Below are positions 1 to 64,000 of a DNA stretch of 64,000 nt, piece after piece. Every line of letters begins with the position of its first letter. Positions within the stretch are counted from its first letter, which is position 1. A program made the position numbers and the translations under genes. The DNA is from Pseudomonas resinovorans NBRC 106553 (GTDB lineage: Bacteria > Pseudomonadota > Gammaproteobacteria > Pseudomonadales > Pseudomonadaceae): the NCBI RefSeq assembly GCF_000412695.1, contig NC_021499.1:5084001-5148000 (forward strand). The letters run 5' to 3'. The notes under the pieces were generated by a model. It was given only the letters and a program-made list of their open reading frames with translations. It was not told where the DNA came from and did not search any database.

Positions 1-1006
1 TCAGGCTGGAGGTGCTCCAGACGATGCTGCCCAGGAGGCTCACCGAGGGATAGAGATCGGCCTCGGCGACGCCGATCAGCGCCGACTGGGCGGCCACCGC
101 CAGCTCGGCAGTGCGCACGTCCGGCCGGCGCAGCAGCAGATTGGCCGGCACATCTTCCAGCACCGCCTGGTCGGGCAACGGCAGCAGCCCCGTGCGCGCG
201 TCGAGTTCGGGCAGGGGGCCGGGTGGCCGGCCGATCAAGGCGGCCAGGGCGTTGCGGCTGCGCACGGCCTGGCCTTCGAGGTCCGGGATGGTGGCCAGGG
301 TGCCCAGGTACTGGGTCTTGGCCTGCTGGAAGTCCAGTTCGGAGCTGTCGCCGCTGCGGAATAGCCGCTCGGTGATCTCGAAGCTGCGCTTCTGCCGTTC
401 GGCGTTCTCCCGGGCGATGCGCAGGCGGGCCTCGAAGGTGCGCAGGATGAAATAGGTATCGGCCACCTGCGCCCGCAGCAGCACCAGCACGTCTTCATAG
501 TTGGCGTGGGCGGCGAAGTAGGCCGCATCGGCCGACTCGATGGCGCGGCTGAAGCGCCCCCAGAAGTCCAGCTCCCAGCCAATGTCGAAGCCGACGCTGT
601 GCTGCCAGAAGTGCCGGTCCTGGGGATTGCGCCCACCGGACTGGCGCTGGTCCACGTAGAGGCTGTCGGCGCTGGCCTGCTGCAGCTGCGGGTAGCGTCC
701 GCTGAGGGCGATGCCCAATTGCGCGCGGGCTTCCATCACCCGCAGGCCGGCGATCTCCAGGCTGCTGTTGTAGGCATCCGCCTCGGCGATCAGGGCATCG
801 AGGGTCGGGTCGGCGAACACCTCCCACCAGCGCAGGAAATCCGGCTGCGGACGGCTCCGGCTCATCTGCTCCAGTGCGGTGCTGTTCCAGTGCTCCACCC
901 AGGGTTCGCGCGGAGACTGGAAGTCCGGGCCGACGCGCACGCAGCCGGCCAGCCCAAGCGCGCCGGCCAGCAGTACCCAGGCGGTAGCGCGCTGCAGGGG
1001 CATCAT
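1..1006 (-). CDS. RND efflux outer-membrane lipoprotein (NodT/OprM-like), partial
   Basis: Reading on the minus strand from the ATG at 1006, the frame stays open to the window edge, so the C-terminus is missing. The N-terminus (MMPLQRATAWVLLAGALG, then LAGC) is a lipoprotein signal peptide with a lipobox. After it come RVGPDFQSP and typical TolC/OprM helix signatures such as ELDFWGRFSRAIESA, then LLRRPDVRTAELAVAAQSAL and IGVAEADLYPSVSLLG. These mark the NodT subfamily, which forms the outer-membrane duct of tripartite RND pumps. It starts 4 nt after the stop of the AI-2E-type permease gene, so the two are co-transcribed. Inner-membrane pump and adaptor genes would be expected beyond the left edge or elsewhere; none is visible. 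The family call is firm, the substrate unknown. Confidence 0.9.
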   Translation of the reverse strand, partial: MMPLQRATAWVLLAGALGLAGCVRVGPDFQSPREPWVEHWNSTALEQMSRSRPQPDFLRWWEVFADPTLDALIAEADAYNSSLEIAGLRVMEARAQLGIALSGRYPQLQQASADSLYVDQRQSGGRNPQDRHFWQHSVGFDIGWELDFWGRFSRAIESADAAYFAAHANYEDVLVLLRAQVADTYFILRTFEARLRIARENAERQKRSFEITERLFRSGDSSELDFQQAKTQYLGTLATIPDLEGQAVRSRNALAALIGRPPGPLPELDARTGLLPLPDQAVLEDVPANLLLRRPDVRTAELAVAAQSALIGVAEADLYPSVSLLGSIVWSTSSL

Positions 1007-1010
1007 CCGC

Positions 1011-2117
1011 TCAGGGCGCGGTCCGCTCTTCCTCGACCGGCAGCTTCGGCGGGTCCTCGACCCATTGCCAGAACAGCTTGTAGCCCACCGCCAGGACCAC
1101 CGGGCCGATGAACAGGCCGATGATCCCGCCCGTCACCATCCCGCCCAGCGCGCCGATCAGCACCACCGGCATCGGTACGTTGACACCGCGTCCCAGCAGC
1201 ATAGGTTTCAGCACGTTGTCGGAGAGGCCGGCGACGACGCTGTACACGGTGAAGATGATGACCCCGAGGGACGCGCCCTGGGTGGCGAAGACGAAGATGA
1301 TCACCGGCACCGTGATCAGGGTCACCGGCAACTGCATGATCCCCAGCAGCAGCACCAGCAGCGCCAGCACCCCGGCCCCGGGGATGCCCATGACCACGAA
1401 ACCGACGCCCACCAGCAGCATCTGGATGAAGGCGATACCCACCACGCCCTGGGCCACCGCGCGGATGGTGGCGGTGCAGAGTTCGGCGATCTGCGGCCCA
1501 CGCACCGGCCCGGACAGCCGCGAGGCGATGGCCACGGCGCTGCGGTGGCCGTTGCCGCCGTAGGCCATGATGATCCCGCCGATGATCAGCGCACCGAGGA
1601 ACAGCAGGATCCCCGCGCCCACCCCGGCCAGCTTGCTCATCAGCACCAGGCCGGCGCCCTTGAGGTAAGGCAGTACCTGCTTCACCAGGCTGGTCTGGTC
1701 GGCGTCGGCCGCCTGTTTCCAGGCATCGGACAGGGGCTGGCCGATCAGCGGCCAACTGGCGATGGATTCCGGCGGCGCCGGGATCTGCAGGTCACCCCCC
1801 TTGAGCAGCTCGAGGCCGCTGTCCATGGATTCAGCGATGGACGAGCCGAGGAGGAATACCGGAATCAGCAGGATCGCCACCGAGACCAGGGTGATCAGCG
1901 TCGCCACCTTGCCCTCCCCCAGGCCCATGGCGTTGCACAGGCGCTGGTGCAGGGGATAGAAGGTGACGGCGAGTATCACCGCCCAGAGCATCAGGTTGAG
2001 GAAGGGGTGGAACACCTGATAGCAGGCCATGGCCAGCACCAGGATCAGGCCGGCGCGGATGAAGACGTCGAGCAGACCACGGGAAAGGGCTTGCTCCCAG
2101 AGCGACGAAGGGACCAT
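1011..2117 (-). CDS. AI-2E family transporter (PerM/TqsA-type membrane protein)
   Basis: A 368-residue polytopic membrane protein with about eight hydrophobic segments. The pattern is typical of the AI-2E exporter family (DUF20): early segments FIRAGLILVLAMACYQVF and LMLWAVILAVTFYPLHQRL, a long periplasmic-like loop, and a C-terminal block with GLSDNVLKPMLLGRG and ALGGMVTGGIIGLFIGPV. I chose the ATG at 2117 (MVPSSLWEQ) because AAGGAGAT lies just upstream; a longer reading to 2189 has no comparable ribosome site. The family includes TqsA (autoinducer-2 export) and many permeases of unknown substrate, so no substrate is assigned. It is followed 4 nt later by the RND outer-membrane lipoprotein gene, an uncommon pairing. 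Confidence 0.88.
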   Translation of the reverse strand: MVPSSLWEQALSRGLLDVFIRAGLILVLAMACYQVFHPFLNLMLWAVILAVTFYPLHQRLCNAMGLGEGKVATLITLVSVAILLIPVFLLGSSIAESMDSGLELLKGGDLQIPAPPESIASWPLIGQPLSDAWKQAADADQTSLVKQVLPYLKGAGLVLMSKLAGVGAGILLFLGALIIGGIIMAYGGNGHRSAVAIASRLSGPVRGPQIAELCTATIRAVAQGVVGIAFIQMLLVGVGFVVMGIPGAGVLALLVLLLGIMQLPVTLITVPVIIFVFATQGASLGVIIFTVYSVVAGLSDNVLKPMLLGRGVNVPMPVVLIGALGGMVTGGIIGLFIGPVVLAVGYKLFWQWVEDPPKLPVEEERTAP

Positions 2118-2242
2118 CGGGATCTCCTTGAAGCCGTTGGCGGTGGAGCCCACAGGGCTCGGGACAATCCCGGTGCCCACAACCACCACCGACCGCGCCG
2201 GGTGCTCAGCAGAGCATAGCCGCCGCCCGGCGCCGCGCCGCC

Positions 2243-2680
2243 CTATTCACCAATATCTTCGTTCCACAGCTCCGGCTTGGCCTTGATGAAGTCCTCCATC
2301 AGCTGCACGCACTCGGCGTCCTGCAACACCTCCAGTTGCACCCCGCGGGAACGCAGCAGCTCCTCCTCGCCCAGGAAAGTACGGTTCTCGCCGATCACCA
2401 CCTTGGGGATGCCGTAGAGCAGGATGGCGCCGCTGCACATGGAGCACGGCGACAGCGTGGTGTAGAGCACCGCCTCGCGATAGACGCTGGCGCTCTGCCG
2501 GCCGGCGTTCTCGAAGGCGTCCATCTCGCCATGCTTGATGGCGCTGCCCTCCTGGACCCGGCGGTTGTGGCCGCGACCGATGATGCGGCCCTTGTGGACG
2601 ATCACCGAGCCGATGGGGATACCGCCCTCGACCAGGCCCTGGCGGGCTTCCTCGATGGCGGCTTGCATGAAGGCGTCCAT
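2243..2680 (-). CDS. Yeast-type cytosine deaminase (nucleoside deaminase fold)
   Basis: A 145-residue zinc deaminase. The zinc and catalytic motifs are HGEMDAFENAG (His ligand plus catalytic Glu) and TTLSPCSMCSGAILLYGIP (PCxxC ligands). The sequence TTLSPCxMCxGAI.xYGIP, then GEN..F, and the C-terminus W.EDIGE match fungal cytosine deaminase Fcy1 closely as I remember it. It differs from the amidohydrolase-type CodA normal in bacteria. The expected reaction is cytosine to uracil plus ammonia (pyrimidine salvage). The start at 2680 is set by AAGGAGCAGTC before the ATG; the frame upstream to 2785 has no ribosome site. It stands alone, with its promoter probably in the non-coding region to its right. 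tRNA adenosine deaminase and guanine deaminase are less likely because of the C-terminal signature. Confidence 0.87.
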   Translation of the reverse strand: MDAFMQAAIEEARQGLVEGGIPIGSVIVHKGRIIGRGHNRRVQEGSAIKHGEMDAFENAGRQSASVYREAVLYTTLSPCSMCSGAILLYGIPKVVIGENRTFLGEEELLRSRGVQLEVLQDAECVQLMEDFIKAKPELWNEDIGE

Positions 2681-2782
2681 GACTGCTCCTTGAATGGTAT
2701 TAACCAGAAAGTTCAAAGTTATCCCGCGGATGGATTCCGGATATCCGCATCGGGCATATGTCCAGAGATGTTTAGCATCATC

Positions 2783-2795
2783 CAACTATAAGTTG
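2783..2795. repeat. Inverted repeat CAACT-ATA-AGTTG
   Basis: Perfect 5-bp arms around a 3-nt centre, about 100 bp upstream of the deaminase start. This size suits a dimeric repressor operator, but no regulator is identified. Confidence 0.4.
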
Positions 2796-2924
2796 TCGAT
2801 AGTTCCCCTTAGTTGGCACGAGATGAGCCATTAGTGGATATGACAAGTCCATCACGAATAGCCGTACGCGTGTAGGACGCAATCGGCTCAAACGCACGTT
2901 CCACTGACAGGTGACCTAGATTTT

Positions 2925-2938
2925 CTGCGATCTCGCAG
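2925..2938. repeat. Inverted repeat CTGCGA-TC-TCGCAG
   Basis: Perfect 6-bp arms with a 2-nt centre. It lies 12 bp from a second palindrome at 2951-2964, about 360 bp upstream of the giant protein gene. The pairing of two operator-like sites suggests regulation, which is inference. Confidence 0.45.
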
Positions 2939-2950
2939 ATAGTCTCTTTG

Positions 2951-2964
2951 TCAGAAATTTCTGA
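2951..2964. repeat. Perfect 14-bp palindrome TCAGAAATTTCTGA
   Basis: The sequence equals its own reverse complement over 14 bp. It is AT-rich in GC-rich surroundings, and is a candidate operator for the adhesin operon or the divergent deaminase gene. Confidence 0.5.
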
Positions 2965-3300
2965 CCGAAACCGGATGTTTGGTCAGCAGAACCATTGTTC
3001 AGGAACAGACGACGCGCACGCGCTGGGTATTCCCGCGGCTTCCAGGCCCATATCGCAGAACAAGCTACGCTTGATTGATTCGTCGGTGGAACTCACTCCG
3101 CCGAACACGCGCGACTGGACTTGCCAGAGTTGCCCGGCAATAGCCAACGAATGACCGGACTTATCGGGCTCGCTCCCGATCGGTTTCACGCCTGAACCCT
3201 ATCCACCCCACCCGGGTCGCCTGGATGAATGGGGGGTAGCTGCAGTGGAATTTCAACTGTAAGGGCCGGCCCTGTGCGGCACGCCCCACTTGGTGACGAT

Positions 3301-6300
3301 ATGGACATGACGACCAAGCCAGGCGACTCCCAGCCGCCTTCATTCAAGCCACAGCGCCGCGCGATGGCGCTCGAGCCACGCATCCTCTTCGATGGTGCGG
3401 CCGCCGTCGCGGCGGACCAGCAGCACCAGGACAGCGGCGACGCCGGCAAAGCGCCGGCCAGCGAGCATGCCACCCCCAGCGACGCCCGCAGCGAACCCGG
3501 CCAACAGCAGTCGGCCAGCCGCCACCTGCTGGTGCTGGATAGCCGCATCGACGGGCGCGAGCAACTGACGGCGCAACTGCCCGGCAACGTCGACGTGCTG
3601 GTGGTGGACAGCGACCAGGACGGCCTCGCGGCCATCTCCGCCGCCCTCGCCCAACTGGGCCAGGTGGACTCCATCCAGATCCTCTCCCACGGTGCCGCCG
3701 GCGAGTTCACCCTCGGCAAGACCACCGTCAGCGCCGACAACATCAAGCAGTTCACCCAGCCCCTCAGCCAATGGAGCCAGTCCCTCAGCGAGGGCGCCGA
3801 TATCCAGCTCTACGGCTGCAAGGTGGGCGCAGGCAGCGACGGACGGACCCTGGTGAACGAACTGGCGCGCATCACCGGCGCCGACGTGGCCGCGTCCAGC
3901 GACGATACCGGCGGCGCCCGCGCGGGTGGCGACTGGGTGCTGGAGGTCGCCAGCGGTGACATCGACAAGCCCCTCGCCCTCGCCGCGGCCGCCGCCAACG
4001 GCTACGACCGCCTGCTGGCCGCCGGCCCGACCACCACCCTCACGGGCGGCGCGGACGTGCTGCTGGGCGATACCTTCAACTTCAACGTCACCTTCACCAA
4101 CATCACCACCGATACGGGCTATGCGCCCTTCATCGACCTGTTCTTCCCGGCCACCGGCAAGGATGGCGCAGGCGCCGAGATCGACGACGGCATTACCTTC
4201 GTGTCCGCCAGCTACCTGGGCCAGAACCTGGCGACCCACGTCCTCACCTTCGACACCAATGGCCAGGCCAGCCACCCCCTGGCGGTGGGCACCAACGGCC
4301 AGCCCCTGGTGATCAACGCCGCCGACTTCGGCATGCAGGCCGGCGACCAGCTGGTGGTGGTGGAACTGCCGTTCGCCAGCGTCAGCCAGGGCCAGCCGCC
4401 GATCGTCGTGCAAGTCACGGCCACCCTGAGCGACCTGGCCGACACCGACTTCTCCTTCTCCGGCACGACCCCGGACCTGACGATTCGCGCCCGCAGCGGC
4501 TTCCAGTACGGCAACGACTCGCTGAACAACCCGGCCACCGACCCCAGCATCCTCGAGCCGTCCGCCAACGCCGACAGCTACGTGGTGCACCCGACGGTGG
4601 TCACCTTCGATCAGGTGATCACCACCCCCGAGGGCGAAACCGCCACGGGGCCGAACTACGGTCGCGAACTGGACGTCATCGTCACGCCGGCCGACTCACA
4701 GACCCTGCAGGACGTGGTGCTGGTCCAGCCCGTCCCGGATGACGTGATCGTCCGGAGCATCAGCCCCGGGACCGGCGGCACCCTCGCCTCGATCACCCTG
4801 TACGACGGCCGCGTCCTGACCAACGCGGCGGCGATCCAGGCGGTGCTGGCGCTGAACAACGACGGCAACCTCAACAACGACCTGTATATCAGCCGGTTCA
4901 CCGTCCGCTACCCGACACTGACCGGGCCGACCACCACCAGCGTGGAGTTCTTCGTCCCGGACGACGACTTCAGTGGCGCACCGGTGCTCAACCCCGCCAC
5001 CGGCGACGATGTCACCATCACCTTCGATGCGCCTACCGCCCAGGGCAACTGGCAGCCTCTGGACCCGCGCGACGCCACCAATGGTCTGATCCGCTTCGAC
5101 GGGACGGGGCAGGACGTCAGCTTCGTGGCCAAGTCCATCACCCTGGAGAAGCAGGTCAGCGTACGCACCGATGTCGGCACCCACGGCCTCAGCCCGGGCG
5201 ACACGCTGGACTACCGCCTGAACATCGCGCTGTCCGACTACTTCGCCTTCGGCCGCACCTTCCTCGGCCAGGGCAGCTTCCTGGTGGCCGACCAGCTCGG
5301 CGACGGCCAGAGCTTCGTGCCCGGCAGCGCCACCCTGACCATCACCCAGGGCGGCGTCAGCCAGACCATCGCCCTGGTCAGCAGCGTGGTGGTCAATGCC
5401 AACGGCACGACCTCCCTGGTGTTCGACATCGGCCAGTCGCTGGCCGCCGTCGTCCCCCTGCGCACCTCGCTTTCCGGCGACCTGGCCTTCGACGACCTGC
5501 TGCAGGGCGCCACCCTGGCGGTGATCGGCTACCAGGCACGGGTTGCGCAGAGCTATACGCCGCCGGCCGGCGCGCCCCATAGCGAGATCAACGAGGGCGA
5601 CTCCTTCGGCAACAACGCCACCGTCACCGCCACCATCCTGGTGGACGCCCTCAACCTCACCGGCTTCGACGAGAGCGACGGCTCCAGCACCATCAGCACC
5701 ATTCCCACCAGCCAGGTGCAGATCGACCTGGCGGGCCTCAACGGCGGCGGCGCGCCGGCACCGGGCACCGAACTGCGGCCAGGCGACTCGGTCACCTTCC
5801 GCCTCAGCTACGACCTGGTCACCGGCGACTACGAGAACTTCAAGCTCACCGCTTACCTGCCGCTGCCGCTGTTCGACCTGACCGGCGTCGACCTGAACAG
5901 CATCTGGCGCCTGGCCACGGGCAACACCAACCCCAACAGCCCCACCTCGGTGACTCTCGGCCCCGGCAACTCGCTGGTGTTCACTTTCGCCGACTACGTC
6001 AACCCCGGTATCAACGGCAGCCGGGTCGCCATCGACTTCACCCTGACCGTCAGCGACCAGCCCTTCGCCGACCAGCGCGCCTTCAACGTACTGGGCGAAT
6101 CCAGCCAGACCCGGACCCTGGACAAGAGCGTGCTGCTCACCACCGACGACGTCACCCTGATCGCCTCGGTGGCCGAGCCCGTGCTCAACCTCAGCCATGG
6201 CGTGGTCTCCACCAGCCACGGCACGGTGACCGGCACCACCGGCAGCTGGAACGCCCCCGGCACCACCGGCGTGCCCTTCGGCGGGCGCATCACCGACATA

Positions 6301-9300
6301 CTCGCGGTCAACGGCAACATCACCGGCATAGACGCCAGCGACCGCCTGCGCCTGGCCACCGCCATCGAGAACAGCGGCGGCGGCAACGCCTACGACGTCA
6401 GCACCAGCATCGCCCTGCCACCGGGGCTCAGCTTCGTCGGCGGCAACCTGTCCACCGCCAACCTGCTGATCTACCGTGGCGACGGCACCCGCCTGGTGGC
6501 CGGCACCCACTTCACCGTGAACAACGCCACCAACACCATCACCTTCATCGACGGCCCGGGCGTCGGCGCCCTACTGGCCGGACGTCCGGGCACCGCTGCC
6601 GACACCAGCGGCGCCAACCTGGTGGTGATCACCTACGACGTGCAGGTGGCGGCCAGCATCGGCGCCAGCGCCACCCTGCAGAGCACGGCGCAACTGACCC
6701 GCTACGCCAGCGTCGAGGGCGGCGAGAACTTCCTCTCAGCCCCGCTCAGCGACCTCGCCAGCCAGCAGGTCGCCGCGCCGACCATCAGCAAGAGCTTCGC
6801 CGGCGGCAGCCTGGACAACAGCGACTCCAGCGCCGCCCACACCACCGGAGCCAACCTGGTGGTGGGCGAGAGCATGCTCTACGACATCGTCGTCACCCTG
6901 CCCGAAGGCAGTACCCAGAACCTGCGCATCAACGACCTGATCCCACCCGGCCTGCGCCTGGACACCACCTTCAACGGCAACCTGGGCTACCAGCTGATCA
7001 CCACTGCCGGTGGCGCCCTCAGCGCCAACTTCGCCGGCACCCTGGCCGTCGGCAGCCTCACCGCGCCCACCGGCACACTGGGTGCCGACGGCGCCGACGC
7101 ACGCTTCACCTTCAGCGTCTCCACCACCGCCGGCGACAACAACACCGGCAACAACAGCTTCGTCATTCGCGTGCGCCTGGTGGCCAGCAACGTGATCGCC
7201 AACCAGACCGGCGACGTGCGGCAGAACGACGCCCAGCTCGCCTACAGCGATCCCGACGGCAATACCCCCAACGGCGCCACGCCCCTCGACCGGACGGTGG
7301 CCCTGACCGGGACCAAGCCGGCCATCACGGTCCAGGAGCCCACCCTGCAGCTCAACCAGCAGTTGCTCACCGACCCGGGCGTGGGCTTCGATGAAGGCGA
7401 CCAGGTGGACTTCCGCATCACCATCGCCAATGGCAACGGCGCCAGCGACTACGACGCCTTCGACATCGACTTCTCCAGCGTGCTGCCCACCGAGATGGAC
7501 CAGCTGACCCTGGTCAGCGCGATCTACACCGTCGGCGGCGTCAGCACCAATATCAGCGGCAGCTTCACCCTCGACCCGACTGGCCGCACCCTGGTCAACA
7601 GCGGCAACGTCGACATCGCCAAGGGCGGCACCATCGTCATCAGCGTACGCGGCGTGGTGAACGCCACCGGCGCCTCGGTGGCGCGCTTCGACAACCTCGC
7701 CGAGGTGCGCTGGACCAGCCTCAACGGCACCGTCGCCGGGGAACGCACCGGCGCCGACGGCCTGCTCAACAGCGGGGTGTTGAACGACTACCGCCGCTCC
7801 AGCGACCTGATCATTCCGGTCGCCCAGGGCATCAAGATCTCGCGGGTGGGCGGGCTGCCGGACACCGCCGCGCCGAACCCGACCAACGCGATCAATGAGA
7901 ACGTCACCATCGGCGAGATCGTCCACTACCGCGCCGTGGTGCTGGTGCCGGAAGGCAGCAACCCCAATTACCAGTTGCTCATCACGCTCAATCGCGGACT
8001 GTCCCTCGCCGACGTCGCCAGCATGCGCATCGGCTTCATTTCCGATGGCGGGCTGGTCACCAGCCTGGGCGACCTGATCATCGGCGGCACCCTGCAGATC
8101 ATCGGCAACGAGGACAGCCCGCAGGCGCAGTTCCTCAACCCGGACCTGTCCGGCGCCGCGCCCACGGGGGTGATCAACCCCATCTACGTGGTGCAGGACA
8201 CCGACGCCAACGGCAACCTGGTGGTGACCCTGAACCTGGGCAGCCTCACCAACGGCCCGTTCGGCAACGGCAACGACGCCAACGATGACGACCTCGAAGG
8301 CGTGGTCGTGGAGTTCAACGCCCGGGTCGACAACATCCTCGACAACCAGGCCGGCGACGCCCTCGGCGTGACCGTGCAGGACCGGGTCAACGGCAACCTG
8401 CGGGCCACCAGCGACACCCTCTTCGAGCGTATCGTCGAACCAAGCTTCAGCGGCGTGGACAAGCGCGTCACCGACTTCATTCCCAACCCCGGCGGCACCA
8501 CGGGCACCGCCACCGTCACGGTGGGCTTCACCTCCAACGGCGGCCTGCCGGCCTACGACGTGCGCCTGACCGACGGATTCCCCACCGGCAGCAACTACAG
8601 CCTGGTCAGCGTCACCATCGGCGGCACCACCTACGGTCCGGGCAACCTGCCGGCCGGCGTCAGCGTCAGCACCATCGGCGGCGTCACCGTGGATATCAGC
8701 CGGGTCGCGGTGGGCACCGCCGTCAGCGTGGTCTACCGCGTCGACGTGCCCAATGGCGCCACCATCGCCAGCGCCAACGCCAACGCCAACCTGAGCTGGT
8801 CCAGCCTGCCGGAAACCTTCACCAACTGGGGCGGCAGCACGGTGGGCCCCGACAGCAGCGCCACCGGCGAACGCACCGGCGCCAACGGGCCAGGCCCCGA
8901 CGCCAGCGTGCTGAACAACTATGTGCTGCGCGAGGGCGCGGGGCTCGGGATCATCAGCGGCACCCTGTGGAACGACACCGGCACCGCCGCCAGCGCCCCC
9001 AACGACATCGTCCCCGACGCCGACCCGGTACCGGGAACGCCAGCCTACGAACTGGCGATCCCCAACCAGGCCATCAACCTGGTCTGGGCCGGCAACGACG
9101 GCGTGTTCGGCAATGCCGACGACCGCACCTTCGGCACCACCACCGACGCCAACGGCCGCTTCAGCTTCGGCGTGCTGCCCTCCGGCCTGTTCCGCATCAA
9201 CGCGCCGGGCACCGTCAACAGCATCGCCCAGTTCGGCGAGCTGCGGATTCGCATCGATACCGATCGCGGTACCCTCGGCCAGGTCCAGGTGACCCTCGGC

Positions 9301-12300
9301 GAAGGCGCCACGCAACAGGCCAACTCCGGCTATGTCGAGATCAATGATGCGCCGGTGAACACGCTGCCGGGCTTCCAGCAGGGCGCCGAAGATACCCCGC
9401 GGGCGATTCCCGGCATCCGCGTCAGCGACATAGACGCCGAGCGCGACCCGGACGTGAACAGCCGCGCCATCCAGGTCACCCTGACCGTCACCCATGGCAC
9501 CTTGAGCCTTACCGGTGCCACCACCGGCGTCACGGTCACCGGTGCGGGCACCGCCAGCCTGGTGCTGGTGGGGCGAATCGCCAACCTCAACACCGCGCTG
9601 GCCGGCCTCAGCTACCTGGGCAACCTGAACTTCAACGGCAACGACTTCCTCGAAGTGCTGACCAACGACCTGGGCAACTACGGCGATTTCAACGGTAACG
9701 GCATTCCCGGCGAGCTGGCCGATGCCCGCACCGACAGGGACTTCCTGGTCATCAACCTCACCCCGGTCAACGACCCCCCGGTGGCGGTGGATGACAACGC
9801 CGCCGCGCTGGAAGCCGGCGGCACCGACAACCGCACCCCCGGCATCGACCCACGGGGCAACGTACTGGCCAACGACACCGACGTCGACATCGGCACCAAC
9901 GGCGACCAGCTCCGCGTCGTCTCCGTGACCTCACCACTGAACGTCCTGGTCACCATCCCGGCGGTGGGCCCGGCGGAAATCATCGGCCGCTACGGCCGCC
10001 TGGTACTCCAGGCCGACGGCGCCTACCAGTATTTCGTCGACAACGACAACGCCGAAGTGCAGGCCCTGCGCCTGGCCACCGACCAGTTGACCGAGGTCTT
10101 CACCTACGTGGTTTCCGACATCGGCATCGGTGGCGCGCCCCTGCAGGATACGGCGACCCTCACGGTGGTCATCCAGGGCGCCAACGACACCCCCGTGGGC
10201 GTCAACGACCAGGGCACCGCCGTCGAGAGCGGCGGCGTCAACAACACCAACGTCGGCAATCCCGGCGACACGCCGCCGACGGGCTTCCCGGTGCCCGGCG
10301 CCAACGCCACCGGCAATGTGCTGGCCAACGATATCGATGTGGACGGCGGCGAGAACCCGGCAGACCCGATCGACTATGGCGAGACCAAGACCGTCACCGG
10401 CGCGCGCCCGCTGCGCGAGCTGGTCCCCGGCGCCCTGACCCCGGTACCCGCCGGTGGCAGCGCGGTCATCGTCGGCACCTACGGCACCCTGACCATCGAA
10501 TCCGATGGCGACTACACCTACGTGATCAACGAGAACAACACGGCGGTGCAACGCCTGGGGCCCAACGACAGCCTGGTCGACATCTTCAGCTACCAGGTCA
10601 CGGACGCGCTGGGCCTCAACGACCTGGCCGAGCTGCGCATCACCGTGCGCGGCAACTACGACAACCCCGTGGCCAGCGACGACCAGGCGTCCGCCCAGGC
10701 CGGCTCCGGCCCCAACGCCATCGGCGAGAGCAACCCCAGCGGCAACGTCATTCTCTTCCCCAGCCGCCCCGGCACGGTCACCCAACCTGGCGGCAATGGC
10801 GTGGACAACGACGTCGATGCCGCCGACCGGCCCAACACCCTGCTGCAGGTCAACGGCGTGCGCTCGGGGCTGGAAACCGCCGGCGGCGTACTGATTGGCG
10901 TCGCCGCCGGCTCCACCAGCACCACAGGCGCCACCCTGCTGCTGGGCAACTTCGGCCTGCTGCGCATTGGTGCCGACGGCTCCTTCACCTATGACGTGGA
11001 CAGCGCCAATCCCACGGTGCAGGCCCTGCAGGCCGGCCAGACCCTGACCGAGACCTTCACCTACCAGATCGTCGACACCAACGGCTTCACCGACCAGGCG
11101 CAACTGGTGATCACCGTGCGCGGCGTGAACGACCCGCCGGTGGCGCAGAACAGCTTCAACATCGCCGTCGAACGCGGCGGCGTTGCCAATGGCCAGGCCG
11201 GCATCGACCCCTCGGGCGACGTCCTGCTCAACGACTTCGACCCCGACGGCGACCCGCTGTCGGTGATTTCCATCAGCAACGACACCCTGGGCACCACCGG
11301 TGTGATCGGCCAGGCCTTCGACGGCCAGTATGGCACCCTCACCCTGAATGCCGACGGCACCTATACCTATGTGCTGGACAACGACAACCCCGAAGTGGAA
11401 GCCCTGCGCCAGCTTTCCGACGTCCTCATCGAACGCTTCACCTACGCCATCTCCGATGGCCTGGAAGCCCCACAGTCCGCGCAACTGGTGATCATCATCC
11501 TCGGCCGCAACGACAACCCGGTGGCGGCCAACGACAGCGCCACGGCGGTGGAAGCCGGCGGCGTCAACAACGGCAGCGCCGGCGTCGACCCCACGGGCAA
11601 CGTGCTGGGCAACGACACCGACGTCGACGGTGGCGAGCGTCCCACCGACCCCATCGACTACGGCGAGACCCAGGCGGTGGGCTCGGTGCGCACCGGCGCC
11701 GTCGAGGGCGCGGGTACCGCCGGCATCCTGGGTACCGAACTGCGCGGCACCTACGGCTGGCTGACCCTGCATGCCGACGGCAGCTACAGCTATCGCCTGG
11801 ACAACACCATGGCGGCGGTCCAGGCCCTGCGCCCCGGCAACACCCTCACCGACAGCTTCAACTACAGCGTCATCGACACCGCAGGCGCCCAGGACATCGC
11901 GGTGCTGAACATCACCATCCAGGGAGCCAACGACGCCCCGGTGGCCAACGACGACAACGCCATCGCCGTCGAGGCGGGTGGCCTCGACAACAACCTCGCG
12001 GGCGTCGACCCGAGCGGCAATGTCCTGGCCAACGACACCGACGTCGACCAGTTCGGCGAAACGCTCACCGTGGTCGGTGTCCGCCACGGTGCCGCTGTCG
12101 GCACCATCGGCAGCGCCTTGGCCGGCGAGTACGGCACCCTGACCCTCAACGCCGACGGCAGCTACACCTACATCGTCGACAACGACGACCCACGGGTGGA
12201 GGCCCTGCGCATCGCGGGCGATACGCTGCGCGAATCCTTCACCTACACCATCCGCGACCTGGCCGGCGCCACCAGCAGCGCCACCCTGACCATCACCATC

Positions 12301-14757
12301 CAGGGTCGCAACGACAATCCCCACGCCATCCGCGTGGACATCGTCGCCGTGGAAGCCGGCGGCACCCGCAACAGCACCCCCGGCATCGACCCGCGCTTCA
12401 ACGTCCTGGCCAACGACCGCGATGTCGACGCCGGCGATACCAAGACGCTCATCGGCATCCGTCTCGGCGACGAGCTTGGGGGCAACAACTTCACCCTGGT
12501 CACCGGCAACCAGAGCATCAATGGTCTCTACGGCACCTTGATCGTGAGTCCCAACGGTGAGTCGCACTACGTGGTGAACAACGCCCTGGCGGCGGTACAA
12601 GCCCTCAAGCCCGGCGATACGCTACGGGAGGTGTTCTCCTACCGCATGCGCGACACCGCCAGCGCCCTCAGCATCGCCCGGATCGCCATCACCATCCAGG
12701 GCGCCTGGGACGCGCCCGTGGCCAACAACGACATCAATATCGCGGTGGCCGACAACGGCGACGGCCTGGTGCTCAACCCCACCGGCAACGTGCTGCCCAA
12801 CGACACCGACGTCGACCAGGGCGACCAGCTCACCGTCACCGCGGTACGCACCGGCGCCGAAAGCGGCACCGGTACCGCCGGCAGCGTGGGCAACGTGCTG
12901 GTCGGCCAGTACGGCACCCTGATCCTCAACGCCGACGGCAGCTACCACTACATCCTCGATACCGGCAATCCGGAGGTCCTGGCCCTCAACCTGTTCGAGA
13001 CCGTGCGCGACACCTTCACCTACCAGGCCACCGACCGTGGTGGGCTCAGCGACCTGGCCCAGCTGACCATCGTCATCATCGGCCGCAACGATGCGCCGGA
13101 CGGCGTCGACGACGTGGCGAGGGCGATCGAGGCGGGCGGCCTGAACAACAACGTCCCGGGCCTCAACCCCAGCGGCAACGTACTGGACAACGACAGCGAC
13201 CTGGAAAACAGCCCGCTCACGGTCACGGCGATCCGTACCGGCGCGGAAACCGCCACTGGCACCGGCGGCACCCTGGGCACTTCGCTGCGCGGCCTCTACG
13301 GCACCCTGACGATGAACGCCGACGGCAGCTGGACCTACATCGTCGACAACAGCCTGGCGGCGGTACAGGCGCTGCGCATCAGCGGCCAGACGCTGGTGGA
13401 TACCTTCACCTACACCGTCGCCGACCCCAACGGGGCGGACGACACCGCGGAACTGCGCATCACCATCGACGGCCGCAACGACACGCCGATCGCCGCCAAC
13501 GACGACGCCACGGCCGTGGAGGCCGGAGGCAGGGACAACGGCACTCCGGGCAGTGACCCGACCGGCAACGTGCTGACCAACGACACCGACGTCGATGCCG
13601 TGGCCAATGGCGAGACCAAACAGGTGCTCTCGGCCACCAGCGAGCTGGGCAACAGCGCCGCCGCCGGCCAGGCCCTGGTGGGGCGCTACGGCACCCTGAT
13701 CCTCAATGCCGACGGCAGCTACCAGTACCTGCTGGACAACAGCAACCCGACGGTGCAGGCGCTGCGCACGGCGGGCAACACCCTGCGCGAGAGCTTCACC
13801 TACACCCTGCGCGATGCCGAAGGCGCCCAGTCCGTGGCGCGCCTGAACATCCTCATCGAAGGCGCCAACGACGCGCCGGTGGCCCGCGATGACGGCAACG
13901 TCGCCAGCGACCAGACGGTGGCGCCCCAGGCCAGTGGCAACGTGCTGCCCAACGACAGCGACATCGACGCCGGCGACGGCCTGCAGGTGGTGGGCGTACG
14001 CACCGGCCTGGAGACCGGCAGCGGCACCACCGGCGCGGTCGGGCAACCCCTGCAGGGCCGCTACGGCACCCTGGTGCTCAACGCCGACGGCAGTTACACC
14101 TACAGCATCGACCTGACCAACCCCGAGGTGCTCGCCGCCGCCGGCCTCGGCCGGGTGCTGCAGGACGTGTTCACCTACACCATGAGCGACCTCGCCGGGG
14201 CGACGGACCTGGCGCAGCTGGTGATCGACCTGGACATCGCCGCGCCCTTCATTCCCGCGCCCGATAGCGACCCCATCGGCCCATTCGAGGACCGCGAAGA
14301 CCTCGATCCCTTCGCCCGCCCGCGACTGCCGGGGGTGGACCCGGTGGTCTACGTGGGCCCGGTGGTGGAACGCAACGAGCGGCTGCTCCAGCTTTCCGAC
14401 TGGGAGGCCGACGGCAGCGACCTGCGCCTGGCCAGCCCGATGCAGATCGAGAGCGAAACCCTGCTCGCGCGCCTGGGCATGGGGCCCGGCCAGTTCGTCG
14501 GCCGCGCCGTGAACCAGAGCGCTACGGAAAGCGCACAGGACCTGGCCTGGATCCTCGGCCGCCATAGCCGCATCGACCTCACCGCGGACGGCCTGCTGGC
14601 CGATCCCTCGGTATTCGCCACCAACGCGGAGAACCTCACCCAAGGCGACACCCAATTGCCACCGCCATCCGACAGCCGCACCGCCCCCGGCTTCCGCGCC
14701 CAGTTACGCGAAGCCGCAGAGCGCCTGCGCGCCCTCGGCAATGGCACCAGCGAATAA
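3301..14757 (+). CDS. Giant (3818-aa) DUF4347/VCBS-repeat surface or secreted protein
   Basis: A very large, Gly/Asn/Asp-rich, acidic protein with no Sec signal. N-terminus: basic stretch then ALEPRILFDG at residues 23-32, the LEPR-type leader of giant exported proteins. DUF4347 spans about 74-237, with SHG at 129-131 and YGC at 171-173. Residues about 240-1880 are DUF11-like beta domains (GDTLDYRL, LPPGLSF and similar). An SdrD-B-like domain covers about 1880-2015, then a cadherin-like region, then eleven VCBS repeats from about 2160 to 3643. The C-terminal 175 residues show no RTX nonapeptides, LPxTG or autotransporter barrel. By eye C173 is the only cysteine. The ATG at 3301 is chosen because GGTGA precedes it. 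It heads an operon with four envelope genes that probably export, process or anchor it. Likely role: adhesion or biofilm (inference). Confidence 0.85.
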   Translation: MDMTTKPGDSQPPSFKPQRRAMALEPRILFDGAAAVAADQQHQDSGDAGKAPASEHATPSDARSEPGQQQSASRHLLVLDSRIDGREQLTAQLPGNVDVLVVDSDQDGLAAISAALAQLGQVDSIQILSHGAAGEFTLGKTTVSADNIKQFTQPLSQWSQSLSEGADIQLYGCKVGAGSDGRTLVNELARITGADVAASSDDTGGARAGGDWVLEVASGDIDKPLALAAAAANGYDRLLAAGPTTTLTGGADVLLGDTFNFNVTFTNITTDTGYAPFIDLFFPATGKDGAGAEIDDGITFVSASYLGQNLATHVLTFDTNGQASHPLAVGTNGQPLVINAADFGMQAGDQLVVVELPFASVSQGQPPIVVQVTATLSDLADTDFSFSGTTPDLTIRARSGFQYGNDSLNNPATDPSILEPSANADSYVVHPTVVTFDQVITTPEGETATGPNYGRELDVIVTPADSQTLQDVVLVQPVPDDVIVRSISPGTGGTLASITLYDGRVLTNAAAIQAVLALNNDGNLNNDLYISRFTVRYPTLTGPTTTSVEFFVPDDDFSGAPVLNPATGDDVTITFDAPTAQGNWQPLDPRDATNGLIRFDGTGQDVSFVAKSITLEKQVSVRTDVGTHGLSPGDTLDYRLNIALSDYFAFGRTFLGQGSFLVADQLGDGQSFVPGSATLTITQGGVSQTIALVSSVVVNANGTTSLVFDIGQSLAAVVPLRTSLSGDLAFDDLLQGATLAVIGYQARVAQSYTPPAGAPHSEINEGDSFGNNATVTATILVDALNLTGFDESDGSSTISTIPTSQVQIDLAGLNGGGAPAPGTELRPGDSVTFRLSYDLVTGDYENFKLTAYLPLPLFDLTGVDLNSIWRLATGNTNPNSPTSVTLGPGNSLVFTFADYVNPGINGSRVAIDFTLTVSDQPFADQRAFNVLGESSQTRTLDKSVLLTTDDVTLIASVAEPVLNLSHGVVSTSHGTVTGTTGSWNAPGTTGVPFGGRITDILAVNGNITGIDASDRLRLATAIENSGGGNAYDVSTSIALPPGLSFVGGNLSTANLLIYRGDGTRLVAGTHFTVNNATNTITFIDGPGVGALLAGRPGTAADTSGANLVVITYDVQVAASIGASATLQSTAQLTRYASVEGGENFLSAPLSDLASQQVAAPTISKSFAGGSLDNSDSSAAHTTGANLVVGESMLYDIVVTLPEGSTQNLRINDLIPPGLRLDTTFNGNLGYQLITTAGGALSANFAGTLAVGSLTAPTGTLGADGADARFTFSVSTTAGDNNTGNNSFVIRVRLVASNVIANQTGDVRQNDAQLAYSDPDGNTPNGATPLDRTVALTGTKPAITVQEPTLQLNQQLLTDPGVGFDEGDQVDFRITIANGNGASDYDAFDIDFSSVLPTEMDQLTLVSAIYTVGGVSTNISGSFTLDPTGRTLVNSGNVDIAKGGTIVISVRGVVNATGASVARFDNLAEVRWTSLNGTVAGERTGADGLLNSGVLNDYRRSSDLIIPVAQGIKISRVGGLPDTAAPNPTNAINENVTIGEIVHYRAVVLVPEGSNPNYQLLITLNRGLSLADVASMRIGFISDGGLVTSLGDLIIGGTLQIIGNEDSPQAQFLNPDLSGAAPTGVINPIYVVQDTDANGNLVVTLNLGSLTNGPFGNGNDANDDDLEGVVVEFNARVDNILDNQAGDALGVTVQDRVNGNLRATSDTLFERIVEPSFSGVDKRVTDFIPNPGGTTGTATVTVGFTSNGGLPAYDVRLTDGFPTGSNYSLVSVTIGGTTYGPGNLPAGVSVSTIGGVTVDISRVAVGTAVSVVYRVDVPNGATIASANANANLSWSSLPETFTNWGGSTVGPDSSATGERTGANGPGPDASVLNNYVLREGAGLGIISGTLWNDTGTAASAPNDIVPDADPVPGTPAYELAIPNQAINLVWAGNDGVFGNADDRTFGTTTDANGRFSFGVLPSGLFRINAPGTVNSIAQFGELRIRIDTDRGTLGQVQVTLGEGATQQANSGYVEINDAPVNTLPGFQQGAEDTPRAIPGIRVSDIDAERDPDVNSRAIQVTLTVTHGTLSLTGATTGVTVTGAGTASLVLVGRIANLNTALAGLSYLGNLNFNGNDFLEVLTNDLGNYGDFNGNGIPGELADARTDRDFLVINLTPVNDPPVAVDDNAAALEAGGTDNRTPGIDPRGNVLANDTDVDIGTNGDQLRVVSVTSPLNVLVTIPAVGPAEIIGRYGRLVLQADGAYQYFVDNDNAEVQALRLATDQLTEVFTYVVSDIGIGGAPLQDTATLTVVIQGANDTPVGVNDQGTAVESGGVNNTNVGNPGDTPPTGFPVPGANATGNVLANDIDVDGGENPADPIDYGETKTVTGARPLRELVPGALTPVPAGGSAVIVGTYGTLTIESDGDYTYVINENNTAVQRLGPNDSLVDIFSYQVTDALGLNDLAELRITVRGNYDNPVASDDQASAQAGSGPNAIGESNPSGNVILFPSRPGTVTQPGGNGVDNDVDAADRPNTLLQVNGVRSGLETAGGVLIGVAAGSTSTTGATLLLGNFGLLRIGADGSFTYDVDSANPTVQALQAGQTLTETFTYQIVDTNGFTDQAQLVITVRGVNDPPVAQNSFNIAVERGGVANGQAGIDPSGDVLLNDFDPDGDPLSVISISNDTLGTTGVIGQAFDGQYGTLTLNADGTYTYVLDNDNPEVEALRQLSDVLIERFTYAISDGLEAPQSAQLVIIILGRNDNPVAANDSATAVEAGGVNNGSAGVDPTGNVLGNDTDVDGGERPTDPIDYGETQAVGSVRTGAVEGAGTAGILGTELRGTYGWLTLHADGSYSYRLDNTMAAVQALRPGNTLTDSFNYSVIDTAGAQDIAVLNITIQGANDAPVANDDNAIAVEAGGLDNNLAGVDPSGNVLANDTDVDQFGETLTVVGVRHGAAVGTIGSALAGEYGTLTLNADGSYTYIVDNDDPRVEALRIAGDTLRESFTYTIRDLAGATSSATLTITIQGRNDNPHAIRVDIVAVEAGGTRNSTPGIDPRFNVLANDRDVDAGDTKTLIGIRLGDELGGNNFTLVTGNQSINGLYGTLIVSPNGESHYVVNNALAAVQALKPGDTLREVFSYRMRDTASALSIARIAITIQGAWDAPVANNDINIAVADNGDGLVLNPTGNVLPNDTDVDQGDQLTVTAVRTGAESGTGTAGSVGNVLVGQYGTLILNADGSYHYILDTGNPEVLALNLFETVRDTFTYQATDRGGLSDLAQLTIVIIGRNDAPDGVDDVARAIEAGGLNNNVPGLNPSGNVLDNDSDLENSPLTVTAIRTGAETATGTGGTLGTSLRGLYGTLTMNADGSWTYIVDNSLAAVQALRISGQTLVDTFTYTVADPNGADDTAELRITIDGRNDTPIAANDDATAVEAGGRDNGTPGSDPTGNVLTNDTDVDAVANGETKQVLSATSELGNSAAAGQALVGRYGTLILNADGSYQYLLDNSNPTVQALRTAGNTLRESFTYTLRDAEGAQSVARLNILIEGANDAPVARDDGNVASDQTVAPQASGNVLPNDSDIDAGDGLQVVGVRTGLETGSGTTGAVGQPLQGRYGTLVLNADGSYTYSIDLTNPEVLAAAGLGRVLQDVFTYTMSDLAGATDLAQLVIDLDIAAPFIPAPDSDPIGPFEDREDLDPFARPRLPGVDPVVYVGPVVERNERLLQLSDWEADGSDLRLASPMQIESETLLARLGMGPGQFVGRAVNQSATESAQDLAWILGRHSRIDLTADGLLADPSVFATNAENLTQGDTQLPPPSDSRTAPGFRAQLREAAERLRALGNGTSE
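9778..14230 (+). repeat. Eleven tandem VCBS repeats within the giant gene
   Basis: Units begin near 9778, 10190, 10663, 11136, 11516, 11935, 12317, 12712, 13093, 13484 and 13873, giving periods of roughly 380-470 bp. Each unit has the scheme PVA.DD.A.AVEAGG, then GNVLANDTDVD, G.L.V..VRTG, YGTL.LNADGSYTY..DN, L.DTFTY...D..G....A.L.I.I.G.ND. These are calcium-type beta-sandwich domains common in bacterial adhesins. DNA-level similarity is high around the YGTL/NADGSYTY block, so the array is likely to vary in copy number by recombination. Confidence 0.88.
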
Positions 14758-14777
14758 GCAGCAAACAAGGAATGCCC

Positions 14778-16310
14778 ATGCCAAGACCGCCACTTACGCT
14801 CCTCGGTGCCGCCATCGCCTCAGCCCTGCTGCTGGGTGCCTGCTCGGCCACGAAGACCCCGACCTACACGGAAGAGGAAGGCCGCCAGCGGATCATTCGC
14901 GACCAGGCGCAGATGTACGCCGACCAGGAACCGGTGACCGCCCCCATCACCTTCTACGAGGCCGCCGCCCGCGCCCTGAAGTACAACCTCGACTACCGCC
15001 TCAAGCTCATGGAAAGCGCCCTGGCGTCGGACCTGCGCGACGTCTCCAGCCACGAGATGCTGCCGCGGCTGGTGGCCTCGGCCGGCTACGCCGGGCGCAA
15101 CAACGATTCCGGCGGCACCTCCATCGGCATCGAGGACCGCGAACAGAGCCTGCGCGCCTCCACCTCGGAAGAACGCTACCGCGAGCTCTACGGCCTGGGC
15201 CTGTCCTGGAGCCTGCTGGACTTCGGCGTGGCCTACTACCGCACCCAGCAGAAGAGCGACCAGGTCCATATGGCCGAGGAGCGCCGGCGCAAGGTGGCGC
15301 AGAACGTCCTGCAGGACGTGCGCAACTCCTACTGGCGCGCGGTGGGCGCCCAGCGCCTGATGCCCCAGGTCGACCGCCTGCTGGCACGCACCCACCAGGC
15401 CCTGCTGTCGGCCCGCGAAGCCGAGACCAAGGGGCTGCTGCCACGCCAGGAAGTGCTGGCCTACCAGCGCGCCCTGCTCGACTCCATCTACCTGCTCACC
15501 GTGCGCCGCCAGGACCTGGAGTTCGCCCAGTCCGAGCTGTCGGCGCTCATGTCCCTGCCGCCCGGCTCGAAGCTGATCCTCGCCGACCAGGCCGAGCCCG
15601 CGCTGCCGGAGCTCAGCCAGGAGATCAACCGGCTGGAGCAGCTGTCCCTGGAAAACCGCCCGGAAATCATGGAGGAGTGGTACCGCAAACGGGTCAGCGA
15701 GAACGACCTGAAGATCGCCAAGGCCCAGCTCTGGCCCAACGTCAGCCTGGACTTCGGCTACAAGTACGACTCCAACAAGTTCCTCTACAACAGCCACTGG
15801 ACCGAGACCGGCCTGCAGGTGTCGCTGAACCTGCTGCGCCTGTTGCAACTGCCCGACCTCAACGAGGCCGCCGAGTCCCAGGGCAAGACCGACGACATGC
15901 GCCGGGTGGCGCTGTCCATGGCCATCCTCACCCAGGTCAGGGTGGGCGCGCTGCGCTACCAGCTGGCGCGCCAGGAAGTGGAGTTCGCCGACCAGAGCCT
16001 GCGGGTGGACCAGAGCCTGCTGGACTACGCCCAGGCGGCGCGCAGCACCTCCTATGGCTCGGAGCTGGAACTGATCCGCGCCGAGGGCCGCTACCTGCTC
16101 TCGCGCTACCAGCGCGAGGCGGCGTACTCCAGCGCCCAGGCGGCCTGGGGGCGGCTGTACAACTCCGTCGGCCTGGACATCCTCCCCGAGCAGATCGAGC
16201 AGCACGACATCCAGACCCTGGCCCGCGAGATCCAGCAAACCCTGGGTGAACAGGAAAGCAGCAAGCTCCTTACCAGCACGCAAGGAACACCGAATGTCGT
16301 CCACCGTTGA
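14778..16310 (+). CDS. TolC-family outer-membrane lipoprotein of the giant-protein system
   Basis: 510 residues from the ATG at 14778. I prefer this start over the ATG six bases earlier because AAGGA then sits at correct spacing. The signal peptide ends in the lipobox LLGAC (Cys22). The body has two TolC-type repeats: ITFYEAAARALKYNLDYRLKLMES with LGLSWSLLDFGVAYYRTQQ, and LENRPEIMEEWYRKRVSENDLKIAKAQLWPNVSLDFGYKYDSNKF. These are the alpha-barrel/beta-barrel motifs of outer-membrane efflux ducts. It begins 20 nt after the giant gene and overlaps the next gene by 17 nt. By context it provides the outer-membrane exit for the giant protein or for its processed product, rather than serving a drug pump. 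Confidence 0.86.
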   Translation: MPRPPLTLLGAAIASALLLGACSATKTPTYTEEEGRQRIIRDQAQMYADQEPVTAPITFYEAAARALKYNLDYRLKLMESALASDLRDVSSHEMLPRLVASAGYAGRNNDSGGTSIGIEDREQSLRASTSEERYRELYGLGLSWSLLDFGVAYYRTQQKSDQVHMAEERRRKVAQNVLQDVRNSYWRAVGAQRLMPQVDRLLARTHQALLSAREAETKGLLPRQEVLAYQRALLDSIYLLTVRRQDLEFAQSELSALMSLPPGSKLILADQAEPALPELSQEINRLEQLSLENRPEIMEEWYRKRVSENDLKIAKAQLWPNVSLDFGYKYDSNKFLYNSHWTETGLQVSLNLLRLLQLPDLNEAAESQGKTDDMRRVALSMAILTQVRVGALRYQLARQEVEFADQSLRVDQSLLDYAQAARSTSYGSELELIRAEGRYLLSRYQREAAYSSAQAAWGRLYNSVGLDILPEQIEQHDIQTLAREIQQTLGEQESSKLLTSTQGTPNVVHR

Positions 16311-17073
16311 TCGTCGTCTGCTGCTCCTCCTGCTGCCCCTCGCGCTATGCCTCCCTCCGCTCCCGGCCCTGGCCGAGGACGCCCCGCAACCCGGCGCCGT
16401 GGAGGAACCCGGCGCCATCCGCGTACTGCTGGCCGCAGAACTGGAAACCACCCTGTCCAGCCAGATGAACGGCACCCTGGGCGAGCTCAAGGCGTCCCTC
16501 GGCCAACAGGTGGCCAAGGACGCGTTGCTGGCCCAGCTCAACTGCGACGAGGCACTGGCCCGCTCCAAGGTGGCCGCCGCCGAGTTGACCATGGCCCGGC
16601 AAAGCCTCGACGCCAAGCGCAACCTGCGCAAGCTGGACGCGGTGGGCGACCTGGAAGTGGCCATGGCCAATACCGAGGTGCAGAAGGCCGAAGGTGCACG
16701 GGCGCTGGCCCAGGCCCAGAGCGGCTACTGCCAGGTGCGCGCGCCGTTTTCCGGGCGGGTCGCCAAGGTCCATGTGAAACCCTTCCAGACCGTGGCCGCC
16801 GGCATGCCGCTGTTCGACCTGGTCAGCGACGGCGCCCTCAAGGTGCGCCTCAACGTGCCGTCCAGCCTGCTGCCCCGGCTCAAGGCCGGCCAGGCGCTGC
16901 AGGTCAGCATCCTGGAAACCGGCAAGGACTACGACGCCCACATCAGCGCCGTCAACTCGCGGGTGGATGCCGTGGCGCAGACCGTGGAACTGGAGGCACG
17001 CCTCGATGCCGAGCACCCGGAACTGATCGCCGGCATGAGCGGCACCGCACGCTTCCCGCAACCCCATGACTGA
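16294..17073 (+). CDS. Periplasmic adaptor (HlyD/RND membrane-fusion type) with Sec signal
   Basis: 259 residues from the ATG at 16294, set by AAGGAACACCGA upstream. A cleavable signal peptide (RRLLLLLLPLALCL, then PALA) leads into a short adaptor. A lipoyl-like half (LSSQMNGTLGELKASLGQQV) precedes a coiled-coil hairpin of about residues 80-140, then a second lipoyl half (CQVRAPFSGRVAKVHVKPFQTVAAG) and a beta-barrel (LKVRLNVPSSLLPRLKAGQALQVSI). It lacks the membrane-proximal domain and lipid anchor of classical RND adaptors, so it is probably soluble in the periplasm. It overlaps the TolC-like gene by 17 nt and the next gene by 8 nt, indicating translational coupling and a shared complex. Confidence 0.82.
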   Translation: MSSTVDRRLLLLLLPLALCLPPLPALAEDAPQPGAVEEPGAIRVLLAAELETTLSSQMNGTLGELKASLGQQVAKDALLAQLNCDEALARSKVAAAELTMARQSLDAKRNLRKLDAVGDLEVAMANTEVQKAEGARALAQAQSGYCQVRAPFSGRVAKVHVKPFQTVAAGMPLFDLVSDGALKVRLNVPSSLLPRLKAGQALQVSILETGKDYDAHISAVNSRVDAVAQTVELEARLDAEHPELIAGMSGTARFPQPHD

Positions 17074-18406
17074 TCGCCTGCCCCACCCCCAGCTGCTGCT
17101 GGCCCTGGCCGCCCTGCGCGACCGCGCCCTGGCCGCCGACTCGCTGAACGCCCTGGCGTTCTCCATGGCCAACGATGGCTACGCCCTGCTGCGCTACCAC
17201 CAGGCGCTGGTGTTCGCCCAGCGCGGTGCCGACCTGGAACTGCTCTGCGTGTCCGGCCTGGCGCGGCCCAGCGAGGACTCGCCCTACCTGGTCTGGCTGC
17301 GTCGCGCCAGCCGCTGGCTCGCCCAGCAGTTGCCCGACGCCCGGCCGCGCTGGTTGCCCCGCGATGAACTGGAGCCGCCGGCGGACATCGCCGAAGGCTG
17401 GGCCGAATGGTGGCCCAGCGGGCTCTGGTGCGTGCCCCTGCACGACCGCGATGGCCAGCGCCTGGGGCTGGTGCTGTTCCTCCTCGACGCGTCCCCGGCC
17501 GACGAGGTAGCGCCCCTGCTGGACGGCGTCTGGCAGACCTGGGCGCACTGCTGGGCCGCCTTCGGCAAGCGCCGCCGGCTGCTCGGCTGGCGGCCCGGCA
17601 AGCGCCAGGTCCTGCTGGCCCTGGCGGTGGCCGCGGCACTGCTGCTGGTGCCGGTACGGCAGACCGCGCTGGCGCCGGCGGAGATCGTTTCGCGCCAGGC
17701 ATTGATCGTCAGTTCCCCCATCGACGGCGTGATCCAGCGCATGGAGGTCCGGCCGAACCAGGCCGTGGAGGAAGGCACCCTGCTCTTCACCCTCGACGAG
17801 ACCACCCTGAAGAGCCGCGCCGAGGTGCTCGGCAAGGAGGTGGCCGTGGCCGACGCCGAACTGATGGCGGCGAGCCAGAGGGCCTTCGACAACCCCCAGA
17901 GCAAGAGCGAGCTCACCTTGCTCAACGGCCGCGTCCTGCAGCGCCGGGCCGAGCTCGCGGCGGTGCAGGCCCAGCTGCGACGTACCCGGGTGCTGTCGCC
18001 CCGGGCGGGCGTCGCGGTGTACAGCGATCCCAATGACTGGATCGGCAAGCCGGTGGTGACCGGCGAGCGCATCCTCCAGGTGGCCGACCCGGCGCAGCCG
18101 GCGATGCTGATCAAACTGCCGGTGGCCGACGCCATCGCCCTGGACCCCGGCGCGGAGGTCACCCTGTTCCTCACCGCGTACCCCCTCTCGCCCCTCAAGG
18201 GAAAGGTGCTGGAGACCAGCTACCAGGCACACGCCAGCGAGGAAGGCGTGGTGGCCTACCGCCTGCTGGCCAGCGTCGAGGGCCAGCCGGAGCACGCCCG
18301 CCTGGGCCTGCACGGCACCGCCAAGCTCTACGGCGAACGCGTGGTGCTGGGCTACTACCTGCTGCGCCGGCCCTTCGCCGCGCTGCGCGCCTGGACCGGG
18401 CTGTGA
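17066..18406 (+). CDS. Inner-membrane HlyD-like adaptor with N-terminal GAF-like cytosolic domain
   Basis: 446 residues. Residues 1-170 are soluble and cytosolic, and resemble a GAF fold: an alpha-helix, a beta sheet containing LELLCVSGLARPS, and GLWCVPLHDRDGQRLGLVLFLLD. One transmembrane helix follows (VLLALAVAAALLLVPV, about 178-195). The periplasmic part is a HlyD adaptor: lipoyl half SPIDGVIQRMEVRPNQAVEEGTLLF is split here as PIDGVIQRMEV and QAVEEGTLLF, then a coiled coil about 250-305, then RVLSPRAGVAVYSDPNDWIGKP and a barrel domain. Its ATG overlaps the upstream stop by 8 nt. A ligand-sensing GAF-like domain on an export adaptor is unusual and could gate secretion. The GAF assignment is by fold pattern only. 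Confidence 0.78.
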   Translation: MTDRLPHPQLLLALAALRDRALAADSLNALAFSMANDGYALLRYHQALVFAQRGADLELLCVSGLARPSEDSPYLVWLRRASRWLAQQLPDARPRWLPRDELEPPADIAEGWAEWWPSGLWCVPLHDRDGQRLGLVLFLLDASPADEVAPLLDGVWQTWAHCWAAFGKRRRLLGWRPGKRQVLLALAVAAALLLVPVRQTALAPAEIVSRQALIVSSPIDGVIQRMEVRPNQAVEEGTLLFTLDETTLKSRAEVLGKEVAVADAELMAASQRAFDNPQSKSELTLLNGRVLQRRAELAAVQAQLRRTRVLSPRAGVAVYSDPNDWIGKPVVTGERILQVADPAQPAMLIKLPVADAIALDPGAEVTLFLTAYPLSPLKGKVLETSYQAHASEEGVVAYRLLASVEGQPEHARLGLHGTAKLYGERVVLGYYLLRRPFAALRAWTGL

Positions 18407-20502
18407 TACCGAACGCGGCCGCCATGCCGCTGCCGCCGCTGCGCGAAGACCTGCGCCTGCTGGAAAGCGCGCCGAGCAGCGACGGCGAGCCGGCCTGGGT
18501 GATCCAGGACACCGTGGTCAATCGCTTCTACCGCATAGGCTGGCTGGAGTTCGAATGCCTGCTGCGCTGGGAACAGACCCCGGAGCGGATCTGCCAGGAC
18601 ATCCAGGCCCGGACACCGCTGCGCCCGGACGTGGAGCAGGTGCTGGAGTTCCGCCAGTTCCTCGACCAGCACCAGCTGCTGCGTCCATCGCCCGACGCCG
18701 CCGCCCGCCTGGCCAAGCGCAGCGAAGGCAATGCCTGGCTGAACTGGCGCTGGTGGCTGCACCACTACCTGTTCTTCCGCGTGCCGCTGCTGCGGCCGCA
18801 GCGCCACTTGCAGCGCCTGGCCGGCCATCTGGACTGGCTGTTCCGTCCCGCCACCGCCGTCCTGGTGGTGACCCTGGGCGTGATCGGCGTGCTGCTGGTG
18901 CTGCAGCAATGGGATGCCTTCACCACGGCGGTGGTGGAGTCCTTCTCGGCCTCCGGGCTGGTCAGCTTCGCCCTGGCGCTGATCGTCGCCAAGACCCTCC
19001 ACGAACTGGGCCATGCCCTGGTGGCCACGCGCCTGGGCCTGCGGGTGGGACACATGGGTATCGCCTTCGTGGTGCTCTGGCCGATGCTCTATACCGACAC
19101 CGGCGAGAGCTGGAAGCTGCGCAGCTCCCGGCAACGCCTGGCCATCGCCTCCGCCGGCATCCTCACCGAGCTGGGCCTGGCGGGGCTGGCCACCCTCGGC
19201 TGGGCGCTCTCGGACCCCGGCCCGCTGCGCAACGCCCTGCTCTACCTGGCGACCACCAGCTGGGTGTTGTCCCTGGCACTGAACGCCAGCCCGTTCATGC
19301 GCTTCGACGGCTACTTCATCCTCTCCGACCTGCTGGATTTCCCCAACCTCCACGAGCGCTCCTCGGCCCTGGCGCGGGTCACCCTGCGGCGCGCCCTGCT
19401 GGGGCTGGACGAACCCTGGCCGGAAAGCTTCCCCACCGGCAAGCGCCGCACCCTGGTGGCCTTCGCCATGGTCACCTGGGTCTACCGCCTGGTGCTGTTC
19501 CTCGGCATCGCGGTGGCGGTCTACCTGCTGTTCTTCAAACTGCTCGGGATACTGCTCTTCGTGGTGGAAATCTCCTGGTTCATCCTCATGCCGATCTGGC
19601 GCGAACTGAAACACTGGTGGGCCAACCGCAGCGCCATCCCCACGAGCCGCCGGCGCGCCTGGCTGGGCCTGCTGGCGGTCGTCCTGCTGCTCTTGGCGGT
19701 GCCCTGGCGCAGCCAGGTGCACGCCCTGGGCGTGGCCCGCGCCGAACACCAGCTACGGGTCTTCGCGCCCTACCCGGCGCGACTGGTGGCCATCCACCCC
19801 GCCGGCCGGGTGGAGGCCGGCAGCACCCTGGTGACCCTGGACGAACCGGACATCGCCTCGCGCCTGAGCAGCAGCGAGGCCAACGTGAGGAGCTACGAGG
19901 CGCGCCTGGGCGGCCTGATCGCCGACCCCAGCGGCGCCGAGCAGGCCCTGGCCACCCGCCAGCGCCTGGGGGTGCAGTTCGAGGAGGTCAAGGCGGCCCG
20001 CTCGGAAATCGCCCGACTCAAGCTCCAGGCCCCCTTCGCCGGGCAATGGCTGGACCTGGACCCGGACTGGCGCCCCGGCCAGTGGGTGCATAGCCGCGAG
20101 CCCATCGGCATGCTGGTGGACCCGGGCAGCTGGCAGGTGGACGCCTATGTCGATCAGGACGACGTGCAACGCCTGATCCAGGGCGGCGCGGTGCGCTTCT
20201 ACCCCGAGGGCCAGCCCACCCCTATCGCTGGCAAGGTCGTGACCATCGGCAGCACCCGTGTCAGCCAGCTCGAGCACCCCATGCTCGCCTCGCGCTTCGG
20301 CGGCCCGCTGACCACCAGCAACCAGGGCAAGGAGCTGGTGCCGACACCGCCCCTGTTCCACGTGCTGGTGCAGCTGGAACAGGCCCCGCCCAGCCTGCGC
20401 GAAACCCGTGGACACCTGCAGATCGAAGGCAACCGCCGCAGCCTGCTGGGCCAGGGCCTGACCCATGTGGCGGCGGTGCTGCTGCGCGAAAGCGGCTTCT
20501 GA
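18403..20502 (+). CDS. Site-2 protease (M50)/HlyD fusion with PqqD-like N-terminus
   Basis: 699 residues from a GTG overlapping the previous stop (GTGA). Residues about 20-100 look like a PqqD/winged-helix peptide-binding domain (VVNRFYRIGWLEFECLL). A membrane peptidase follows, with HELGH at 200-204 inside a hydrophobic helix and NASPFMRFDG at 294-303, where Asp302 is the likely third zinc ligand; these are the two M50 signatures. About six to eight membrane helices run to residue 440. The C-terminal half, after VLLLLAVPWRSQVHALG, is a periplasmic HlyD-like adaptor (APYPARLVAIHPAGRVEAGS, short coiled coil, KLQAPFAGQWLDLD, barrel). It is the only enzyme-like component of the operon and takes the place where a type I system would have its ABC ATPase. 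Confidence 0.82.
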   Translation: MIPNAAAMPLPPLREDLRLLESAPSSDGEPAWVIQDTVVNRFYRIGWLEFECLLRWEQTPERICQDIQARTPLRPDVEQVLEFRQFLDQHQLLRPSPDAAARLAKRSEGNAWLNWRWWLHHYLFFRVPLLRPQRHLQRLAGHLDWLFRPATAVLVVTLGVIGVLLVLQQWDAFTTAVVESFSASGLVSFALALIVAKTLHELGHALVATRLGLRVGHMGIAFVVLWPMLYTDTGESWKLRSSRQRLAIASAGILTELGLAGLATLGWALSDPGPLRNALLYLATTSWVLSLALNASPFMRFDGYFILSDLLDFPNLHERSSALARVTLRRALLGLDEPWPESFPTGKRRTLVAFAMVTWVYRLVLFLGIAVAVYLLFFKLLGILLFVVEISWFILMPIWRELKHWWANRSAIPTSRRRAWLGLLAVVLLLLAVPWRSQVHALGVARAEHQLRVFAPYPARLVAIHPAGRVEAGSTLVTLDEPDIASRLSSSEANVRSYEARLGGLIADPSGAEQALATRQRLGVQFEEVKAARSEIARLKLQAPFAGQWLDLDPDWRPGQWVHSREPIGMLVDPGSWQVDAYVDQDDVQRLIQGGAVRFYPEGQPTPIAGKVVTIGSTRVSQLEHPMLASRFGGPLTTSNQGKELVPTPPLFHVLVQLEQAPPSLRETRGHLQIEGNRRSLLGQGLTHVAAVLLRESGF

Positions 20503-20518
20503 GCGGACGGCGGTCAGC

Positions 20519-22231
20519 CTATGGCGTAGCGGACGGCGCCTCGGGTTCGGCGTTCTGCTTCGCCAGCCAGCGCTGGTAGGCGCTGATCCCCGCGCGCACC
20601 GAGCTGAACACCAGCGGTGGCTTCAGCTCACCCAGCTCGCCGGAGCGCAGCAGCAGGTCATAGGCCGGGCCGAACAGGCGGGCGAAGCCGAAGTAGATGC
20701 CCTTGGCCGCCAGGGTCTGCTGCACTTCGCGCAGGGTGGCCAGGCCCGTGAGGTCGAGGTTGATCATGGTTTCCGCGTTGAGCAGCACCGCACGGGGCCG
20801 CTCGGCCTGCTCCACCAGGTGCAGCAGGCGCTGCTTGAAGTAGTCGGCATTGAAGAACAGCAACGGCGCGTCGAAACGGTAGATCAGCAACCCGGGCGAG
20901 GTGCTGGCCTGTGGATAACGCCCCAGTTCCACCTGCCCGTCCACGCCTTCCACCCAGCCCAGCACGGCGTCTCTCGGGCGATAGGTGAGGTAGAGCAGGC
21001 GCAGCAGTGCCAGCGACACGGCGACGAAGATGCCGGGCAGCACGCCAACCCCCAGCACGCCCACCGTGGTCAGCAGGCAGAGGCTGCACTCGAAGCGGCT
21101 GAGGCGCCAGAACGCCTTCAGCGAGCGGAAGTCGATCAGTCCCCAGCCGGCCAGCATCAGCACCGCCCCCAGGGCGGCGATGGGAACCCAGCCCAAGGCG
21201 TCGTGAAGGAACACCAGCACGGCGATTATCACCAGGGCCACCACCACGCTGACCATCTGCGTCTTGCCGCCCACCAGGTCGTTCACCGCCGTGCGCGAGT
21301 CGGCGCCGCTGATGACGAAGGCCTGGGACACCCCGGCGCCGATATTGGCCATGCCCAGGGCGATGAACTCGTGGTTGGCGTCCACCATGTAGCCACGCCG
21401 GGCGGCGAAGCTGCGGGCGGTGAGCATGGCGCTGCAGAAACTGACAATGGTGATGCCGGTGGCATCGCGCAGCAGGCTGAGCAGCTCCTGGTAACCGGCG
21501 CGCGGCCAGCTCAGCTCCGGCAGGCCGGCGGGCACGTTGCCCAGCAAGGCCACGCCGTGGCGGTCGAGGTGCAACCAGGCGGCGGCGAGCGAGGCCAGCA
21601 CCATCGCCACCAGGGCCACCGGCAGTCGCGGCCAGCGCCGGGGCAACAGCACCATCAGCGCCAAGGCCGAGGCGCCGAGGGCCAGGGTGGGCAGGTGGCT
21701 GCTGGCCAGGTTGCGCAGCATCGCCAGCAGGCCGGGGATGAAGCCGCTGGTCTCGCTCTGGTAACCCAGCAGCTTGCCCAGCTGGCCAACGAGCAGGCTG
21801 AGGCCGATGCCATTGAGATAACCCACCAGGATCGGCCGCGACAGGAAGCTGGCGATGAAGCCGGCGCGGATCAGGCCGGCGACTATGGAGAGGCCGCCCA
21901 CCATCACCGCCACTATCATCGACAGGTGCACCAGGCGCTGCGGGTCCCCCGCCGCCAACGGGGTGATGGAGGCCGCGACCATGGCCGCGGTGGCGGCGTC
22001 CGGCCCGACCATCAGTTGCCGGGAGCCACCCACCAGGGCATAGATGAGCATCGGCAGGATGCAGGCATAGAGACCCACCTGGGCGGGAAAGCCAATGATC
22101 TGCGCATAGGCGATGGCGGTGGGTATCTGCACCGCGGCCACCGACAGCCCCGCCGCCAGATCGGTGCGGAGCCATTCGCGGCGGTAGTGGAAGCGCGGAA
22201 TGCGTTCGCGGAGCCAGGGCAGAAGCTGCAT
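20519..22231 (-). CDS. SulP family anion transporter with STAS domain
   Basis: 570 residues with 10-12 membrane segments and SulP hallmarks: DLAAGLSVAAVQIPTAIAYA at the start, then GLYACILPMLIYALVGGSRQ and VGPDAATAAMVA. The central region has SQAFVISGADSRTAVNDLVGGKTQ. The cytosolic C-terminus (about 430-545) is a STAS domain, including NAETMINLDLTGLATLREV. The family moves sulfate, bicarbonate or other anions across the inner membrane with cations. It converges on the giant-protein operon, leaving only 16 bp between stops, and is probably functionally independent. There is no linked carbonic anhydrase or sulfur gene to suggest the substrate. Confidence 0.9.
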   Translation of the reverse strand: MQLLPWLRERIPRFHYRREWLRTDLAAGLSVAAVQIPTAIAYAQIIGFPAQVGLYACILPMLIYALVGGSRQLMVGPDAATAAMVAASITPLAAGDPQRLVHLSMIVAVMVGGLSIVAGLIRAGFIASFLSRPILVGYLNGIGLSLLVGQLGKLLGYQSETSGFIPGLLAMLRNLASSHLPTLALGASALALMVLLPRRWPRLPVALVAMVLASLAAAWLHLDRHGVALLGNVPAGLPELSWPRAGYQELLSLLRDATGITIVSFCSAMLTARSFAARRGYMVDANHEFIALGMANIGAGVSQAFVISGADSRTAVNDLVGGKTQMVSVVVALVIIAVLVFLHDALGWVPIAALGAVLMLAGWGLIDFRSLKAFWRLSRFECSLCLLTTVGVLGVGVLPGIFVAVSLALLRLLYLTYRPRDAVLGWVEGVDGQVELGRYPQASTSPGLLIYRFDAPLLFFNADYFKQRLLHLVEQAERPRAVLLNAETMINLDLTGLATLREVQQTLAAKGIYFGFARLFGPAYDLLLRSGELGELKPPLVFSSVRAGISAYQRWLAKQNAEPEAPSATP

Positions 22232-22293
22232 GGGAGTCGTCCGGAGTTCGACCCCAGAAGCTTAGGCCGACATCTGGCGTTCGTTGTAGCCAG

Positions 22294-22380
22294 GTAGGAT
22301 GGGTTGAGCTTGCGATACCCATGCGGGCAAGGCTGATGGGTATCGCTCCGCTCAGCGGAGCGCCGCCCGACCCATCCTAC
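22294..22380. repeat. Four-arm intergenic repeat, gatgggt type
   Basis: An 87-bp element bounded by GTAGGATGGGT and its complement ACCCATCCTAC (perfect 11 bp). Inside are an 11-bp hairpin GCGATACCCAT/ATGGGTATCGC and a second hairpin CGCTCCGCT-C-AGCGGAGCG. A related copy lies at 56177-56261. The element can fold as a three-way junction or, by pairing neighbouring gatgggt/acccatc arms, as two side-by-side hairpins. Confidence 0.8.
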
Positions 22381-22390
22381 GGTCTACGAC

Positions 22391-22804
22391 TCAGGCATCC
22401 TTCTCACAGTTGATCATCCAGGGCACCCCGAAACGGTCCATCAGCATGCCGAAACGCTCGGCCCAGAAGGTCTTCTCCAGGGGCATCTGCACCTGGCCGC
22501 CCTCGGCCAGGGCGTTGAATACCCGCTCGGCCTCGACGATACGGTCGACGTTGATCGAGATGCAGATGCCGCTGATGCCCTCGAAGGGCGCCTGGGGCGG
22601 GCAGTCCGAGCCCATGATCACCTGGTCGCCCACGGCCAGGCGCGCGTGCATGATCTTGTCGCGGAACTCCTCCGGCACATCGTCGCAGGCCGGGCTCTCG
22701 GCGAAGGACATGAAGGCTTCCAGGGTGCCGTTGAGCACCTTGGCGTAGAACTGGAAGGCCGGACCGCACTGGCCGTCGAAGGTGAGGTAGGGATCGATCT
22801 TCAT
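22391..22804 (-). CDS. VOC/PhnB-like protein (glyoxalase superfamily)
   Basis: 137 residues in the PhnB-like branch of the vicinal-oxygen-chelate superfamily: MKIDPYLTFDGQCGPAFQFY at the N-terminus, FMSFAESP, DKIMHARLAVGDQVIMGSD in the middle, and WAERFGMLMDRFGVPWMINC at the end. This is one paired beta-alpha-beta3 module plus its partner. Members are small dimeric proteins mostly without an assigned reaction, despite old names such as 3-demethylubiquinone methyltransferase. It follows the YCII protein gene by 10 nt on the same strand. VOC and YCII proteins are often paired in bacteria, frequently near ECF sigma factors, but no sigma gene is present here. Confidence 0.85.
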   Translation of the reverse strand: MKIDPYLTFDGQCGPAFQFYAKVLNGTLEAFMSFAESPACDDVPEEFRDKIMHARLAVGDQVIMGSDCPPQAPFEGISGICISINVDRIVEAERVFNALAEGGQVQMPLEKTFWAERFGMLMDRFGVPWMINCEKDA

Positions 22805-22814
22805 GACGGTGTCC

Positions 22815-23237
22815 TCATTGTTGGCGGGCTTTGTCGAAGACGCGCTGTTCCTGCTCGCGCAGTTCAGGGGTGAACTCCTCGCCGAAATCCTCCGCCTCGA
22901 ACACCTGGCGAATCTCGATCTCCGAATCCGACAGCATGGGGTTGGGGCAGCGCTTGACCCAGTCGATGCACTCCTCGAGGGAGTTCACCTTGAACAGCCA
23001 GAAGCCGGCGATCAGCTCCTTGGTTTCGGCGAAGGGGCCGTCGATCACGCTGCGCTCCTTGCCGGAAAAACGCACCCGCGCCCCCTTGGCGCTGGGGTGC
23101 AGCCCTTCGCCGGCGAGCAGGATGCCGGCGTTCACCAGTTCCTCGTTGTACTGGCCCATGGCCGTGAGCAGTTCGGTGCTGGGCATGATGCCGGCTTCCG
23201 ATTCCGGGGTAGCTTTGACGATCACCATGAAACGCAT
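22815..23237 (-). CDS. YCII-related (YciI/DGPF) domain protein
   Basis: 140 residues. The family pattern is MRFMVIVKATPESEAG at the start, LLAGEGLHPSAKGARVRFSG, then VIDGPFAETKELIAGFWLF (the DGPF signature) and a C-terminal EIRQVFEAEDFGEEF. The fold is a ferredoxin-like barrel with a conserved His/Asp pair; the reaction is unknown for this branch. AAGGAGAACGAC upstream sets the start at 23237. It is the first gene of a two-gene unit with the VOC protein. Confidence 0.88.
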   Translation of the reverse strand: MRFMVIVKATPESEAGIMPSTELLTAMGQYNEELVNAGILLAGEGLHPSAKGARVRFSGKERSVIDGPFAETKELIAGFWLFKVNSLEECIDWVKRCPNPMLSDSEIEIRQVFEAEDFGEEFTPELREQEQRVFDKARQQ

Positions 23238-23420
23238 TGTCGTTCTCCTTGTGGTTGGCCCGGGCCCTTGCCCGCTGGCTGTGCTTATTGGTCGCTGGGC
23301 AGCGCACAGGATCGACAGAGGGCGCGAATTTTTTTCGCAGGACTGGGCGGGATCAGCGTAGACCCGGATGGAGGACTTGCGTGGGTGGGGTGACGGGCGA
23401 GCGGTATGAGGGCGGGGACC

Positions 23421-23458
23421 GTAAGAGCGAATTCATTCGCGAATGAATTCGCTCTTAC
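23421..23458. repeat. Perfect 38-bp palindrome (REP family GCGAATTCATTCGC)
   Basis: The 19-base arm GTAAGAGCGAATTCATTCG is followed at once by its exact reverse complement, with no loop. It sits 13 bp downstream of the recJ stop, in a position suited to mRNA 3'-end protection or termination, but has no T-tract. Relatives with the GCGAATTCATTCGC core lie at 28586-28683 and near 50537; degenerate ones lie near 58715 and 61949. Confidence 0.88.
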
Positions 23459-23471
23459 AGGGATGTGAAAT

Positions 23472-25187
23472 TCAGCGCGGGGCGATGTGCGCGACCATCA
23501 ATTGCACGCTTTCCTGGCCACGGTACTCGTTGACGTCGAGCTTGTAGGCCACCTCGGCCCAGCGCACGGTGGGGTTTGGCCACTGTTCGCGGTCGATGTT
23601 GAAGGCGATGCCGTCGAGTTGCAGCGAGCCGCATTCGCTTTTCAGCACCAGCTTCAGGTGGCGCTCGCCGACCAGGCGCTGCTGGACGATCTGGAACACG
23701 CCATGGAACAGCGGCTCGGGGAAGTGCTGGCCCCAGGGGCCGGCCAGGCGCAAGGCGCGGGCCAGTTCCAGGTGGAATTCCTCGATGCTCAGCTGACCGT
23801 CGGAGAGCAGGCGCCCGGTGAGGTCGTCTTCGTGCAGCTGGCGGCGGGTCTCCGCGTCGAAGGCGGCGGCGAAGGCGCCGAAGTTTTCCACAGGCAGGGA
23901 CAGGCCGGCGGCCATGGCGTGACCGCCGAACTTGCTGATCAGGCCCGGATGGCGGGCGGCCACGGCGTCCAGGGCATCACGGATGTGGAAGCCGGGAACC
24001 GAGCGCGCCGAGCCCTTGAGCAGACCGTCGCCGGCGTCGGCGAAGGCGATGGTGGGCCGGTGGTAACGCTCCTTCAGGCGCGAGGCGAGGATGCCGATCA
24101 CACCCTGGTGCCAGTCCGCCTCGAAGACGCAGAGGCCGAAGGGCATGTCCTCGATGGGCAGGTTCTTCAGCTGGGCCAGGGCCTCGCGCTGCATGCCCTG
24201 CTCGATGGCCTTGCGGTCCTGGTTGAGCTGGTCCAGCTGCACCGCCATGTCGCGGGCCAGGGCTTCGTCTTCGCAGAGCAGGCACTCGATGCCCAGGCTC
24301 ATGTCGTCCAGGCGGCCGGCGGCGTTCAGGCGCGGGCCGAGGATGAAGCCGAGGTCGGTGGAGGTGATGCGCCCCGCCTGGCGCCCGGCGACTTCGAGGA
24401 TCGCCTTGAGACCGGGCCGCGCACGGCCGGCGCGGATGCGCGCCAGGCCCTGGTGGACCAGGATGCGGTTGTTGGCGTCCAGCGGTACCACGTCGGCCAC
24501 GCTGCCCAGGGCCACCAGGTCGAGCAGGTCGCCCAGGTTGGGTTCCTTGAGGCCGGCGCGGGCGAACCAGTCCAGCTCGCGCAGGCGCGCGCGCAGGGCC
24601 AGGAGCACGTAGAAGATCACGCCGACGCCAGCCAGGGACTTGCTGGGGAACTCGCAGCCCGGCTGGTTGGGATTGACGATGGCGTCCGCCGCCGGCAGTT
24701 CCGGACCGGGCAGGTGGTGGTCGGTGACCAGTACCTTGAGCCCGGCGGCCTTGGCCGCGGCCACGCCTTCGACGCTGGAGATGCCGTTGTCCACGGTCAC
24801 CAGCAGCTCGGGCCGGCGCTCCAGGGCCACGGCGACGATTTCCGGGGTCAGGCCGTAGCCGTACTCGAAGCGGTTGGGTACCAGGTAGTCGACGTGGAAG
24901 GCGCCGAGCATGCGCAGGCCGAGCACGCCCACGGTGCTGGCAGTGGCGCCGTCGGCGTCGAAGTCACCGACATAGAGGATGCGCTGGCGCTTCTCCAGGG
25001 CGTCCACCAGCAGCTCTACCGCACCCTCGATGCCCTTGAGTCGCTGGTAGGGGATCAACCGCGCCAGGCTCTTGTCCAGCTCCTCCGCCGATTGCACGCC
25101 ACGGGAGGCATAGAGGCGCGCCAGCAGTGGCGGCAGGTCGCCCAGGTCGGGCAGGACATCGGGCAGGGCACGGTGTTCGATACGCAT
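23472..25187 (-). CDS. recJ: Single-stranded-DNA-specific exonuclease RecJ
   Basis: 571 residues. DHH-family phosphoesterase motifs are visible: YVGDFDADGATAS (motif I), LVTVDNGISS (motif II), LVTDHHLPGPELP (motif III, DHH), and NPNQPGCEFPSKSLAGVGV. The later DHHA1 part contains KFGGHAMAAGLSL, which binds DNA and manganese. RecJ degrades single-stranded DNA 5'-3' in RecF-pathway recombination and mismatch or base-excision repair. The start at 25187 (MRIEHRALPDVLPD) follows GGATCTGCC; the 34 upstream codons in frame are intergenic. Length fits the family. Transcription comes from the yaeQ side, across the repeat element 25257-25395. Confidence 0.95.
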   Translation of the reverse strand: MRIEHRALPDVLPDLGDLPPLLARLYASRGVQSAEELDKSLARLIPYQRLKGIEGAVELLVDALEKRQRILYVGDFDADGATASTVGVLGLRMLGAFHVDYLVPNRFEYGYGLTPEIVAVALERRPELLVTVDNGISSVEGVAAAKAAGLKVLVTDHHLPGPELPAADAIVNPNQPGCEFPSKSLAGVGVIFYVLLALRARLRELDWFARAGLKEPNLGDLLDLVALGSVADVVPLDANNRILVHQGLARIRAGRARPGLKAILEVAGRQAGRITSTDLGFILGPRLNAAGRLDDMSLGIECLLCEDEALARDMAVQLDQLNQDRKAIEQGMQREALAQLKNLPIEDMPFGLCVFEADWHQGVIGILASRLKERYHRPTIAFADAGDGLLKGSARSVPGFHIRDALDAVAARHPGLISKFGGHAMAAGLSLPVENFGAFAAAFDAETRRQLHEDDLTGRLLSDGQLSIEEFHLELARALRLAGPWGQHFPEPLFHGVFQIVQQRLVGERHLKLVLKSECGSLQLDGIAFNIDREQWPNPTVRWAEVAYKLDVNEYRGQESVQLMVAHIAPR

Positions 25188-25256
25188 GGCAGATCCGATC
25201 TTTGACTCGTGTTCCCCTCCCCCATCCGGGAGAGGGCTTGGTGGGTGTCCGGAGCA

Positions 25257-25395
25257 GAACCTGTTTACGGTCTCGCGAGCTAGAGCCATGCAAGGCAGAA
25301 ACAGGCGAGGAAGCGGAGTTTACGACTGTAAATGAGCATTCCGAGCCTGTTTCTAACGCCGCAGGGCCGACGCGCAGCAGACCGTAAGCAGGTTC
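25257..25395. mobile_element. MITE-like element with 17-bp terminal inverted repeats
   Basis: A 139-bp non-coding element. GAACCTGTTTACGGTCT (25257-25273) and AGACCGTAAGCAGGTTC (25379-25395) are inverted repeats matching at 16 of 17 positions. An inner stem pairs AGAAACAGGC (25297-25306) with GCCTGTTTCT (25345-25354). The right end touches the yaeQ stop codon at 25396. No clear target-site duplication was found. A diverged second copy lies at 58250-58380. Confidence 0.72.
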
Positions 25396-25935
25396 TCAGC
25401 GTTCCCCGGCCAGCCACTCCAGCGGTATTTCATGCTGGCCGCGCTCGTCGGTGACGAACAGCGAGCCGTCGCTGATCATCAGGCTCCAGCTGATCGAACG
25501 CGGCAGGTCGCGGGCCAGCTCTTCCAGGGCTTCCTGGCCGACGGCGACGACGTTGATGTTCTTCAGGGTGCGCACGCTGTCCAGGACCTTGGTCTGCCAG
25601 ACCCGCAGGTTGCCGTAGGCTACCAGGCTGAAGCGCTCGGTACGGCGCGAGCACCAGGTGATGCGCTCGGCGTCCGGCTGGCCCACTTCGATCCAGTGCA
25701 GGACGCGGTCGTCCAGGCTCTTTTCCCACAGGGCCGGCTCATCCACGTCCGACAGGCCACGGCCGAAGCTCAGTTGCTCGTGGTACCAGAGGGCGTAGGC
25801 GATCAGGCGTACGGCCAGGCGTTCCTCGGTTTCCGACGGGTGCTTGGCAACCGTGAAACGCAGGTTCTCGTAGACGTTGCGGTCCAGGTCGGTGAGGTTG
25901 AGGTCGACTTTGTAGGGGGTCGCTTGGAGGGCCAT
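25396..25935 (-). CDS. yaeQ: YaeQ family protein
   Basis: 179 residues, full length for YaeQ. It begins MALQATPYKVDLNLTDLDRN and contains KHPSETEERLAVRLIAYALW, DVDEPALWEKSLDDRVLHWIEVG and WSLMISDGSLFVTDERGQHE, split here as family landmarks. The fold resembles PD-(D/E)xK nucleases, with conserved Glu, Asp and Trp residues. In E. coli YaeQ has been linked to RfaH-dependent phenotypes, but the biochemical role is unknown. It lies upstream of recJ on the same strand, with the MITE-like element between the two genes. Confidence 0.92.
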   Translation of the reverse strand: MALQATPYKVDLNLTDLDRNVYENLRFTVAKHPSETEERLAVRLIAYALWYHEQLSFGRGLSDVDEPALWEKSLDDRVLHWIEVGQPDAERITWCSRRTERFSLVAYGNLRVWQTKVLDSVRTLKNINVVAVGQEALEELARDLPRSISWSLMISDGSLFVTDERGQHEIPLEWLAGER

Positions 25936-26007
25936 GGCGGGCTTCTTGATGATTCGCGGAGGGCGGCAAGTCTACCCTGAATCGCCTGCCTTGGCTGGGC
26001 CATCCGG

Positions 26008-27165
26008 CTAATCGGCGGGATAGCGCTGGATACGGTTGCGGCCCTTGTCCTTGGCGGCGTAGAGCGCGTCGTCGGCCAGGGCGAGCAGGTTGAACAGGTC
26101 GTAGCCGCCCTCCTTGGAGCTGACGATGCCGATGCTCACGCTGAGTTCGCCGGGCGCCTGGAACGGCAGTTCGGCGAACTCCCGGCGGATGCGTTCGGCC
26201 ACCTGGGCGCCGGCTTCGTCGTCGGCATCGGCCAGCAGGCAGGCGAACTCCTCGCCGCCGATGCGGCCGAACACATCCTGCTTGCGCATACTGCCGACGG
26301 CAATCCGGGTGAAGGCCACCAGGGCCTCGTCACCGGAGGCGTGGCCATAGTTGTCGTTGAGGCGCTTGAAGTGGTCCAGGTCGCAAAGCAGCAGCGCCAC
26401 GGGTTCCTTGCGGTGCTCGCAGCTTTCCACCAGGTATTCGCCGGTGGTCATGAAGGCGCGGCGGTTGCCGACGCCGGTGAGCGGGTCGCAGTAGGCGGCG
26501 GCGCGGAACTTCAGCTCGGCGCGCTCCTTCACCATGGCCAGGGTGACGAAGGCGATGCCGATGGCGTAGAGCAGGGTCTCGAATATCAGCAGCGAGAAGA
26601 AGCTGGCGCCGTCACCGCTGCTGGCCAGGGCATGGTCGAAGGGCATGCCACGGTCGACGACGATGCGTACCAGGTAGAAGGCCATGTGGAAGAGAGTGAG
26701 GACCAGGGCCGGCAGGTAGGCCACTTCCAGGTTCTTGCGACTGCGCCAGAGCTCGAAAGCGCCGAGCCCGGTGTAGCTCACGGTGATCAGCGAACTGGCC
26801 GCCACCCGCACCGTCAGGGATTCGTAGAACGCCGGGTTGAGGCACAGCAGCGCCCAGATCGCCGCGCCGGCGCAGATGCCCGGCAGGTGCGGCTGGCGCC
26901 CGGTGAAGACGCGCAGGGCAGTCCAGGTCATGGCCGCGCTCAAGTGCAGCACCATGTTGCCCAGCACCAGCGGCACGACGTCCATGCCGACGCCGCGCAG
27001 GGCGCTCACCAGCACCGTGCCCAGCACGCCCAGCAGCAGCGCGGCGGCCAGGTAGCCCAGGGTCGGCTCGCGCCGGCCACGGCGCCAGGCATGGAGCATG
27101 AGGATGCCCACCAGGGCGAGGATGTAGATATCCACAAGCACCAGGGTGGGGACGTTCAGCTGCAT
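26008..27165 (-). CDS. Membrane diguanylate cyclase (GGEEF)
   Basis: 385 residues. The N-terminal 200 residues form about six or seven membrane helices without a recognised sensor name. The GGDEF domain starts at about 215 (DPLTGVGNRRAF) and carries DLDHFKRLNDNYGHASGDE, the active-site motif GGEEF, and a C-terminal ALADDALYAAKDKGRNR. RKQD five residues before GGEEF is an intact inhibitory I-site, so c-di-GMP product feedback is expected. It makes c-di-GMP from two GTP and so favours adhesion and biofilm. It is about 5.5 kb from the giant adhesin operon, but there is no direct link between them. Confidence 0.92.
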   Translation of the reverse strand: MQLNVPTLVLVDIYILALVGILMLHAWRRGRREPTLGYLAAALLLGVLGTVLVSALRGVGMDVVPLVLGNMVLHLSAAMTWTALRVFTGRQPHLPGICAGAAIWALLCLNPAFYESLTVRVAASSLITVSYTGLGAFELWRSRKNLEVAYLPALVLTLFHMAFYLVRIVVDRGMPFDHALASSGDGASFFSLLIFETLLYAIGIAFVTLAMVKERAELKFRAAAYCDPLTGVGNRRAFMTTGEYLVESCEHRKEPVALLLCDLDHFKRLNDNYGHASGDEALVAFTRIAVGSMRKQDVFGRIGGEEFACLLADADDEAGAQVAERIRREFAELPFQAPGELSVSIGIVSSKEGGYDLFNLLALADDALYAAKDKGRNRIQRYPAD

Positions 27166-27355
27166 GGTCCCTCCTTCCGGCGCGTACCGGGCGACGAGCG
27201 GCAGACGCGGGCAGGTTGTGTTGGCATGAGGTTCGGCGCGCGCAAATCAGGTTCCTGCCAAGCACTTTAAGTCTCCCCGGAGGGGTGCGCCAGCGGCAAT
27301 CCGGACTGTTCGTGGCAGGCCCCCAGGGAGTAGAGTCGCCGCCATTGCCTGGTCC

Positions 27356-28567
27356 ATGGACATCCAGATGAACGTTCCTGCCAAACCCCTCGCCGGCCTC
27401 AAAGTGATCGAGCTCGGCACGCTGATCGCCGGCCCCTTCGCCTCGCGCCTGTGCGCCGAATTCGGTGCCGAGGTGATCAAGATCGAGTCCCCCGACGGCG
27501 GCGACCCGCTGCGTAAATGGCGAAAACTCTACGAGGGCACCTCGCTCTGGTGGTTCGTGCAGGCGCGCAACAAGAAGTCGCTGACGCTCAACCTCAAGCA
27601 CGCCGAAGGCCGCGAGATTCTCAAGAAGCTGCTCGCCGAGGCAGACATCCTGATCGAGAACTTCCGCCCCGGCGTCCTGGAAAAGCTCGGCCTGGGCTGG
27701 GACGTACTCCACGCGCTCAATCCGAAGCTGGTGATGGTGCGCCTGTCCGGCTTTGGCCAGAGCGGCCCCTACAAGGACCAGCCGGGCTTTGGCGCGGTGG
27801 GCGAGTCCATGGGCGGGCTGCGCTACATCACCGGGTTCGAGGATCGCCCGCCGGTGCGCACGGGGATTTCCATCGGCGACTCCATCGCCGCCCTCTGGGG
27901 CGTGATCGGCGCGCTGATGGCGCTGCGTCATCGCGAGGTGAACGGCGGCCAGGGCCAGGTGGTGGATGTGGCGCTCTACGAGGCGGTGTTCGCCATGATG
28001 GAGTCCATGGTGCCGGAGTTCGATGTGTTCGGTTTCATCCGCGAGCGCAGCGGCAACATCATGCCGGGCATCACGCCCTCCTCCATCCACACCGCCGCCG
28101 ATGGCCGCCATGTGCAGATCGGCGCCAATGGCGACGCGATCTTCAAGCGCTTCATGCTGGCGATCGGCCGCGACGACCTGGCCAACGATCCTATGCTTGC
28201 CAGCAACGATGGCCGCGACGCACGGCGCGACGAGCTCTACGGCGTGATCGACCGCTGGGTGGGTTCGCTGCCGCTGGAGGAAGTTCTGGCCCTGCTGAAC
28301 CGCGCCGAAGTGCCGGCCAGCCGCATCTTCTCCGCCGAGGACATGTTCGCCGACCCGCAATTCCTCGCCCGGGAGATGTTCCTCTCGGCCAAGCTGCCGG
28401 ACGGCAAGCCGTTCAAGATGCCGGGCATCGTGCCCAAGCTCTCGGACACGCCGGGCTCCAGCGAATGGATCGGGCCGGAGCTCGGCGAGCACAACGCCGA
28501 GCTGCTGGCTGCCCTGGGCTACAGCGCCGAGCAGGTGGCGGCGTTGAAGGCGGGTGGGGCGATCTGA
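27356..28567 (+). CDS. CaiB/BaiF-type family III CoA-transferase
   Basis: 403 residues. Family landmarks: PLAGLKVIELGTLIAGPFAS at the N-terminus, FGAEVIKIESPDGGDPLRKW, NKKSLTLNLKHAEGREILKKL, LIENFRPGVLEKLGLGWD, and GFGAVGESMGGLRYITG. The catalytic aspartate of family III enzymes is expected in the VVDVALYEAVFAMME region. These enzymes move CoA between carboxylic acids. The substrate is not deducible, and no acyl-CoA dehydrogenase or racemase neighbour is present. The start is either 27356 or the ATG at 27368 (MNVPAKP), which has GGACATCCAG before it. It is followed by the hairpin repeat 28586-28683. Confidence 0.88.
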   Translation: MDIQMNVPAKPLAGLKVIELGTLIAGPFASRLCAEFGAEVIKIESPDGGDPLRKWRKLYEGTSLWWFVQARNKKSLTLNLKHAEGREILKKLLAEADILIENFRPGVLEKLGLGWDVLHALNPKLVMVRLSGFGQSGPYKDQPGFGAVGESMGGLRYITGFEDRPPVRTGISIGDSIAALWGVIGALMALRHREVNGGQGQVVDVALYEAVFAMMESMVPEFDVFGFIRERSGNIMPGITPSSIHTAADGRHVQIGANGDAIFKRFMLAIGRDDLANDPMLASNDGRDARRDELYGVIDRWVGSLPLEEVLALLNRAEVPASRIFSAEDMFADPQFLAREMFLSAKLPDGKPFKMPGIVPKLSDTPGSSEWIGPELGEHNAELLAALGYSAEQVAALKAGGAI

Positions 28568-28585
28568 GGTCCTGAGAGAGGCCTG

Positions 28586-28683
28586 TGTAGGGGCGAATTC
28601 ATTCGCCAAGCAGGCCGAAGGCCTGCCAGATGGGACGTTGGGGGACAGCTGCGCTGTCCTTGGCGAATGAATTCGCCCCTACA
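28586..28683. repeat. Clover-leaf REP element with 25-bp perfect outer stem
   Basis: The arms at 28586-28610 and 28659-28683 are exact reverse complements (25 bp, containing GGGCGAATTCATTCGCC). The 48-nt interior has two further hairpins: CAGGCC-GAA-GGCCTG (28611-28625) and GGACAG-CTGC-type GCTGTCC (28643-28659). It lies between the CoA-transferase and thrC 3' ends. Confidence 0.85.
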
Positions 28684-28710
28684 GGGTTCGCACATGATCG
28701 ACGTGCAACA

Positions 28711-28744
28711 AAAAAGGCCGGCCCCTTGCGGGAGCCGGCCTTTT
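28711..28744. terminator. Bidirectional intrinsic terminator
   Basis: AAAGGCCGGC and GCCGGCCTTT form a 10-bp GC-rich stem, with A-tracts on the left and T-tracts on the right. It can therefore end both thrC (minus) and the CoA-transferase (plus). Confidence 0.85.
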
Positions 28745-28761
28745 CGTTTCAGGCGCGTGGC

Positions 28762-30171
28762 TTACAGCGGCTTGCCGCGGTTGCCATGCTGGCTGACGAA
28801 GGCCTGGATCTGCTTCAGGTCGTTCGGCAGCACGGTGCAACGCTCTTCGCGCTCGAACAGGTCGGTGAGATGCGCCGGCAGCGCCGGGACCTGGCCAACG
28901 CCGGCCTTTTCCACCGCCTCGGGGAATTTCACCGGGTGGGCGGTGCCCAGGGTGACCATGGGGATGGCCAGGCTGCGGCGGCACTCGCGGGCGGCACGCA
29001 CGCCGATGGCGGTATGCGGGTCGAGCAGCTCGCCGCACTCGTTGAAGACTTCGGCGATGGTTTCGCAGGTGGCTTCATCGGAAACGGCGAGGGAGTCGAA
29101 CAGCTTGCGCGCTTCGGTCCAGCGGTCGTCCTCGACGCTGAAACCGCCACCCTGCTTGAAGGTGTCCATCAGGTTGGCGATGGCGGCGCCGTTGCGGCCG
29201 TGCAGGTCGAACAGCAGGCGCTCGAAGTTGGACGAGACCATGATGTCCATGGACGGCGACAGGGTCGGGTGCAGGGTGTCCTTGACGTACTGATTGCCGC
29301 TCATGAAGCGGTGCAGGATGTCGTTGCGGTTGGTGGCCACGATCAGCTGGCTGATGGGCAGGCCCATGTTGCGCGCCAGGTAGCCGGCGAAGATGTCGCC
29401 GAAGTTGCCGGTGGGCACCGAGAAGGCCACGGAACGGGCCGGGCCGCCGAGCTGCAGGGCCGCGTGGAAGTAGTAGACGATCTGGGCCATGATCCGCGCC
29501 CAGTTGATCGAGTTGACCGCCACCAGGCGGGTGCCCTTGAGGAAGCCCTGGTCGGCGAAGCTCGCCTTGACCATCTCCTGGCAGTCGTCGAAGTTGCCTT
29601 CCACGGCGATGTTGTGGATGTTTTCGCCGAGGATGGTGGTCATCTGCCGGCGTTGCACCTCGGACACACGGTTGTGCGGGTGCATGATGAAGATGTCGAC
29701 GTGCTCGCAGGCCTTGCAGCCTTCGATGGCGGCCGAGCCGGTGTCACCGGAGGTGGCGCCCATGATTACCACGCGCTCGCCGCGCTTGGAGAGCACGTGG
29801 TCGAGCAGGCGGCCGAGCAGTTGCAGGGCGAAGTCCTTGAAGGCCAGGGTCGGGCCGTGGAACAGCTCAAGCACCCACTCGTTGCCGTTCAGCTGGCGCA
29901 GCGGCGCCACGGCGTTGTGGGCGAAGACGCCGTAGGTTTCCTCGAGGATCTTCTTGAAGTCGGCGTCATTGATGCTCCCGGCAACGAAGGGGCGCATCAC
30001 GCGGAAGGCCAGTTCGTGGTAGGGCAGGCCGGCCCAGGAGGCGATTTCTTCCTGGGTGAAGCGCGGCAGGTTTTCCGGTACGTAGAGGCCGCCGTCACTG
30101 GCCAGGCCAGCGAGCAGCACGTCTTCGAAGTTCAGGGCCGGTGCCTGGCCGCGGGTACTGATATAGCGCAT
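28762..30171 (-). CDS. thrC: Threonine synthase
   Basis: 469 residues, the long class of threonine synthase seen in proteobacteria. It begins MRYISTRGQAPALNFEDVLL. The PLP lysine lies in FHGPTLAFKDFALQ (K112), the phosphate-binding loop in VPTGNFGDIFAGY, and MGATSGDTGSAAIEG is a further conserved block. The reaction is O-phosphohomoserine to threonine and phosphate. It lies 87 nt after hom on the same strand, as in other Pseudomonas, so the two probably form one unit. No thrB (homoserine kinase) is adjacent, which is normal for Pseudomonas. Transcription ends at the hairpin 28711-28744. Confidence 0.96.
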   Translation of the reverse strand: MRYISTRGQAPALNFEDVLLAGLASDGGLYVPENLPRFTQEEIASWAGLPYHELAFRVMRPFVAGSINDADFKKILEETYGVFAHNAVAPLRQLNGNEWVLELFHGPTLAFKDFALQLLGRLLDHVLSKRGERVVIMGATSGDTGSAAIEGCKACEHVDIFIMHPHNRVSEVQRRQMTTILGENIHNIAVEGNFDDCQEMVKASFADQGFLKGTRLVAVNSINWARIMAQIVYYFHAALQLGGPARSVAFSVPTGNFGDIFAGYLARNMGLPISQLIVATNRNDILHRFMSGNQYVKDTLHPTLSPSMDIMVSSNFERLLFDLHGRNGAAIANLMDTFKQGGGFSVEDDRWTEARKLFDSLAVSDEATCETIAEVFNECGELLDPHTAIGVRAARECRRSLAIPMVTLGTAHPVKFPEAVEKAGVGQVPALPAHLTDLFEREERCTVLPNDLKQIQAFVSQHGNRGKPL

Positions 30172-30258
30172 GTCTTAAAACCTTGGTTTCGAGCGGCCGG
30201 GCCAGGCGCGTCGCCCCGGGGGATCGCCCCTGGCAACGGCACCGGCCCCGACTGCTGC

Positions 30259-31563
30259 TTAGTTCAGTTGCTCGACGCGGATACGCACGACGCTGCCTAC
30301 CACGTCTTCAAGAGCTTCCAGCGCGGCGATGGCGTCGTTGACGCGCGCCTCGACGACCCGGTGGGTAACCAGGATCATCGGCACCAGGCCGTCCTGCTCT
30401 TCGACTTCTTTCTGCATGATGGATTCGATGTTGATGCCGCGCTCCGACAGGATGGTCGCGACCTGGGCCAGCACGCCCGGGTGGTCCTTGGCCTGGATGC
30501 GCAGGTAGTAGGCGCTCTCGCAGGACTCGATCGGCAGGATCGGGTGGTCGGACAGCGAATCCGGCTGGAAGGCCAGGTGCGGCACATGGTTTTCCGGGTC
30601 GGTGGTCAGGGCGCGAACCACGTCGACAACGTCGGCGACCACGGCGGAGGCGGTGGCCTCCATGCCGGCACCGGCGCCGTAGTAGAGGGTGCTGCCGGCG
30701 GCGTCGCCATTGACCATCACCGCGTTCATCACGCCGTTGACGTTGGCGATCAGGCGGTCGGCCGGGATCAGGGTCGGGTGCACGCGCAGCTCGAAGCCGC
30801 TGTCGGTGCGGCGCGCCACACCCAGGTGCTTGATGCGGTAGCCCAGGGCTTCGGCGTAGTTGACGTCGGCGCTGGTCAGCTTGGAGATGCCTTCGGTGTA
30901 GGCCTTGTCGAACTGCAGCGGGATGCCGAAGGCGATGGACGCGAGGATGGTCAGCTTGTGGGCGGCATCGATGCCTTCGACGTCGAAGGTCGGATCGGCC
31001 TCGGCGTAGCCCAGGGCCTGGGCTTCCTTGAGCACGTCCTCGAAGGCGCGGCCTTTCTCACGCATTTCGGTGAGGATGAAGTTGCCGGTGCCGTTGATGA
31101 TGCCGGCCAGCCAGTTGATGCGGTTGGCCGCGAGGCCTTCGCGGATCGCCTTGATCACCGGGATGCCACCGGCCACGGCGGCTTCGAAGGCGACCATGAC
31201 GCCCTTCTCGCGGGCCTTGGCGAAGATTTCGTTGCCATGCACGGCGATCAGCGCCTTGTTGGCGGTGACCACGTGCTTGCCGTTCTCGATGGCCTTGAGC
31301 ACCAGCTCGCGGGCCAGGGTGTAGCCGCCGATCAGCTCGATGACGATGTCGATTTCCGGGTTGTTGGCCACTTCGAAGATGTCGGCGGTGATGGGGGTAG
31401 CGCCGGTTTCACACTTCGGGTTCGGACGACGGGCGGCAATCTGTGCAACTTCGATTCCGCGCCCGGCACGGCGGGCAATCTCCTCGGCGTTGCGTTTGAG
31501 TACGTTGAAGGTGCCGCCACCGACGGTCCCCAGGCCACAGATGCCTACTTTTACCGGCTTCAC
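30259..31563 (-). CDS. hom: Homoserine dehydrogenase
   Basis: 434 residues, monofunctional and not fused to aspartokinase. The N-terminal NAD(P)-binding loop is VGICGLGTVGGGTFNVL. The catalytic domain contains HVVTANKALIAVHG, IINGTGNFILTEM and YAEADPTFDVEGIDAAHKL. The C-terminal ACT domain (about 350-430, starting YYLRIQAKDHPGVLAQVATI) is the threonine-feedback module. It reduces aspartate semialdehyde to homoserine. It lies between dsbC and thrC on one strand. Confidence 0.96.
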   Translation of the reverse strand: MKPVKVGICGLGTVGGGTFNVLKRNAEEIARRAGRGIEVAQIAARRPNPKCETGATPITADIFEVANNPEIDIVIELIGGYTLARELVLKAIENGKHVVTANKALIAVHGNEIFAKAREKGVMVAFEAAVAGGIPVIKAIREGLAANRINWLAGIINGTGNFILTEMREKGRAFEDVLKEAQALGYAEADPTFDVEGIDAAHKLTILASIAFGIPLQFDKAYTEGISKLTSADVNYAEALGYRIKHLGVARRTDSGFELRVHPTLIPADRLIANVNGVMNAVMVNGDAAGSTLYYGAGAGMEATASAVVADVVDVVRALTTDPENHVPHLAFQPDSLSDHPILPIESCESAYYLRIQAKDHPGVLAQVATILSERGINIESIMQKEVEEQDGLVPMILVTHRVVEARVNDAIAALEALEDVVGSVVRIRVEQLN

Positions 31564-31674
31564 GCTGAACTCCCCATCATCACTGCGAATACGGCCGGGG
31601 ACGCCCCGGCCGAGGAAAAGAGCCGCACTTTACGAAGCGGCTGAATTTTGGTCAATCAAGGCGGCGCGCCCGGA

Positions 31675-32403
31675 TTACTTGGCTTCGAGCGCGATTTTCG
31701 CGAGCTGCGGAGCAGGCTGGTAACCCGGGATCATCTGGCCATTGCCCAGCACGATGGCCGGGGTGCCGTTGACGCCGATCAGTTGGCCCAGCTCGAACTG
31801 CTTGGCTACCGGGTTGGCGCAGGTCGCAGGCGGCAGTTCCTCGCGGGACTTGGCCTTGTCCATGGCGGCCTGGCGGTCCTTGCTGCACCAGACGCTGACC
31901 AGGCTGTTGTAGCCGTGGCTGCCGATGCCCTGGCGCGGGAAGGCCATGTAGCGCACTTCGATACCGCGACGGTTCAGCTCGGGCACTTCGCTGTGCAGCT
32001 TCTGGCAGTAGCCGCAGTCGGTGTCGGTGAACACGGTGATATGGGCCTTGGCCGGTTCCTTGGGCGAGAACACCACCATCTCGCTGGTGGGGACGGCGTT
32101 GATTTCCTTGGCGATGGAACGGCTCTCGGCCTGCTCGGTGAGGTTCACCGGCTTGCCGTCCTTCACGTGATAGAGGTAGCCCTGCATCAGGTACTGGCCG
32201 TCAGCGCTGGTGTAGAGCATGCGCCCGCCTTTGAGCTGGACCTGGTAGATGCCGGACATCGGGCTTTCGCCGATGGACTCGATGGGCAGGCCCAGCTGCA
32301 GGGCGTCGAGCGTCTTGCGGATGGCCTGGTCCGGGTCGTCGGCGAGGCTGATGGTGCTGGCCAGGCCAAGGGCCAGGCCGGCGATGAGGCGAGTCACGCG
32401 CAT
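31675..32403 (-). CDS. dsbC: Thiol:disulfide interchange protein DsbC
   Basis: 242 residues from the ATG at 32403, which has a strong AGGAGTACCC site; longer readings into xerD's tail are artefacts. A Sec signal peptide (MRVTRLIAGLALGLASTISL, then A) leads into the N-terminal dimerisation domain (YQVQLKGGRMLYTSADGQYL) and a thioredoxin fold with the active site FTDTDCGYCQKLH. The second disulfide is the VWCSKD...PATCANPV pair. The cis-proline loop is GVNGTPAIVL. It isomerises wrong disulfides in the periplasm and is kept reduced by DsbD. It follows xerD, as in other Pseudomonas. Confidence 0.95.
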   Translation of the reverse strand: MRVTRLIAGLALGLASTISLADDPDQAIRKTLDALQLGLPIESIGESPMSGIYQVQLKGGRMLYTSADGQYLMQGYLYHVKDGKPVNLTEQAESRSIAKEINAVPTSEMVVFSPKEPAKAHITVFTDTDCGYCQKLHSEVPELNRRGIEVRYMAFPRQGIGSHGYNSLVSVWCSKDRQAAMDKAKSREELPPATCANPVAKQFELGQLIGVNGTPAIVLGNGQMIPGYQPAPQLAKIALEAK

Positions 32404-32519
32404 GGGTACTCCTGTCGAGCGGCGGACGTACGGAAACCGCTCAAGCCTAACACAGAAGCCCTGGCGCGCAGACGTCGGACGCCCGGCGGATACGGCGGGC
32501 GTCCGGCCGGTGGCAGGGC

Positions 32520-33416
32520 TCACCCGCGAGGGTGGTGGCGAGCGTGGAGTTCCTGCAGGCGGGCCTGGGCGATGTGGGTGTAGATCTGGGTGGTGGAGAG
32601 GTCGCTGTGGCCGAGCAGCATCTGGACCACGCGCAGGTCGGCGCCGTGGTTGAGCAGGTGGGTGGCAAAGGCGTGGCGCAGGGTATGCGGCGACAGCGAT
32701 TTGCTGATGCCGGCCACCTGGGCCTGGTGCTTGATGCGGTGCCAGAAGGTCTGGCGGGTCATCTGCTCGCCGCGCAGACTGGGGAAAAGCACGTCGCTGG
32801 GCTTGCCGTCGAGCAGGAAGGGCCGCGCCTCGCGCTGGTAGCGCTCGAGCCAGGCGATGGCTTCCTCACCCAATGGCACCAGGCGCTCCTTGCTGCCCTT
32901 GCCGAAGACCTTGAGCACGCCCTGGCGCAAGTTGACCTGCTCCAGGGTCAGGCTCACCAGCTCGGTGACCCGCAGGCCGCAGGCGTAGAGCACCTCGAGC
33001 ATGGCGCGGTCGCGCAGGCCGATGGGGTCGTCCAGCTCCGGCGCGTCCAGCAGCGCCTCCACATCGGCCTCGGACAACGACTTGGGCAGCGGCCGGCCGA
33101 GCTGCGGCAGGTCCACCTGCAAGGTCGGGTCCTCGGTGATCAGGTTCTCCCGCAGCAGGAAGCGGTAGAAGCCGCGCAGGCCGGAGATGAAGCGCGCGGT
33201 GGAACGGGCCTTGTAACCCTGTTCCAGGCGCCAGGCGAGGTGGTCGAGGATCAGGTCGCGTCCGGCCTTGTCCAGGGCCAGGCCGCGCTCGTCGAGCCAG
33301 GCATTGAAGTGCGCGAGATCACTGCGGTAGGCGGATCGCGTGTGCGCCGAAAGCCCCTTCTCCAGCCAGAGGGCATCGAGGAAGCGGTCGATCAGAGGGT
33401 GGTCCAGAGCGGGCAT
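32520..33416 (-). CDS. xerD: Site-specific tyrosine recombinase XerD
   Basis: 298 residues, matching XerD. The N-terminal SAM-like core-binding domain runs from LIDRFLDALWLEKGLSAHT. The catalytic domain shows the tyrosine-recombinase set: Arg in YACGLRVTELVSLTL, Lys in VFGKGSKERLVPLG, HTLRHAFATHLL (His, Arg), LGHSDLSTTQIY (His, and nucleophile Tyr) followed by THIAQARLQELH. With XerC it resolves chromosome dimers at dif under FtsK control. The dif site is not in this window. The gene order xerD-dsbC-hom-thrC is conserved. Confidence 0.95.
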   Translation of the reverse strand: MPALDHPLIDRFLDALWLEKGLSAHTRSAYRSDLAHFNAWLDERGLALDKAGRDLILDHLAWRLEQGYKARSTARFISGLRGFYRFLLRENLITEDPTLQVDLPQLGRPLPKSLSEADVEALLDAPELDDPIGLRDRAMLEVLYACGLRVTELVSLTLEQVNLRQGVLKVFGKGSKERLVPLGEEAIAWLERYQREARPFLLDGKPSDVLFPSLRGEQMTRQTFWHRIKHQAQVAGISKSLSPHTLRHAFATHLLNHGADLRVVQMLLGHSDLSTTQIYTHIAQARLQELHARHHPRG

Positions 33417-33491
33417 GGGGTCGGGCCTTGACTGTGCAGCGCACTAGTCTTTCATAGCGCTAAGAGCGTTTCATCCCTGAAAGGAATCCAG

Positions 33492-35336
33492 ATGAGCGAA
33501 CACCATATCCTGCTCGGCCTGGGCGGCATCGGCGCGGCGGCGTTGTTCTGCCAATGGCTGGCCTGGCGCCTGCGCCTGCCGGCGATCCTCTTCCTGCTGC
33601 TGGCGGGCATCATCGCCGGCCCGGCCACCGGCCTGCTGGACCCGCAGGCGCTGTTCGGCCCGCTGCTGTTCCCGCTGATTTCCCTGTCGGTGGCGCTGAT
33701 CCTGTTCGAGGGCAGCCTGACCCTGCACTTCTCCGAATGGCGCGAGATCGGCCGCGTGGTACAGCGCATGGTGACCATCGGCGCCCTGCTCACCTGGGCG
33801 GTGATCACCCTGGCCACCCACTGGCTGCTGGATTTTTCCTGGGACCTGGCACTGCTGTTCGGCACCCTCACGCTGGTCACCGGCCCCACGGTGATAGTGC
33901 CCATGCTACGGGTGGTGCGGCCCAAGCCGTCGATCGCCAACATCCTGCGCTGGGAAGGCATCGTCATCGACCCCATCGGTGCGCTGCTGGCGGTGGTGGT
34001 GTTCAGCCTGATCGTCAGCCGCGATGGCCAGGGTGGCGGCCTGAGCGCGGGCCTCGCCACCTTCGCCGCGGTGATCGCTTGCGGCGTGGTGCTGGGCGCC
34101 ATCGGCGGCTGGCTGTTCGGCCAGGTACTGCGCCGTCACTGGCTACCGGAGTACTTGCAGAACCTCGCCGCCCTGGCGGCGGTACTGGGCGTGTTCATCG
34201 CCGCCAACCTGCTGGTGAACGAGTCCGGCCTGCTGGCGGTGACGGTCATGGGCATGTGCCTGGCCAACATGCGCGCAGTGGATGTACGGCAGATCCTGCA
34301 CTTCAAGGAAAACCTCAGCGTGCTGCTGATCTCCGGGCTGTTCATCCTGCTGGCGGCGCGCCTGGACTTCAACGCGCTGCTGGCCATGGGCCCGGCCACC
34401 CTGTTGCTGCTGGCGGTGATCCAGTTCGTCGCGCGGCCGCTCTGCGTGGCAGTGAGCACCGCGGGCTCCAGCCTGAGCTGGCGGGAACGCGCGCTGCTGG
34501 CCTGGATAGCCCCGCGCGGCATTGTCGCGGCGGCGGTGTCGGCGGTGTTCGCCCTGCGCCTGCACGAGGCCGGCCACGACCGGGCGCATCTGCTGGTGCC
34601 GCTGACCTTCCTGGTGATCATAGGCACCGTGGTGCTGCAAAGCGCCACCGCCCGCCCCCTGGCGCGCCTGCTGAAGGTGGCGGAGCCGGCGCCCTCGGGC
34701 TTCTTGATCATCGGAGCCAATCCGGTGGCCAGGGAACTGGGCAAGGCCCTGCAGAACCTCGGCAACCGGGTGCTGCTCACCGATTCCAGCTGGGAGAACG
34801 TGCGCGCCGCACGCATGGACAACCTGCCCACCTACTTCGGCAACCCCACCTCCCAGCACGCCGAGGCGCACCTGGACCTCGTGGGGCTCGGCCACCTGCT
34901 GGCGCTCTCCCCCTCCAGCGAACTCAATGCCCTGGCCTGCATGCACCTGCGCCACGAGTTCGGCCGCCAGCGCCGCTTCACCCTCCCCGCCGGCCACGAA
35001 AGCCGGCGCAGCGACAAGCACCGTGCCAGCGACACCGTGCGCGGCCGCCCCCTGGGCGGTGCGCCGCTGAGTTACCCACAGTTCGCCAGCTACCTGGCCA
35101 AGGGGGCCGATGTGCGTACCACCACCCTGACCGCGGCCTTCGGCTGGGAGGAATACCAGGCGCTGCACGGCAACCGCGCCACCCTGCTGCTGGCACGCGA
35201 CCCGCGCGGCTGGGTGCACGTGGCTACCCAACCGCTGGACTTCACGCCGGAAAAGGACTGGACCCTGGTATCGCTGATCGAGGCCGAAGCGCCGCTCGCC
35301 GCTTCCGCTGACCAGGCCCTGGCGCACTCGCACTGA
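33492..35336 (+). CDS. Monovalent cation:proton antiporter (CPA1/NhaP type) with C-terminal nucleotide-binding region
   Basis: 614 residues with 12-13 membrane helices. It starts HHILLGLGGIGAAALFCQWL and includes LLAGIIAGPATGLLDP, the ion-pathway helix LTLVTGPTVIVPML, EGIVIDPIGALLAVVVF, and RALLAWIAPRGIVAAAVSAV. After about residue 395 comes a soluble region resembling TrkA-N (SGFLIIGANPVARELGKAL, then ENVRAARMDNLPTYFGN). Likely role: Na+/H+ or K+/H+ exchange for pH and salt homeostasis at the inner membrane. AAGGAATCCAG precedes the ATG. It diverges from xerD with 75 bp between. Confidence 0.88.
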   Translation: MSEHHILLGLGGIGAAALFCQWLAWRLRLPAILFLLLAGIIAGPATGLLDPQALFGPLLFPLISLSVALILFEGSLTLHFSEWREIGRVVQRMVTIGALLTWAVITLATHWLLDFSWDLALLFGTLTLVTGPTVIVPMLRVVRPKPSIANILRWEGIVIDPIGALLAVVVFSLIVSRDGQGGGLSAGLATFAAVIACGVVLGAIGGWLFGQVLRRHWLPEYLQNLAALAAVLGVFIAANLLVNESGLLAVTVMGMCLANMRAVDVRQILHFKENLSVLLISGLFILLAARLDFNALLAMGPATLLLLAVIQFVARPLCVAVSTAGSSLSWRERALLAWIAPRGIVAAAVSAVFALRLHEAGHDRAHLLVPLTFLVIIGTVVLQSATARPLARLLKVAEPAPSGFLIIGANPVARELGKALQNLGNRVLLTDSSWENVRAARMDNLPTYFGNPTSQHAEAHLDLVGLGHLLALSPSSELNALACMHLRHEFGRQRRFTLPAGHESRRSDKHRASDTVRGRPLGGAPLSYPQFASYLAKGADVRTTTLTAAFGWEEYQALHGNRATLLLARDPRGWVHVATQPLDFTPEKDWTLVSLIEAEAPLAASADQALAHSH

Positions 35337-35353
35337 GAAACGCCTGAAACGAA

Positions 35354-35376
35354 CAAGGCACCCGCTGGGTGCCTTG
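35354..35376. terminator. Hairpin between convergent antiporter and thioesterase genes
   Basis: CAAGGCACCC-GCT-GGGTGCCTTG forms a perfect 10-bp stem just after the antiporter stop and before the thioesterase 3' end. It lacks a strong T-run, so it is a weak intrinsic terminator. Confidence 0.6.
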
Positions 35377-35381
35377 TGCAT

Positions 35382-35810
35382 TCAGGCCGCGCTGACCACA
35401 TCGGGGAAGGCCGCCAGTACCTGCACCGGGCGCTTCTCCTCGTCTATGGCGACGAAGCTGAACAGGCCGCTGATGGCCCGCTCGCGACTCGCGCTGTACA
35501 TGTCCTCGACGAACACCTCCACCTCGACCTTGAGGCTGGTGTTGCCCACCTTCACCACGCGGCCCACCAGTTCGACGATGGAGCCTGCCGGGATCGGGTG
35601 CTTGAAGTCGATGCGATCGCTGGAGACGGTCACCAGCGGCAGGCGGCAGAAGCGCGTGGCGGTGATGAAGGACACCTCGTCCATCCAGGCCAGGGCGGTG
35701 CCGCCGAACAGGGTGTTGTGATGGTTGGTGCTGGGCGGGAATACCGCCTTGGTCACCCGGCTCTCGGACAATGCGGTCCGGCGGGCGATCTCTTGCTCTC
35801 TCGGGGTCAT
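35382..35810 (-). CDS. Acyl-CoA thioesterase (hotdog fold, YciA/BACH-like)
   Basis: 142 residues, one hotdog domain. Conserved elements are SRVTKAVFPPSTNHHNTLFGG, here HHNTLFGGTALAWMDEVSFI with the catalytic Asp in AWMDE, then TVSSDRIDFKHPIPAGSIVEL and VEVFVEDMYSASRERAISG. The last third carries the thioesterase loop FSFVAIDEEKRPV. It hydrolyses acyl-CoA to free acid and CoA in the cytosol; chain-length preference cannot be read from sequence. It converges with the antiporter gene. Confidence 0.9.
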   Translation of the reverse strand: MTPREQEIARRTALSESRVTKAVFPPSTNHHNTLFGGTALAWMDEVSFITATRFCRLPLVTVSSDRIDFKHPIPAGSIVELVGRVVKVGNTSLKVEVEVFVEDMYSASRERAISGLFSFVAIDEEKRPVQVLAAFPDVVSAA

Positions 35811-35951
35811 GCCACTACTACCTGAATCGAATACCTGTGGCTGCCACTCGTGCGGCGACTCTTGTACTTGTTCTGCGCTGCCGGATAGGCAGGAATGCTT
35901 CCGTCCGGGGCGGCCGGCGGGGCGCGGATTATCCCCCGCAGCCGGGCAACA

Positions 35952-35985
35952 AAAAACCCGCCGAGGCGAACCTGGGCGGGTTTTT
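35952..35985 (-). terminator. Intrinsic terminator of the rpsP-rplS operon
   Basis: On the minus strand AAAAACCCGCC and GGCGGGTTTTT pair across a short loop 17 nt after the rplS stop and end in a T-run. It closes the four-gene operon. Confidence 0.88.
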
Positions 35986-36002
35986 CTGGAAAGCCGGGTC
36001 GA

Positions 36003-36353
36003 TTAGACCAGCTTCTCCTTGATACGAGCTGCCTTGCCGGACAGTTCGCGGAGGTAGTACAGCTTGGCCTTGCGCACGTCGCCGCGACGTTTGACGCTCA
36101 GGCTGTCAACCAGCGGGGAGTAGGTCTGGAAGGTACGCTCAACGCCAACGCCGTTGGAGATCTTGCGTACGGTGAAGGCGCTGTTCAGGCCGCGGTTACG
36201 CTTGGCGATGACCACACCTTCGAAGGCCTGCAGACGAGCACGGTCGCCTTCCTTCACTTTTACTTGAACGATTACGGTGTCGCCGGGGGCGAAAGCCGGA
36301 ATCTCTTTGGACATTTGTTCAGCTTCGATCTGCTGAATGATCTTGTTGGTCAT
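36003..36353 (-). CDS. rplS: 50S ribosomal protein L19
   Basis: 116 residues, full length. Landmarks: [80 protein letters not shown] and [20 protein letters not shown]. It sits at the 30S/50S interface. It is the last gene of the rpsP-rimM-trmD-rplS operon, 44 nt after trmD, and is followed by a strong terminator. Confidence 0.97.
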
Positions 36354-36397
36354 CGCTATGCTCCTAAGACAGGCCTTCTGGGCGTGCCATCGATACG

Positions 36398-37150
36398 TTA
36401 ACTATCGTTCCGCTGGCGGATGTATTCCTCCAGCAGCTTTTTCTCTTCTCCAGAAAGCGAGCGGCAATCCAGAAGATCGACCCGACGTTCCCAGGTGCGC
36501 CCAAGCGCCTGCTGCAAACGCCATCGCCGGATGTGTTCGTGGTTGCCGCTGAGCAGCACCTCGGGAACACGCTTGCCTGCATACAACTCCGGTCGGGTGT
36601 AATGCGGGCAATCGAGCAGGCCATCCGTAAAGGAGTCCTCCTCGGCGGAGTCCGCGTGGCCCAACGCTCCGGGCAGCAACCGCGTCACCGCATCGATCAG
36701 CACCATGGCCGGCAGCTCACCGCCGGACAGGACGTAGTCGCCAATCGACCATTCCTCATCGACGTGCTCCTCAATGAAGCGTTCGTCGATGCCTTCGTAG
36801 CGCCCGGCGATGAGGATCAATGCCTCCTCGTTCGCCAGCTCGCGCACGGCCGCCTGCTTCAGCTGGCGCCCCTGCGGCGAGAGGTAGATCACCTTCGCCT
36901 TGCCCTCTGTCGCTGCCTTGGCTGCCGCCAGGGCCCGTTCCAGGGGCTGGATCTTCATCACCATTCCAGGGCCACCACCGAAGGGACGGTCGTCCACCGT
37001 TTGGTGGCGGTCCTCGGTGAAGCTCCGCGGATTCCAGCAGTTGAGCTTGAGCAGCCCCTGCTTCACCGCACGACTGGTGATGCCGTACTGGCTGATGGCG
37101 GCGAACATCTCGGGAAAGATGCTGATGACTTCGACCTGCATGTTCTTCAT
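36398..37150 (-). CDS. trmD: tRNA (guanine-37-N1)-methyltransferase TrmD
   Basis: 250 residues. SPOUT-family features: [20 protein letters not shown] at the N-terminus, [20 protein letters not shown], the trefoil-knot AdoMet site [15 protein letters not shown] and [20 protein letters not shown], and [20 protein letters not shown] before the C-terminal tRNA-binding part. It makes m1G37 in tRNAs reading CUN, CCN and CGG, preventing +1 frameshifts. The start is at 37150 or, three codons in, at 37141 (MQVEV). It follows rimM by 9 nt. Confidence 0.97.
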
Positions 37151-37159
37151 GTCAGGGCC

Positions 37160-37696
37160 TCAGAAATCGGCGTCCCATTCCACCCGCATCTCGCCGGCTT
37201 CAAGGTCGATCGCTTGTACGCACTGCTCCGTGTAGGGCAACAGGCGTTCACGCTCGTCCAGGCTGCCAGCGCAGGGCTTGACCACCATCACATCGTTGGC
37301 GCCGGTCTCCAGGAGGTGATCGATGCGGCCGAGCAGTTGCCCGTCCTGGTTGATCACATTGAGACCTTCCAACTGGTGCCAGTAGAACTCGTCTTCGTCG
37401 AGATCCGGCAGTTCGCTGCGGGGAACGCAGATATCGAATCCTGCGTAGGTACGGGCGACTTCGCGGTCGACCAACCCTTTCAGCTTCACCACCAGGACCT
37501 TGCCGTGCACACGTCCACTGGCGACTTCAACCTGCTTCACCTCGTTGTCACGCTTGAGCGTCCAACGGGTGTAATCGAGCACGTTATCCAGCGGATCGGT
37601 GAAGGAATACACCTTCACCTCGCCACGTACGCCATGCACCGAGAAAATCTTGCCGAGAACGATGAGTTCGTCGGCGGGGGCCGGCGTCGTGCTCAT
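37160..37696 (-). CDS. rimM: 16S rRNA processing protein RimM
   Basis: 178 residues. RimM_N barrel: ELIVLGKIFSVHGVRGEVKV then YSFTDPLDNVLDYTRW. The PRC-barrel half has DEFYWHQLEGLNVIN, GQLLGRIDHLLETGANDVMVV and LLPYTEQCVQAIDLEAGEM. RimM assists 30S head maturation by binding S19. It lies between rpsP (8 nt upstream) and trmD. Confidence 0.96.
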   Translation of the reverse strand: MSTTPAPADELIVLGKIFSVHGVRGEVKVYSFTDPLDNVLDYTRWTLKRDNEVKQVEVASGRVHGKVLVVKLKGLVDREVARTYAGFDICVPRSELPDLDEDEFYWHQLEGLNVINQDGQLLGRIDHLLETGANDVMVVKPCAGSLDERERLLPYTEQCVQAIDLEAGEMRVEWDADF

Positions 37697-37704
37697 AAGA
37701 AGGC

Positions 37705-37956
37705 TTAGGCTGCAGCCTTGGCAGCTTCCTTCAGCAGCTGAGCAACGCGCTCAGACGGCTGGGCACCCTGGCTCAGCCAGTAGGTAGCGCGTTCCTGGTT
37801 TACGGAGAGCTTGACTTCAGCACCCTGAGCAACCGGGTTGAAGAAACCGATGCGCTCTACGAAGCGACCGTCGCGCGCGTTGCGGCTGTTGGTCACGGTC
37901 AGGTGGTAGAAGGGGCGCTTCTTGGAGCCGCCACGGGCAAGACGGATGGTTACCAT
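37705..37956 (-). CDS. rpsP: 30S ribosomal protein S16
   Basis: 83 residues, typical size. It begins [20 protein letters not shown] and continues [20 protein letters not shown] and [21 protein letters not shown]16 is an early 5'-domain 30S assembly protein. It is the first gene of the operon; a promoter candidate lies at 38018-38045, about 60 bp upstream. Confidence 0.97.
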
Positions 37957-38017
37957 TGAACTTCGTTCCTATAGTCAGTGCTTTTCAAGCATGGGCCATG
38001 GGCCCGAAAGGCCGCAT

Positions 38018-38045
38018 ATTCTAAAGATTATCCGGCCGATTGCAA
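38018..38045 (-). promoter_or_regulatory. Sigma70-type promoter of the rpsP operon
   Basis: On the minus strand TTGCAA (38045-38040) and TAGAAT (38023-38018) are separated by 16 bp. These match the -35 and -10 consensus at 4/6 and 5/6. They lie in AT-rich sequence just ahead of rpsP and after the ffh 3' hairpin. Confidence 0.65.
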
Positions 38046-38055
38046 ATCTCTTTTA

Positions 38056-38077
38056 CTGGCCACCGGTCGGTGGCCAG
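38056..38077 (-). terminator. Hairpin downstream of ffh
   Basis: CTGGCCACC-GGTC-GGTGGCCAG is a perfect 9-bp stem just after the ffh stop at 38081. On the minus strand it is followed by TAAAAGAG rather than a T-run, so termination would be weak; it may instead protect the mRNA 3' end. Confidence 0.55.
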
Positions 38078-38080
38078 CGT

Positions 38081-39454
38081 TTACATCTTCGGCATGCCGC
38101 CGGGGAACATGCTCCCCATGCCGCGCATCATCTTGGCCATGCCGCCTTTGGCGGTGACCTTCTTCATCATCTTCTGCATCTGTTTGTGCTGCTTGATGAG
38201 GCGGCCGACGTCCTGCACCTGGGTGCCGGAGCCGAGGGCGATACGGCGCTTGCGCGAGCCGCTGATGACTTCGGGGTCGCGACGTTCGGCAGGGGTCATG
38301 GAGTTGATGATCGCCTCCATCTGCTTGAACTGCTTCTCCGCGGCGCCCTGGGCGTTGCCCATCTGCGCCAGGTTGACGCCACCGAGCATCGGCAGCTTGT
38401 CCATGAGGCCGCCGAGGCCGCCCATGTTCTTCATCTGCTGCAGCTGGTCGCGGAAGTCTTCGAGGTCGAAGCCTTTGCCTTTCTTGATCTTCTTCGCGAG
38501 CTTCTCGGCCTTCTCGCGATCCATGGTCTGCTCGGCCTGCTCGATCAGGCTGAGCACGTCGCCCATGCCGAGAATGCGCGAGGCCACGCGGTCCGGGTGG
38601 AAGGGGTCGAGGGCTTCGGTCTTCTCGCCCATGCCGAGGAACTTGATCGGCTTCCCGGTGATGGCGCGCACCGACAGGGCGGCACCGCCACGGGCGTCGC
38701 CGTCGACCTTGGTCAGCACCACGCCGGTCAGCGGCAGGGCGTCATTGAAGGCCTTGGCGGTGTTGGCGGCGTCCTGGCCGGTCATGGCGTCGACCACGAA
38801 CAGGGTTTCCACCGGCTTGATGACGGCGTGGACCTGCTTGATCTCGTCCATCATCTCGGCATCGACGTGCAGGCGACCGGCGGTGTCGACGATCACCACG
38901 TCGATGAACTTGAGCTTGGCCTCGCGAATCGCCGCCTGGGCGATATCCACTGGCTTCTGGCTGTTGTCGGAGGGGAAGAAGGTGACGTCGATGTCGTTCG
39001 CCAGGGTTTCCAGCTGCTTGATCGCCGCCGGGCGGTAGACGTCCGCGGACACCACCAGCACGGTCTTCTTCTTGCGCTCCTTGAGGAAGCGCGCCAGCTT
39101 GCCCACGGTGGTGGTCTTGCCCGCGCCCTGCAGGCCGGCCATCAGGATCACCGCCGGCGGGGCGGCGTTCAGCGCCAGGTCCTCGTTGGCGGCGCCCATC
39201 AGCTCCACCAGTTCGGCCTGGACGATCTTCACGAAGGCCTGGCCGGGGGTCAGGCTCTTGGAAACCTCGGTACCGACCGCACGTTCCTTGATCTTGTTGA
39301 CGAAGTCCTTCACCACCGGCAGGGCGACGTCGGCCTCGAGCAGGGCCATGCGCACTTCGCGCAGGGTGTCCTTGATATTGTCCTCGGTCAGCTTGGCCTT
39401 GCCGGTGACATGGCGCAGCGTCTGTGAGAGGCGGTCGGTAAGGTTTTCAAACAT
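38081..39454 (-). CDS. ffh: Signal recognition particle protein Ffh
   Basis: 457 residues from the ATG at 39454 (MFENLTDRLSQTLRHVTGKA), preceded by AAGGAACGCGC. The N domain is followed by the SRP GTPase: P-loop GLQGAGKTTTVGKLARFL, VVSADVYRPAAIKQLETLA, DTAGRLHVDAEMMDEI (G3), TKVDGDARGG (G4). The C-terminal M domain is methionine-rich (MKNMGGLGGLMDKLPMLGG and the final KMMRGMGSMFPGGMPKM). With 4.5S RNA it targets membrane proteins to FtsY/SecYEG. It diverges from the cytochrome-assembly-like gene. Confidence 0.97.
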   Translation of the reverse strand: MFENLTDRLSQTLRHVTGKAKLTEDNIKDTLREVRMALLEADVALPVVKDFVNKIKERAVGTEVSKSLTPGQAFVKIVQAELVELMGAANEDLALNAAPPAVILMAGLQGAGKTTTVGKLARFLKERKKKTVLVVSADVYRPAAIKQLETLANDIDVTFFPSDNSQKPVDIAQAAIREAKLKFIDVVIVDTAGRLHVDAEMMDEIKQVHAVIKPVETLFVVDAMTGQDAANTAKAFNDALPLTGVVLTKVDGDARGGAALSVRAITGKPIKFLGMGEKTEALDPFHPDRVASRILGMGDVLSLIEQAEQTMDREKAEKLAKKIKKGKGFDLEDFRDQLQQMKNMGGLGGLMDKLPMLGGVNLAQMGNAQGAAEKQFKQMEAIINSMTPAERRDPEVISGSRKRRIALGSGTQVQDVGRLIKQHKQMQKMMKKVTAKGGMAKMMRGMGSMFPGGMPKM

Positions 39455-39610
39455 GCGCGTTCCTTTCGGGCTTTCGTGAGCCCCGGCTGAGCTTGCGGCA
39501 GGCGGCGGAGTATAACGAACTGTAGGCGCCGCCGACACCGCCAGCGGTCTTTCACCGGCAGGGCTTGTATGCCAAACTCACTGCCTTTCGGGCTTGCCTT
39601 ACAAGGACTT

Positions 39611-40411
39611 ATGCACCCTCTGTTGCCCAGCCTCCTGGCTGCATTCCTCTACGCGGGCACCACTGGCTACCAGGGCCTTCGCCTTGGCCAGCGCATCACG
39701 CCGGACAAGCGCCTGCTGATCCTCGGCGGCGGCCTGGCCCTGCTCGCCCATTGCACCGCACTCCTGTTCCAGCTGGTGACCCCTGCGGGGCTTTACCTGG
39801 ACTTCTTCAATGCGGCCAGCCTGATCGCCGCCGCGGTGATCCTGCTGACCATCGTGGCCATCGCACGGATCCCCATCGAGAACCTGCTGCTCCTGCTGAT
39901 GCCCCTCGGCGCCCTGACGGTGCTGGCGGCGGCCCTGGTACCGGGCGGCACGTCCCAGGCCATCAACGAGGGGCCGGGCATCCTCGCCCATATCCTGCTG
40001 TCGATCCTGGCCTACGGCCTGCTGACCATGGCGGTGTTCCAGGCCCTGCTGCTGCTGCTGCAGGACCACCAGCTCAAGCACAAGCATCCCTCCGGGCTGA
40101 TCAAGAACTTCCCCGCCCTGCAGACCATGGAAAGCCTGCTGTTCGGCTTCCTCTGGGCCGGCTGGTGCCTGCTGTCGCTGTCGCTGATCTCCGGCTGGGT
40201 ATTCGTCGACAACCTGTTCGCCCAGCACCTGGCGCACAAGACCATTCTTTCCTGTATCGCCTGGATAGTGTTCAGCGTGCTGCTCTGGGGCCGTCATCAA
40301 CTCGGCTGGCGCGGGCACAAGGCGATCCGCTGGACCCTGGCGGGCTTCTGCCTGCTGATGCTGGCCTACTTCGGCAGCAAGCTGGTCCGCGAATTCATCC
40401 TTCACGTCTGA
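39611..40411 (+). CDS. CcsA/YpjD-like cytochrome c assembly membrane protein
   Basis: 266 residues from the ATG at 39611 (MHPLLPSLLAAFLYAG), with AAGGA 3 nt before it; a reading from 39569 lacks a ribosome site. There are eight membrane helices. The CcsA/CcmC-type features are weak: no clear WWD haem motif, but WAGWCLLSLSLISGW and AHKTILSCIAWIVF match the inner-membrane YpjD branch that accompanies ffh in many gammaproteobacteria. The function of this branch is unclear. It is 7 nt from the CBS-domain gene and probably forms an operon with it. Confidence 0.82.
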   Translation: MHPLLPSLLAAFLYAGTTGYQGLRLGQRITPDKRLLILGGGLALLAHCTALLFQLVTPAGLYLDFFNAASLIAAAVILLTIVAIARIPIENLLLLLMPLGALTVLAAALVPGGTSQAINEGPGILAHILLSILAYGLLTMAVFQALLLLLQDHQLKHKHPSGLIKNFPALQTMESLLFGFLWAGWCLLSLSLISGWVFVDNLFAQHLAHKTILSCIAWIVFSVLLWGRHQLGWRGHKAIRWTLAGFCLLMLAYFGSKLVREFILHV

Positions 40412-40418
40412 CCACCCC

Positions 40419-41243
40419 ATGCACGGATTGCTCGCCGGCCTTCTCCTCGGAATCACCCTCTCCCTGGTAGCCGGCGCGCTGGTAGCCTGGCTGGCGAGCC
40501 GACGCCGCCACGGCGTCGAGATCCAGCCGCAATCCCGCCTCCCGGTCGCGGTGTCCGATGCCCTGCAACGGGTCACCATCAGCGCCATCATGATTCCCCG
40601 CAGCGAGATCCAGGGCATCGACCTGGCCACCTCGCCCGAGGAGCTCCTCGCCCAGCTGCACAACGCCACCCACACGCGCCTGCCGCTGTACCGCGAGGAC
40701 ATCAACCAGATCGAAGGCATCCTGCACCTGCGCCAGCTGCCGCGCCTGCTGGCCGAGGGCCCGCCCAGGGCCGAGGCGCTGCTGGCGGTGAGCCGGGAAA
40801 CCTACTTCGTGCCGGAAAGCACGCCACTGCTGACCCAGCTGGTCAATTTCCAGAAGCAGCAACGCCGCCTCGGCATAGTGGTGGACGAATACGGCGATGT
40901 GGTCGGCCTGGTCAGCCTGGAGGACATCTTCCAGGAGCTGGTGGGCGAGTTCGGCAGCCTGGAAGACTTCGCCCCCAATCCCGGTATCCAGCCCCGCGAA
41001 GACGGTTGCTATGAGCTGGACGGCGCGTTGCACCTGCGCGAACTGAACCGCGTGCTCGGCTGGCACCTGCCCTGCGACGGCCCGAAGACGCTCAACGGCC
41101 TGATCACCGAAGCCCTGGAGCAGATTCCCGACTGCAGCGTCTGCCTCAAGGTCGGCCCCTACCGCCTGGAAATCCTCCAGTCCGGCGAAAACCGCGTGCA
41201 ACGGGTGCTCGCCTGGCGCGCCGGACTTACACCAAAGGCCTAG
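40419..41243 (+). CDS. CBS-pair/CorC-HlyC domain protein without the DUF21 membrane domain
   Basis: 274 residues. One N-terminal membrane helix (LLAGLLLGITLSLVAGALVA) is followed by two CBS domains (ISAIMIPRSEIQGIDLATSP and TYFVPESTPLLTQL...IVVDEYGDVVGLVSLEDIFQ). A C-terminal CorC_HlyC domain begins about residue 190 (DGCYELDGALHLRELNRVLGW). Standard CNNM-type Mg/Co exporters of this family carry a DUF21 transmembrane domain. Here it is replaced by a single helix, as in short CorC-like proteins. A role in divalent-cation or adenosyl-ligand sensing at the membrane is inferred. Confidence 0.85.
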   Translation: MHGLLAGLLLGITLSLVAGALVAWLASRRRHGVEIQPQSRLPVAVSDALQRVTISAIMIPRSEIQGIDLATSPEELLAQLHNATHTRLPLYREDINQIEGILHLRQLPRLLAEGPPRAEALLAVSRETYFVPESTPLLTQLVNFQKQQRRLGIVVDEYGDVVGLVSLEDIFQELVGEFGSLEDFAPNPGIQPREDGCYELDGALHLRELNRVLGWHLPCDGPKTLNGLITEALEQIPDCSVCLKVGPYRLEILQSGENRVQRVLAWRAGLTPKA

Positions 41244-41266
41244 TGGCCGCGCACCAGACGCCTCCC

Positions 41267-41272
41267 TATAAT
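41267..41272 (+). promoter_or_regulatory. Perfect -10 hexamer (TATAAT) ahead of the MFS pseudogene
   Basis: TATAAT occurs in the 247-bp gap between the CBS-protein gene and the MFS pseudogene. At 17-bp spacing the upstream hexamer is TGGCCG, a poor -35, so activity would need an activator or an extended element. The rest of this gap is GC-rich and shows no gene. Confidence 0.4.
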
Positions 41273-41490
41273 CGGTCGAGGCCTACCCCGCCCTCCCCGG
41301 CCCAGTCGCCACCCGCGACGCCGCGCCAACCGCCGCCCTGCGCGGCTCCCTGAGAAGCACCTGCAGCGGCCACCCGCCCGCAGCCCCTGATGCCGGCCAC
41401 CCTCCGCATCATCCCCGCCCCTCAGCAGCCAACGACCATCGACCTTCCCGCAGGAAGCGACCCCGATCCACGCCAAGGGATAACCACCCC

Positions 41491-42804
41491 ATGTCCAGCG
41501 CCGCCCTGAGCGACACACCGGCCACCACGCCGGCCAATTCCCCGACCCGCGTGGCCACCGCCAGCTTCATCGGCACCGCCATCGAGTTCTACGATTTCTA
41601 TGTCTACGCCACCGCCGCCGCGCTGGTGATAGGCCCGGTGTTCTTCCCGCAGACATCCAGCACCGCGCAGATGCTCTCGGCCTTCCTCACCTTCGGTATC
41701 GCCTTCCTCGCCCGGCCGCTGGGCTCGGCGCTGTTCGGCCATTACGGCGACCGCATCGGGCGCAAATCCACCCTGGTGGCGTCGCTGCTGCTGATGGGGG
41801 TGTCCACCACCCTGATCGGCCTGCTGCCCGGCTACGCGAGCATCGGCGCCTGGGCGCCCATCCTGCTCTGCGTGCTGCGCTTCGGCTAGGGCCTGGGGCT
41901 GGGTGGCGAATGGGGCGGCGCGGCTCTGCTCGCCACCGAGAACGCCCCTCCCGGCAAACGCGCCTGGTACGGCATGTTCCCCCAACTCGGCCCGTCCATC
42001 GGCTTCCTCGCCGCCAACGGCCTGTTCCTCGCCCTGGCCATGCTGCTGGACGACGAACAGTTCCGCAGCTGGGGCTGGCGCATTCCCTTCCTGCTCAGCG
42101 CGGCACTGGTGCTGGTCGGCCTCTACGTACGCCTGAAACTGGAAGAAACCCCGGTCTTCGCCCAAGCCATGGCACGCCAGGAGAAAGTCCGCGTGCCGCT
42201 GCTGGAGACCTTCTCCGGCCACTGGAAACCCGTGCTGCTCGGCGCCATGGCCATGGTGGTGTGCTACGCGCTGTTCTACATCTCGACGGTGTTCTCCCTG
42301 AGCTACGGGGTGGCCACCCTGGGCTACAGCCGTGAGACCTTCCTCGCCCTGCTCTGCTTCGCCGTACTCTTCATGGCCCTGGCCACGCCGATCTCGGCCT
42401 GGCTCAGCGATCGCCTGGGGCGCAAGCCGGTGCTGATCGGCGGCGCCATCCTGGCGATCCTCTCCGGGTTCACCATGGAGCCGCTGCTGACCCAGGGCTC
42501 GGTCTTTGATGTGGCGCTGTTCCTCTGCCTCTCGCTGTTCCTCATGGGTGTGACCTTCGCCCCCATGGGCGCCCTGCTGCCGGAGCTGTTCCCCACGCGG
42601 GTGCGCTACACCGGCGCGTCGGCGGCCTACAACCTGGGGGGCATAGTCGGCGCCTCGGCGGCGCCCTTCTTCGCCCAGAAGCTGGTGACCATGGGCGGTT
42701 TGAGCTGGGTCGGCGGCTATGTGTCGGTGGCGGCGGCGATCAGCCTGCTGGCGGTGCTCTGCCTGAAGGAAACCCGCGACAGCGACCTCAACCTGACGCG
42801 CTGA
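41491..42804 (+). pseudogene. MHS-family MFS transporter interrupted by an in-frame TAG
   Basis: The reading frame is continuous for 438 codons except for TAG at 41887-41889 (codon 133). Before it: MFS start RVATASFIGTAIEFYDFYVY and motif GHYGDRIGRKSTLVASLLLM. After it: GLGLGGEWGGAALLATENAP, FAVLFMALATPISAWLSDRLGRKP, ending [12 protein letters not shown]. In metabolite:H+ symporters this position reads R-F-x-Q-G-x-G-x-GGEWGGA, so the stop replaces a conserved Gln and is most simply CAG to TAG. All other residues look intact, implying a recent nonsense mutation or suppression. The substrate class would be a dicarboxylate or osmolyte. The last 17 nt overlap the convergent SGNH gene. Confidence 0.82.
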
Positions 42805-43567
42805 GGCCTTGTGCCAGCTCCTCCGCCTCGCCAGGCGGCGGAGCTGGAGCGGTGAAACACTCGGCCAGCGACTCGCCCCAGGTGCGATAGCCCAGGGTCG
42901 ACGGGTGATAGCCATCCAGCGCGAGGAACTCCGGACGCATTTCGAGGCGGGTGTCGAAGGCCTCCAGGCCTTCTCGCTCGGCCAGCTCGCGCAGCTGGCG
43001 GTCCAGCAGGCGCGCACGCCAACCCAGCAGCTGGCGCAGCAGCCAGGGCAAGGCACTGAAGTGTTCCAGCGGTGGTACGCCAGCAAGGGTCACCCGCGCG
43101 CCACGCCCGACGAACGGCCGGGCCAGCCCCTGGAGCGACGCCTGCCAGCGCTGGTCGGAACTGAAATGCGTGGTGTCGTTGACGCCGAAAACCAGCAGCA
43201 CCAGGTCGGCGGGCTCATCCGCCACTTGCGGCAACAGGCGCTCCAGGGCTTCGCCGGCGGTGATGCCGTTCTCGCCACAGGCCCGCCAGGCCACCGGACG
43301 CCCCAGGCGAGCGGCCAGCGCTCGGGCCATTTGGCCGGCCAGGGCGAAGTCCAGGCAGGAAGCGCCGACGCCAGCCACGGTGGACTCACCGATCAGCAGC
43401 AGACGCAGGGGCTCGCCATTGAGTTCGCCACCGGCAAGGCCGCGCTCCGGCCCGGCGGCGGGCGCCAGGCGCAAGGCGGTACGCCGGGTATGCACGGCCA
43501 TGGGCAACGCCAGGGGCAGCAGCGGCAACGCCGCCGCCCACCAGCACAGCCCGGCCAGGCGGGTCAC
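42788..43567 (-). CDS. SGNH/GDSL hydrolase
   Basis: 259 residues. Block [21 protein letters not shown] holds the catalytic Ser. Block III is [12 protein letters not shown]. The catalytic Asp-His pair is [20 protein letters not shown] near the C-terminus. A single hydrophobic N-terminal helix ([20 protein letters not shown]) may be a membrane anchor. The start is a GTG at 43567 that overlaps the purT stop (GTGA), giving translational coupling. Substrate unknown; lysophospholipase, esterase or sugar-acetyl activity are all possible. Its 3' end overlaps the MFS pseudogene by 17 nt. Confidence 0.83.
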
Positions 43568-44745
43568 AGCTTGACGTCGACCGCCTGGGCGGAACGGGTT
43601 GCCTTGGCCCGCGCCAGGTCGGTGGATTCGTCCCGCGCAAGGGCCACCCCCATGCGCCGCTGGCCATCCACTTCCGGCTTGCCGAACAGCCGCAGCGCGG
43701 TGTCCGGCTCGGCCAGGGCGGCGCCCAGGTTGCCGAAGCTGACCTGGCGGGATGTGCCTTCCACGAGGATAACCGCGGAAGCCGAGGGCCCCTGCTGACG
43801 GATTGCCGGGATCGGCAGGCCGAGGATGGCCCGCGCGTGCAGGGCGAACTCGGAGAGGTCCTGGGAGATCAGGGTCACGAGGCCGGTGTCGTGGGGACGC
43901 GGCGACACTTCGCTGAACCACACCTGGTCGCCCTTGATGAACAGCTCGACGCCGAACAGGCCGCGGCCACCCAGGGCCACGGTCACCGCCTGGGCGATGC
44001 GCTCGGATTCGGCCAGGGCCTTCGGGCTCATGGCCTGGGGCTGCCAGGACTCGTGGTAGTCGCCCTTCACCTGGCGGTGGCCGATGGGCTCGCAGAAGCT
44101 GGTGCCGTCGATATGGCGCACGGTGAGCAGGGTGATCTCGTAGTCGAAGTCGATGAAGCCTTCGACAATTACCCGGCCCTTGCCGGCACGGCCGCCTTCC
44201 TGGGCATAGTCCCAGGCGGTCTTGAGGTCGGCGTCCGATTTCAGCACCGACTGGCCCTTGCCGGAGGAGCTCATGATCGGCTTGACCACGCAGGGGTAGC
44301 CGACGCTGGCCACCGCGGCGCTGTAGTCCTCGAAATTGTCGGCGAAGTGATAGGGCGAGGTGGGCAGCCCCAGCTCCTCGGCCGCCAGGCGGCGGATGCC
44401 TTCGCGGTTCATGGTCAGTTGGGCGGCGCGGGCGGTGGGCACCACGGTGAAGCCCTCGGCCTCCAGCTCCACCAGGGTGGCGGTGGCGATGGCCTCGATC
44501 TCCGGCACGATGTAGTGCGGTTTCTCCTGCTCGATCACCGCACGCAGGGCGGCGCCGTCGAGCATGCTGATCACGTGGCTGCGATGGGCAACCTGCATGG
44601 CCGGGGCGTCGGCATAGCGATCGACGGCGATCACTTCGCAGCCCAGTCGCTGCAGCTCGATCGCCACCTCCTTGCCGAGTTCGCCGGAGCCGCACAGCAG
44701 TACACGGGTCGCGCTGGGCGACAAGGGGGTTCCAATACGGGGCAT
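43564..44745 (-). CDS. purT: Formate-dependent phosphoribosylglycinamide formyltransferase (GAR transformylase 2)
   Basis: 393 residues. It begins [20 protein letters not shown] and has the ATP-grasp layout: [78 protein letters not shown], and [20 protein letters not shown] with DTGLVTL. It makes formyl-GAR from GAR, formate and ATP in purine synthesis, as an alternative to folate-dependent PurN. It is the upstream partner of the SGNH gene. Confidence 0.95.
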
Positions 44746-44762
44746 GGTGTTTCCTCGGGGAG

Positions 44763-44972
44763 TCAGGAAGCCTGGGAGGGGCTGTTCAGGAACAGGCCGC
44801 CGGCCTTGGCACGCTCGAAACAGCGGGCCAGGACCTCACGGCGCTCGGCATTGTCCATGCGGCCCCAACGGGTGATTTCGTCGGCGCTGCGCTGGCAGCC
44901 GCTGCAGATGTCATGGTCGTCCAGCACGCAGACCTGCACGCAGGGCGAGCGGACGGGGCGTTCGGCGTCCAT
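44763..44972 (-). CDS. DUF1289 small cysteine protein
   Basis: 69 residues with the DUF1289 pattern: [20 protein letters not shown] then [20 protein letters not shown]. Four cysteines in CxxxC...CxxC arrangement suggest a zinc or iron-sulfur site; function is unknown. Its start overlaps the gamma-carbonic anhydrase stop by one base and it lies 17 nt before purT, so it is in the same transcript. Confidence 0.88.
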
Positions 44973-45496
44973 CAGTCGTCCTGCTCCGCGAGGTCGCGGG
45001 CGTAGCGCTGGGCGTTGTGCACGTAGTGGGCGGCGCTGGCCTCGAGCATCTTCTTCTGTTGCTCGGTCAGCTCGCGCACCACCTTGCCGGGGGAGCCCAT
45101 GACCAGCGAACCGTCGGGGATCTCCTTGCCTTCGGGGATCAGCGCGTTGGCGCCGATGATGCAGTACTTGCCGATCTTGGCGCCGTTGAGCACCACGGCG
45201 TTGATGCCGATCAGGCTGAAGTCGCCCACGGAGCAGCCGTGCAGCATGGCGTTATGGCCGATGGTGACGCTGCGGCCGATGCTGAGCGGATAGCCCATGT
45301 CGGTGTGCATCACCGTGCCGTCCTGGACGTTGCTGTTCTCGCCGATATGGATCAGCTCGTTGTCGCCGCGCAGCACGGCACCGAACCAGACACTGGCACC
45401 GGCGTCCAGGCGTACCTTGCCCACCAGGGTGGCAGTGGGAGCGGTCCAGCTGTCGGGATGGGCTTCGACCTGGGCGGTTCCAAGGCGGTATTTCAT
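44972..45496 (-). CDS. Gamma-class carbonic anhydrase-like protein (YrdA/PaaY type)
   Basis: 174 residues of left-handed beta-helix hexapeptide repeats. Landmarks: [60 protein letters not shown] (His ligands for zinc) and a C-terminal helix [20 protein letters not shown]. It forms a trimer with metal at subunit interfaces. Activity as a carbonic anhydrase is not assured, since many YrdA-like members are weak. Confidence 0.9.
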
Positions 45497-45517
45497 CAGG
45501 CGCTCCTCGAACGGGGC

Positions 45518-46120
45518 TTACTTGAGTTGTATGAAGTGCGTGGGCGCGCGGGTCATGTCGATGCCCGCGTCGTAGACCAGGTTGACCAGTTCCACGACCA
45601 TGATCGCGGTCAGGCCCCAGATCTTGTATTCGCCGTACTGGTAGCTCGGTACGTACCAGCTGCGGCCGAGGTAGTCGATGCGATGGGTCACCTGGCGCGG
45701 ATCGTCGCGGAAGAACGCCAGGGGCACGCTGAACACCGAGTCGATCTCCCCGTCGTTGGCCTTGTACTGGACGAAGTCCGGGACCAGCCCCACATAAGGA
45801 GTGACCCTGATTCCGTGGCGGGAAACCAGCGGGCTGAGCGGCCCGATGACTTCCACCAGGCCCGGGGGCAGGCCGACTTCCTCTTCCGCCTCGCGCAGGG
45901 CGGTGCGGACCAGGTCCTGGTCTTCCGGATCGCGGCGACCGCCGGGGAAGGCCACTTCACCACCATGGGTGGAGAGGCCGCTGGCGCGCAGGGTCAGGAC
46001 CAGTTCGGGCTCGTCGCTGCGGGTGATGGGCACCAGCACCGCCGCTTCGGGGAAGTCGTGATCGGTCTCCAGGGTTCTCGGGGAGTAGCTCTGCACACGA
46101 CGGAGCAGGTCATCCAGCAT
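45518..46120 (-). CDS. Nudix CoA pyrophosphatase
   Basis: 200 residues from the ATG at 46120 (MLDDLLRRVQSY). The Nudix box is intact: GGRRDPEDQDLVRTALREAE followed by EEVGL. Upstream is the CoA-family motif LTLRASGLSTHGGEVAFPGG, and downstream are PLSPLVSRHGIRVTPYVGLV and YKIWGLTAIMVVELV. It hydrolyses CoA and acyl-CoA to 3',5'-ADP and acyl-4'-phosphopantetheine. It starts the minus-strand cluster running to the SGNH gene and diverges from the second Nudix gene. Confidence 0.9.
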   Translation of the reverse strand: MLDDLLRRVQSYSPRTLETDHDFPEAAVLVPITRSDEPELVLTLRASGLSTHGGEVAFPGGRRDPEDQDLVRTALREAEEEVGLPPGLVEVIGPLSPLVSRHGIRVTPYVGLVPDFVQYKANDGEIDSVFSVPLAFFRDDPRQVTHRIDYLGRSWYVPSYQYGEYKIWGLTAIMVVELVNLVYDAGIDMTRAPTHFIQLK

Positions 46121-46290
46121 GGACGTTCTCGTTGTTTTCGACTGCCGGGCATCATGGCATGAACCTTGGGGCCACCCAAGCCCCGTACCGACAGGTCGCA
46201 CCCCGCTCGCCCTTGCGCCTCGCGTGGTGGGCCGCTTGCCGTGCGACAGCATGCCGCGCCAAGATGGGCCCCTGACTCCGAGGAGCTTCG

Positions 46291-46845
46291 ATGAAATTCT
46301 GCAGCCAGTGCGGTAGCCCCGTCGTCCAGCGCATCCCCGAAGGCGACAATCGCCTGCGCCATGTCTGCGACAGCTGCCATGCCATTCACTATCAGAATCC
46401 GCGCATCGTCGCCGGCTGCCTGCCGGTCTGGGGCGAGCAGGTACTGCTCTGTCGCCGGGCCATCGAACCGCGCCGTGGTTACTGGACCCTCCCCGCCGGT
46501 TTCATGGAGAACGGCGAGACCATGGCCCAGGCCGCCGCCCGGGAAACCCTGGAAGAAGCCTGCGCGCGGGTACGCGACCTCAGCCTCTATACCCTGTTCG
46601 ACCTGCCGCACATCAGCCAAGTCTACACCTTCTTCCGCGCAGAGCTGGTGGACCTGGACTTCGCCGCCGGCGATGAGAGCCTGGAAGTACGCCTGTTCCA
46701 CGAACGGGAGATTCCTTGGTCGGAGCTGGCTTTTCCGACCGTGGGCCGTACCTTAGAATGCTACTTCGCCGACCGTGCCGGGCAGGACTTCCCCGTGCGC
46801 AACGAGCCGCTGGCACCCTTGCTGGCCTATTACAAAAAAACCTGA
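46291..46845 (+). CDS. Nudix hydrolase with N-terminal zinc ribbon
   Basis: 184 residues. The zinc ribbon uses FCSQCG...CDSCH (residues 4-33). The Nudix box [20 protein letters not shown] then EEACA keeps the metal-binding RETLEE core, but the usual EEXG glycine is Cys. It belongs to the NUDIX zinc-ribbon group related to NADH pyrophosphatase but lacks the full NudC N-terminal domain. AGGAGCTTCG precedes the ATG. The substrate is probably an ADP-linked nucleotide. It is followed 42 nt later by the L,D-transpeptidase gene. Confidence 0.88.
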
Positions 46846-46887
46846 ACGCTATTCTGCTTATTTGAACACTCTGGGGATGTCGTACCG

Positions 46888-47391
46888 ATGCGCTGGTTGC
46901 TACTTGTACTTTCCATGAGCCTTGCCGCTCTCGCCCAGGCGAGTACCACGCCGACACTGGGCAGCAAGCCCATCGACAAGGTCATGGTGGTGAAATCGGA
47001 GCGCAAGCTGCTGCTGATGAATCGGGGGGACATCCTCAAGTCCTACCGCATCTCGCTCGGCAAGCAGCCGGTGGGCCCCAAGCTGCGCGAGGGCGACATG
47101 CGCACTCCCGAGGGCTTCTACTGGATCGACTGGCGCAAGACCAGCGACAAGTTCAACCTCGCCCTGCACATCTCCTACCCCAACGCTCGCGATGCCGCCA
47201 AGGCCCGGGAAAAGGGCGTCTCCGCCGGTGGCATGATCATGATCCACGGCACCCCGCTGGATGAGGAATACCCCGAGTGGTACTTCCACTCCCTTGACTG
47301 GACCGAAGGCTGCATCGCCATGAAGAACTCGGACATGCAGGAGATCTGGAGCCTGGTGAAGGACGGCACCCTGATCGAAATCCGCCCCTGA
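46888..47391 (+). CDS. L,D-transpeptidase family (YkuD) protein
   Basis: 167 residues. The signal peptide MRWLLLVLSMSLAALAQA is followed directly by the YkuD domain: KVMVVKSERKLLLMNRGDIL, then MIMIHGTPL (His-Gly) and SLDWTEGCIAMKNSDMQEIW with the nucleophile Cys. The C-terminus is VKDGTLIEIRP. It is expected to act in the periplasm on peptidoglycan (3-3 crosslinks or lipoprotein attachment). It has no LysM or other targeting domain. An intrinsic terminator follows. Confidence 0.92.
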   Translation: MRWLLLVLSMSLAALAQASTTPTLGSKPIDKVMVVKSERKLLLMNRGDILKSYRISLGKQPVGPKLREGDMRTPEGFYWIDWRKTSDKFNLALHISYPNARDAAKAREKGVSAGGMIMIHGTPLDEEYPEWYFHSLDWTEGCIAMKNSDMQEIWSLVKDGTLIEIRP

Positions 47392-47405
47392 AGCCATCCC
47401 CCACG

Positions 47406-47432
47406 AAAAAGGCGCCATATGGCGCCTTTTTT
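47406..47432. terminator. Bidirectional intrinsic terminator
   Basis: AAAAAGGCGCCATATGGCGC followed by CTTTTTT forms a perfect stem around the CATATG centre. It has an A-run on one side and a T-run on the other, serving the L,D-transpeptidase (plus) and PilZ (minus) genes. Confidence 0.9.
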
Positions 47433-47493
47433 ATTGGATCTTCGCAAACGATGGAATTTCAGCAAAGAGCCGGTCGCCGTTCGTCAGACAGAT

Positions 47494-47853
47494 TCAGGCC
47501 GAGGCGGCCAGAGGGCGAAAGCTGAAATAGAAACGCAGGGCATCGATGAGGTCGGCGTATTCCGACGGCGGGGTCACCAGGGAAAAACCGGAATCATAGT
47601 GCCCGGGGGTCACATCCTCGTGGCACCACTGGCAATTGGCATAGAAGTCGATGAAATGCAGCTGGCCGTCCTTGCCCGGAATCTTCAGCCGCATGTCGAA
47701 GCGCGCGCCCACCAGTATCGGCAGCTGGCTGATCAGCATCATGCCGTCCATGGACACATTGCCCAGGTAACCCATGGGTTTGTCGGTGATTCGATTGAAC
47801 ACCTTCAGGTAGTACGGCAACTGATGGCGTTCGATTCGGCGCTTGGTAGGCAT
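47494..47853 (-). CDS. PilZ domain protein
   Basis: 119 residues, a stand-alone PilZ domain. The c-di-GMP motif is present as KRRIERHQLPYYLKV (RxxxR-type) and GNVSMDGMMLIS (D/NxSxxG). Then come RFDMRLKIPGKDG, CQWCHEDVTPGHYDSGFSLV and a C-terminal helix. It probably binds c-di-GMP and acts on a protein partner. Two GGEEF cyclases are encoded in the same window. No flagellar, pilus or polysaccharide gene is adjacent to suggest the target. Confidence 0.88.
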   Translation of the reverse strand: MPTKRRIERHQLPYYLKVFNRITDKPMGYLGNVSMDGMMLISQLPILVGARFDMRLKIPGKDGQLHFIDFYANCQWCHEDVTPGHYDSGFSLVTPPSEYADLIDALRFYFSFRPLAASA

Positions 47854-47913
47854 GATATCAAATCGCTATTAATGTGACGCTAGTATGGACTCGTTGTCGC
47901 CAACGACCAACCT

Positions 47914-48336
47914 TCAATTGCAGGCTCTGGCCAGATCACCGTCCAATTTGCTCCTGAAGGACTCGATCTCTGCATCAGTGTAGTACTGACGCTCGCCACG
48001 CTCGTCGAGATGGTAGAAGGGTCCGCTATGAGTCAGTTGGTCGCGCTTCTCCCGCAACTCACCGCATTTCTTCTGCTGCTGTTCCCTCGCCTGGGCGGCT
48101 CGGTTGTCTTCGGCTTCCTGCTCCTGTCGCCGCGCGTCGTAGAACTTCGCGGTCCGCGCCTCACGCTCGCGGGTCGCTTCGTCGCGGTCCACTACCTGGG
48201 GTTTTACCGTCACCTGCTCGGCGCCTTCCCGTGGCGTCGCGCTGAAATGCACCCGCCCTTCGGCATCGGTCCAGCGGTAGATCTGCGCGTTGGCGACAAG
48301 CGGCATCAGCAACAGGCAACAAAACAGGTGGCGCAT
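47914..48336 (-). CDS. DUF4124 periplasmic protein
   Basis: 140 residues from the ATG at 48336 (MRHLFCCLLLMPLVANA), with AGGAGCCATGGA before it. After the signal peptide comes the DUF4124 motif QIYRWTDAEGRVHFSATPRE. Then there is a long charged coiled coil (DRDEATREREARTAKFYDAR and following), rich in Glu, Arg and Gln, and a C-terminal cap GPFYHLDERGERQYYTDAEI. It is periplasmic by signal; function unknown. Readings further upstream are out of the coding style of the region and were discarded. Confidence 0.85.
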   Translation of the reverse strand: MRHLFCCLLLMPLVANAQIYRWTDAEGRVHFSATPREGAEQVTVKPQVVDRDEATREREARTAKFYDARRQEQEAEDNRAAQAREQQQKKCGELREKRDQLTHSGPFYHLDERGERQYYTDAEIESFRSKLDGDLARACN

Positions 48337-48419
48337 TCCATGGCTCCTCGAATAGAGGCTCAGCTTAGCCCCCGGCCAATGCAGCTCAAGCGGGCAACGA
48401 CCGACGGCCGGGTTAGGGG

Positions 48420-48791
48420 TCAGAGTGGCGCGGCGCTGGTCCTGGTTGCGCTGGCGTCGATCCGGCCGAGCTGCTGCAAGGTCTCCAGGCGCGCCTTCGC
48501 GCGGAACGCGTACTCGCTGGTGGGGAAGCGGCTGATGATGAACTGGTAAGTCTGCGCCGCGTCGACGAACAGGCTCTGGCGCTCCAGGCACTGGCCGCGC
48601 AGCAGGGAGATTTCCGGCTGCAGGTACTGGCGCGAGCGGCTCCGGCGCTCGGCCTTGGAGAGCTGCAGCATCACGTCCGCGCAATCGCCCCGCTCGTAGG
48701 AGCGGTAGGCGTTGTTCAGGTTGCGGTCGAGGGACCAGCGAGTGCAGCCGGCCGTGGCAACCAGCAGCGTGAGGATGATCAGGATGCGCAT
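48420..48791 (-). CDS. Small TPR-like lipoprotein
   Basis: 123 residues. The lipoprotein signal is MRILIILTLLVATAGC with the lipobox Cys at 16. The mature part resembles two TPR helices: NNAYRSYERGDCADVMLQLS and LLRGQCLERQSLFVDAAQTY followed by FIISRFPTSEYAFRAKARL, with a disulfide-capable Cys pair. Likely outer-membrane or periplasmic; role unknown. It lies upstream of the DUF4124 gene on the same strand, with an 83-bp gap. Confidence 0.82.
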   Translation of the reverse strand: MRILIILTLLVATAGCTRWSLDRNLNNAYRSYERGDCADVMLQLSKAERRSRSRQYLQPEISLLRGQCLERQSLFVDAAQTYQFIISRFPTSEYAFRAKARLETLQQLGRIDASATRTSAAPL

Positions 48792-48905
48792 GGGTATTTC
48801 CTCCGTCCATCTGGATATCGGCCGAGTCCGCTACTTCTTCAGACCGCTGGACGACGAACAAGCATAACCTCCGATTGACCTCGCCGGCGCCAGACACAAG
48901 CGGTT

Positions 48906-48941
48906 CCGCCACCGTTTGGCGGGCCACCTGAATCAATTCAG
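48906..48941. promoter_or_regulatory. Two inverted repeats in the pykA upstream region
   Basis: CCGCCA-CCGTT-TGGCGG (48906-48922) and CTGAAT-CA-ATTCAG (48928-48941) lie close together about 80-115 bp upstream of the pykA start. The second could be an operator for a dimeric regulator. Neither matches the HexR consensus (TTGT-N8-ACAA) expected for central-carbon genes. No firm -35/-10 pair was identified in this 228-bp gap. Confidence 0.45.
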
Positions 48942-49019
48942 CGGGTAGTGAAAAGTAACCATGACTACAGTGCCCACGCGTAGTAGCCTCGGGCTCTGCT
49001 TGAAAAATGGAGTCTTCGC

Positions 49020-50471
49020 ATGCCCTTCCGCCGTACCAAAATCGTCGCCACCCTCGGCCCGGCCAGCAATTCCCCGGAAGTCCTGGAGCAACTGATAGTT
49101 GCCGGACTCAACGTCGCCCGCCTGAACTTCTCCCACGGCAGCCCTGAGGAACACAAGGCGCGCGCCCGCCTGGTCCGCGAGCTGGCCGCCAAGCATGGCC
49201 GCTTCGTCGCCCTGCTCGGCGACCTGCAAGGTCCGAAGATCCGTATCGCCAAGTTCGCCAACAAGCGCATCGAGCTGAAGGAAGGCGACAGCTTCCGCTT
49301 CTCCGTCACCCACCCCCGCGACGCCGGCACCCAGGACGTGGTCGGCATCGACTACCCGGACCTGATCAAGGACTGCGGCGTAGGCGATGAACTGCTGCTG
49401 GACGACGGCCGCGTGGTGATGCGTGTCGAAAGCACCAGCGCCGACGAACTGCACTGCCGCGTGCTGATCGGCGGCCCGCTGTCCGACCACAAGGGCATCA
49501 ACCGTCGCGGCGGCGGCCTGACCGCCCCGGCCCTGACCGCCAAGGACAAGGCCGACATCAAGCTGGCCGCGGAAATGGAGCTGGACTACCTGGCCGTCTC
49601 CTTCCCCCGTGACGCCGCCGACATGGAACTGGCCCGCCGCCTGCGCGACGAAGCCGGCAGCAAGGCCTGGCTGGTGGCCAAGATCGAACGCGCCGAAGCC
49701 GTGGCCGACGACGACGCCCTGGACGGCCTGATCCGCGCCAGCGACGCGGTGATGGTGGCCCGTGGCGACCTCGGCGTGGAAATCGGCGACGCCGAGCTGG
49801 TGGGCATCCAGAAGAAGATCATCCTGCACGCCCGCCGCTACAACAAAGCCGTGATCACCGCGACCCAGATGATGGAGTCCATGATCCACAGCCCGATGCC
49901 GACCCGCGCGGAAGTGTCGGACGTAGCCAACGCCGTGCTCGACTACACCGACGCCGTGATGCTCTCGGCCGAAAGCGCCGCCGGCGAATACCCGCTGGAA
50001 GCGGTACAGGCCATGGCGCGCATCTGCCAGGGCGCCGAGAAGCACCCGGACACCCGCCGCTCCAGCCACCGTATCGGCAAGACCTTCGAGCGCTGCGACG
50101 AAAGCATCGCCCTGGCCTCCATGTACGCGGCCAACCACTTCCCCGGCATCAAGGCGATCATCTGCCTGACCGAGAGCGGCTACACCCCGCTGATCATGTC
50201 GCGCATCCGTTCCTCGGTGCCGATCTACGCCTACTCGCCCCACCGCGAAACCCAGGCCCGCGTGGCACTGTTCCGTGGCGTGGAAACCATCCCCTTCGAC
50301 GCAGCCGCGCTGCCGCCGGAGAAGGTCAGCCAGATGGCCGTGGACGAGTTGCTGCAACGTGGCGTGGTGACCAAGGGTGACTGGGTGATCCTGACCAAGG
50401 GTGACAGCTACACCACCCAGGGCGGCACCAACACCATGAAGATCCTCCACGTGGGCGACCTGCTGGTCTGA
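49020..50471 (+). CDS. pykA: Pyruvate kinase II
   Basis: 483 residues, the length of PykA-type enzymes. Landmarks: RRTKIVATLGPASNSPEVLE, AGLNVARLNFSHGSPEEHKA, LLGDLQGPKIRIAKF, and the catalytic DYLAVSFPRDAADMELARRL, WLVAKIERAEAV, VMVARGDLGVEIG and the signature AVITATQMMESMIHSPMPTR. It converts phosphoenolpyruvate and ADP to pyruvate and ATP and needs Mg and K ions. GGAGTCTTCGC sets the ATG at 49020. A strong terminator at 50485-50515 makes it monocistronic. Confidence 0.95.
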   Translation: MPFRRTKIVATLGPASNSPEVLEQLIVAGLNVARLNFSHGSPEEHKARARLVRELAAKHGRFVALLGDLQGPKIRIAKFANKRIELKEGDSFRFSVTHPRDAGTQDVVGIDYPDLIKDCGVGDELLLDDGRVVMRVESTSADELHCRVLIGGPLSDHKGINRRGGGLTAPALTAKDKADIKLAAEMELDYLAVSFPRDAADMELARRLRDEAGSKAWLVAKIERAEAVADDDALDGLIRASDAVMVARGDLGVEIGDAELVGIQKKIILHARRYNKAVITATQMMESMIHSPMPTRAEVSDVANAVLDYTDAVMLSAESAAGEYPLEAVQAMARICQGAEKHPDTRRSSHRIGKTFERCDESIALASMYAANHFPGIKAIICLTESGYTPLIMSRIRSSVPIYAYSPHRETQARVALFRGVETIPFDAAALPPEKVSQMAVDELLQRGVVTKGDWVILTKGDSYTTQGGTNTMKILHVGDLLV

Positions 50472-50484
50472 CCTGGCCTGGAAT

Positions 50485-50515
50485 GAAAAAAGCCGCCCTT
50501 CGGGGCGGCTTTTTC
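50485..50515 (+). terminator. pykA intrinsic terminator
   Basis: AAAAAAGCCGCCC-TTC-GGGGCGGCTTTTT: a GC-rich stem with a UUCG-like loop and a T-run, 13 nt after the pykA stop. Confidence 0.92.
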
Positions 50516-50536
50516 ATGGGCGGGCACAACCTTGCA

Positions 50537-50562
50537 GGAGCGAATTCATTCGCGAAACAGGC
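50537..50562. repeat. REP core GCGAATTCATTCGC, single arm
   Basis: GGAGCGAATTCATTCGCGAA plus a few flanking bases. This matches the core of the palindromes at 23421-23458 and 28586-28683 but lacks a second arm. Confidence 0.7.
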
Positions 50563-50579
50563 CGCGTTGCCACCTTGGC

Positions 50580-50664
50580 GTAGGTTGTGGCTGAGCGACG
50601 CGAAGCCCAACAGGCGAACCACGGCCAGACGACGTTGGGCTTCGCTGCGCTCAAACCAACCTAC
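50580..50664. repeat. Four-arm intergenic repeat, gttggg type
   Basis: Bounded by GTAGGTTG and CAACCTAC, with a perfect inner 12-bp pair GCGAAGCCCAAC (50600-50611) and GTTGGGCTTCGC (50634-50645). It lies between pykA and the enoyl-CoA hydratase gene. Four more copies, in the opposite orientation, lie in the array 58753-59427. Confidence 0.8.
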
Positions 50665-50669
50665 GGCAA

Positions 50670-51443
50670 TTAGACAAATCTGGAGAAATCCGGTTTGCGC
50701 CGCTGGGTGAAGGCCGACAGTGCTTCCAGCGCTTCCGGCGACCGCAGTCGCTGGGTGAACAGCTCGCCCTCCTCCATGATCGCCTTGCGCAGTGCCTCGC
50801 GATCCGGCGCCTGCATCAGGCGCTTGCTCACTTCCAGCGCCGAGGGTGCCAGATCGAGGAAGCGCAGTGCGGCCTCGCGGGCACGGGCGAAGGTGGCGGC
50901 GCCGTTCTCCAGGGAGGCGTTGGCGATGCCCCAGCTGGCCGCCTGCTCACCGCTGAAACCTTCGCCCAGCAGCAGCAGTTCAGCCGCTTTGGCATGGCCC
51001 AGCAGGCGCGGCAGGATCAGGCTGGAACCGAATTCTGGACACAGGCCGAGGTTGACGAAGGGCATCTTCAGCTTGGCGTCGCTGCTTACATAGACCAGGT
51101 CGCAGTGCAGCAGCAGGGTCGTGCCGATGCCCACCGCCGGGCCGCTAACGGCGGCCACCACGGGTTTGGGGAAGTCGAACAGCGCGCGCATGAACCTGAA
51201 CACCGGGCTGTCCATCCCGCTCGGCGGCTCCTGGAGGAAATCGACGATGTCGTTGCCGCTGGTGAAGCAGGTCTCGTTGCCGGTGATCAGCACCGCGCGG
51301 ACGCTGGCATCTTCCCGGGCCCCTTCCAATACCTCGGCCATGCCGCTGTACATTTCGCGGGTCAGGGCGTTCATCTTGTCCGGACGGTTCATGCGCAGCG
51401 TCAGCAGGCCCTGCTCGCGCTCGACCTGAATGTGATCGCTCAT
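50670..51443 (-). CDS. Enoyl-CoA hydratase/isomerase family protein
   Basis: 257 residues with the crotonase fold: ITLRMNRPDKMNALTREMYS-type start, AVLITGNETCFTSGNDIVDF (oxyanion region), KPVVAAVSGPAVGIGTTLLL and CDLVYVSSDAKLKMPFVNLG. In place of the two catalytic glutamates of true hydratases, the second region reads NLGLCPEFGSSLILPRLLG, keeping one Glu. It may therefore be an isomerase or a broad hydratase. It is downstream of the ferredoxin reductase and cyclase genes on the same strand, as in other Pseudomonas next to pykA. Confidence 0.88.
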   Translation of the reverse strand: MSDHIQVEREQGLLTLRMNRPDKMNALTREMYSGMAEVLEGAREDASVRAVLITGNETCFTSGNDIVDFLQEPPSGMDSPVFRFMRALFDFPKPVVAAVSGPAVGIGTTLLLHCDLVYVSSDAKLKMPFVNLGLCPEFGSSLILPRLLGHAKAAELLLLGEGFSGEQAASWGIANASLENGAATFARAREAALRFLDLAPSALEVSKRLMQAPDREALRKAIMEEGELFTQRLRSPEALEALSAFTQRRKPDFSRFV

Positions 51444-51475
51444 GGGGAATCCTCGAGTGGAATGTGCCCGTGGCG

Positions 51476-52417
51476 TCAGGCGTCGCGGGTCAGGAAGGTA
51501 TCGGCCAGCAACTGGTTGCGGGGCAGGCCGGCCAGGTACAGCCGGCGTGCGAACTCCTCGACGCTGGCGGGATGGCCGCAGAGTAAGGCGATGGTTTGGC
51601 GGGAGACAAGACGGAATTGCGCCAAAACCTCCGCCAACTCGGCCGCCGTGATCAGCCGGACATCCACGCCGGGATGGGCCGCAGCCAGTTCCGCCAGGGG
51701 TTCGGCGAGGTAATGGCCGCCAGGCTCATGGGCCAGGTGAATGACGCGGATCGGGCCCTGGTGATGGTGGCGCAGGGCTTCGCGCAGCAACCCCCAGAGC
51801 GGCGCCATGCCCGTGCCCGAGCCGAGCAACAGCAGAGGCCGGGTGTCCCAGTCGGGGTCGTAGTGCAAGGCGCCGCCATGGAGTTCCCCGAGGCGCAGCG
51901 CATCGCCCGGAACCAGGCGGCGGGCGCTGTCGCTGAACAGACCCGGCTTGCGGCAATCCAGGTGGAACTCCAGGTAGTCGTCAAGGCCGGGCACGCTGGC
52001 CAGAGAATAGGGCCGGGCGACGCCCGCCTCGTTCCACAGCAGCAGGTGCTGGCCGGCGGCGTAGCGCAACGGCCTTCGCGGCATGAGGCGCAGGCGCAGA
52101 ACGTCCGCAGCCGGCCAATGGATATCCAGCACCTCGGCTTCCAGGCCATCGCGGGCAGGGTCGAAGACTTCCACCACCAGGTCCTGCACCACCAGGCACT
52201 GGCAGGACAGCCGCCAGCCCTCGGCACGCTGGAAGCGGTCCAGGGCGTCTGGCATGGCGTCCGCCGGCTCGCCCGACAGGCAACGCACCATGCACGCATG
52301 GCAACTCCCGGCACGACAGCTGTAGGGCACCTTGCAACCGCCGGCGTTGAGGGCATCCAGCAGGTTGCTGGCGGGCGTCACCGTCCAGCGTCTTCCGGCT
52401 ACTTCGAGTTCAGGCAC
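51476..52417 (-). CDS. Ferredoxin-NAD(P)H reductase with N-terminal 2Fe-2S domain
   Basis: 313 residues. The N-terminal plant-type 2Fe-2S domain has ligands in PYSCRAGSCHACMVRC and LSCQCLVV. The FAD domain has the motif ARPYSLASVPG (RxYS). The NAD(P) part contains LLLLGSGTGMAPLWGLL and ends LLADTFLTRDA. This domain order is that of phenol hydroxylase or CDP-6-deoxy reductase (AscD)-type proteins. The start is a GTG at 52417, inside the cyclase gene (8-nt overlap), with GGAGGGG upstream. An electron acceptor is not evident nearby. Translational coupling to a diguanylate cyclase is notable. Confidence 0.88.
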   Translation of the reverse strand: MPELEVAGRRWTVTPASNLLDALNAGGCKVPYSCRAGSCHACMVRCLSGEPADAMPDALDRFQRAEGWRLSCQCLVVQDLVVEVFDPARDGLEAEVLDIHWPAADVLRLRLMPRRPLRYAAGQHLLLWNEAGVARPYSLASVPGLDDYLEFHLDCRKPGLFSDSARRLVPGDALRLGELHGGALHYDPDWDTRPLLLLGSGTGMAPLWGLLREALRHHHQGPIRVIHLAHEPGGHYLAEPLAELAAAHPGVDVRLITAAELAEVLAQFRLVSRQTIALLCGHPASVEEFARRLYLAGLPRNQLLADTFLTRDA

Positions 52418-53537
52418 CCTGCCCCTCCCAGGCGGCGTCGCAACGGTTACGTCCGCCGCGCTTTGCTCGATAGAGTGCCTGATCCGCGCGTTGCAGCGCA
52501 TCATCCAGCTCGTCGCCGGCGACCAGCAGGGTCATCCCGGCCGACAGGCTCAGCCGCTCCACCTGCACCCCCACCGGCTCGGCACTGGCGAAGGCCTCGC
52601 GCAGGCGCTCGCAACAGGCGGTGAGACGATCGGCATCGCAATTGGGCAGCAACAGGACGAACTCCTCGCCGCCATAGCGCGCCAGCACATCGCCGTCGCG
52701 CAGGCAGGCCCGCGCCACGGCGGCGAAGGTCTGCAGCACCCGGTCGCCGGCGGCGTGGCCGTGGACGTCGTTGATCCGTTTGAAATGGTCGAGGTCGATC
52801 AGCGCCAGGCCGTGGCGGCGGTTACCCGCCAGGTTGTCCAGCTCGCGGCCGGCCAGGCGCAGGAAATGTCGGCGGTTGTACAGGCCGGTCAGTTCATCAG
52901 TGGCGACCAGGTCTTCCAGCTGGCGCATCATGCCGCGCAGGGTGTCCTGGTGCGCCTGTAGCGCAAAGCGGCGTTGGCGCATGCGCTGGCGCAGGGCCTG
53001 GACATAGCTGGCGAACAGGCTCAGCCAGACCATCAGCACGAACAGCACGCAGACCTGCAGCAGCGCGAGCGCCGGATTGGACAGCTGCATCCGGTAGGCT
53101 TCGACGAGGTTCAGCCCGCAGAAGGCGAAGAAGCCTATCGCCGCGCAACGGGTGAACACCCGGGGTTTGAGCTGGAACACGCCGAACAGCATGATCAGCG
53201 CATAGACCGTCAGCAGCGTGCCCCGGGCGTTATCGGCCATGGACATGAGCCAGGTGCTCCAGCCCAGGGCCAGCAGTACCTGGAATTCGGTCAGGCTGGG
53301 GTCGGAAAAGCGCAGGTTGCGACCGCTGACGAACAGCCACAACAGCACCAGCTGGGACAACGCCACCAGGCCGGTGCCCAGCAGCGCGACACTCGCCGGT
53401 ACGCGGAACAGGCCGCCGAACAAGGCGACCCAGCACAGCAGCACGACCATCGAATAGGTGGCCACGGCCATGCCAAAGCGCTTCAGGAGCAGACTCTGCA
53501 AGGATCTATGGGTGATCCGCTGGCTCGATGGGCTCAT
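52410..53537 (-). CDS. Membrane diguanylate cyclase (SadC-like)
   Basis: 375 residues from the ATG at 53537 (MSPSSQRITHRSLQ), preceded by AAGGAGCCC. Five or six membrane helices fill residues about 20-190, then a short coiled coil (ASYVQALRQRMRQRRFALQA) and the GGDEF domain: ATDELTGLYNRRHFLRLA, ALIDLDHFKRINDVHGHAAG, active site ARYGGEEFVLLLP, ending ALYRAKRGGRNR. An I-site RDGD precedes GGEEF by five residues. Its place between the ferredoxin reductase and fumarase matches sadC (PA4332) of P. aeruginosa as I remember it. PAO1 SadC is longer, so orthology is probable rather than certain. Confidence 0.9.
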   Translation of the reverse strand: MSPSSQRITHRSLQSLLLKRFGMAVATYSMVVLLCWVALFGGLFRVPASVALLGTGLVALSQLVLLWLFVSGRNLRFSDPSLTEFQVLLALGWSTWLMSMADNARGTLLTVYALIMLFGVFQLKPRVFTRCAAIGFFAFCGLNLVEAYRMQLSNPALALLQVCVLFVLMVWLSLFASYVQALRQRMRQRRFALQAHQDTLRGMMRQLEDLVATDELTGLYNRRHFLRLAGRELDNLAGNRRHGLALIDLDHFKRINDVHGHAAGDRVLQTFAAVARACLRDGDVLARYGGEEFVLLLPNCDADRLTACCERLREAFASAEPVGVQVERLSLSAGMTLLVAGDELDDALQRADQALYRAKRGGRNRCDAAWEGQGA

Positions 53538-53577
53538 GGGCTCCTTCCCGTAATGGCACCATGCCTCCAATGTACGC

Positions 53578-53673
53578 TTGTGATCACAAATTGCCTAGTA
53601 CGTGCCAAGTGTCCGGCTACCGACCAAGGTCGACTACCGGCGACTGTGCCACGCCGGTAGCACGCGCTATACT
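53578..53673 (+). promoter_or_regulatory. Promoter and operator region of the fumarase gene
   Basis: The 215-bp gap between the divergent cyclase and fumarase genes holds a perfect palindrome TTGTGATCACAA (53578-53589). It also holds the inverted repeat CGACC-AA-GGTCG (53621-53632) and the hairpin CTACCGGCG/CGCCGGTAG (53634-53660). A -10 hexamer TATACT (53668-53673) lies 17 bp after a weak TGTGCC. The hairpin overlaps the -35 region. The fumarase ATG has AAGAGGAGCGCC. Confidence 0.5.
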
Positions 53674-53752
53674 GCCGCGCCTTTTTAGCCCGCAAGCGCG
53701 CCGGGCCGTGGCTCGGCGCTGCTCTGATGTTCCCTCCAAGAGGAGCGCCTCC

Positions 53753-55276
53753 ATGACCGTGATCAAGCAAGACGATCTGATCCAGAGTGTCGCCGACGCC
53801 CTGCAGTTCATTTCCTACTACCACCCCCTCGACTTCATCCAGGCCATGCACGAGGCCTACCTGCGCGAAGAGTCGCCCGCCGCGCGCGACTCCATGGCGC
53901 AGATCCTGATCAACTCGCGCATGTGCGCCACCGGCCACCGCCCGATCTGCCAGGACACCGGTATCGTCACCGTGTTCGTCCGCGTCGGCATGGATGTTCG
54001 CTGGGACGGCGCCACCATGAGCGTGGACGACATGATCAACGAGGGCGTGCGTCGCGCCTACAACCTGCCGGAAAACGTCCTGCGCGCCTCCATCCTGGCG
54101 GACCCGGCCGGCGCCCGTAAGAACACCAAGGACAACACCCCGGCGGTCATCCACTACTCCATCGTTCCCGGCAACACCGTGGAAGTGGACGTGGCGGCCA
54201 AGGGCGGCGGCTCCGAGAACAAGTCGAAGATGGCCATGCTCAACCCGTCCGACTCCATCGTCGACTGGGTCCTGAAGACCGTCCCGACCATGGGCGCCGG
54301 CTGGTGCCCGCCGGGCATGCTCGGCATCGGCATCGGCGGCACCGCCGAGAAAGCCGCGGTGATGGCCAAGGAAGTGCTGATGGAGTCCATCGACATCCAT
54401 GAGCTGAAAGCCCGCGGCCCGCAGAACAAGATCGAGGAAATGCGCCTCGAACTGTTCGACAAGGTCAACCAGTTGGGCATCGGTGCCCAGGGCCTGGGCG
54501 GCCTGACCACCGTGCTCGACGTGAAGATCATGGACTACCCGACCCACGCCGCTTCCCTGCCGGTGTGCATGATCCCCAACTGCGCCGCCACCCGTCACGC
54601 CCACTTCGTGCTCGACGGCTCCGGCCCGGCCGAGCTGGAAGCGCCGCCGCTGGACGCCTACCCGGAAATCGTCTGGGAAGCCGGCCCCTCGGCCCGCCGT
54701 GTCGACCTCGACACCCTGACCCCGGAAGAAGTGCAGAGCTGGAAGCCGGGCGAAACCGTCCTGCTCAACGGCAAGATGCTCACCGGCCGCGACGCTGCGC
54801 ACAAGCGCATGGTCGACATGCTGAACAAGGGTGAAACCCTGCCGGTGGACCTCAAGGGCCGCTTCATCTACTACGTCGGCCCGGTCGATCCGGTTGGCGA
54901 CGAAGTGGTTGGTCCGGCTGGCCCGACCACCGCGACCCGCATGGACAAGTTCACCCGCCAGATCCTCGAGCAGACCGGCCTGCTGGGCATGATCGGCAAG
55001 TCCGAGCGTGGCCCCATCGCCATCGACGCGATCAAGGACAACAAGGCCGTCTACCTGATGGCCGTCGGCGGCGCCGCCTACCTGGTGGCCCAGGCGATCA
55101 AGAAGTCCAAGGTCCTGGCCTTCGCCGAACTGGGCATGGAAGCCATCTACGAGTTCGAAGTGAAGGACATGCCGGTCACCGTCGCCGTCGACACCAAGGG
55201 CGAATCGGTGCACATCACCGGCCCGGCGATCTGGCAACAGAAGATCGCCGAGAACCTGGCGGTGGAAGTGAAGTAA
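53753..55276 (+). CDS. Fumarate hydratase, class I (iron-sulfur)
   Basis: 507 residues from the ATG at 53753 (MTVIKQDDLIQSVADALQFI). Class I, FumA/B-like: ATGHRPICQDTGIVTVFVRV contains one 4Fe-4S ligand, further cysteines are in AGWCPPGMLGIGIGGTAEKA and PVCMIPNCAATRHAHFVLDG. The C-terminal beta domain has GRDAAHKRMVDML, DPVGDEVVGPAGPTTATRMD and MIGKSERGPIAIDAI. It interconverts fumarate and malate in the TCA cycle. Unlike class II FumC it is sensitive to oxidants. It is single, with a terminator after it. Confidence 0.95.
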   Translation: MTVIKQDDLIQSVADALQFISYYHPLDFIQAMHEAYLREESPAARDSMAQILINSRMCATGHRPICQDTGIVTVFVRVGMDVRWDGATMSVDDMINEGVRRAYNLPENVLRASILADPAGARKNTKDNTPAVIHYSIVPGNTVEVDVAAKGGGSENKSKMAMLNPSDSIVDWVLKTVPTMGAGWCPPGMLGIGIGGTAEKAAVMAKEVLMESIDIHELKARGPQNKIEEMRLELFDKVNQLGIGAQGLGGLTTVLDVKIMDYPTHAASLPVCMIPNCAATRHAHFVLDGSGPAELEAPPLDAYPEIVWEAGPSARRVDLDTLTPEEVQSWKPGETVLLNGKMLTGRDAAHKRMVDMLNKGETLPVDLKGRFIYYVGPVDPVGDEVVGPAGPTTATRMDKFTRQILEQTGLLGMIGKSERGPIAIDAIKDNKAVYLMAVGGAAYLVAQAIKKSKVLAFAELGMEAIYEFEVKDMPVTVAVDTKGESVHITGPAIWQQKIAENLAVEVK

Positions 55277-55293
55277 GCCTCCAGCGCTGCATG

Positions 55294-55322
55294 AAAAAGC
55301 CCGGTCTTGTGCCGGGCTTTTT
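55294..55322. terminator. Intrinsic terminator between fumarase and the lipoprotein gene
   Basis: AAAAGCCCGG-TCTTGTG-CCGGGCTTTTT with A-run and T-run, active in both directions for these convergent genes. A degenerate second copy (GCCTTGTGCCGGGCTTTTTC) lies at about 56128-56166. Confidence 0.88.
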
Positions 55323-55353
55323 CGTTTCCATCGTCCGCTCGGACGGGTATGGA

Positions 55354-56034
55354 TCAACCTCCCCAGAGCATTTCCTGCATGCTCATTCGTCCACGCTGCT
55401 TCTGCACGACCTCGGTGGGAAGCTCATCCACGAAGAACTCACGCTTGATCCAGGCGGCCTTGGGCGTGGCGTTCTGCACGGTCTTGAACAAGCCTGGCTC
55501 ACGCTTACGCGCCAAGGCCAGATCCCGTTCCGCCTCATCCTGCAACAGGAAGAGCGGTGTGCCCTTCACGCCCCCCATCGGCCCCTGTCCTTCAGAGGCG
55601 ACCGCGCGGTAATTGCCCAGGTAGGTGGTTTCACCGGCGCGCACGGTGAAGGGTATGGAGAATGGTGCACCAGCGGAGTAGACGACCTGGTTGTAGATAG
55701 TCGCGTGGAAGTTCACGAACTCGTACTCGCCTGGCGCGAGCTTGGCAGTCAGCACACGCCCCTCTTCCTGCTCGGTCACGTAGTCCGGCTTGGAGACGAG
55801 CTCAAATAGCGGCGGGTAGACGAAGCGACTGAGTTCGTCCAGCTTGCCGGCATTGAACATGGAACGCTTGTAGTAGAGCGCAACGCTGTAGTACTGGGCG
55901 CCGGCCGTCCCACCCAGGCCGATCACGACATGACCGACATCGTCCCCTCGGTAGTCGTCTTCCAGGTTGAGACCAGTCAGGGATTTGCAGCCGGCCAGAA
56001 CCAGCAGGGATAGCAATAGACAGGCGTACTTCAT
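55354..56034 (-). CDS. DUF2846-like lipoprotein of unknown function
   Basis: 226 residues from the ATG at 56034. The lipoprotein signal is MKYACLLLSLLVLAGC (Cys16). The mature part has DDVGHVVIGLGGTAGAQYYS, then VALYYKRSMFNAGKL, LAPGEYEFVNFHATIYNQVV and PFTVRAGETTYLGNYRAV, a beta-sandwich pattern seen in DUF2846-type envelope lipoproteins. The C-terminus IKREFFVDELPTEVVQKQRG is not recognised. No function can be assigned. The gene is flanked on both sides by similar terminator sequences, which suggests it arrived by insertion or duplication. Confidence 0.75.
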   Translation of the reverse strand: MKYACLLLSLLVLAGCKSLTGLNLEDDYRGDDVGHVVIGLGGTAGAQYYSVALYYKRSMFNAGKLDELSRFVYPPLFELVSKPDYVTEQEEGRVLTAKLAPGEYEFVNFHATIYNQVVYSAGAPFSIPFTVRAGETTYLGNYRAVASEGQGPMGGVKGTPLFLLQDEAERDLALARKREPGLFKTVQNATPKAAWIKREFFVDELPTEVVQKQRGRMSMQEMLWGG

Positions 56035-56127
56035 CGGGCGTCCGTACCTCGCGGTGAATTGAGTCCGGGATAGTAGTCGGTCGTTACTCATTACGGATAC
56101 AAAGCAGGGTCAGCCCCCCTGAACGTT

Positions 56128-56166
56128 GCATGAAACGGCCCAGCCTTGTGCCGGGCTTTTTCGTTT
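56128..56166. repeat. Second, degenerate copy of the fumarase terminator
   Basis: GCATGAAACGGCCCAGCCTT and the following GTGCCGGGCTTTTTCGTTTT repeat the sequence at about 55289-55328 with a few changes that weaken the stem. The two copies are in direct orientation and bracket the lipoprotein gene. Confidence 0.65.
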
Positions 56167-56176
56167 TGCGCCCGCC

Positions 56177-56261
56177 GTAGGATGGGTAGAGCGGAGCGAA
56201 ACCCATCGGACATCGCTGATGGGTTTCGCAGGCTCGCGGAACGCCGCCCGACCCATCCTAC
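56177..56261. repeat. Four-arm intergenic repeat, gatgggt type (second copy)
   Basis: Outer arms GTAGGATGGGT and ACCCATCCTAC; inner hairpin GCGAAACCCATC (56196-56207) and GATGGGTTTCGC (56218-56229), perfect over 12 bp. Compared with 22294-22380 the inner stem has a compensated T-A to A-T change. It ends 5 nt before the C-N hydrolase stop. Confidence 0.8.
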
Positions 56262-56265
56262 AAAG

Positions 56266-57144
56266 TCAGCAGAGCCTTGCCTTTTCGAACTGCTCCGGCC
56301 AGTCCCGGCGGGTGAACACCTGGCCCTCGGCGCGCACCCGGCGCACCGCTTCCAGGTCAAAGTCGCAGATCAGCCACTGGCTGGCGGCCGGGCACAACTC
56401 GGCGCTTTCGGCGAACACCCCGTTGCTCGGCATGCCATGGTCCGGCGGCACATAGAGGCCGGCGCGGCCGATGTTTTCGTCGAGCGCCGGCGACCAGGGT
56501 GCCAGGCCCACGGTGGGCGCCTGCAGCACGGCGATCTGGTTTTCCAGGGCGCGGGCCTGGGCGCCGATGCGTACGCGGTGGTAGCCGGCCTCGGTGTCGG
56601 TGCAGCTGGGGGCGAGGATCAGGTCAACGCCGCTTGCGGCCAGGGTGCGGGCCAGCAGGGGGAACTCGTTGTCGTAGCAGATCAGGATGCCCAGCCGCCC
56701 CAGGCTGGTGTCGAACACCTTGAGCCCCTGCCCAGCCGCGATGCCCCATTGCTCGCGCTCGAAGCGGGTCATGATCAGCTTGTCCTGATGGCCCAGCTCG
56801 CCACCGGGGCCGAACAGCCAGGCGCGGTTGCGGTACATACCGTCGGCGTCGCGCACCGGCAGGCTGCCGGGCTGCAGGTAGACGCCAAGCCTGGCGGCGA
56901 TGCCGATGCACAGGGTGCGCCAGTCCTGCAGCAGCGGCTGGATGCCGGCGATGGACGCCTGCAGATCGCCGCGCTCTTCCGGCGCTAGCTGGCCGGCAAG
57001 CACCAGGCCGGCGTATTCCGGCAGCACCAGCAGGCGCGCGCCCTGCCCCGCCGCCTCGGCACAGAGGGTCTCCAGGTGCTCGGCGTAGGCAGCCCAGCTT
57101 TCATGCAGTTCGATGGCGTACTGGCAGGCGGCGATCCTGATCAT
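56266..57144 (-). CDS. Carbon-nitrogen hydrolase (nitrilase superfamily)
   Basis: 292 residues from the ATG at 57144. The Glu-Lys-Cys triad is visible: Glu in LLVLPEYAGLVLAG, Lys in LGHQDKLIMTRFEREQ, Cys in LGILICYDNEFPLLA. Other conserved parts are APSCTDTEAGYHRVRIGAQA and ARALENQIAVLQAP. It hydrolyses a nitrile or an amide; substrate unknown. The ATG overlaps the upstream GNAT stop by 4 nt (ATGA). GNAT plus nitrilase pairs, or fusions, occur in several bacteria and suggest an N-acyl or amide pathway. Confidence 0.9.
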   Translation of the reverse strand: MIRIAACQYAIELHESWAAYAEHLETLCAEAAGQGARLLVLPEYAGLVLAGQLAPEERGDLQASIAGIQPLLQDWRTLCIGIAARLGVYLQPGSLPVRDADGMYRNRAWLFGPGGELGHQDKLIMTRFEREQWGIAAGQGLKVFDTSLGRLGILICYDNEFPLLARTLAASGVDLILAPSCTDTEAGYHRVRIGAQARALENQIAVLQAPTVGLAPWSPALDENIGRAGLYVPPDHGMPSNGVFAESAELCPAASQWLICDFDLEAVRRVRAEGQVFTRRDWPEQFEKARLC

Positions 57145-57731
57145 GGCGCGATCTCCTTGAGCCAGAAGGACATGGGCTTGGCCGACTCCGCATCCTCGTC
57201 GAGATCGCGCCACTGGTACTCGGTGCGCAGTTCCGGGTGATGGCGATAGCCACGCCGCGCCCAGAACGCGTTGAGTGGCTGAAACGCAGGGGGACGTCGG
57301 GGATGGTCCGCCGGACGCTCCACGGCGCAGAAGGCGCAATGGCTGAAACGCCCCAGTTCCTGCGCATAGCCCTCGCGCTCGGCAAAGAAGCGCACGCCCA
57401 GCCCCGTGCCGCGATACTCGGCCAGCAGCACCGACTCGCCGAAATAGAAGATCCGCGCAGGGTCCCAGCCCTGCTGGCGGAACGGCCGCTTGAACTCGTC
57501 CGTTTCATCCGCCATCGGCAGGCCCGTGGCAGCGCCGACGACACGCTGGCCATCCAGGGCCAGGACGAACAGGCTCTCCGGCGAATCGGCGTAGGTCGAC
57601 AGGTAGCGCGCTTCGTATTCCAGCGTGCCGTCGTACAGGTAGGGAAACTCGCGGAACACCGTCAGCCTCAGGTGTGCAAGGTCTTCGATATGGGGCGCGA
57701 TGGCGGCGCCCTGGAGAAGGCGTATCTGCAT
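57141..57731 (-). CDS. GNAT family N-acetyltransferase
   Basis: 196 residues. The acetyl-CoA loop is AEYRGTGLGVRFFAEREGYA (RGxGxG type), preceded by the beta4 strand RIFYFGESVLL. The N-terminal region IEDLAHLRLTVFREFPYLYD and the C-terminus FWARRGYRHHPELRTEYQWR fit the family. The acceptor is unknown. It is the first gene of a translationally coupled pair with the nitrilase-like gene and diverges from the NTF2-like gene. Confidence 0.9.
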   Translation of the reverse strand: MQIRLLQGAAIAPHIEDLAHLRLTVFREFPYLYDGTLEYEARYLSTYADSPESLFVLALDGQRVVGAATGLPMADETDEFKRPFRQQGWDPARIFYFGESVLLAEYRGTGLGVRFFAEREGYAQELGRFSHCAFCAVERPADHPRRPPAFQPLNAFWARRGYRHHPELRTEYQWRDLDEDAESAKPMSFWLKEIAP

Positions 57732-57844
57732 GGGAGCGGTCGCTCTGGCGATGTGGATGACGCCCCTGGCTAAGCCGGGCCCGACTCAAGACCCTATCAT
57801 GCCGTGCACGGACCGAATGACCCCATTGCGACAGGAACCCAACC

Positions 57845-58243
57845 ATGACCGCTACCGAACTGGTGCAAGCCTATTACGACGCCTTCAACGCCGGGGACAT
57901 GCCTGCCTTCCTCGCCCTGCTCAGCGAGGACGTGGTGCATGACATCAACCAGGGTGATCGGCAAATGGGCAAGGCGGCCTTCGCGGCCTTCATGGACAAG
58001 ATGAACCGCTGCTACAAGGAGCGGCTGTCCGACATAGTGGTCATGCAGAGCGCCGACGGCAGCCGCGCCGCCGCCGAGTTCGTGGTGCATGGCCAGTACC
58101 TGGCCAACGACGAGGGCCTGCCGCCGGCCCAGGGCCAGACCTACGTGCTGCCGGCAGGGGCCTTCTTCCATATCCACTGCGGCAAGATCGCCCGCGTGAC
58201 CAACTACTACAACCTCAACGACTGGGTCGAGCAGGTCTGCTGA
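57845..58243 (+). CDS. NTF2-like/SnoaL-type polyketide-cyclase fold protein
   Basis: 132 residues of the NTF2-like fold: MTATELVQAYYDAFNAGDMP, AFLALLSEDVVHDINQGDRQ, GKAAFAAFMDKMNRCY and KIARVTNYYNLNDWVEQV. The FNAGD and HDINQG motifs recur in ketosteroid-isomerase-related proteins of unknown substrate. It stands alone and is followed 6 nt later by the second MITE-like copy. Confidence 0.86.
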   Translation: MTATELVQAYYDAFNAGDMPAFLALLSEDVVHDINQGDRQMGKAAFAAFMDKMNRCYKERLSDIVVMQSADGSRAAAEFVVHGQYLANDEGLPPAQGQTYVLPAGAFFHIHCGKIARVTNYYNLNDWVEQVC

Positions 58244-58249
58244 TGCAGC

Positions 58250-58380
58250 CTGCTGCGCGTCGGCGATACGGCGTTATAAACAACCTCGGAATGCTCATTT
58301 ACAGTCGTAAACTCGCGTGCGAGCCCAGTCCGCTTCCTCGGCTGTTTATGCCTTGTCTCGCTCTAGCTCGCGGGGCTGCT
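58250..58380. mobile_element. Second copy of the MITE-like element (inverted orientation)
   Basis: The reverse complement shares long blocks with 25257-25395: GCGAGCTAGAGC, AAACAG..GAGGAAGCGGA, GAGTTTACGACTGTAAATGA and GAGCATTCCGAG, then CCGACGCGCAGCAG. The inner stem is here ATAAACAACC (58276-58285) with GGCTGTTTAT (58340-58349), so both arms changed together. An extra 14-nt segment is present near the centre, and the outermost ends have diverged. Confidence 0.7.
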
Positions 58381-58683
58381 ACTTTTCTGCGCCCGCGCCT
58401 TCGGCAGCTCCACCACCGTGGCGCGACGCTGGGCCAGGTAGCGGGTGCAGCTGACCCGCAGGAAAGAGGCGAAGTTGACCACCTCACCCCGGTAGTCCAT
58501 CACCTCGTCGTAGAGCTTGGTGATCAGTTGGTTGGTGGTCATGCCGTCCACTTCGGCGATTTCCCGCAGGATGTCCCAGAACTGGTTCTCCAGGCGCAGG
58601 GTGGTGACCACCCCGCGAATGCGCAGCGAGCGCGAGCGGGACTCGTAGAGGATGGGATCAGCCTTGACGTAGAGCTCGCACAT
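58363..58683 (-). CDS. Ribbon-helix-helix domain protein
   Basis: 106 residues from the ATG at 58683, preceded by AGGAGGCCCGCC. The RHH-like segment is RIRGVVTTLRLENQFWDILR followed by EIAEVDGMTTNQLITKLYDE, then a short C-terminal region FASFLRVSCTRYLAQRRATV. It may be a small DNA-binding regulator of the RHH_4-like family; no target is known. The final codons (SSPAS and the TAG) come from the MITE-like element at 58250-58380, so the natural C-terminus was probably changed by insertion of that repeat. Confidence 0.82.
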   Translation of the reverse strand: MCELYVKADPILYESRSRSLRIRGVVTTLRLENQFWDILREIAEVDGMTTNQLITKLYDEVMDYRGEVVNFASFLRVSCTRYLAQRRATVVELPKARAQKSSSPAS

Positions 58684-58752
58684 GGCGGGCCTCCTGAGCT
58701 GTGGATAAATCCGTGGGGGCGAATTCCTTCGCGATTGCGGGACGATGGGTAG
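58684..58752. other. Short gap with a degenerate REP core
   Basis: Contains GGGGGCGAATTCCTTCGCGA, a mutated form of the GCGAATTCATTCGC repeat, ahead of the tandem array. The promoter of the ribbon-helix-helix gene must lie here or within the array. Confidence 0.5.
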
Positions 58753-59427
58753 CCCGGATGCAATCCGGGTAGGTTGGCGCAGAGCGCAGCGAAGCCCAAC
58801 ATGTCGGCGCCTGATGTTGGGCTTCGCGTAGCTCAGCCACAACCTACGGTCAGAGTTCGATCTTCGTCCCCAACAGCTTGAGGAAACCCGCCAGCCAGGC
58901 GGGATGCGCCGGCCTCCCGGTAGCCCGGATGCAATCCGGGTAGGTTGGCGCAGAGCGCAGCGAAGCCCAACATTTCGCCGCTTGGTGTTGGGCTTCGCAC
59001 AGCTCAGCCACAACCTAAGGTCAGAGCTCGATCTTTGTCCCCAGCAGCTTGAGGAAGGCCGCCAGCCAGGCGGGATGCGCCGGCCTCCCGGTAGCCCGGA
59101 TGCAATCCGGGTAGGTTGGCGCAGAGCGCAGCGAAGCCCAACATTTCGCCGCTTGGTGTTGGGCTTCGCACAGCTCAGCCACAACCTAAGGTCAGAGCTC
59201 GATCTTTGTCCCCAGCAGCTTGAGGAAAGCGGCCAGCCAGGCGGGATGCGCCGGCCTCCCGGTAGCCCGGATGCAATCCGGGTAGGTTGGCGCAGAGCGC
59301 AGCGAAGCCCAACATTTCGCCGCTTGGTGTTGGGCTTCGCACAGCTCAGCCACAACCTACGGTCAGAGCTCGATCTTTGTCCCCAGCAGCTTGAGGAAAG
59401 CGGCCAGCCACGCGGGATGCGCCGGCC
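58753..59427. repeat. 171-bp tandem array including duplicated 3' ends of the PfpI gene
   Basis: The mark TCAGAG(C/T)TCGATCTT occurs at 58850, 59021, 59192 and 59363, exactly 171 bp apart. Each unit holds a copy of the last ~65 nt of the PfpI coding sequence. It then holds a CCCGGAT-GCA-ATCCGGG hairpin and a four-arm gttggg-type element (for example 58769-58847). The copy at 59363 is the real gene end. Copies become less similar with distance from the gene. Because 171 is a multiple of three, long open frames run through the array on both strands, but they are not genes. Confidence 0.9.
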
Positions 59428-59944
59428 AGGCTGGGGCCGTCACCAGGTTGCCCTGGGTATGGGCGGCGTCTACCGGGATATCCACATACTGGCCACCGGC
59501 GAGCTTCACCTCCGGTCCGCAGGCCGGGTAGGCGCTGCATTCGCGGCCTGCCAGCACACCGGCGGCAGCCAGCAACTGGGCACCGTGGCAGACGGCGGCG
59601 ATGGGCTTGCCGGCCTTGTCGAAAGCCTTTACCAGCTCCAGTACGGCGGCGTTCAGGCGCAGGTATTCCGGGGCGCGGCCACCGGGGATCAGCAGGGCGT
59701 CGTAGTCCGCCTCCCGGGCCTTGGCGAAATCGAAGTTGAGCGCGAAGTTGTGGCCCGGCTTCTCGCTGTAGGTCTGGTCGCCCTCGAAGTCATGGATGGC
59801 GGTGCGCACGGTCTGCCCGGCGATCTTGTCCGGACACACGGCATGCACGGTGTGGCCAACCATCAGCAGCGCCTGGAAGGGCACCATCGTTTCGTAGTCT
59901 TCGGCGTAGTCGCCGACCAGCATCAGAATCTTCTTCGCGGCCAT
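59363..59944 (-). CDS. DJ-1/PfpI family protein
   Basis: 193 residues. It starts [20 protein letters not shown], has [16 protein letters not shown] (conserved Glu/Arg region) and the nucleophile elbow [18 protein letters not shown] with Cys followed by His. The C-terminus is [13 protein letters not shown]. Members include PfpI-type intracellular proteases, glyoxalase III and deglycase-like proteins; the exact activity is not clear. The last ~65 nt are duplicated three times downstream in the 171-bp array. Confidence 0.92.
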
Positions 59945-60052
59945 TGCTCATGCTCCTGGATTGGAAGCCCTCGGGCTTCAAAGGGTAGCCAATTATCCCC
60001 AGGTACCCTGGCCCGCAGGTAATAGGCCCCTACTACAGGAGAGGGATGACGC

Positions 60053-61207
60053 TCAGCGACGGCGGTCGAGCAGGTTCACCACCAGGCGGTCCAGCCAGCC
60101 CCAGAGGCGCTGGCGCAGACGCTTGTGCAGGGGGCGTGCATGCCAGTCGTCCATGCTGATCTCGCGGCTATCGGCAAAGTCCTGGCGCATGCAGGCCCCC
60201 ACCGACTCGGTGAAGCTCGGGTCCAGGGCCTCCAGGTTGGCTTCCAGGTTGAAGCGCAGGTTCCAGTGGTCGAAGTTGCAGGAGCCGACACTCACCCAGT
60301 CGTCCACCAGCGCCATCTTCAGGTGCAGGAAGCGCCGCTGATACTCGAATATCCGCACCCCGGCACGCAGCAGGCGCGGGTAGTAACGCTGGCCGGCGAA
60401 ACGCACCGGCGGATGGTCGGTGTGCCGGCTGGTGAGCAGCAGGCGCACTTCGACGCCGCGTCGCGCCGCCTTGATCAGGGCACGGCGTACCTTCCAGCTG
60501 GGCAGGAAATAGGGCGTCGCCAGCCAGATGCGACTGCGCGCCATGCGGATGCTGCGCACCAGCGACTGAACGATGTCCCGATGCTGGCTGGCGTCGGCAT
60601 AGGCCAACCGTCCCAGCCCCTCCCCCACCGCCGGATAGGGCGGCAGATGGGCCAGGCCCGGCGCCTCCCCCGGCTTCCAGGGATGCCGGCCGAGGTTGGC
60701 CAGCCACTGGTACTCGAAGATCAGTTGCCAGTGCGCCACCAGCGGCCCCTCGATGGCCACCATCACCTCATGCCAGTGACTGGCCTCCTGGGTCGGGTCC
60801 CAGAATTCGTCGGTGGAGCCGGTGCCGCCGACAAAGGCCTGGCGGTCGTCCACCACCAGGATCTTGCGGTGATCGCGGTAGAAGTTGCGGAAGCCGCTGC
60901 GCCAGCGCAGCGGGTTGTAGAACTGCAGCAGCACCCCGGCATCCTGCAAACGCTGGCGCGCCACGGCGCCCAGGCCGCGGCTGCCGAAGTCGTCGAACAG
61001 GCAGCGCACCCGCACGCCGCGCACGGCGGCAACACAGAGGGCATCCACCAGCGCCTCGCTGCACTTGCCGTCTTCCACCAGGTAGAGCTCCAGCGCAACC
61101 TGGTACTCGGCCCTGGCAATCGCGGTGAGCATGATCGGAAAGAACTGCGGCCCATCGATCAACAGCTCGAAGCGGTTGCCGGCCTTCCAGGGGAATATCG
61201 GCCCCAT
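60053..61207 (-). CDS. Phospholipase D family/cardiolipin synthase (ClsB-like)
   Basis: 384 residues with two HKD motifs: YRDHRKILVVDDRQAFVGGT and FLHLKMALVDDWVSVGSCNF (HxKx4D both intact). It starts NRFELLIDGPQFFPIMLTAI and has the ClsB-type spacing LATPYFLPSWKVRRALIKAA. There is no N-terminal membrane helix, in line with ClsB rather than ClsA. It probably makes cardiolipin or transphosphatidylates at the membrane. Its start overlaps the upstream YceI gene stop by one base, so the two are co-translated. Confidence 0.92.
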   Translation of the reverse strand: MGPIFPWKAGNRFELLIDGPQFFPIMLTAIARAEYQVALELYLVEDGKCSEALVDALCVAAVRGVRVRCLFDDFGSRGLGAVARQRLQDAGVLLQFYNPLRWRSGFRNFYRDHRKILVVDDRQAFVGGTGSTDEFWDPTQEASHWHEVMVAIEGPLVAHWQLIFEYQWLANLGRHPWKPGEAPGLAHLPPYPAVGEGLGRLAYADASQHRDIVQSLVRSIRMARSRIWLATPYFLPSWKVRRALIKAARRGVEVRLLLTSRHTDHPPVRFAGQRYYPRLLRAGVRIFEYQRRFLHLKMALVDDWVSVGSCNFDHWNLRFNLEANLEALDPSFTESVGACMRQDFADSREISMDDWHARPLHKRLRQRLWGWLDRLVVNLLDRRR

Positions 61208-61788
61208 CAGCGCTCCGTGAAGATCAGCACCGCACCCACCGGCACCGACAGGCTGATACCCGGCACGCCGGCCAGCTTGCGCAACCCGTCCAGCGCCGTG
61301 GTCAGGCCGAAGTCCTCCACCTGCACCACCAGGGGGGCCAGGGTCACCACCTGGAAGCGATGGTCGTCCAGGCGCGTGGCCAGGAGTTCGGCGCGGTACT
61401 GCTGTTGCTTGTCGCGGATCTTCAGCGTCAGCGGCAGGCCCAGCTCCAGCTGGGCGCCGGGGGCGAGGTCGGTGATCGGGCGCAGGTCGAGCTGGGCGGT
61501 GATCTCGGCTTCGGGGTACTTGGCGATCTCGAAGAACTGATCCCGCAGGCGCTGGTCACGCAGCGGCACCCCGGTGCTTACCGATTCCAGTTCCACCCGC
61601 AGGTTCGCCTTGCCATCCTTGCCGATCTTGCCGTGCAGGGTGAGGAAGCGGTGCACCTCGGAAATACTGCCGGCCTTGGTGGAGATGAAGGAGATCCGCG
61701 ACGACTCGTTGTCCAGGTACCAACTGGCGTGCACGGGCAGGGCCAGGACGCCGAGCAGGGCAATGACGGGGCGTATCGATTTGTGCAT
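61207..61788 (-). CDS. YceI family periplasmic lipid-binding protein
   Basis: 193 residues from the ATG at 61788 (MHKSIRPVIALLGVLALPVH), with AAGGAAGCCTGC upstream. After the signal peptide comes the YceI lipocalin-like barrel: SWYLDNESSRISFISTKAGS, VHRFLTLHGKIGKDGKANLR, KYPEAEITAQLDLRPITDLA. YceI proteins bind long isoprenoid-type lipids. Coupling to a cardiolipin-synthase-like gene suggests a lipid-related role in the envelope (inference). Confidence 0.9.
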   Translation of the reverse strand: MHKSIRPVIALLGVLALPVHASWYLDNESSRISFISTKAGSISEVHRFLTLHGKIGKDGKANLRVELESVSTGVPLRDQRLRDQFFEIAKYPEAEITAQLDLRPITDLAPGAQLELGLPLTLKIRDKQQQYRAELLATRLDDHRFQVVTLAPLVVQVEDFGLTTALDGLRKLAGVPGISLSVPVGAVLIFTER

Positions 61789-62083
61789 GCAGGCTTCCTT
61801 TGGCATGTCGCTGTCGGCGCAAAGACTCTAGCCGAGCTCCATTGGTCACACGGATCACCGCCCGAGTTCCGCCACGAGCCGGGCGAGGGATGGGTGCAAC
61901 GCTACCAGAGGAAAGCCCATTGGTGGCTCCGCGTAAAACCTCCAGGTGCGAATTCATGCGCATCCGCAGGAGGCCCGCCAGCCCGAAGCGAACATCCATG
62001 CCCCACCGTAGGGTCGGTTTCCCAAGGCCAAATGAAAAGGCCCCGTCCTTGCGGGACGGGGCCTTGGCTTCAGCAGCGCCGGC
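61789..62083. other. 295-bp gap between the YceI gene and the Old Yellow Enzyme gene
   Basis: No gene is visible. It contains a degenerate REP core (GTGCGAATTCATGCGCATCC near 61949), a stretch GTAGGGTCGGTTTCCC, and the terminator at 62037-62065. The YceI promoter should lie in the left part, but no clear -35/-10 was found. Confidence 0.5.
62037..62065 (-). terminator. Intrinsic terminator of the Old Yellow Enzyme gene
   Basis: AAGGCCCCGTCC-TTGCG-GGACGGGGCCTT: a 12-bp GC-rich stem. On the minus strand it is followed by TTCATT, 19 nt after the gene's stop. Confidence 0.85.
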
Positions 62084-63133
62084 TTACAGTCGCGGATAGT
62101 CGATGTAGCCCACCGGCCCCTGGGCGTAGAACAGCTCGGGACGCGGTTCGTTCAGGGGCGCGTCCTGGCGCAGGCGCTCCGGCAGGTCTGGGTTGGCGAT
62201 GAAGGGAATGCCGAAGGCCACGGCGTCGGCCTTGCCGGTTTCCAGCCAGGCGTTGGCGCTGGCCTTGGTGAAGCGCTCGTTGGCGATGAACACGCCACCG
62301 AAGATTTCCTTCAGTTGCGGCGTCAGGCTGTCCGCGCCTTCCTTCTCGCGGGCGCAGATGAAGGCCACGCCACGCTTGCCCAGTTCGCGGGCCACATAGC
62401 CGAAGGTCGCGGCCAGGTCGGAGTCGCCCATGTCATGGGAGTCGGCGCGCGGCGCCAGGTGCACGCCGACACGGCCGGCACCCCAGACCTTGATCGCCGC
62501 ATCGGTGACTTCCAGCAACAGGCGAGCGCGGTTCTCGATGGAGCCGCCATATTGGTCGCTGCGTTTGTTGGTGCCGTCCTGGAGGAACTGGTCCAGCAGG
62601 TAACCGTTGGCGGCGTGGATTTCCACCCCGTCGAAACCGGCGGCCTGGGCATTCTCGGCACCTACACGGTAGGCCTCGACGATATCGGCGATCTCTTCGG
62701 TCTCCAGGGCACGCGGCACCGGGTAGTCGCGCAGCGGGCGCAGCAGGCTGACATGGCCCTTGGCGGCGATGGCGCTGGGCGCCACCGGGGCTTCGCCGTC
62801 CAGGTAGCTGGGGTCGGAGATACGGCCCACGTGCCACAGCTGCAGGACGATCTTGCCGCCATTGCCGTGCACGGCCTTGGTGATGTTGCTCCAGCCCTTG
62901 ACCTGCTCGTCGGACCAGATGCCGGGGGTGTCCGGGTAGCCGACACCGAGCGGGGTGACGGAGGTGGCTTCGCTGATGATCAGCCCGGCGGACGCGCGCT
63001 GGGTGTAGTACTCGGCCATCAGGGCGTTGGGCACGCGGCCCTCGTCGGCGCGGCAGCGGGTCAGGGGCGCCATGATGATGCGGTTGGCGAGTTCCAGGTC
63101 GCCGATCTTGATCGGGTCGAAGAGCGTGGGCAT
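62084..63133 (-). CDS. Old Yellow Enzyme family alkene reductase (XenB/NemA-like)
   Basis: 349 residues of FMN TIM barrel. Landmarks: MPTLFDPIKIGDLELANRII then MAPLTRCRADEGRVPNALMA, SAGLIISEATSVTPLGVGYP, VLQLWHVGRISDP, and the active-site pair GFDGVEIHAANGYLLDQFL (His-Asn) and KRSDQYGGSIENRARLL. The later strand has FIANPDLPERLRQDAPLNEP. It reduces activated alkenes or nitro compounds using NAD(P)H. It lies 16 nt after the MFS gene end, so the two are likely co-transcribed. Confidence 0.94.
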   Translation of the reverse strand: MPTLFDPIKIGDLELANRIIMAPLTRCRADEGRVPNALMAEYYTQRASAGLIISEATSVTPLGVGYPDTPGIWSDEQVKGWSNITKAVHGNGGKIVLQLWHVGRISDPSYLDGEAPVAPSAIAAKGHVSLLRPLRDYPVPRALETEEIADIVEAYRVGAENAQAAGFDGVEIHAANGYLLDQFLQDGTNKRSDQYGGSIENRARLLLEVTDAAIKVWGAGRVGVHLAPRADSHDMGDSDLAATFGYVARELGKRGVAFICAREKEGADSLTPQLKEIFGGVFIANERFTKASANAWLETGKADAVAFGIPFIANPDLPERLRQDAPLNEPRPELFYAQGPVGYIDYPRL

Positions 63134-63149
63134 GTCGTATTACCTCGGG

Positions 63150-64000
63150 TCAGTCGAGAGCCGGTTGCAGCTCGGGATTACGGTTGCTGAAGGTGAGCAG
63201 GGTCGCTATCAGGGCGAGGATCGCCAGCACGGCAGCGGCCATGGGGACAGTGGTGAGGCCGTAGCCCTGGCTGATGACCAGGCCGCCGATCCAGGCGCCC
63301 AGGGCATTGCCGACGTTGAAGGCGCCGATGTTCAGGGTGGAGACCAGGTTCGGTGCGGCACTGCCGAAATTCACCACGTTGACCTGCAGGGCCGGCACGG
63401 CGGCGAAGGCGGCCGTGGCCCAGAGGAACAAAGTGATCTCGGTGGGTATGAGTGCGCTGCTGGTCCAGGTCAGGGCACTGGAGGCCACCGCCAGGGCGAC
63501 GAACACGCCCATCAGGGTCTGCGCCAGCTTCCAGTCGGCCAGGCGGCCGCCGATGATGTTGCCCAGGGTCAGGCCCAGGCCGATCAGCAGCAGGCTCCAG
63601 GTCACGCCACGGGGCGAAACGCCTGTCACCTCGCCCAGCAGCGGCGCCACGTAGGTGAAGATGCAGAACACCGCGGCGGAGAACAGCACGGTGGTGGACA
63701 GCGCCAGCCAGAGCCCGGCACCGCGCAGGGCGGCGAACTCGGCACGGATGTCGGTGGCCTCCTCGTCGGCCTGGCGCGGCAGTACGCGCCACAGGCCGAT
63801 CAGCGCGGCAACGCCGATCAGGGTCACCGCCCAGAAGGTGGAGCGCCAGCCGGCGACCTGGCCGAGGGCGGTGCCCAGGGGCACGCCGAGCACGTTGGCC
63901 AGGGTCAGGCCGGTGAACATCAGGGCCACGGCGGATGCCTTGCGATTGGCCGGCACCAGGCTGGCCGCCACCACCGAACCGATGCCGAAGAAAGCACCGT
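63150..64000 (-). CDS. MFS transporter (AraJ/arabinose-efflux type), partial
   Basis: The N-terminus is beyond the right edge. The frame is open past the first internal Met (63974), with HGAFFGIGSVVAASLVP-type sequence read through it, so no start should be placed inside. Landmarks: KASAVALMFTGLTLANVLGV, PLGTALGQVAGWRSTFWAVT, and a C-terminal half ending LIATLLTFSNRNPELQPALD. About 8-9 membrane helices are present here. The AraJ/YdhP-like family exports sugars or drugs. It precedes the alkene reductase on the same transcript, a pairing seen with electrophile-detoxification genes. Confidence 0.9.
   Translation of the reverse strand, partial: GAFFGIGSVVAASLVPANRKASAVALMFTGLTLANVLGVPLGTALGQVAGWRSTFWAVTLIGVAALIGLWRVLPRQADEEATDIRAEFAALRGAGLWLALSTTVLFSAAVFCIFTYVAPLLGEVTGVSPRGVTWSLLLIGLGLTLGNIIGGRLADWKLAQTLMGVFVALAVASSALTWTSSALIPTEITLFLWATAAFAAVPALQVNVVNFGSAAPNLVSTLNIGAFNVGNALGAWIGGLVISQGYGLTTVPMAAAVLAILALIATLLTFSNRNPELQPALD

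Follow-up and report, generated by a model that had tools for sequence, protein, structure and literature searches.

Giant adhesins are exported by type I secretion systems such as LapBCE and SiiCDF, and giant adhesins without RTX repeats are known. Retained adhesins of the LapA type go with LapG/LapD genes and are cleaved at a di-alanine site. In rhombosortase/exosortase-type sorting, the client carries a C-terminal tag with a transmembrane helix. We analyzed a locus from Pseudomonas resinovorans NBRC 106553 in a window comprising the whole 64-kb stretch examined (NC_021499.1, positions 5,084,001-5,148,000, forward strand). Like type I systems, it combines a giant repeat adhesin, a TolC-like outer-membrane factor (OEP) and HlyD-type adaptors (HlyD_3). 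Unlike them, it has no co-encoded ABC exporter and no RTX array on the client, and it has an N-terminal LEPR signal and three adaptors, one of which is fused to an RRE-M50 protein.

An RRE fold, a leader-like N-terminus and an M50 protease are also found in RiPP leader handling (RREs PqqD, TbiB1 and TfuB1; M50 proteases of the daptide, NF041824, and YydH/LiaK, NF058609, types), but the client here is 3818 residues long rather than a short peptide, and the protease forms one chain with an adaptor and has a linked outer-membrane factor. As far as GlyGly-CTERM/rhombosortase and MYXO-CTERM/myxosortase are described in the excerpts available, they resemble this system in that, across many genomes, an intramembrane protease goes together with a short sorting tag; they differ in that the present tag is N-terminal and lacks a transmembrane helix, and the protease is a metalloprotease bearing an RRE and an adaptor. 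Note that the single parts belong to known families, and that novelty is claimed for their combination and for the signal.

Genes and proteins of the locus

Features are listed in Table 1. The genes encode, in order, the giant adhesin-like protein, an outer-membrane-factor lipoprotein, an adaptor, an adaptor with a cytosolic domain and an M50-adaptor fusion (M50H), all as originally described. The last four occur in this order at 74 of 80 related loci, a synteny far beyond chance. A giant frame was present at 59 of the 80 and was the sole further neighbour in more than six. The four-gene count was taken from a separate locus comparison; gene calling in the neighbour survey missed some genes lying within over-long M50H frames. 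Among the conserved neighbours of the 80 loci (ORFs of at least 100 aa called) there was no short precursor peptide and no RiPP modification enzyme, and within this neighbourhood scope LapG/LapD genes were likewise not among them. Overlaps of 4-17 nt had been described throughout; these hold for the last three junctions (17, 8 and 4 nt), whereas the giant gene and the outer-membrane factor gene are separated by a 14-nt gap.

Table 1. Features of the locus, in window coordinates.
Feature	Position	Strand	Basis
Client, giant adhesin-like protein	3301..14757	+	3818 aa from ATG 3301; DUF4347, 11 cadherin/VCBS repeats
LEPR signal at the N-terminus: LEPRILFDGA, residues 24-33 (3818-aa form)	3370..3399	+	NF012209 LEPR-XLL; own-genome pattern scan
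DUF4347, caspase-fold domain; predicted His 3688-3690, Cys 3817-3819	3526..4017	+	PF14252 1.5e-51; model and fold match; dyad conservation
Conserved C-terminal motif GFRAQLREAAERL and tail	14689..14754	+	
TolC-like outer-membrane factor, lipoprotein signal	14772..16310	+	Pfam OEP 9.9e-36; translation
Periplasmic adaptor, N-terminal hydrophobic signal	16294..17073	+	HlyD_3 1.1e-19; RND_mfp 115 bits, cut-off 94.9
Adaptor, one hydrophobic helix after a cytosolic GAF-like N-terminus	17066..18406	+	HlyD_3
M50H: RRE, M50 membrane metalloprotease, adaptor	18403..20502	+	
RRE domain of M50H, residues 9-96	18427..18690	+	Matches PqqD and RREs by profile and fold
HELGH zinc site, M50 domain	19000..19014	+	HExxH in 44/44 tree members
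MacA/MexA-like adaptor domain of M50H, residues 414-699	19642..20499	+	

The client ORF (3229-14757, + strand) is open for 3842 codons. The start at ATG 3301 is consistent with the short orthologues P0128, P0130 and P0132, in which ∼18-22 residues precede the LEPR motif. In simple tests the client showed neither an RTX array nor a Sec-type signal or transmembrane helix: a single GGxGxD was found in the 3842 residues scanned, and no segment reached KD19 >= 1.6. By these tests the expectation that RTX and Sec signals are absent was upheld. A C-terminal tag with a transmembrane helix is likewise lacking, the C-terminal motif being polar. The pattern [FLIMV]..[QH][LIMV] occurs within the last 48 aa of 60 of 64 related giants, and the motif probably marks the client's other end.

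In the outer-membrane factor the lipobox LLGAC was read by eye. For the cytosolic-domain adaptor, a GAF_2 match was obtained only in a paralogue (2.4e-4, below the GAF_2 cut-off). M50H matched Pfam M50 at 4.6e-9 with HELGH and N..P....DG intact, and the HExxH and DG zinc motifs are invariant in A6. Its N-terminal RRE folds like leader-bound TfuB1/TbiB1. The daptide model NF041824 aligned to residues 28-393 (7.3e-47) with a score of 160, below its cut-off of 300. A second copy of the system lies at 1.785-1.808 Mb in the same genome; this copy, the LEPR signal, the RRE and the C-terminal motif had all been missed in the earlier reading of the sequence.

Pairing of the LEPR signal with M50H

The client had been thought to carry no signal of its own. 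It bears LEPR, and the protease bears a domain of the leader-binding type. NF012209 scored 18.3 bits on the giant (curated cut-off 17) when the first 400 residues from 3301 were used; a scan of the entire giant did not list it at E<=0.01. All 52 loci tried yielded a motif; seven short-frame matches (L195, L197, L198 and L200-L203) were left out. The pattern used demands R at position 4 as well as E or Q at position 2, which fixes the R in these 52 motifs by design. In the passages of literature retrieved, LEPR-XLL appears as a name only, with no function given.

In a phylum sample of 299 genomes, M50H was present in 57 of the 66 LEPR genomes versus 75 overall (Fisher 1.7e-35), and in all 35 genomes with LEPR at E<=1e-3. 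Some of the 75 are partial matches (G341, G454 and G500), and G335 was included on its match at 3.8e-21. M50H copies were undercounted because a maximum of three candidates per genome was scored. Nine LEPR-like cases without a detected M50 domain were weak or short-frame. Conversely, 18 of the 75 M50H-positive genomes gave no NF012209 match at E<=0.05; this model scores the FDGA type weakly. A class sample gave a pairing of 18/20, with LEPR-like starts lacking a detected M50 domain in G066, G189 and G216.

A tree was built from the 44 M50H proteins whose contig also carries a LEPR gene (starts <=50 kb apart) and for which the LEPR sequence was fetched. Motif subtype followed M50H clade: the FDGA type was present in 20/20 clade I pairs and the SAD/SGE type in 21/24 clade II pairs. 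Only 4 subtype changes were needed on the tree, compared with a shuffled mean of 16.6, and none of 200 shuffles was as low. Two genomes (G236 and G318) carry both clades, each copy beside its own motif subtype. Based on this co-variation, we infer that the RRE binds the LEPR leader of the client. Tag and machine are found together across many bacteria, and the machine seems to recognise the tag and to export the giant without the usual ATP-driven pump.

Proposed routes of export

ABC exporters were sought by a motif scan (Walker A plus an LSGGQ-like motif). As had been predicted, none was found in the 64-kb window; the same scan returned one ORF (365 aa) in the 20 kb preceding it. An ABC ATPase at orthologous loci, which would have counted against the original prediction, is not routine: an ABC-like ORF was detected at 5 of 80, in every case downstream on the other strand. 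In G096 a 634-aa ABC-like ORF lies after M50H on the same strand but was rejected as an exporter, being Uup/ABC-F-like. The loci themselves thus lack an ABC exporter. Genome-wide tests covered 54 of the 57 paired genomes (G233, G234 and G244 were left out) and used three curated models. No type I secretion (T1SS) ABC scored over the cut-off in 10 of the 54, including G198 (one contig) and G145. The remaining 44, P. resinovorans included, have some T1SS ABC over the cut-off that could help in trans.

We consider it probable that the five genes encode a client and a dedicated, leader-guided export and processing machine. The RRE, on the cytosolic side, would bind LEPR as RREs bind RiPP leaders, and the predicted M50 metalloprotease would most likely cut within or just past LEPR. 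The three adaptors, one periplasmic and two membrane-tethered, may dock on the lipoprotein outer-membrane factor, forming a conduit through which the client would pass to the surface. Candidate energy sources are the proton motive force, Sec, or folding of the repeats outside. Such a route would give a function to LEPR-XLL, so far as the retrieved passages leave it without one, and to a widespread orphan operon; it would also link RiPP leader recognition to protein secretion, and it points to a way in which some of the largest bacterial proteins could be sorted without an ABC pump. More tentative is the proposal of a separate secretion-system class, in which the RRE-M50-adaptor protein reads the RiPP-type leader and itself opens the inner-membrane path, allowing one-step export of giants with no ATPase of its own, driven by the proton motive force or by folding outside.

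Other readings were weighed against this machine. LapG releases LapA, and by analogy the giant could be exported C-terminus first by a T1SS in trans and held at the inner membrane by LEPR bound to M50H until M50 cleavage releases it. The conserved C-terminal motif, the T1SS ABCs elsewhere in P. resinovorans and a LEPR-XLL protein ending in an RTX part, noted in the available portion of one published passage, fit this scheme. We nonetheless regard it as unlikely, given the 10 genomes without a T1SS ABC over the cut-off, the lack of an RTX array on the giant, and an outer-membrane factor and three adaptors at the locus that retention alone would make superfluous. Less likely still is export in two steps: SecA would carry the giant over the inner membrane with LEPR as an atypical Sec signal, M50H would cleave that signal off, and passage through the outer membrane would fall to the adaptors and outer-membrane factor. 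The LEPR region does open with basic residues and then a short apolar segment, and some DUF4347 proteins without LEPR have Sec-type starts. However, LEPR segments have a median maximum KD17 of 0.87 (top 1.56), with E and R inside, versus 1.3-2.4 for Sec-like starts, and the RRE would be left without a role; the reading we favour treats LEPR as something other than a Sec signal.

Already disfavoured, and very improbable, is a conventional efflux operon for small molecules or metals that happens to adjoin an unrelated adhesin gene: although the RND adaptor family is the best generic name for one adaptor, pump genes are absent from the conserved neighbours of the 80 loci, and the tight LEPR/M50H pairing and subtype co-variation speak against it. 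Of the original proposal of one ABC-free pathway for a dedicated client, the synteny, the co-occurrence of LEPR and M50H and the 10 genomes without a T1SS ABC lend support; translocation across the inner membrane by the complex itself stays conjectural, and P. resinovorans has T1SS ABCs elsewhere.

DUF4347 and the range of clients

The modeled fold of DUF4347 is caspase-like with a His-Cys dyad, as in clan CD cysteine peptidases. N-termini were classed in 25 of the 27 DUF4347 genomes (excluded were G060, which scored under the cut-off, and G173, which is truncated at a contig end). A LEPR start was found in 19 (18 of them M50H-positive) and none in 6 (one M50H-positive). DUF4347 relatives in genomes lacking M50H mostly have no LEPR. 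DUF4347 had been taken to mark the client, which does not hold in G198, G049 and G096, where clients keep LEPR and no DUF4347 was found. The domain behind the leader may be a second peptidase that clients can do without; self-processing or release are possible roles.

According to the portions available of the reports on Tce1 (PA0256), this DUF4347 effector is a T6SS cargo of 310 aa (PMC13323088, PMC8262886). The domain is common to both proteins, but in the giant it heads a LEPR-led protein of 3818 aa. The analysis puts a caspase-fold domain at the front of many giant surface proteins, and client frames reach 19,427 residues.

Operon architecture and its second copy

The source genome of the window (6.48 Mb, two contigs) encodes there a giant, the adhesin-like client headed by the N-terminal signal LEPR, and four genes ending with M50H (RRE, M50 membrane metalloprotease and adaptor). 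ATG 3301 was taken as the giant's start because it fits the orthologues. Junctions, in order from the giant, are a 14-nt gap and then 17-, 8- and 4-nt overlaps, and no ABC signature was found across the whole 64-kb window. Further window neighbours are a SulP permease, RecJ and YaeQ. The nearest relatives of M50H are proteins of the Pseudomonas resinovorans group; its C-terminal pentapeptide, RESGF, is near-invariant among 41 close relatives; across the two clades of the M50H tree (see below), only some members of clade I retain it.

Features of the operon and of the paralogous gene set in the same genome
Feature	Position	Description
Giant	3229-14757	3842-residue frame; 3818 aa from ATG 3301
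DUF4347 of giant	residues 100-263 of 3842-residue frame	caspase fold, predicted His-Cys dyad
Cadherin/VCBS stretches of giant		11
Gene 1 after giant		outer-membrane-factor lipoprotein
Gene 2 after giant		periplasmic adaptor
Gene 3 after giant		GAF-like-helix-adaptor
Gene 4 after giant	18403-20502 (+)	M50H
GGDEF protein	26008-27165 (-)	~5.5 kb downstream of operon
Paralogous set	~1.785-1.808 Mb of genome	adaptor
		GAF-adaptor (GAF_2 2.4e-4, under model's cut-off)
		M50H, 37% identical to window M50H
		DUF4347/FG-GAP protein, 626 aa
		DUF4347 giant, 3462 aa
		outer-membrane factor

Among the 80 matching loci listed, from named records (Pseudomonas, Variovorax, Caballeronia, Aeromonas, Comamonas, Halomonas, Desulfopila and others), 74 had the complete ordered four-gene set, and four of the remaining six were truncated close to a contig edge. 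The sole other neighbour seen in more than six loci was a giant frame (59/80). ABC-like ORFs occurred in five, always downstream on the opposite strand.

One motif type opens all three DUF4347 proteins of the genome (LEPRILFDGA once, LEARMMFDGA twice). A degenerate DNA pattern for it gave four matches genome-wide, three of them DUF4347 N-termini and one inside a 241-aa hydrolase-like ORF; the reversed control gave 0. Three frames separate the second M50H from its giant (L004:12152-15879, at ~1.79 Mb). The 626-aa DUF4347/FG-GAP protein keeps neither dyad residue; the other two, one Asp/Arg-hydroxylase-like with a Nif11 match and one sulfotransferase-like, are possible modification genes of the second system.

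Pairing of LEPR with M50H

Support is good both for the pairing of LEPR with M50H and for the subtype specificity of that pairing. In a class sample of 232 genomes, M50H (E ≤ 1e-30) was found in 31, DUF4347 in 27 and both in 19 (Fisher 6e-14). Of 25 classable DUF4347 genomes, 19 had a LEPR N-terminus, and 18 of these encoded M50H, counting G106, whose contig-cut M50H came from a later search; G216 was the lone exception. M50H accompanied one of the six non-LEPR N-termini (G067, which has a separate LEPR gene elsewhere). Fisher's test on this table gave 6e-4, and 2e-3 if G106 is left uncorrected. Starts of the LEPR-less proteins were Sec-like in G111, G031 and G067 and less clear in G147; inspection of G193 and G219 N-termini revealed no signal. 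Searching with NF012209, the NCBI LEPR-XLL model (E ≤ 0.005, frame >400 aa), gave 18/20 genomes with M50H, the others being G066 and G189. In G189, a LEPR-like start, LEQRLLLSTS, heads a very long frame (G189:C57:21725, L277); 5.8 kb away lies a frame of 853 aa that matches an adaptor weakly, and no M50 domain was found in the genome. This locus is an exception to the pairing or a variant of it.

In a phylum sample of 299 genomes (M50H E ≤ 1e-20, LEPR E ≤ 0.05), 75 were M50H-positive, 66 LEPR-positive and 57 both (Fisher 1.7e-35); note that these co-occurrence P values overstate independence because genomes share descent. At LEPR E ≤ 1e-3, 35/35 encoded M50H. In the nine LEPR-only genomes, the LEPR frames were 64-1014 aa long and E ranged from 0.0027 to 0.05. 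No NF012209 match was obtained in 18 of the 75 M50H-positive genomes; LEPR is likely undercounted here, since scores of FDGA-type starts under this model lie close to its cut-off or beneath it.

A quick maximum-likelihood tree of 44 M50H proteins, each sharing its contig with a LEPR gene, resolved two clades (SH-aLRT 100), with the position of G096 unsure because of its long branch. Partners were FDGA/LDAA-type in 20/20 of clade I and SAD/SGE-type in 21/24 of clade II (the other three LLAAD, LLNSD and LLDGT). Four subtype states required 4 changes (shuffled mean 16.6; 0/200 shuffles as low). G236 and G318 carry one system of each clade, every system adjoining its own subtype.

Proposed export path and T1SS ABC ATPases

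Read most simply, the domain order suggests that the RRE would bind LEPR and the M50 domain would cut it. A bold step further, the same complex may form the inner-membrane path for the giant; it would then act much as a tripartite exporter built on a protease that reads the leader. Because it is without an ABC exporter, the system was not filed as type I secretion.

Of the 57 paired genomes (LEPR and M50H both present), 54 were searched for type I secretion (T1SS) ABCs, using TIGR03375 and then, on successive remainders, TIGR01846 and TIGR01842. Matches exceeded cut-off in 32/54, 7/22 and 5/15, respectively, and for none of the three models in 10/54 (G145, G198, G265, G271, G275, G284, G287, G310, G337 and G352). 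G198 (single contig, 100% complete) carries the full four-gene set together with a LEPR giant of 4385 aa; it has an ABC match of 7e-105, yet below the TIGR03375 cut-off. G145 gave zero matches to the three models at the thresholds used. In the window's host, T1SS ABCs are encoded elsewhere in the genome, so help in trans may occur there.

Signal and terminal motifs of the giants

The signal is the LEPR-XLL domain of NCBI (NF012209), a model on which the window's N-terminus reaches 18.3 bits against a cut-off of 17. All 52 loci examined fitted [LIMF][EQ]xR, with E at position 2 in 52, P at position 3 in 39, and S (39) or D (10) at position 8. LEPR looks too polar for a transmembrane helix, since its maximum KD17, a segment hydrophobicity score, had a median of 0.87 and a highest value of 1.56 across these loci. 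The motif [FLIMV]..[QH][LIMV] occurred within the final 48 residues of 60/64 giants located upstream of the outer-membrane factor, versus 134/1280 random windows from the same giants. Six of the 64 end in cysteine (L063, L064, L068, L069, L073 and L085). LEPR-headed open frames of 19427 aa (G284:C115:112865), 15251 aa (G236:C1:2799186) and 13848 aa (G049:C1:429854) rank among the longest bacterial frames.
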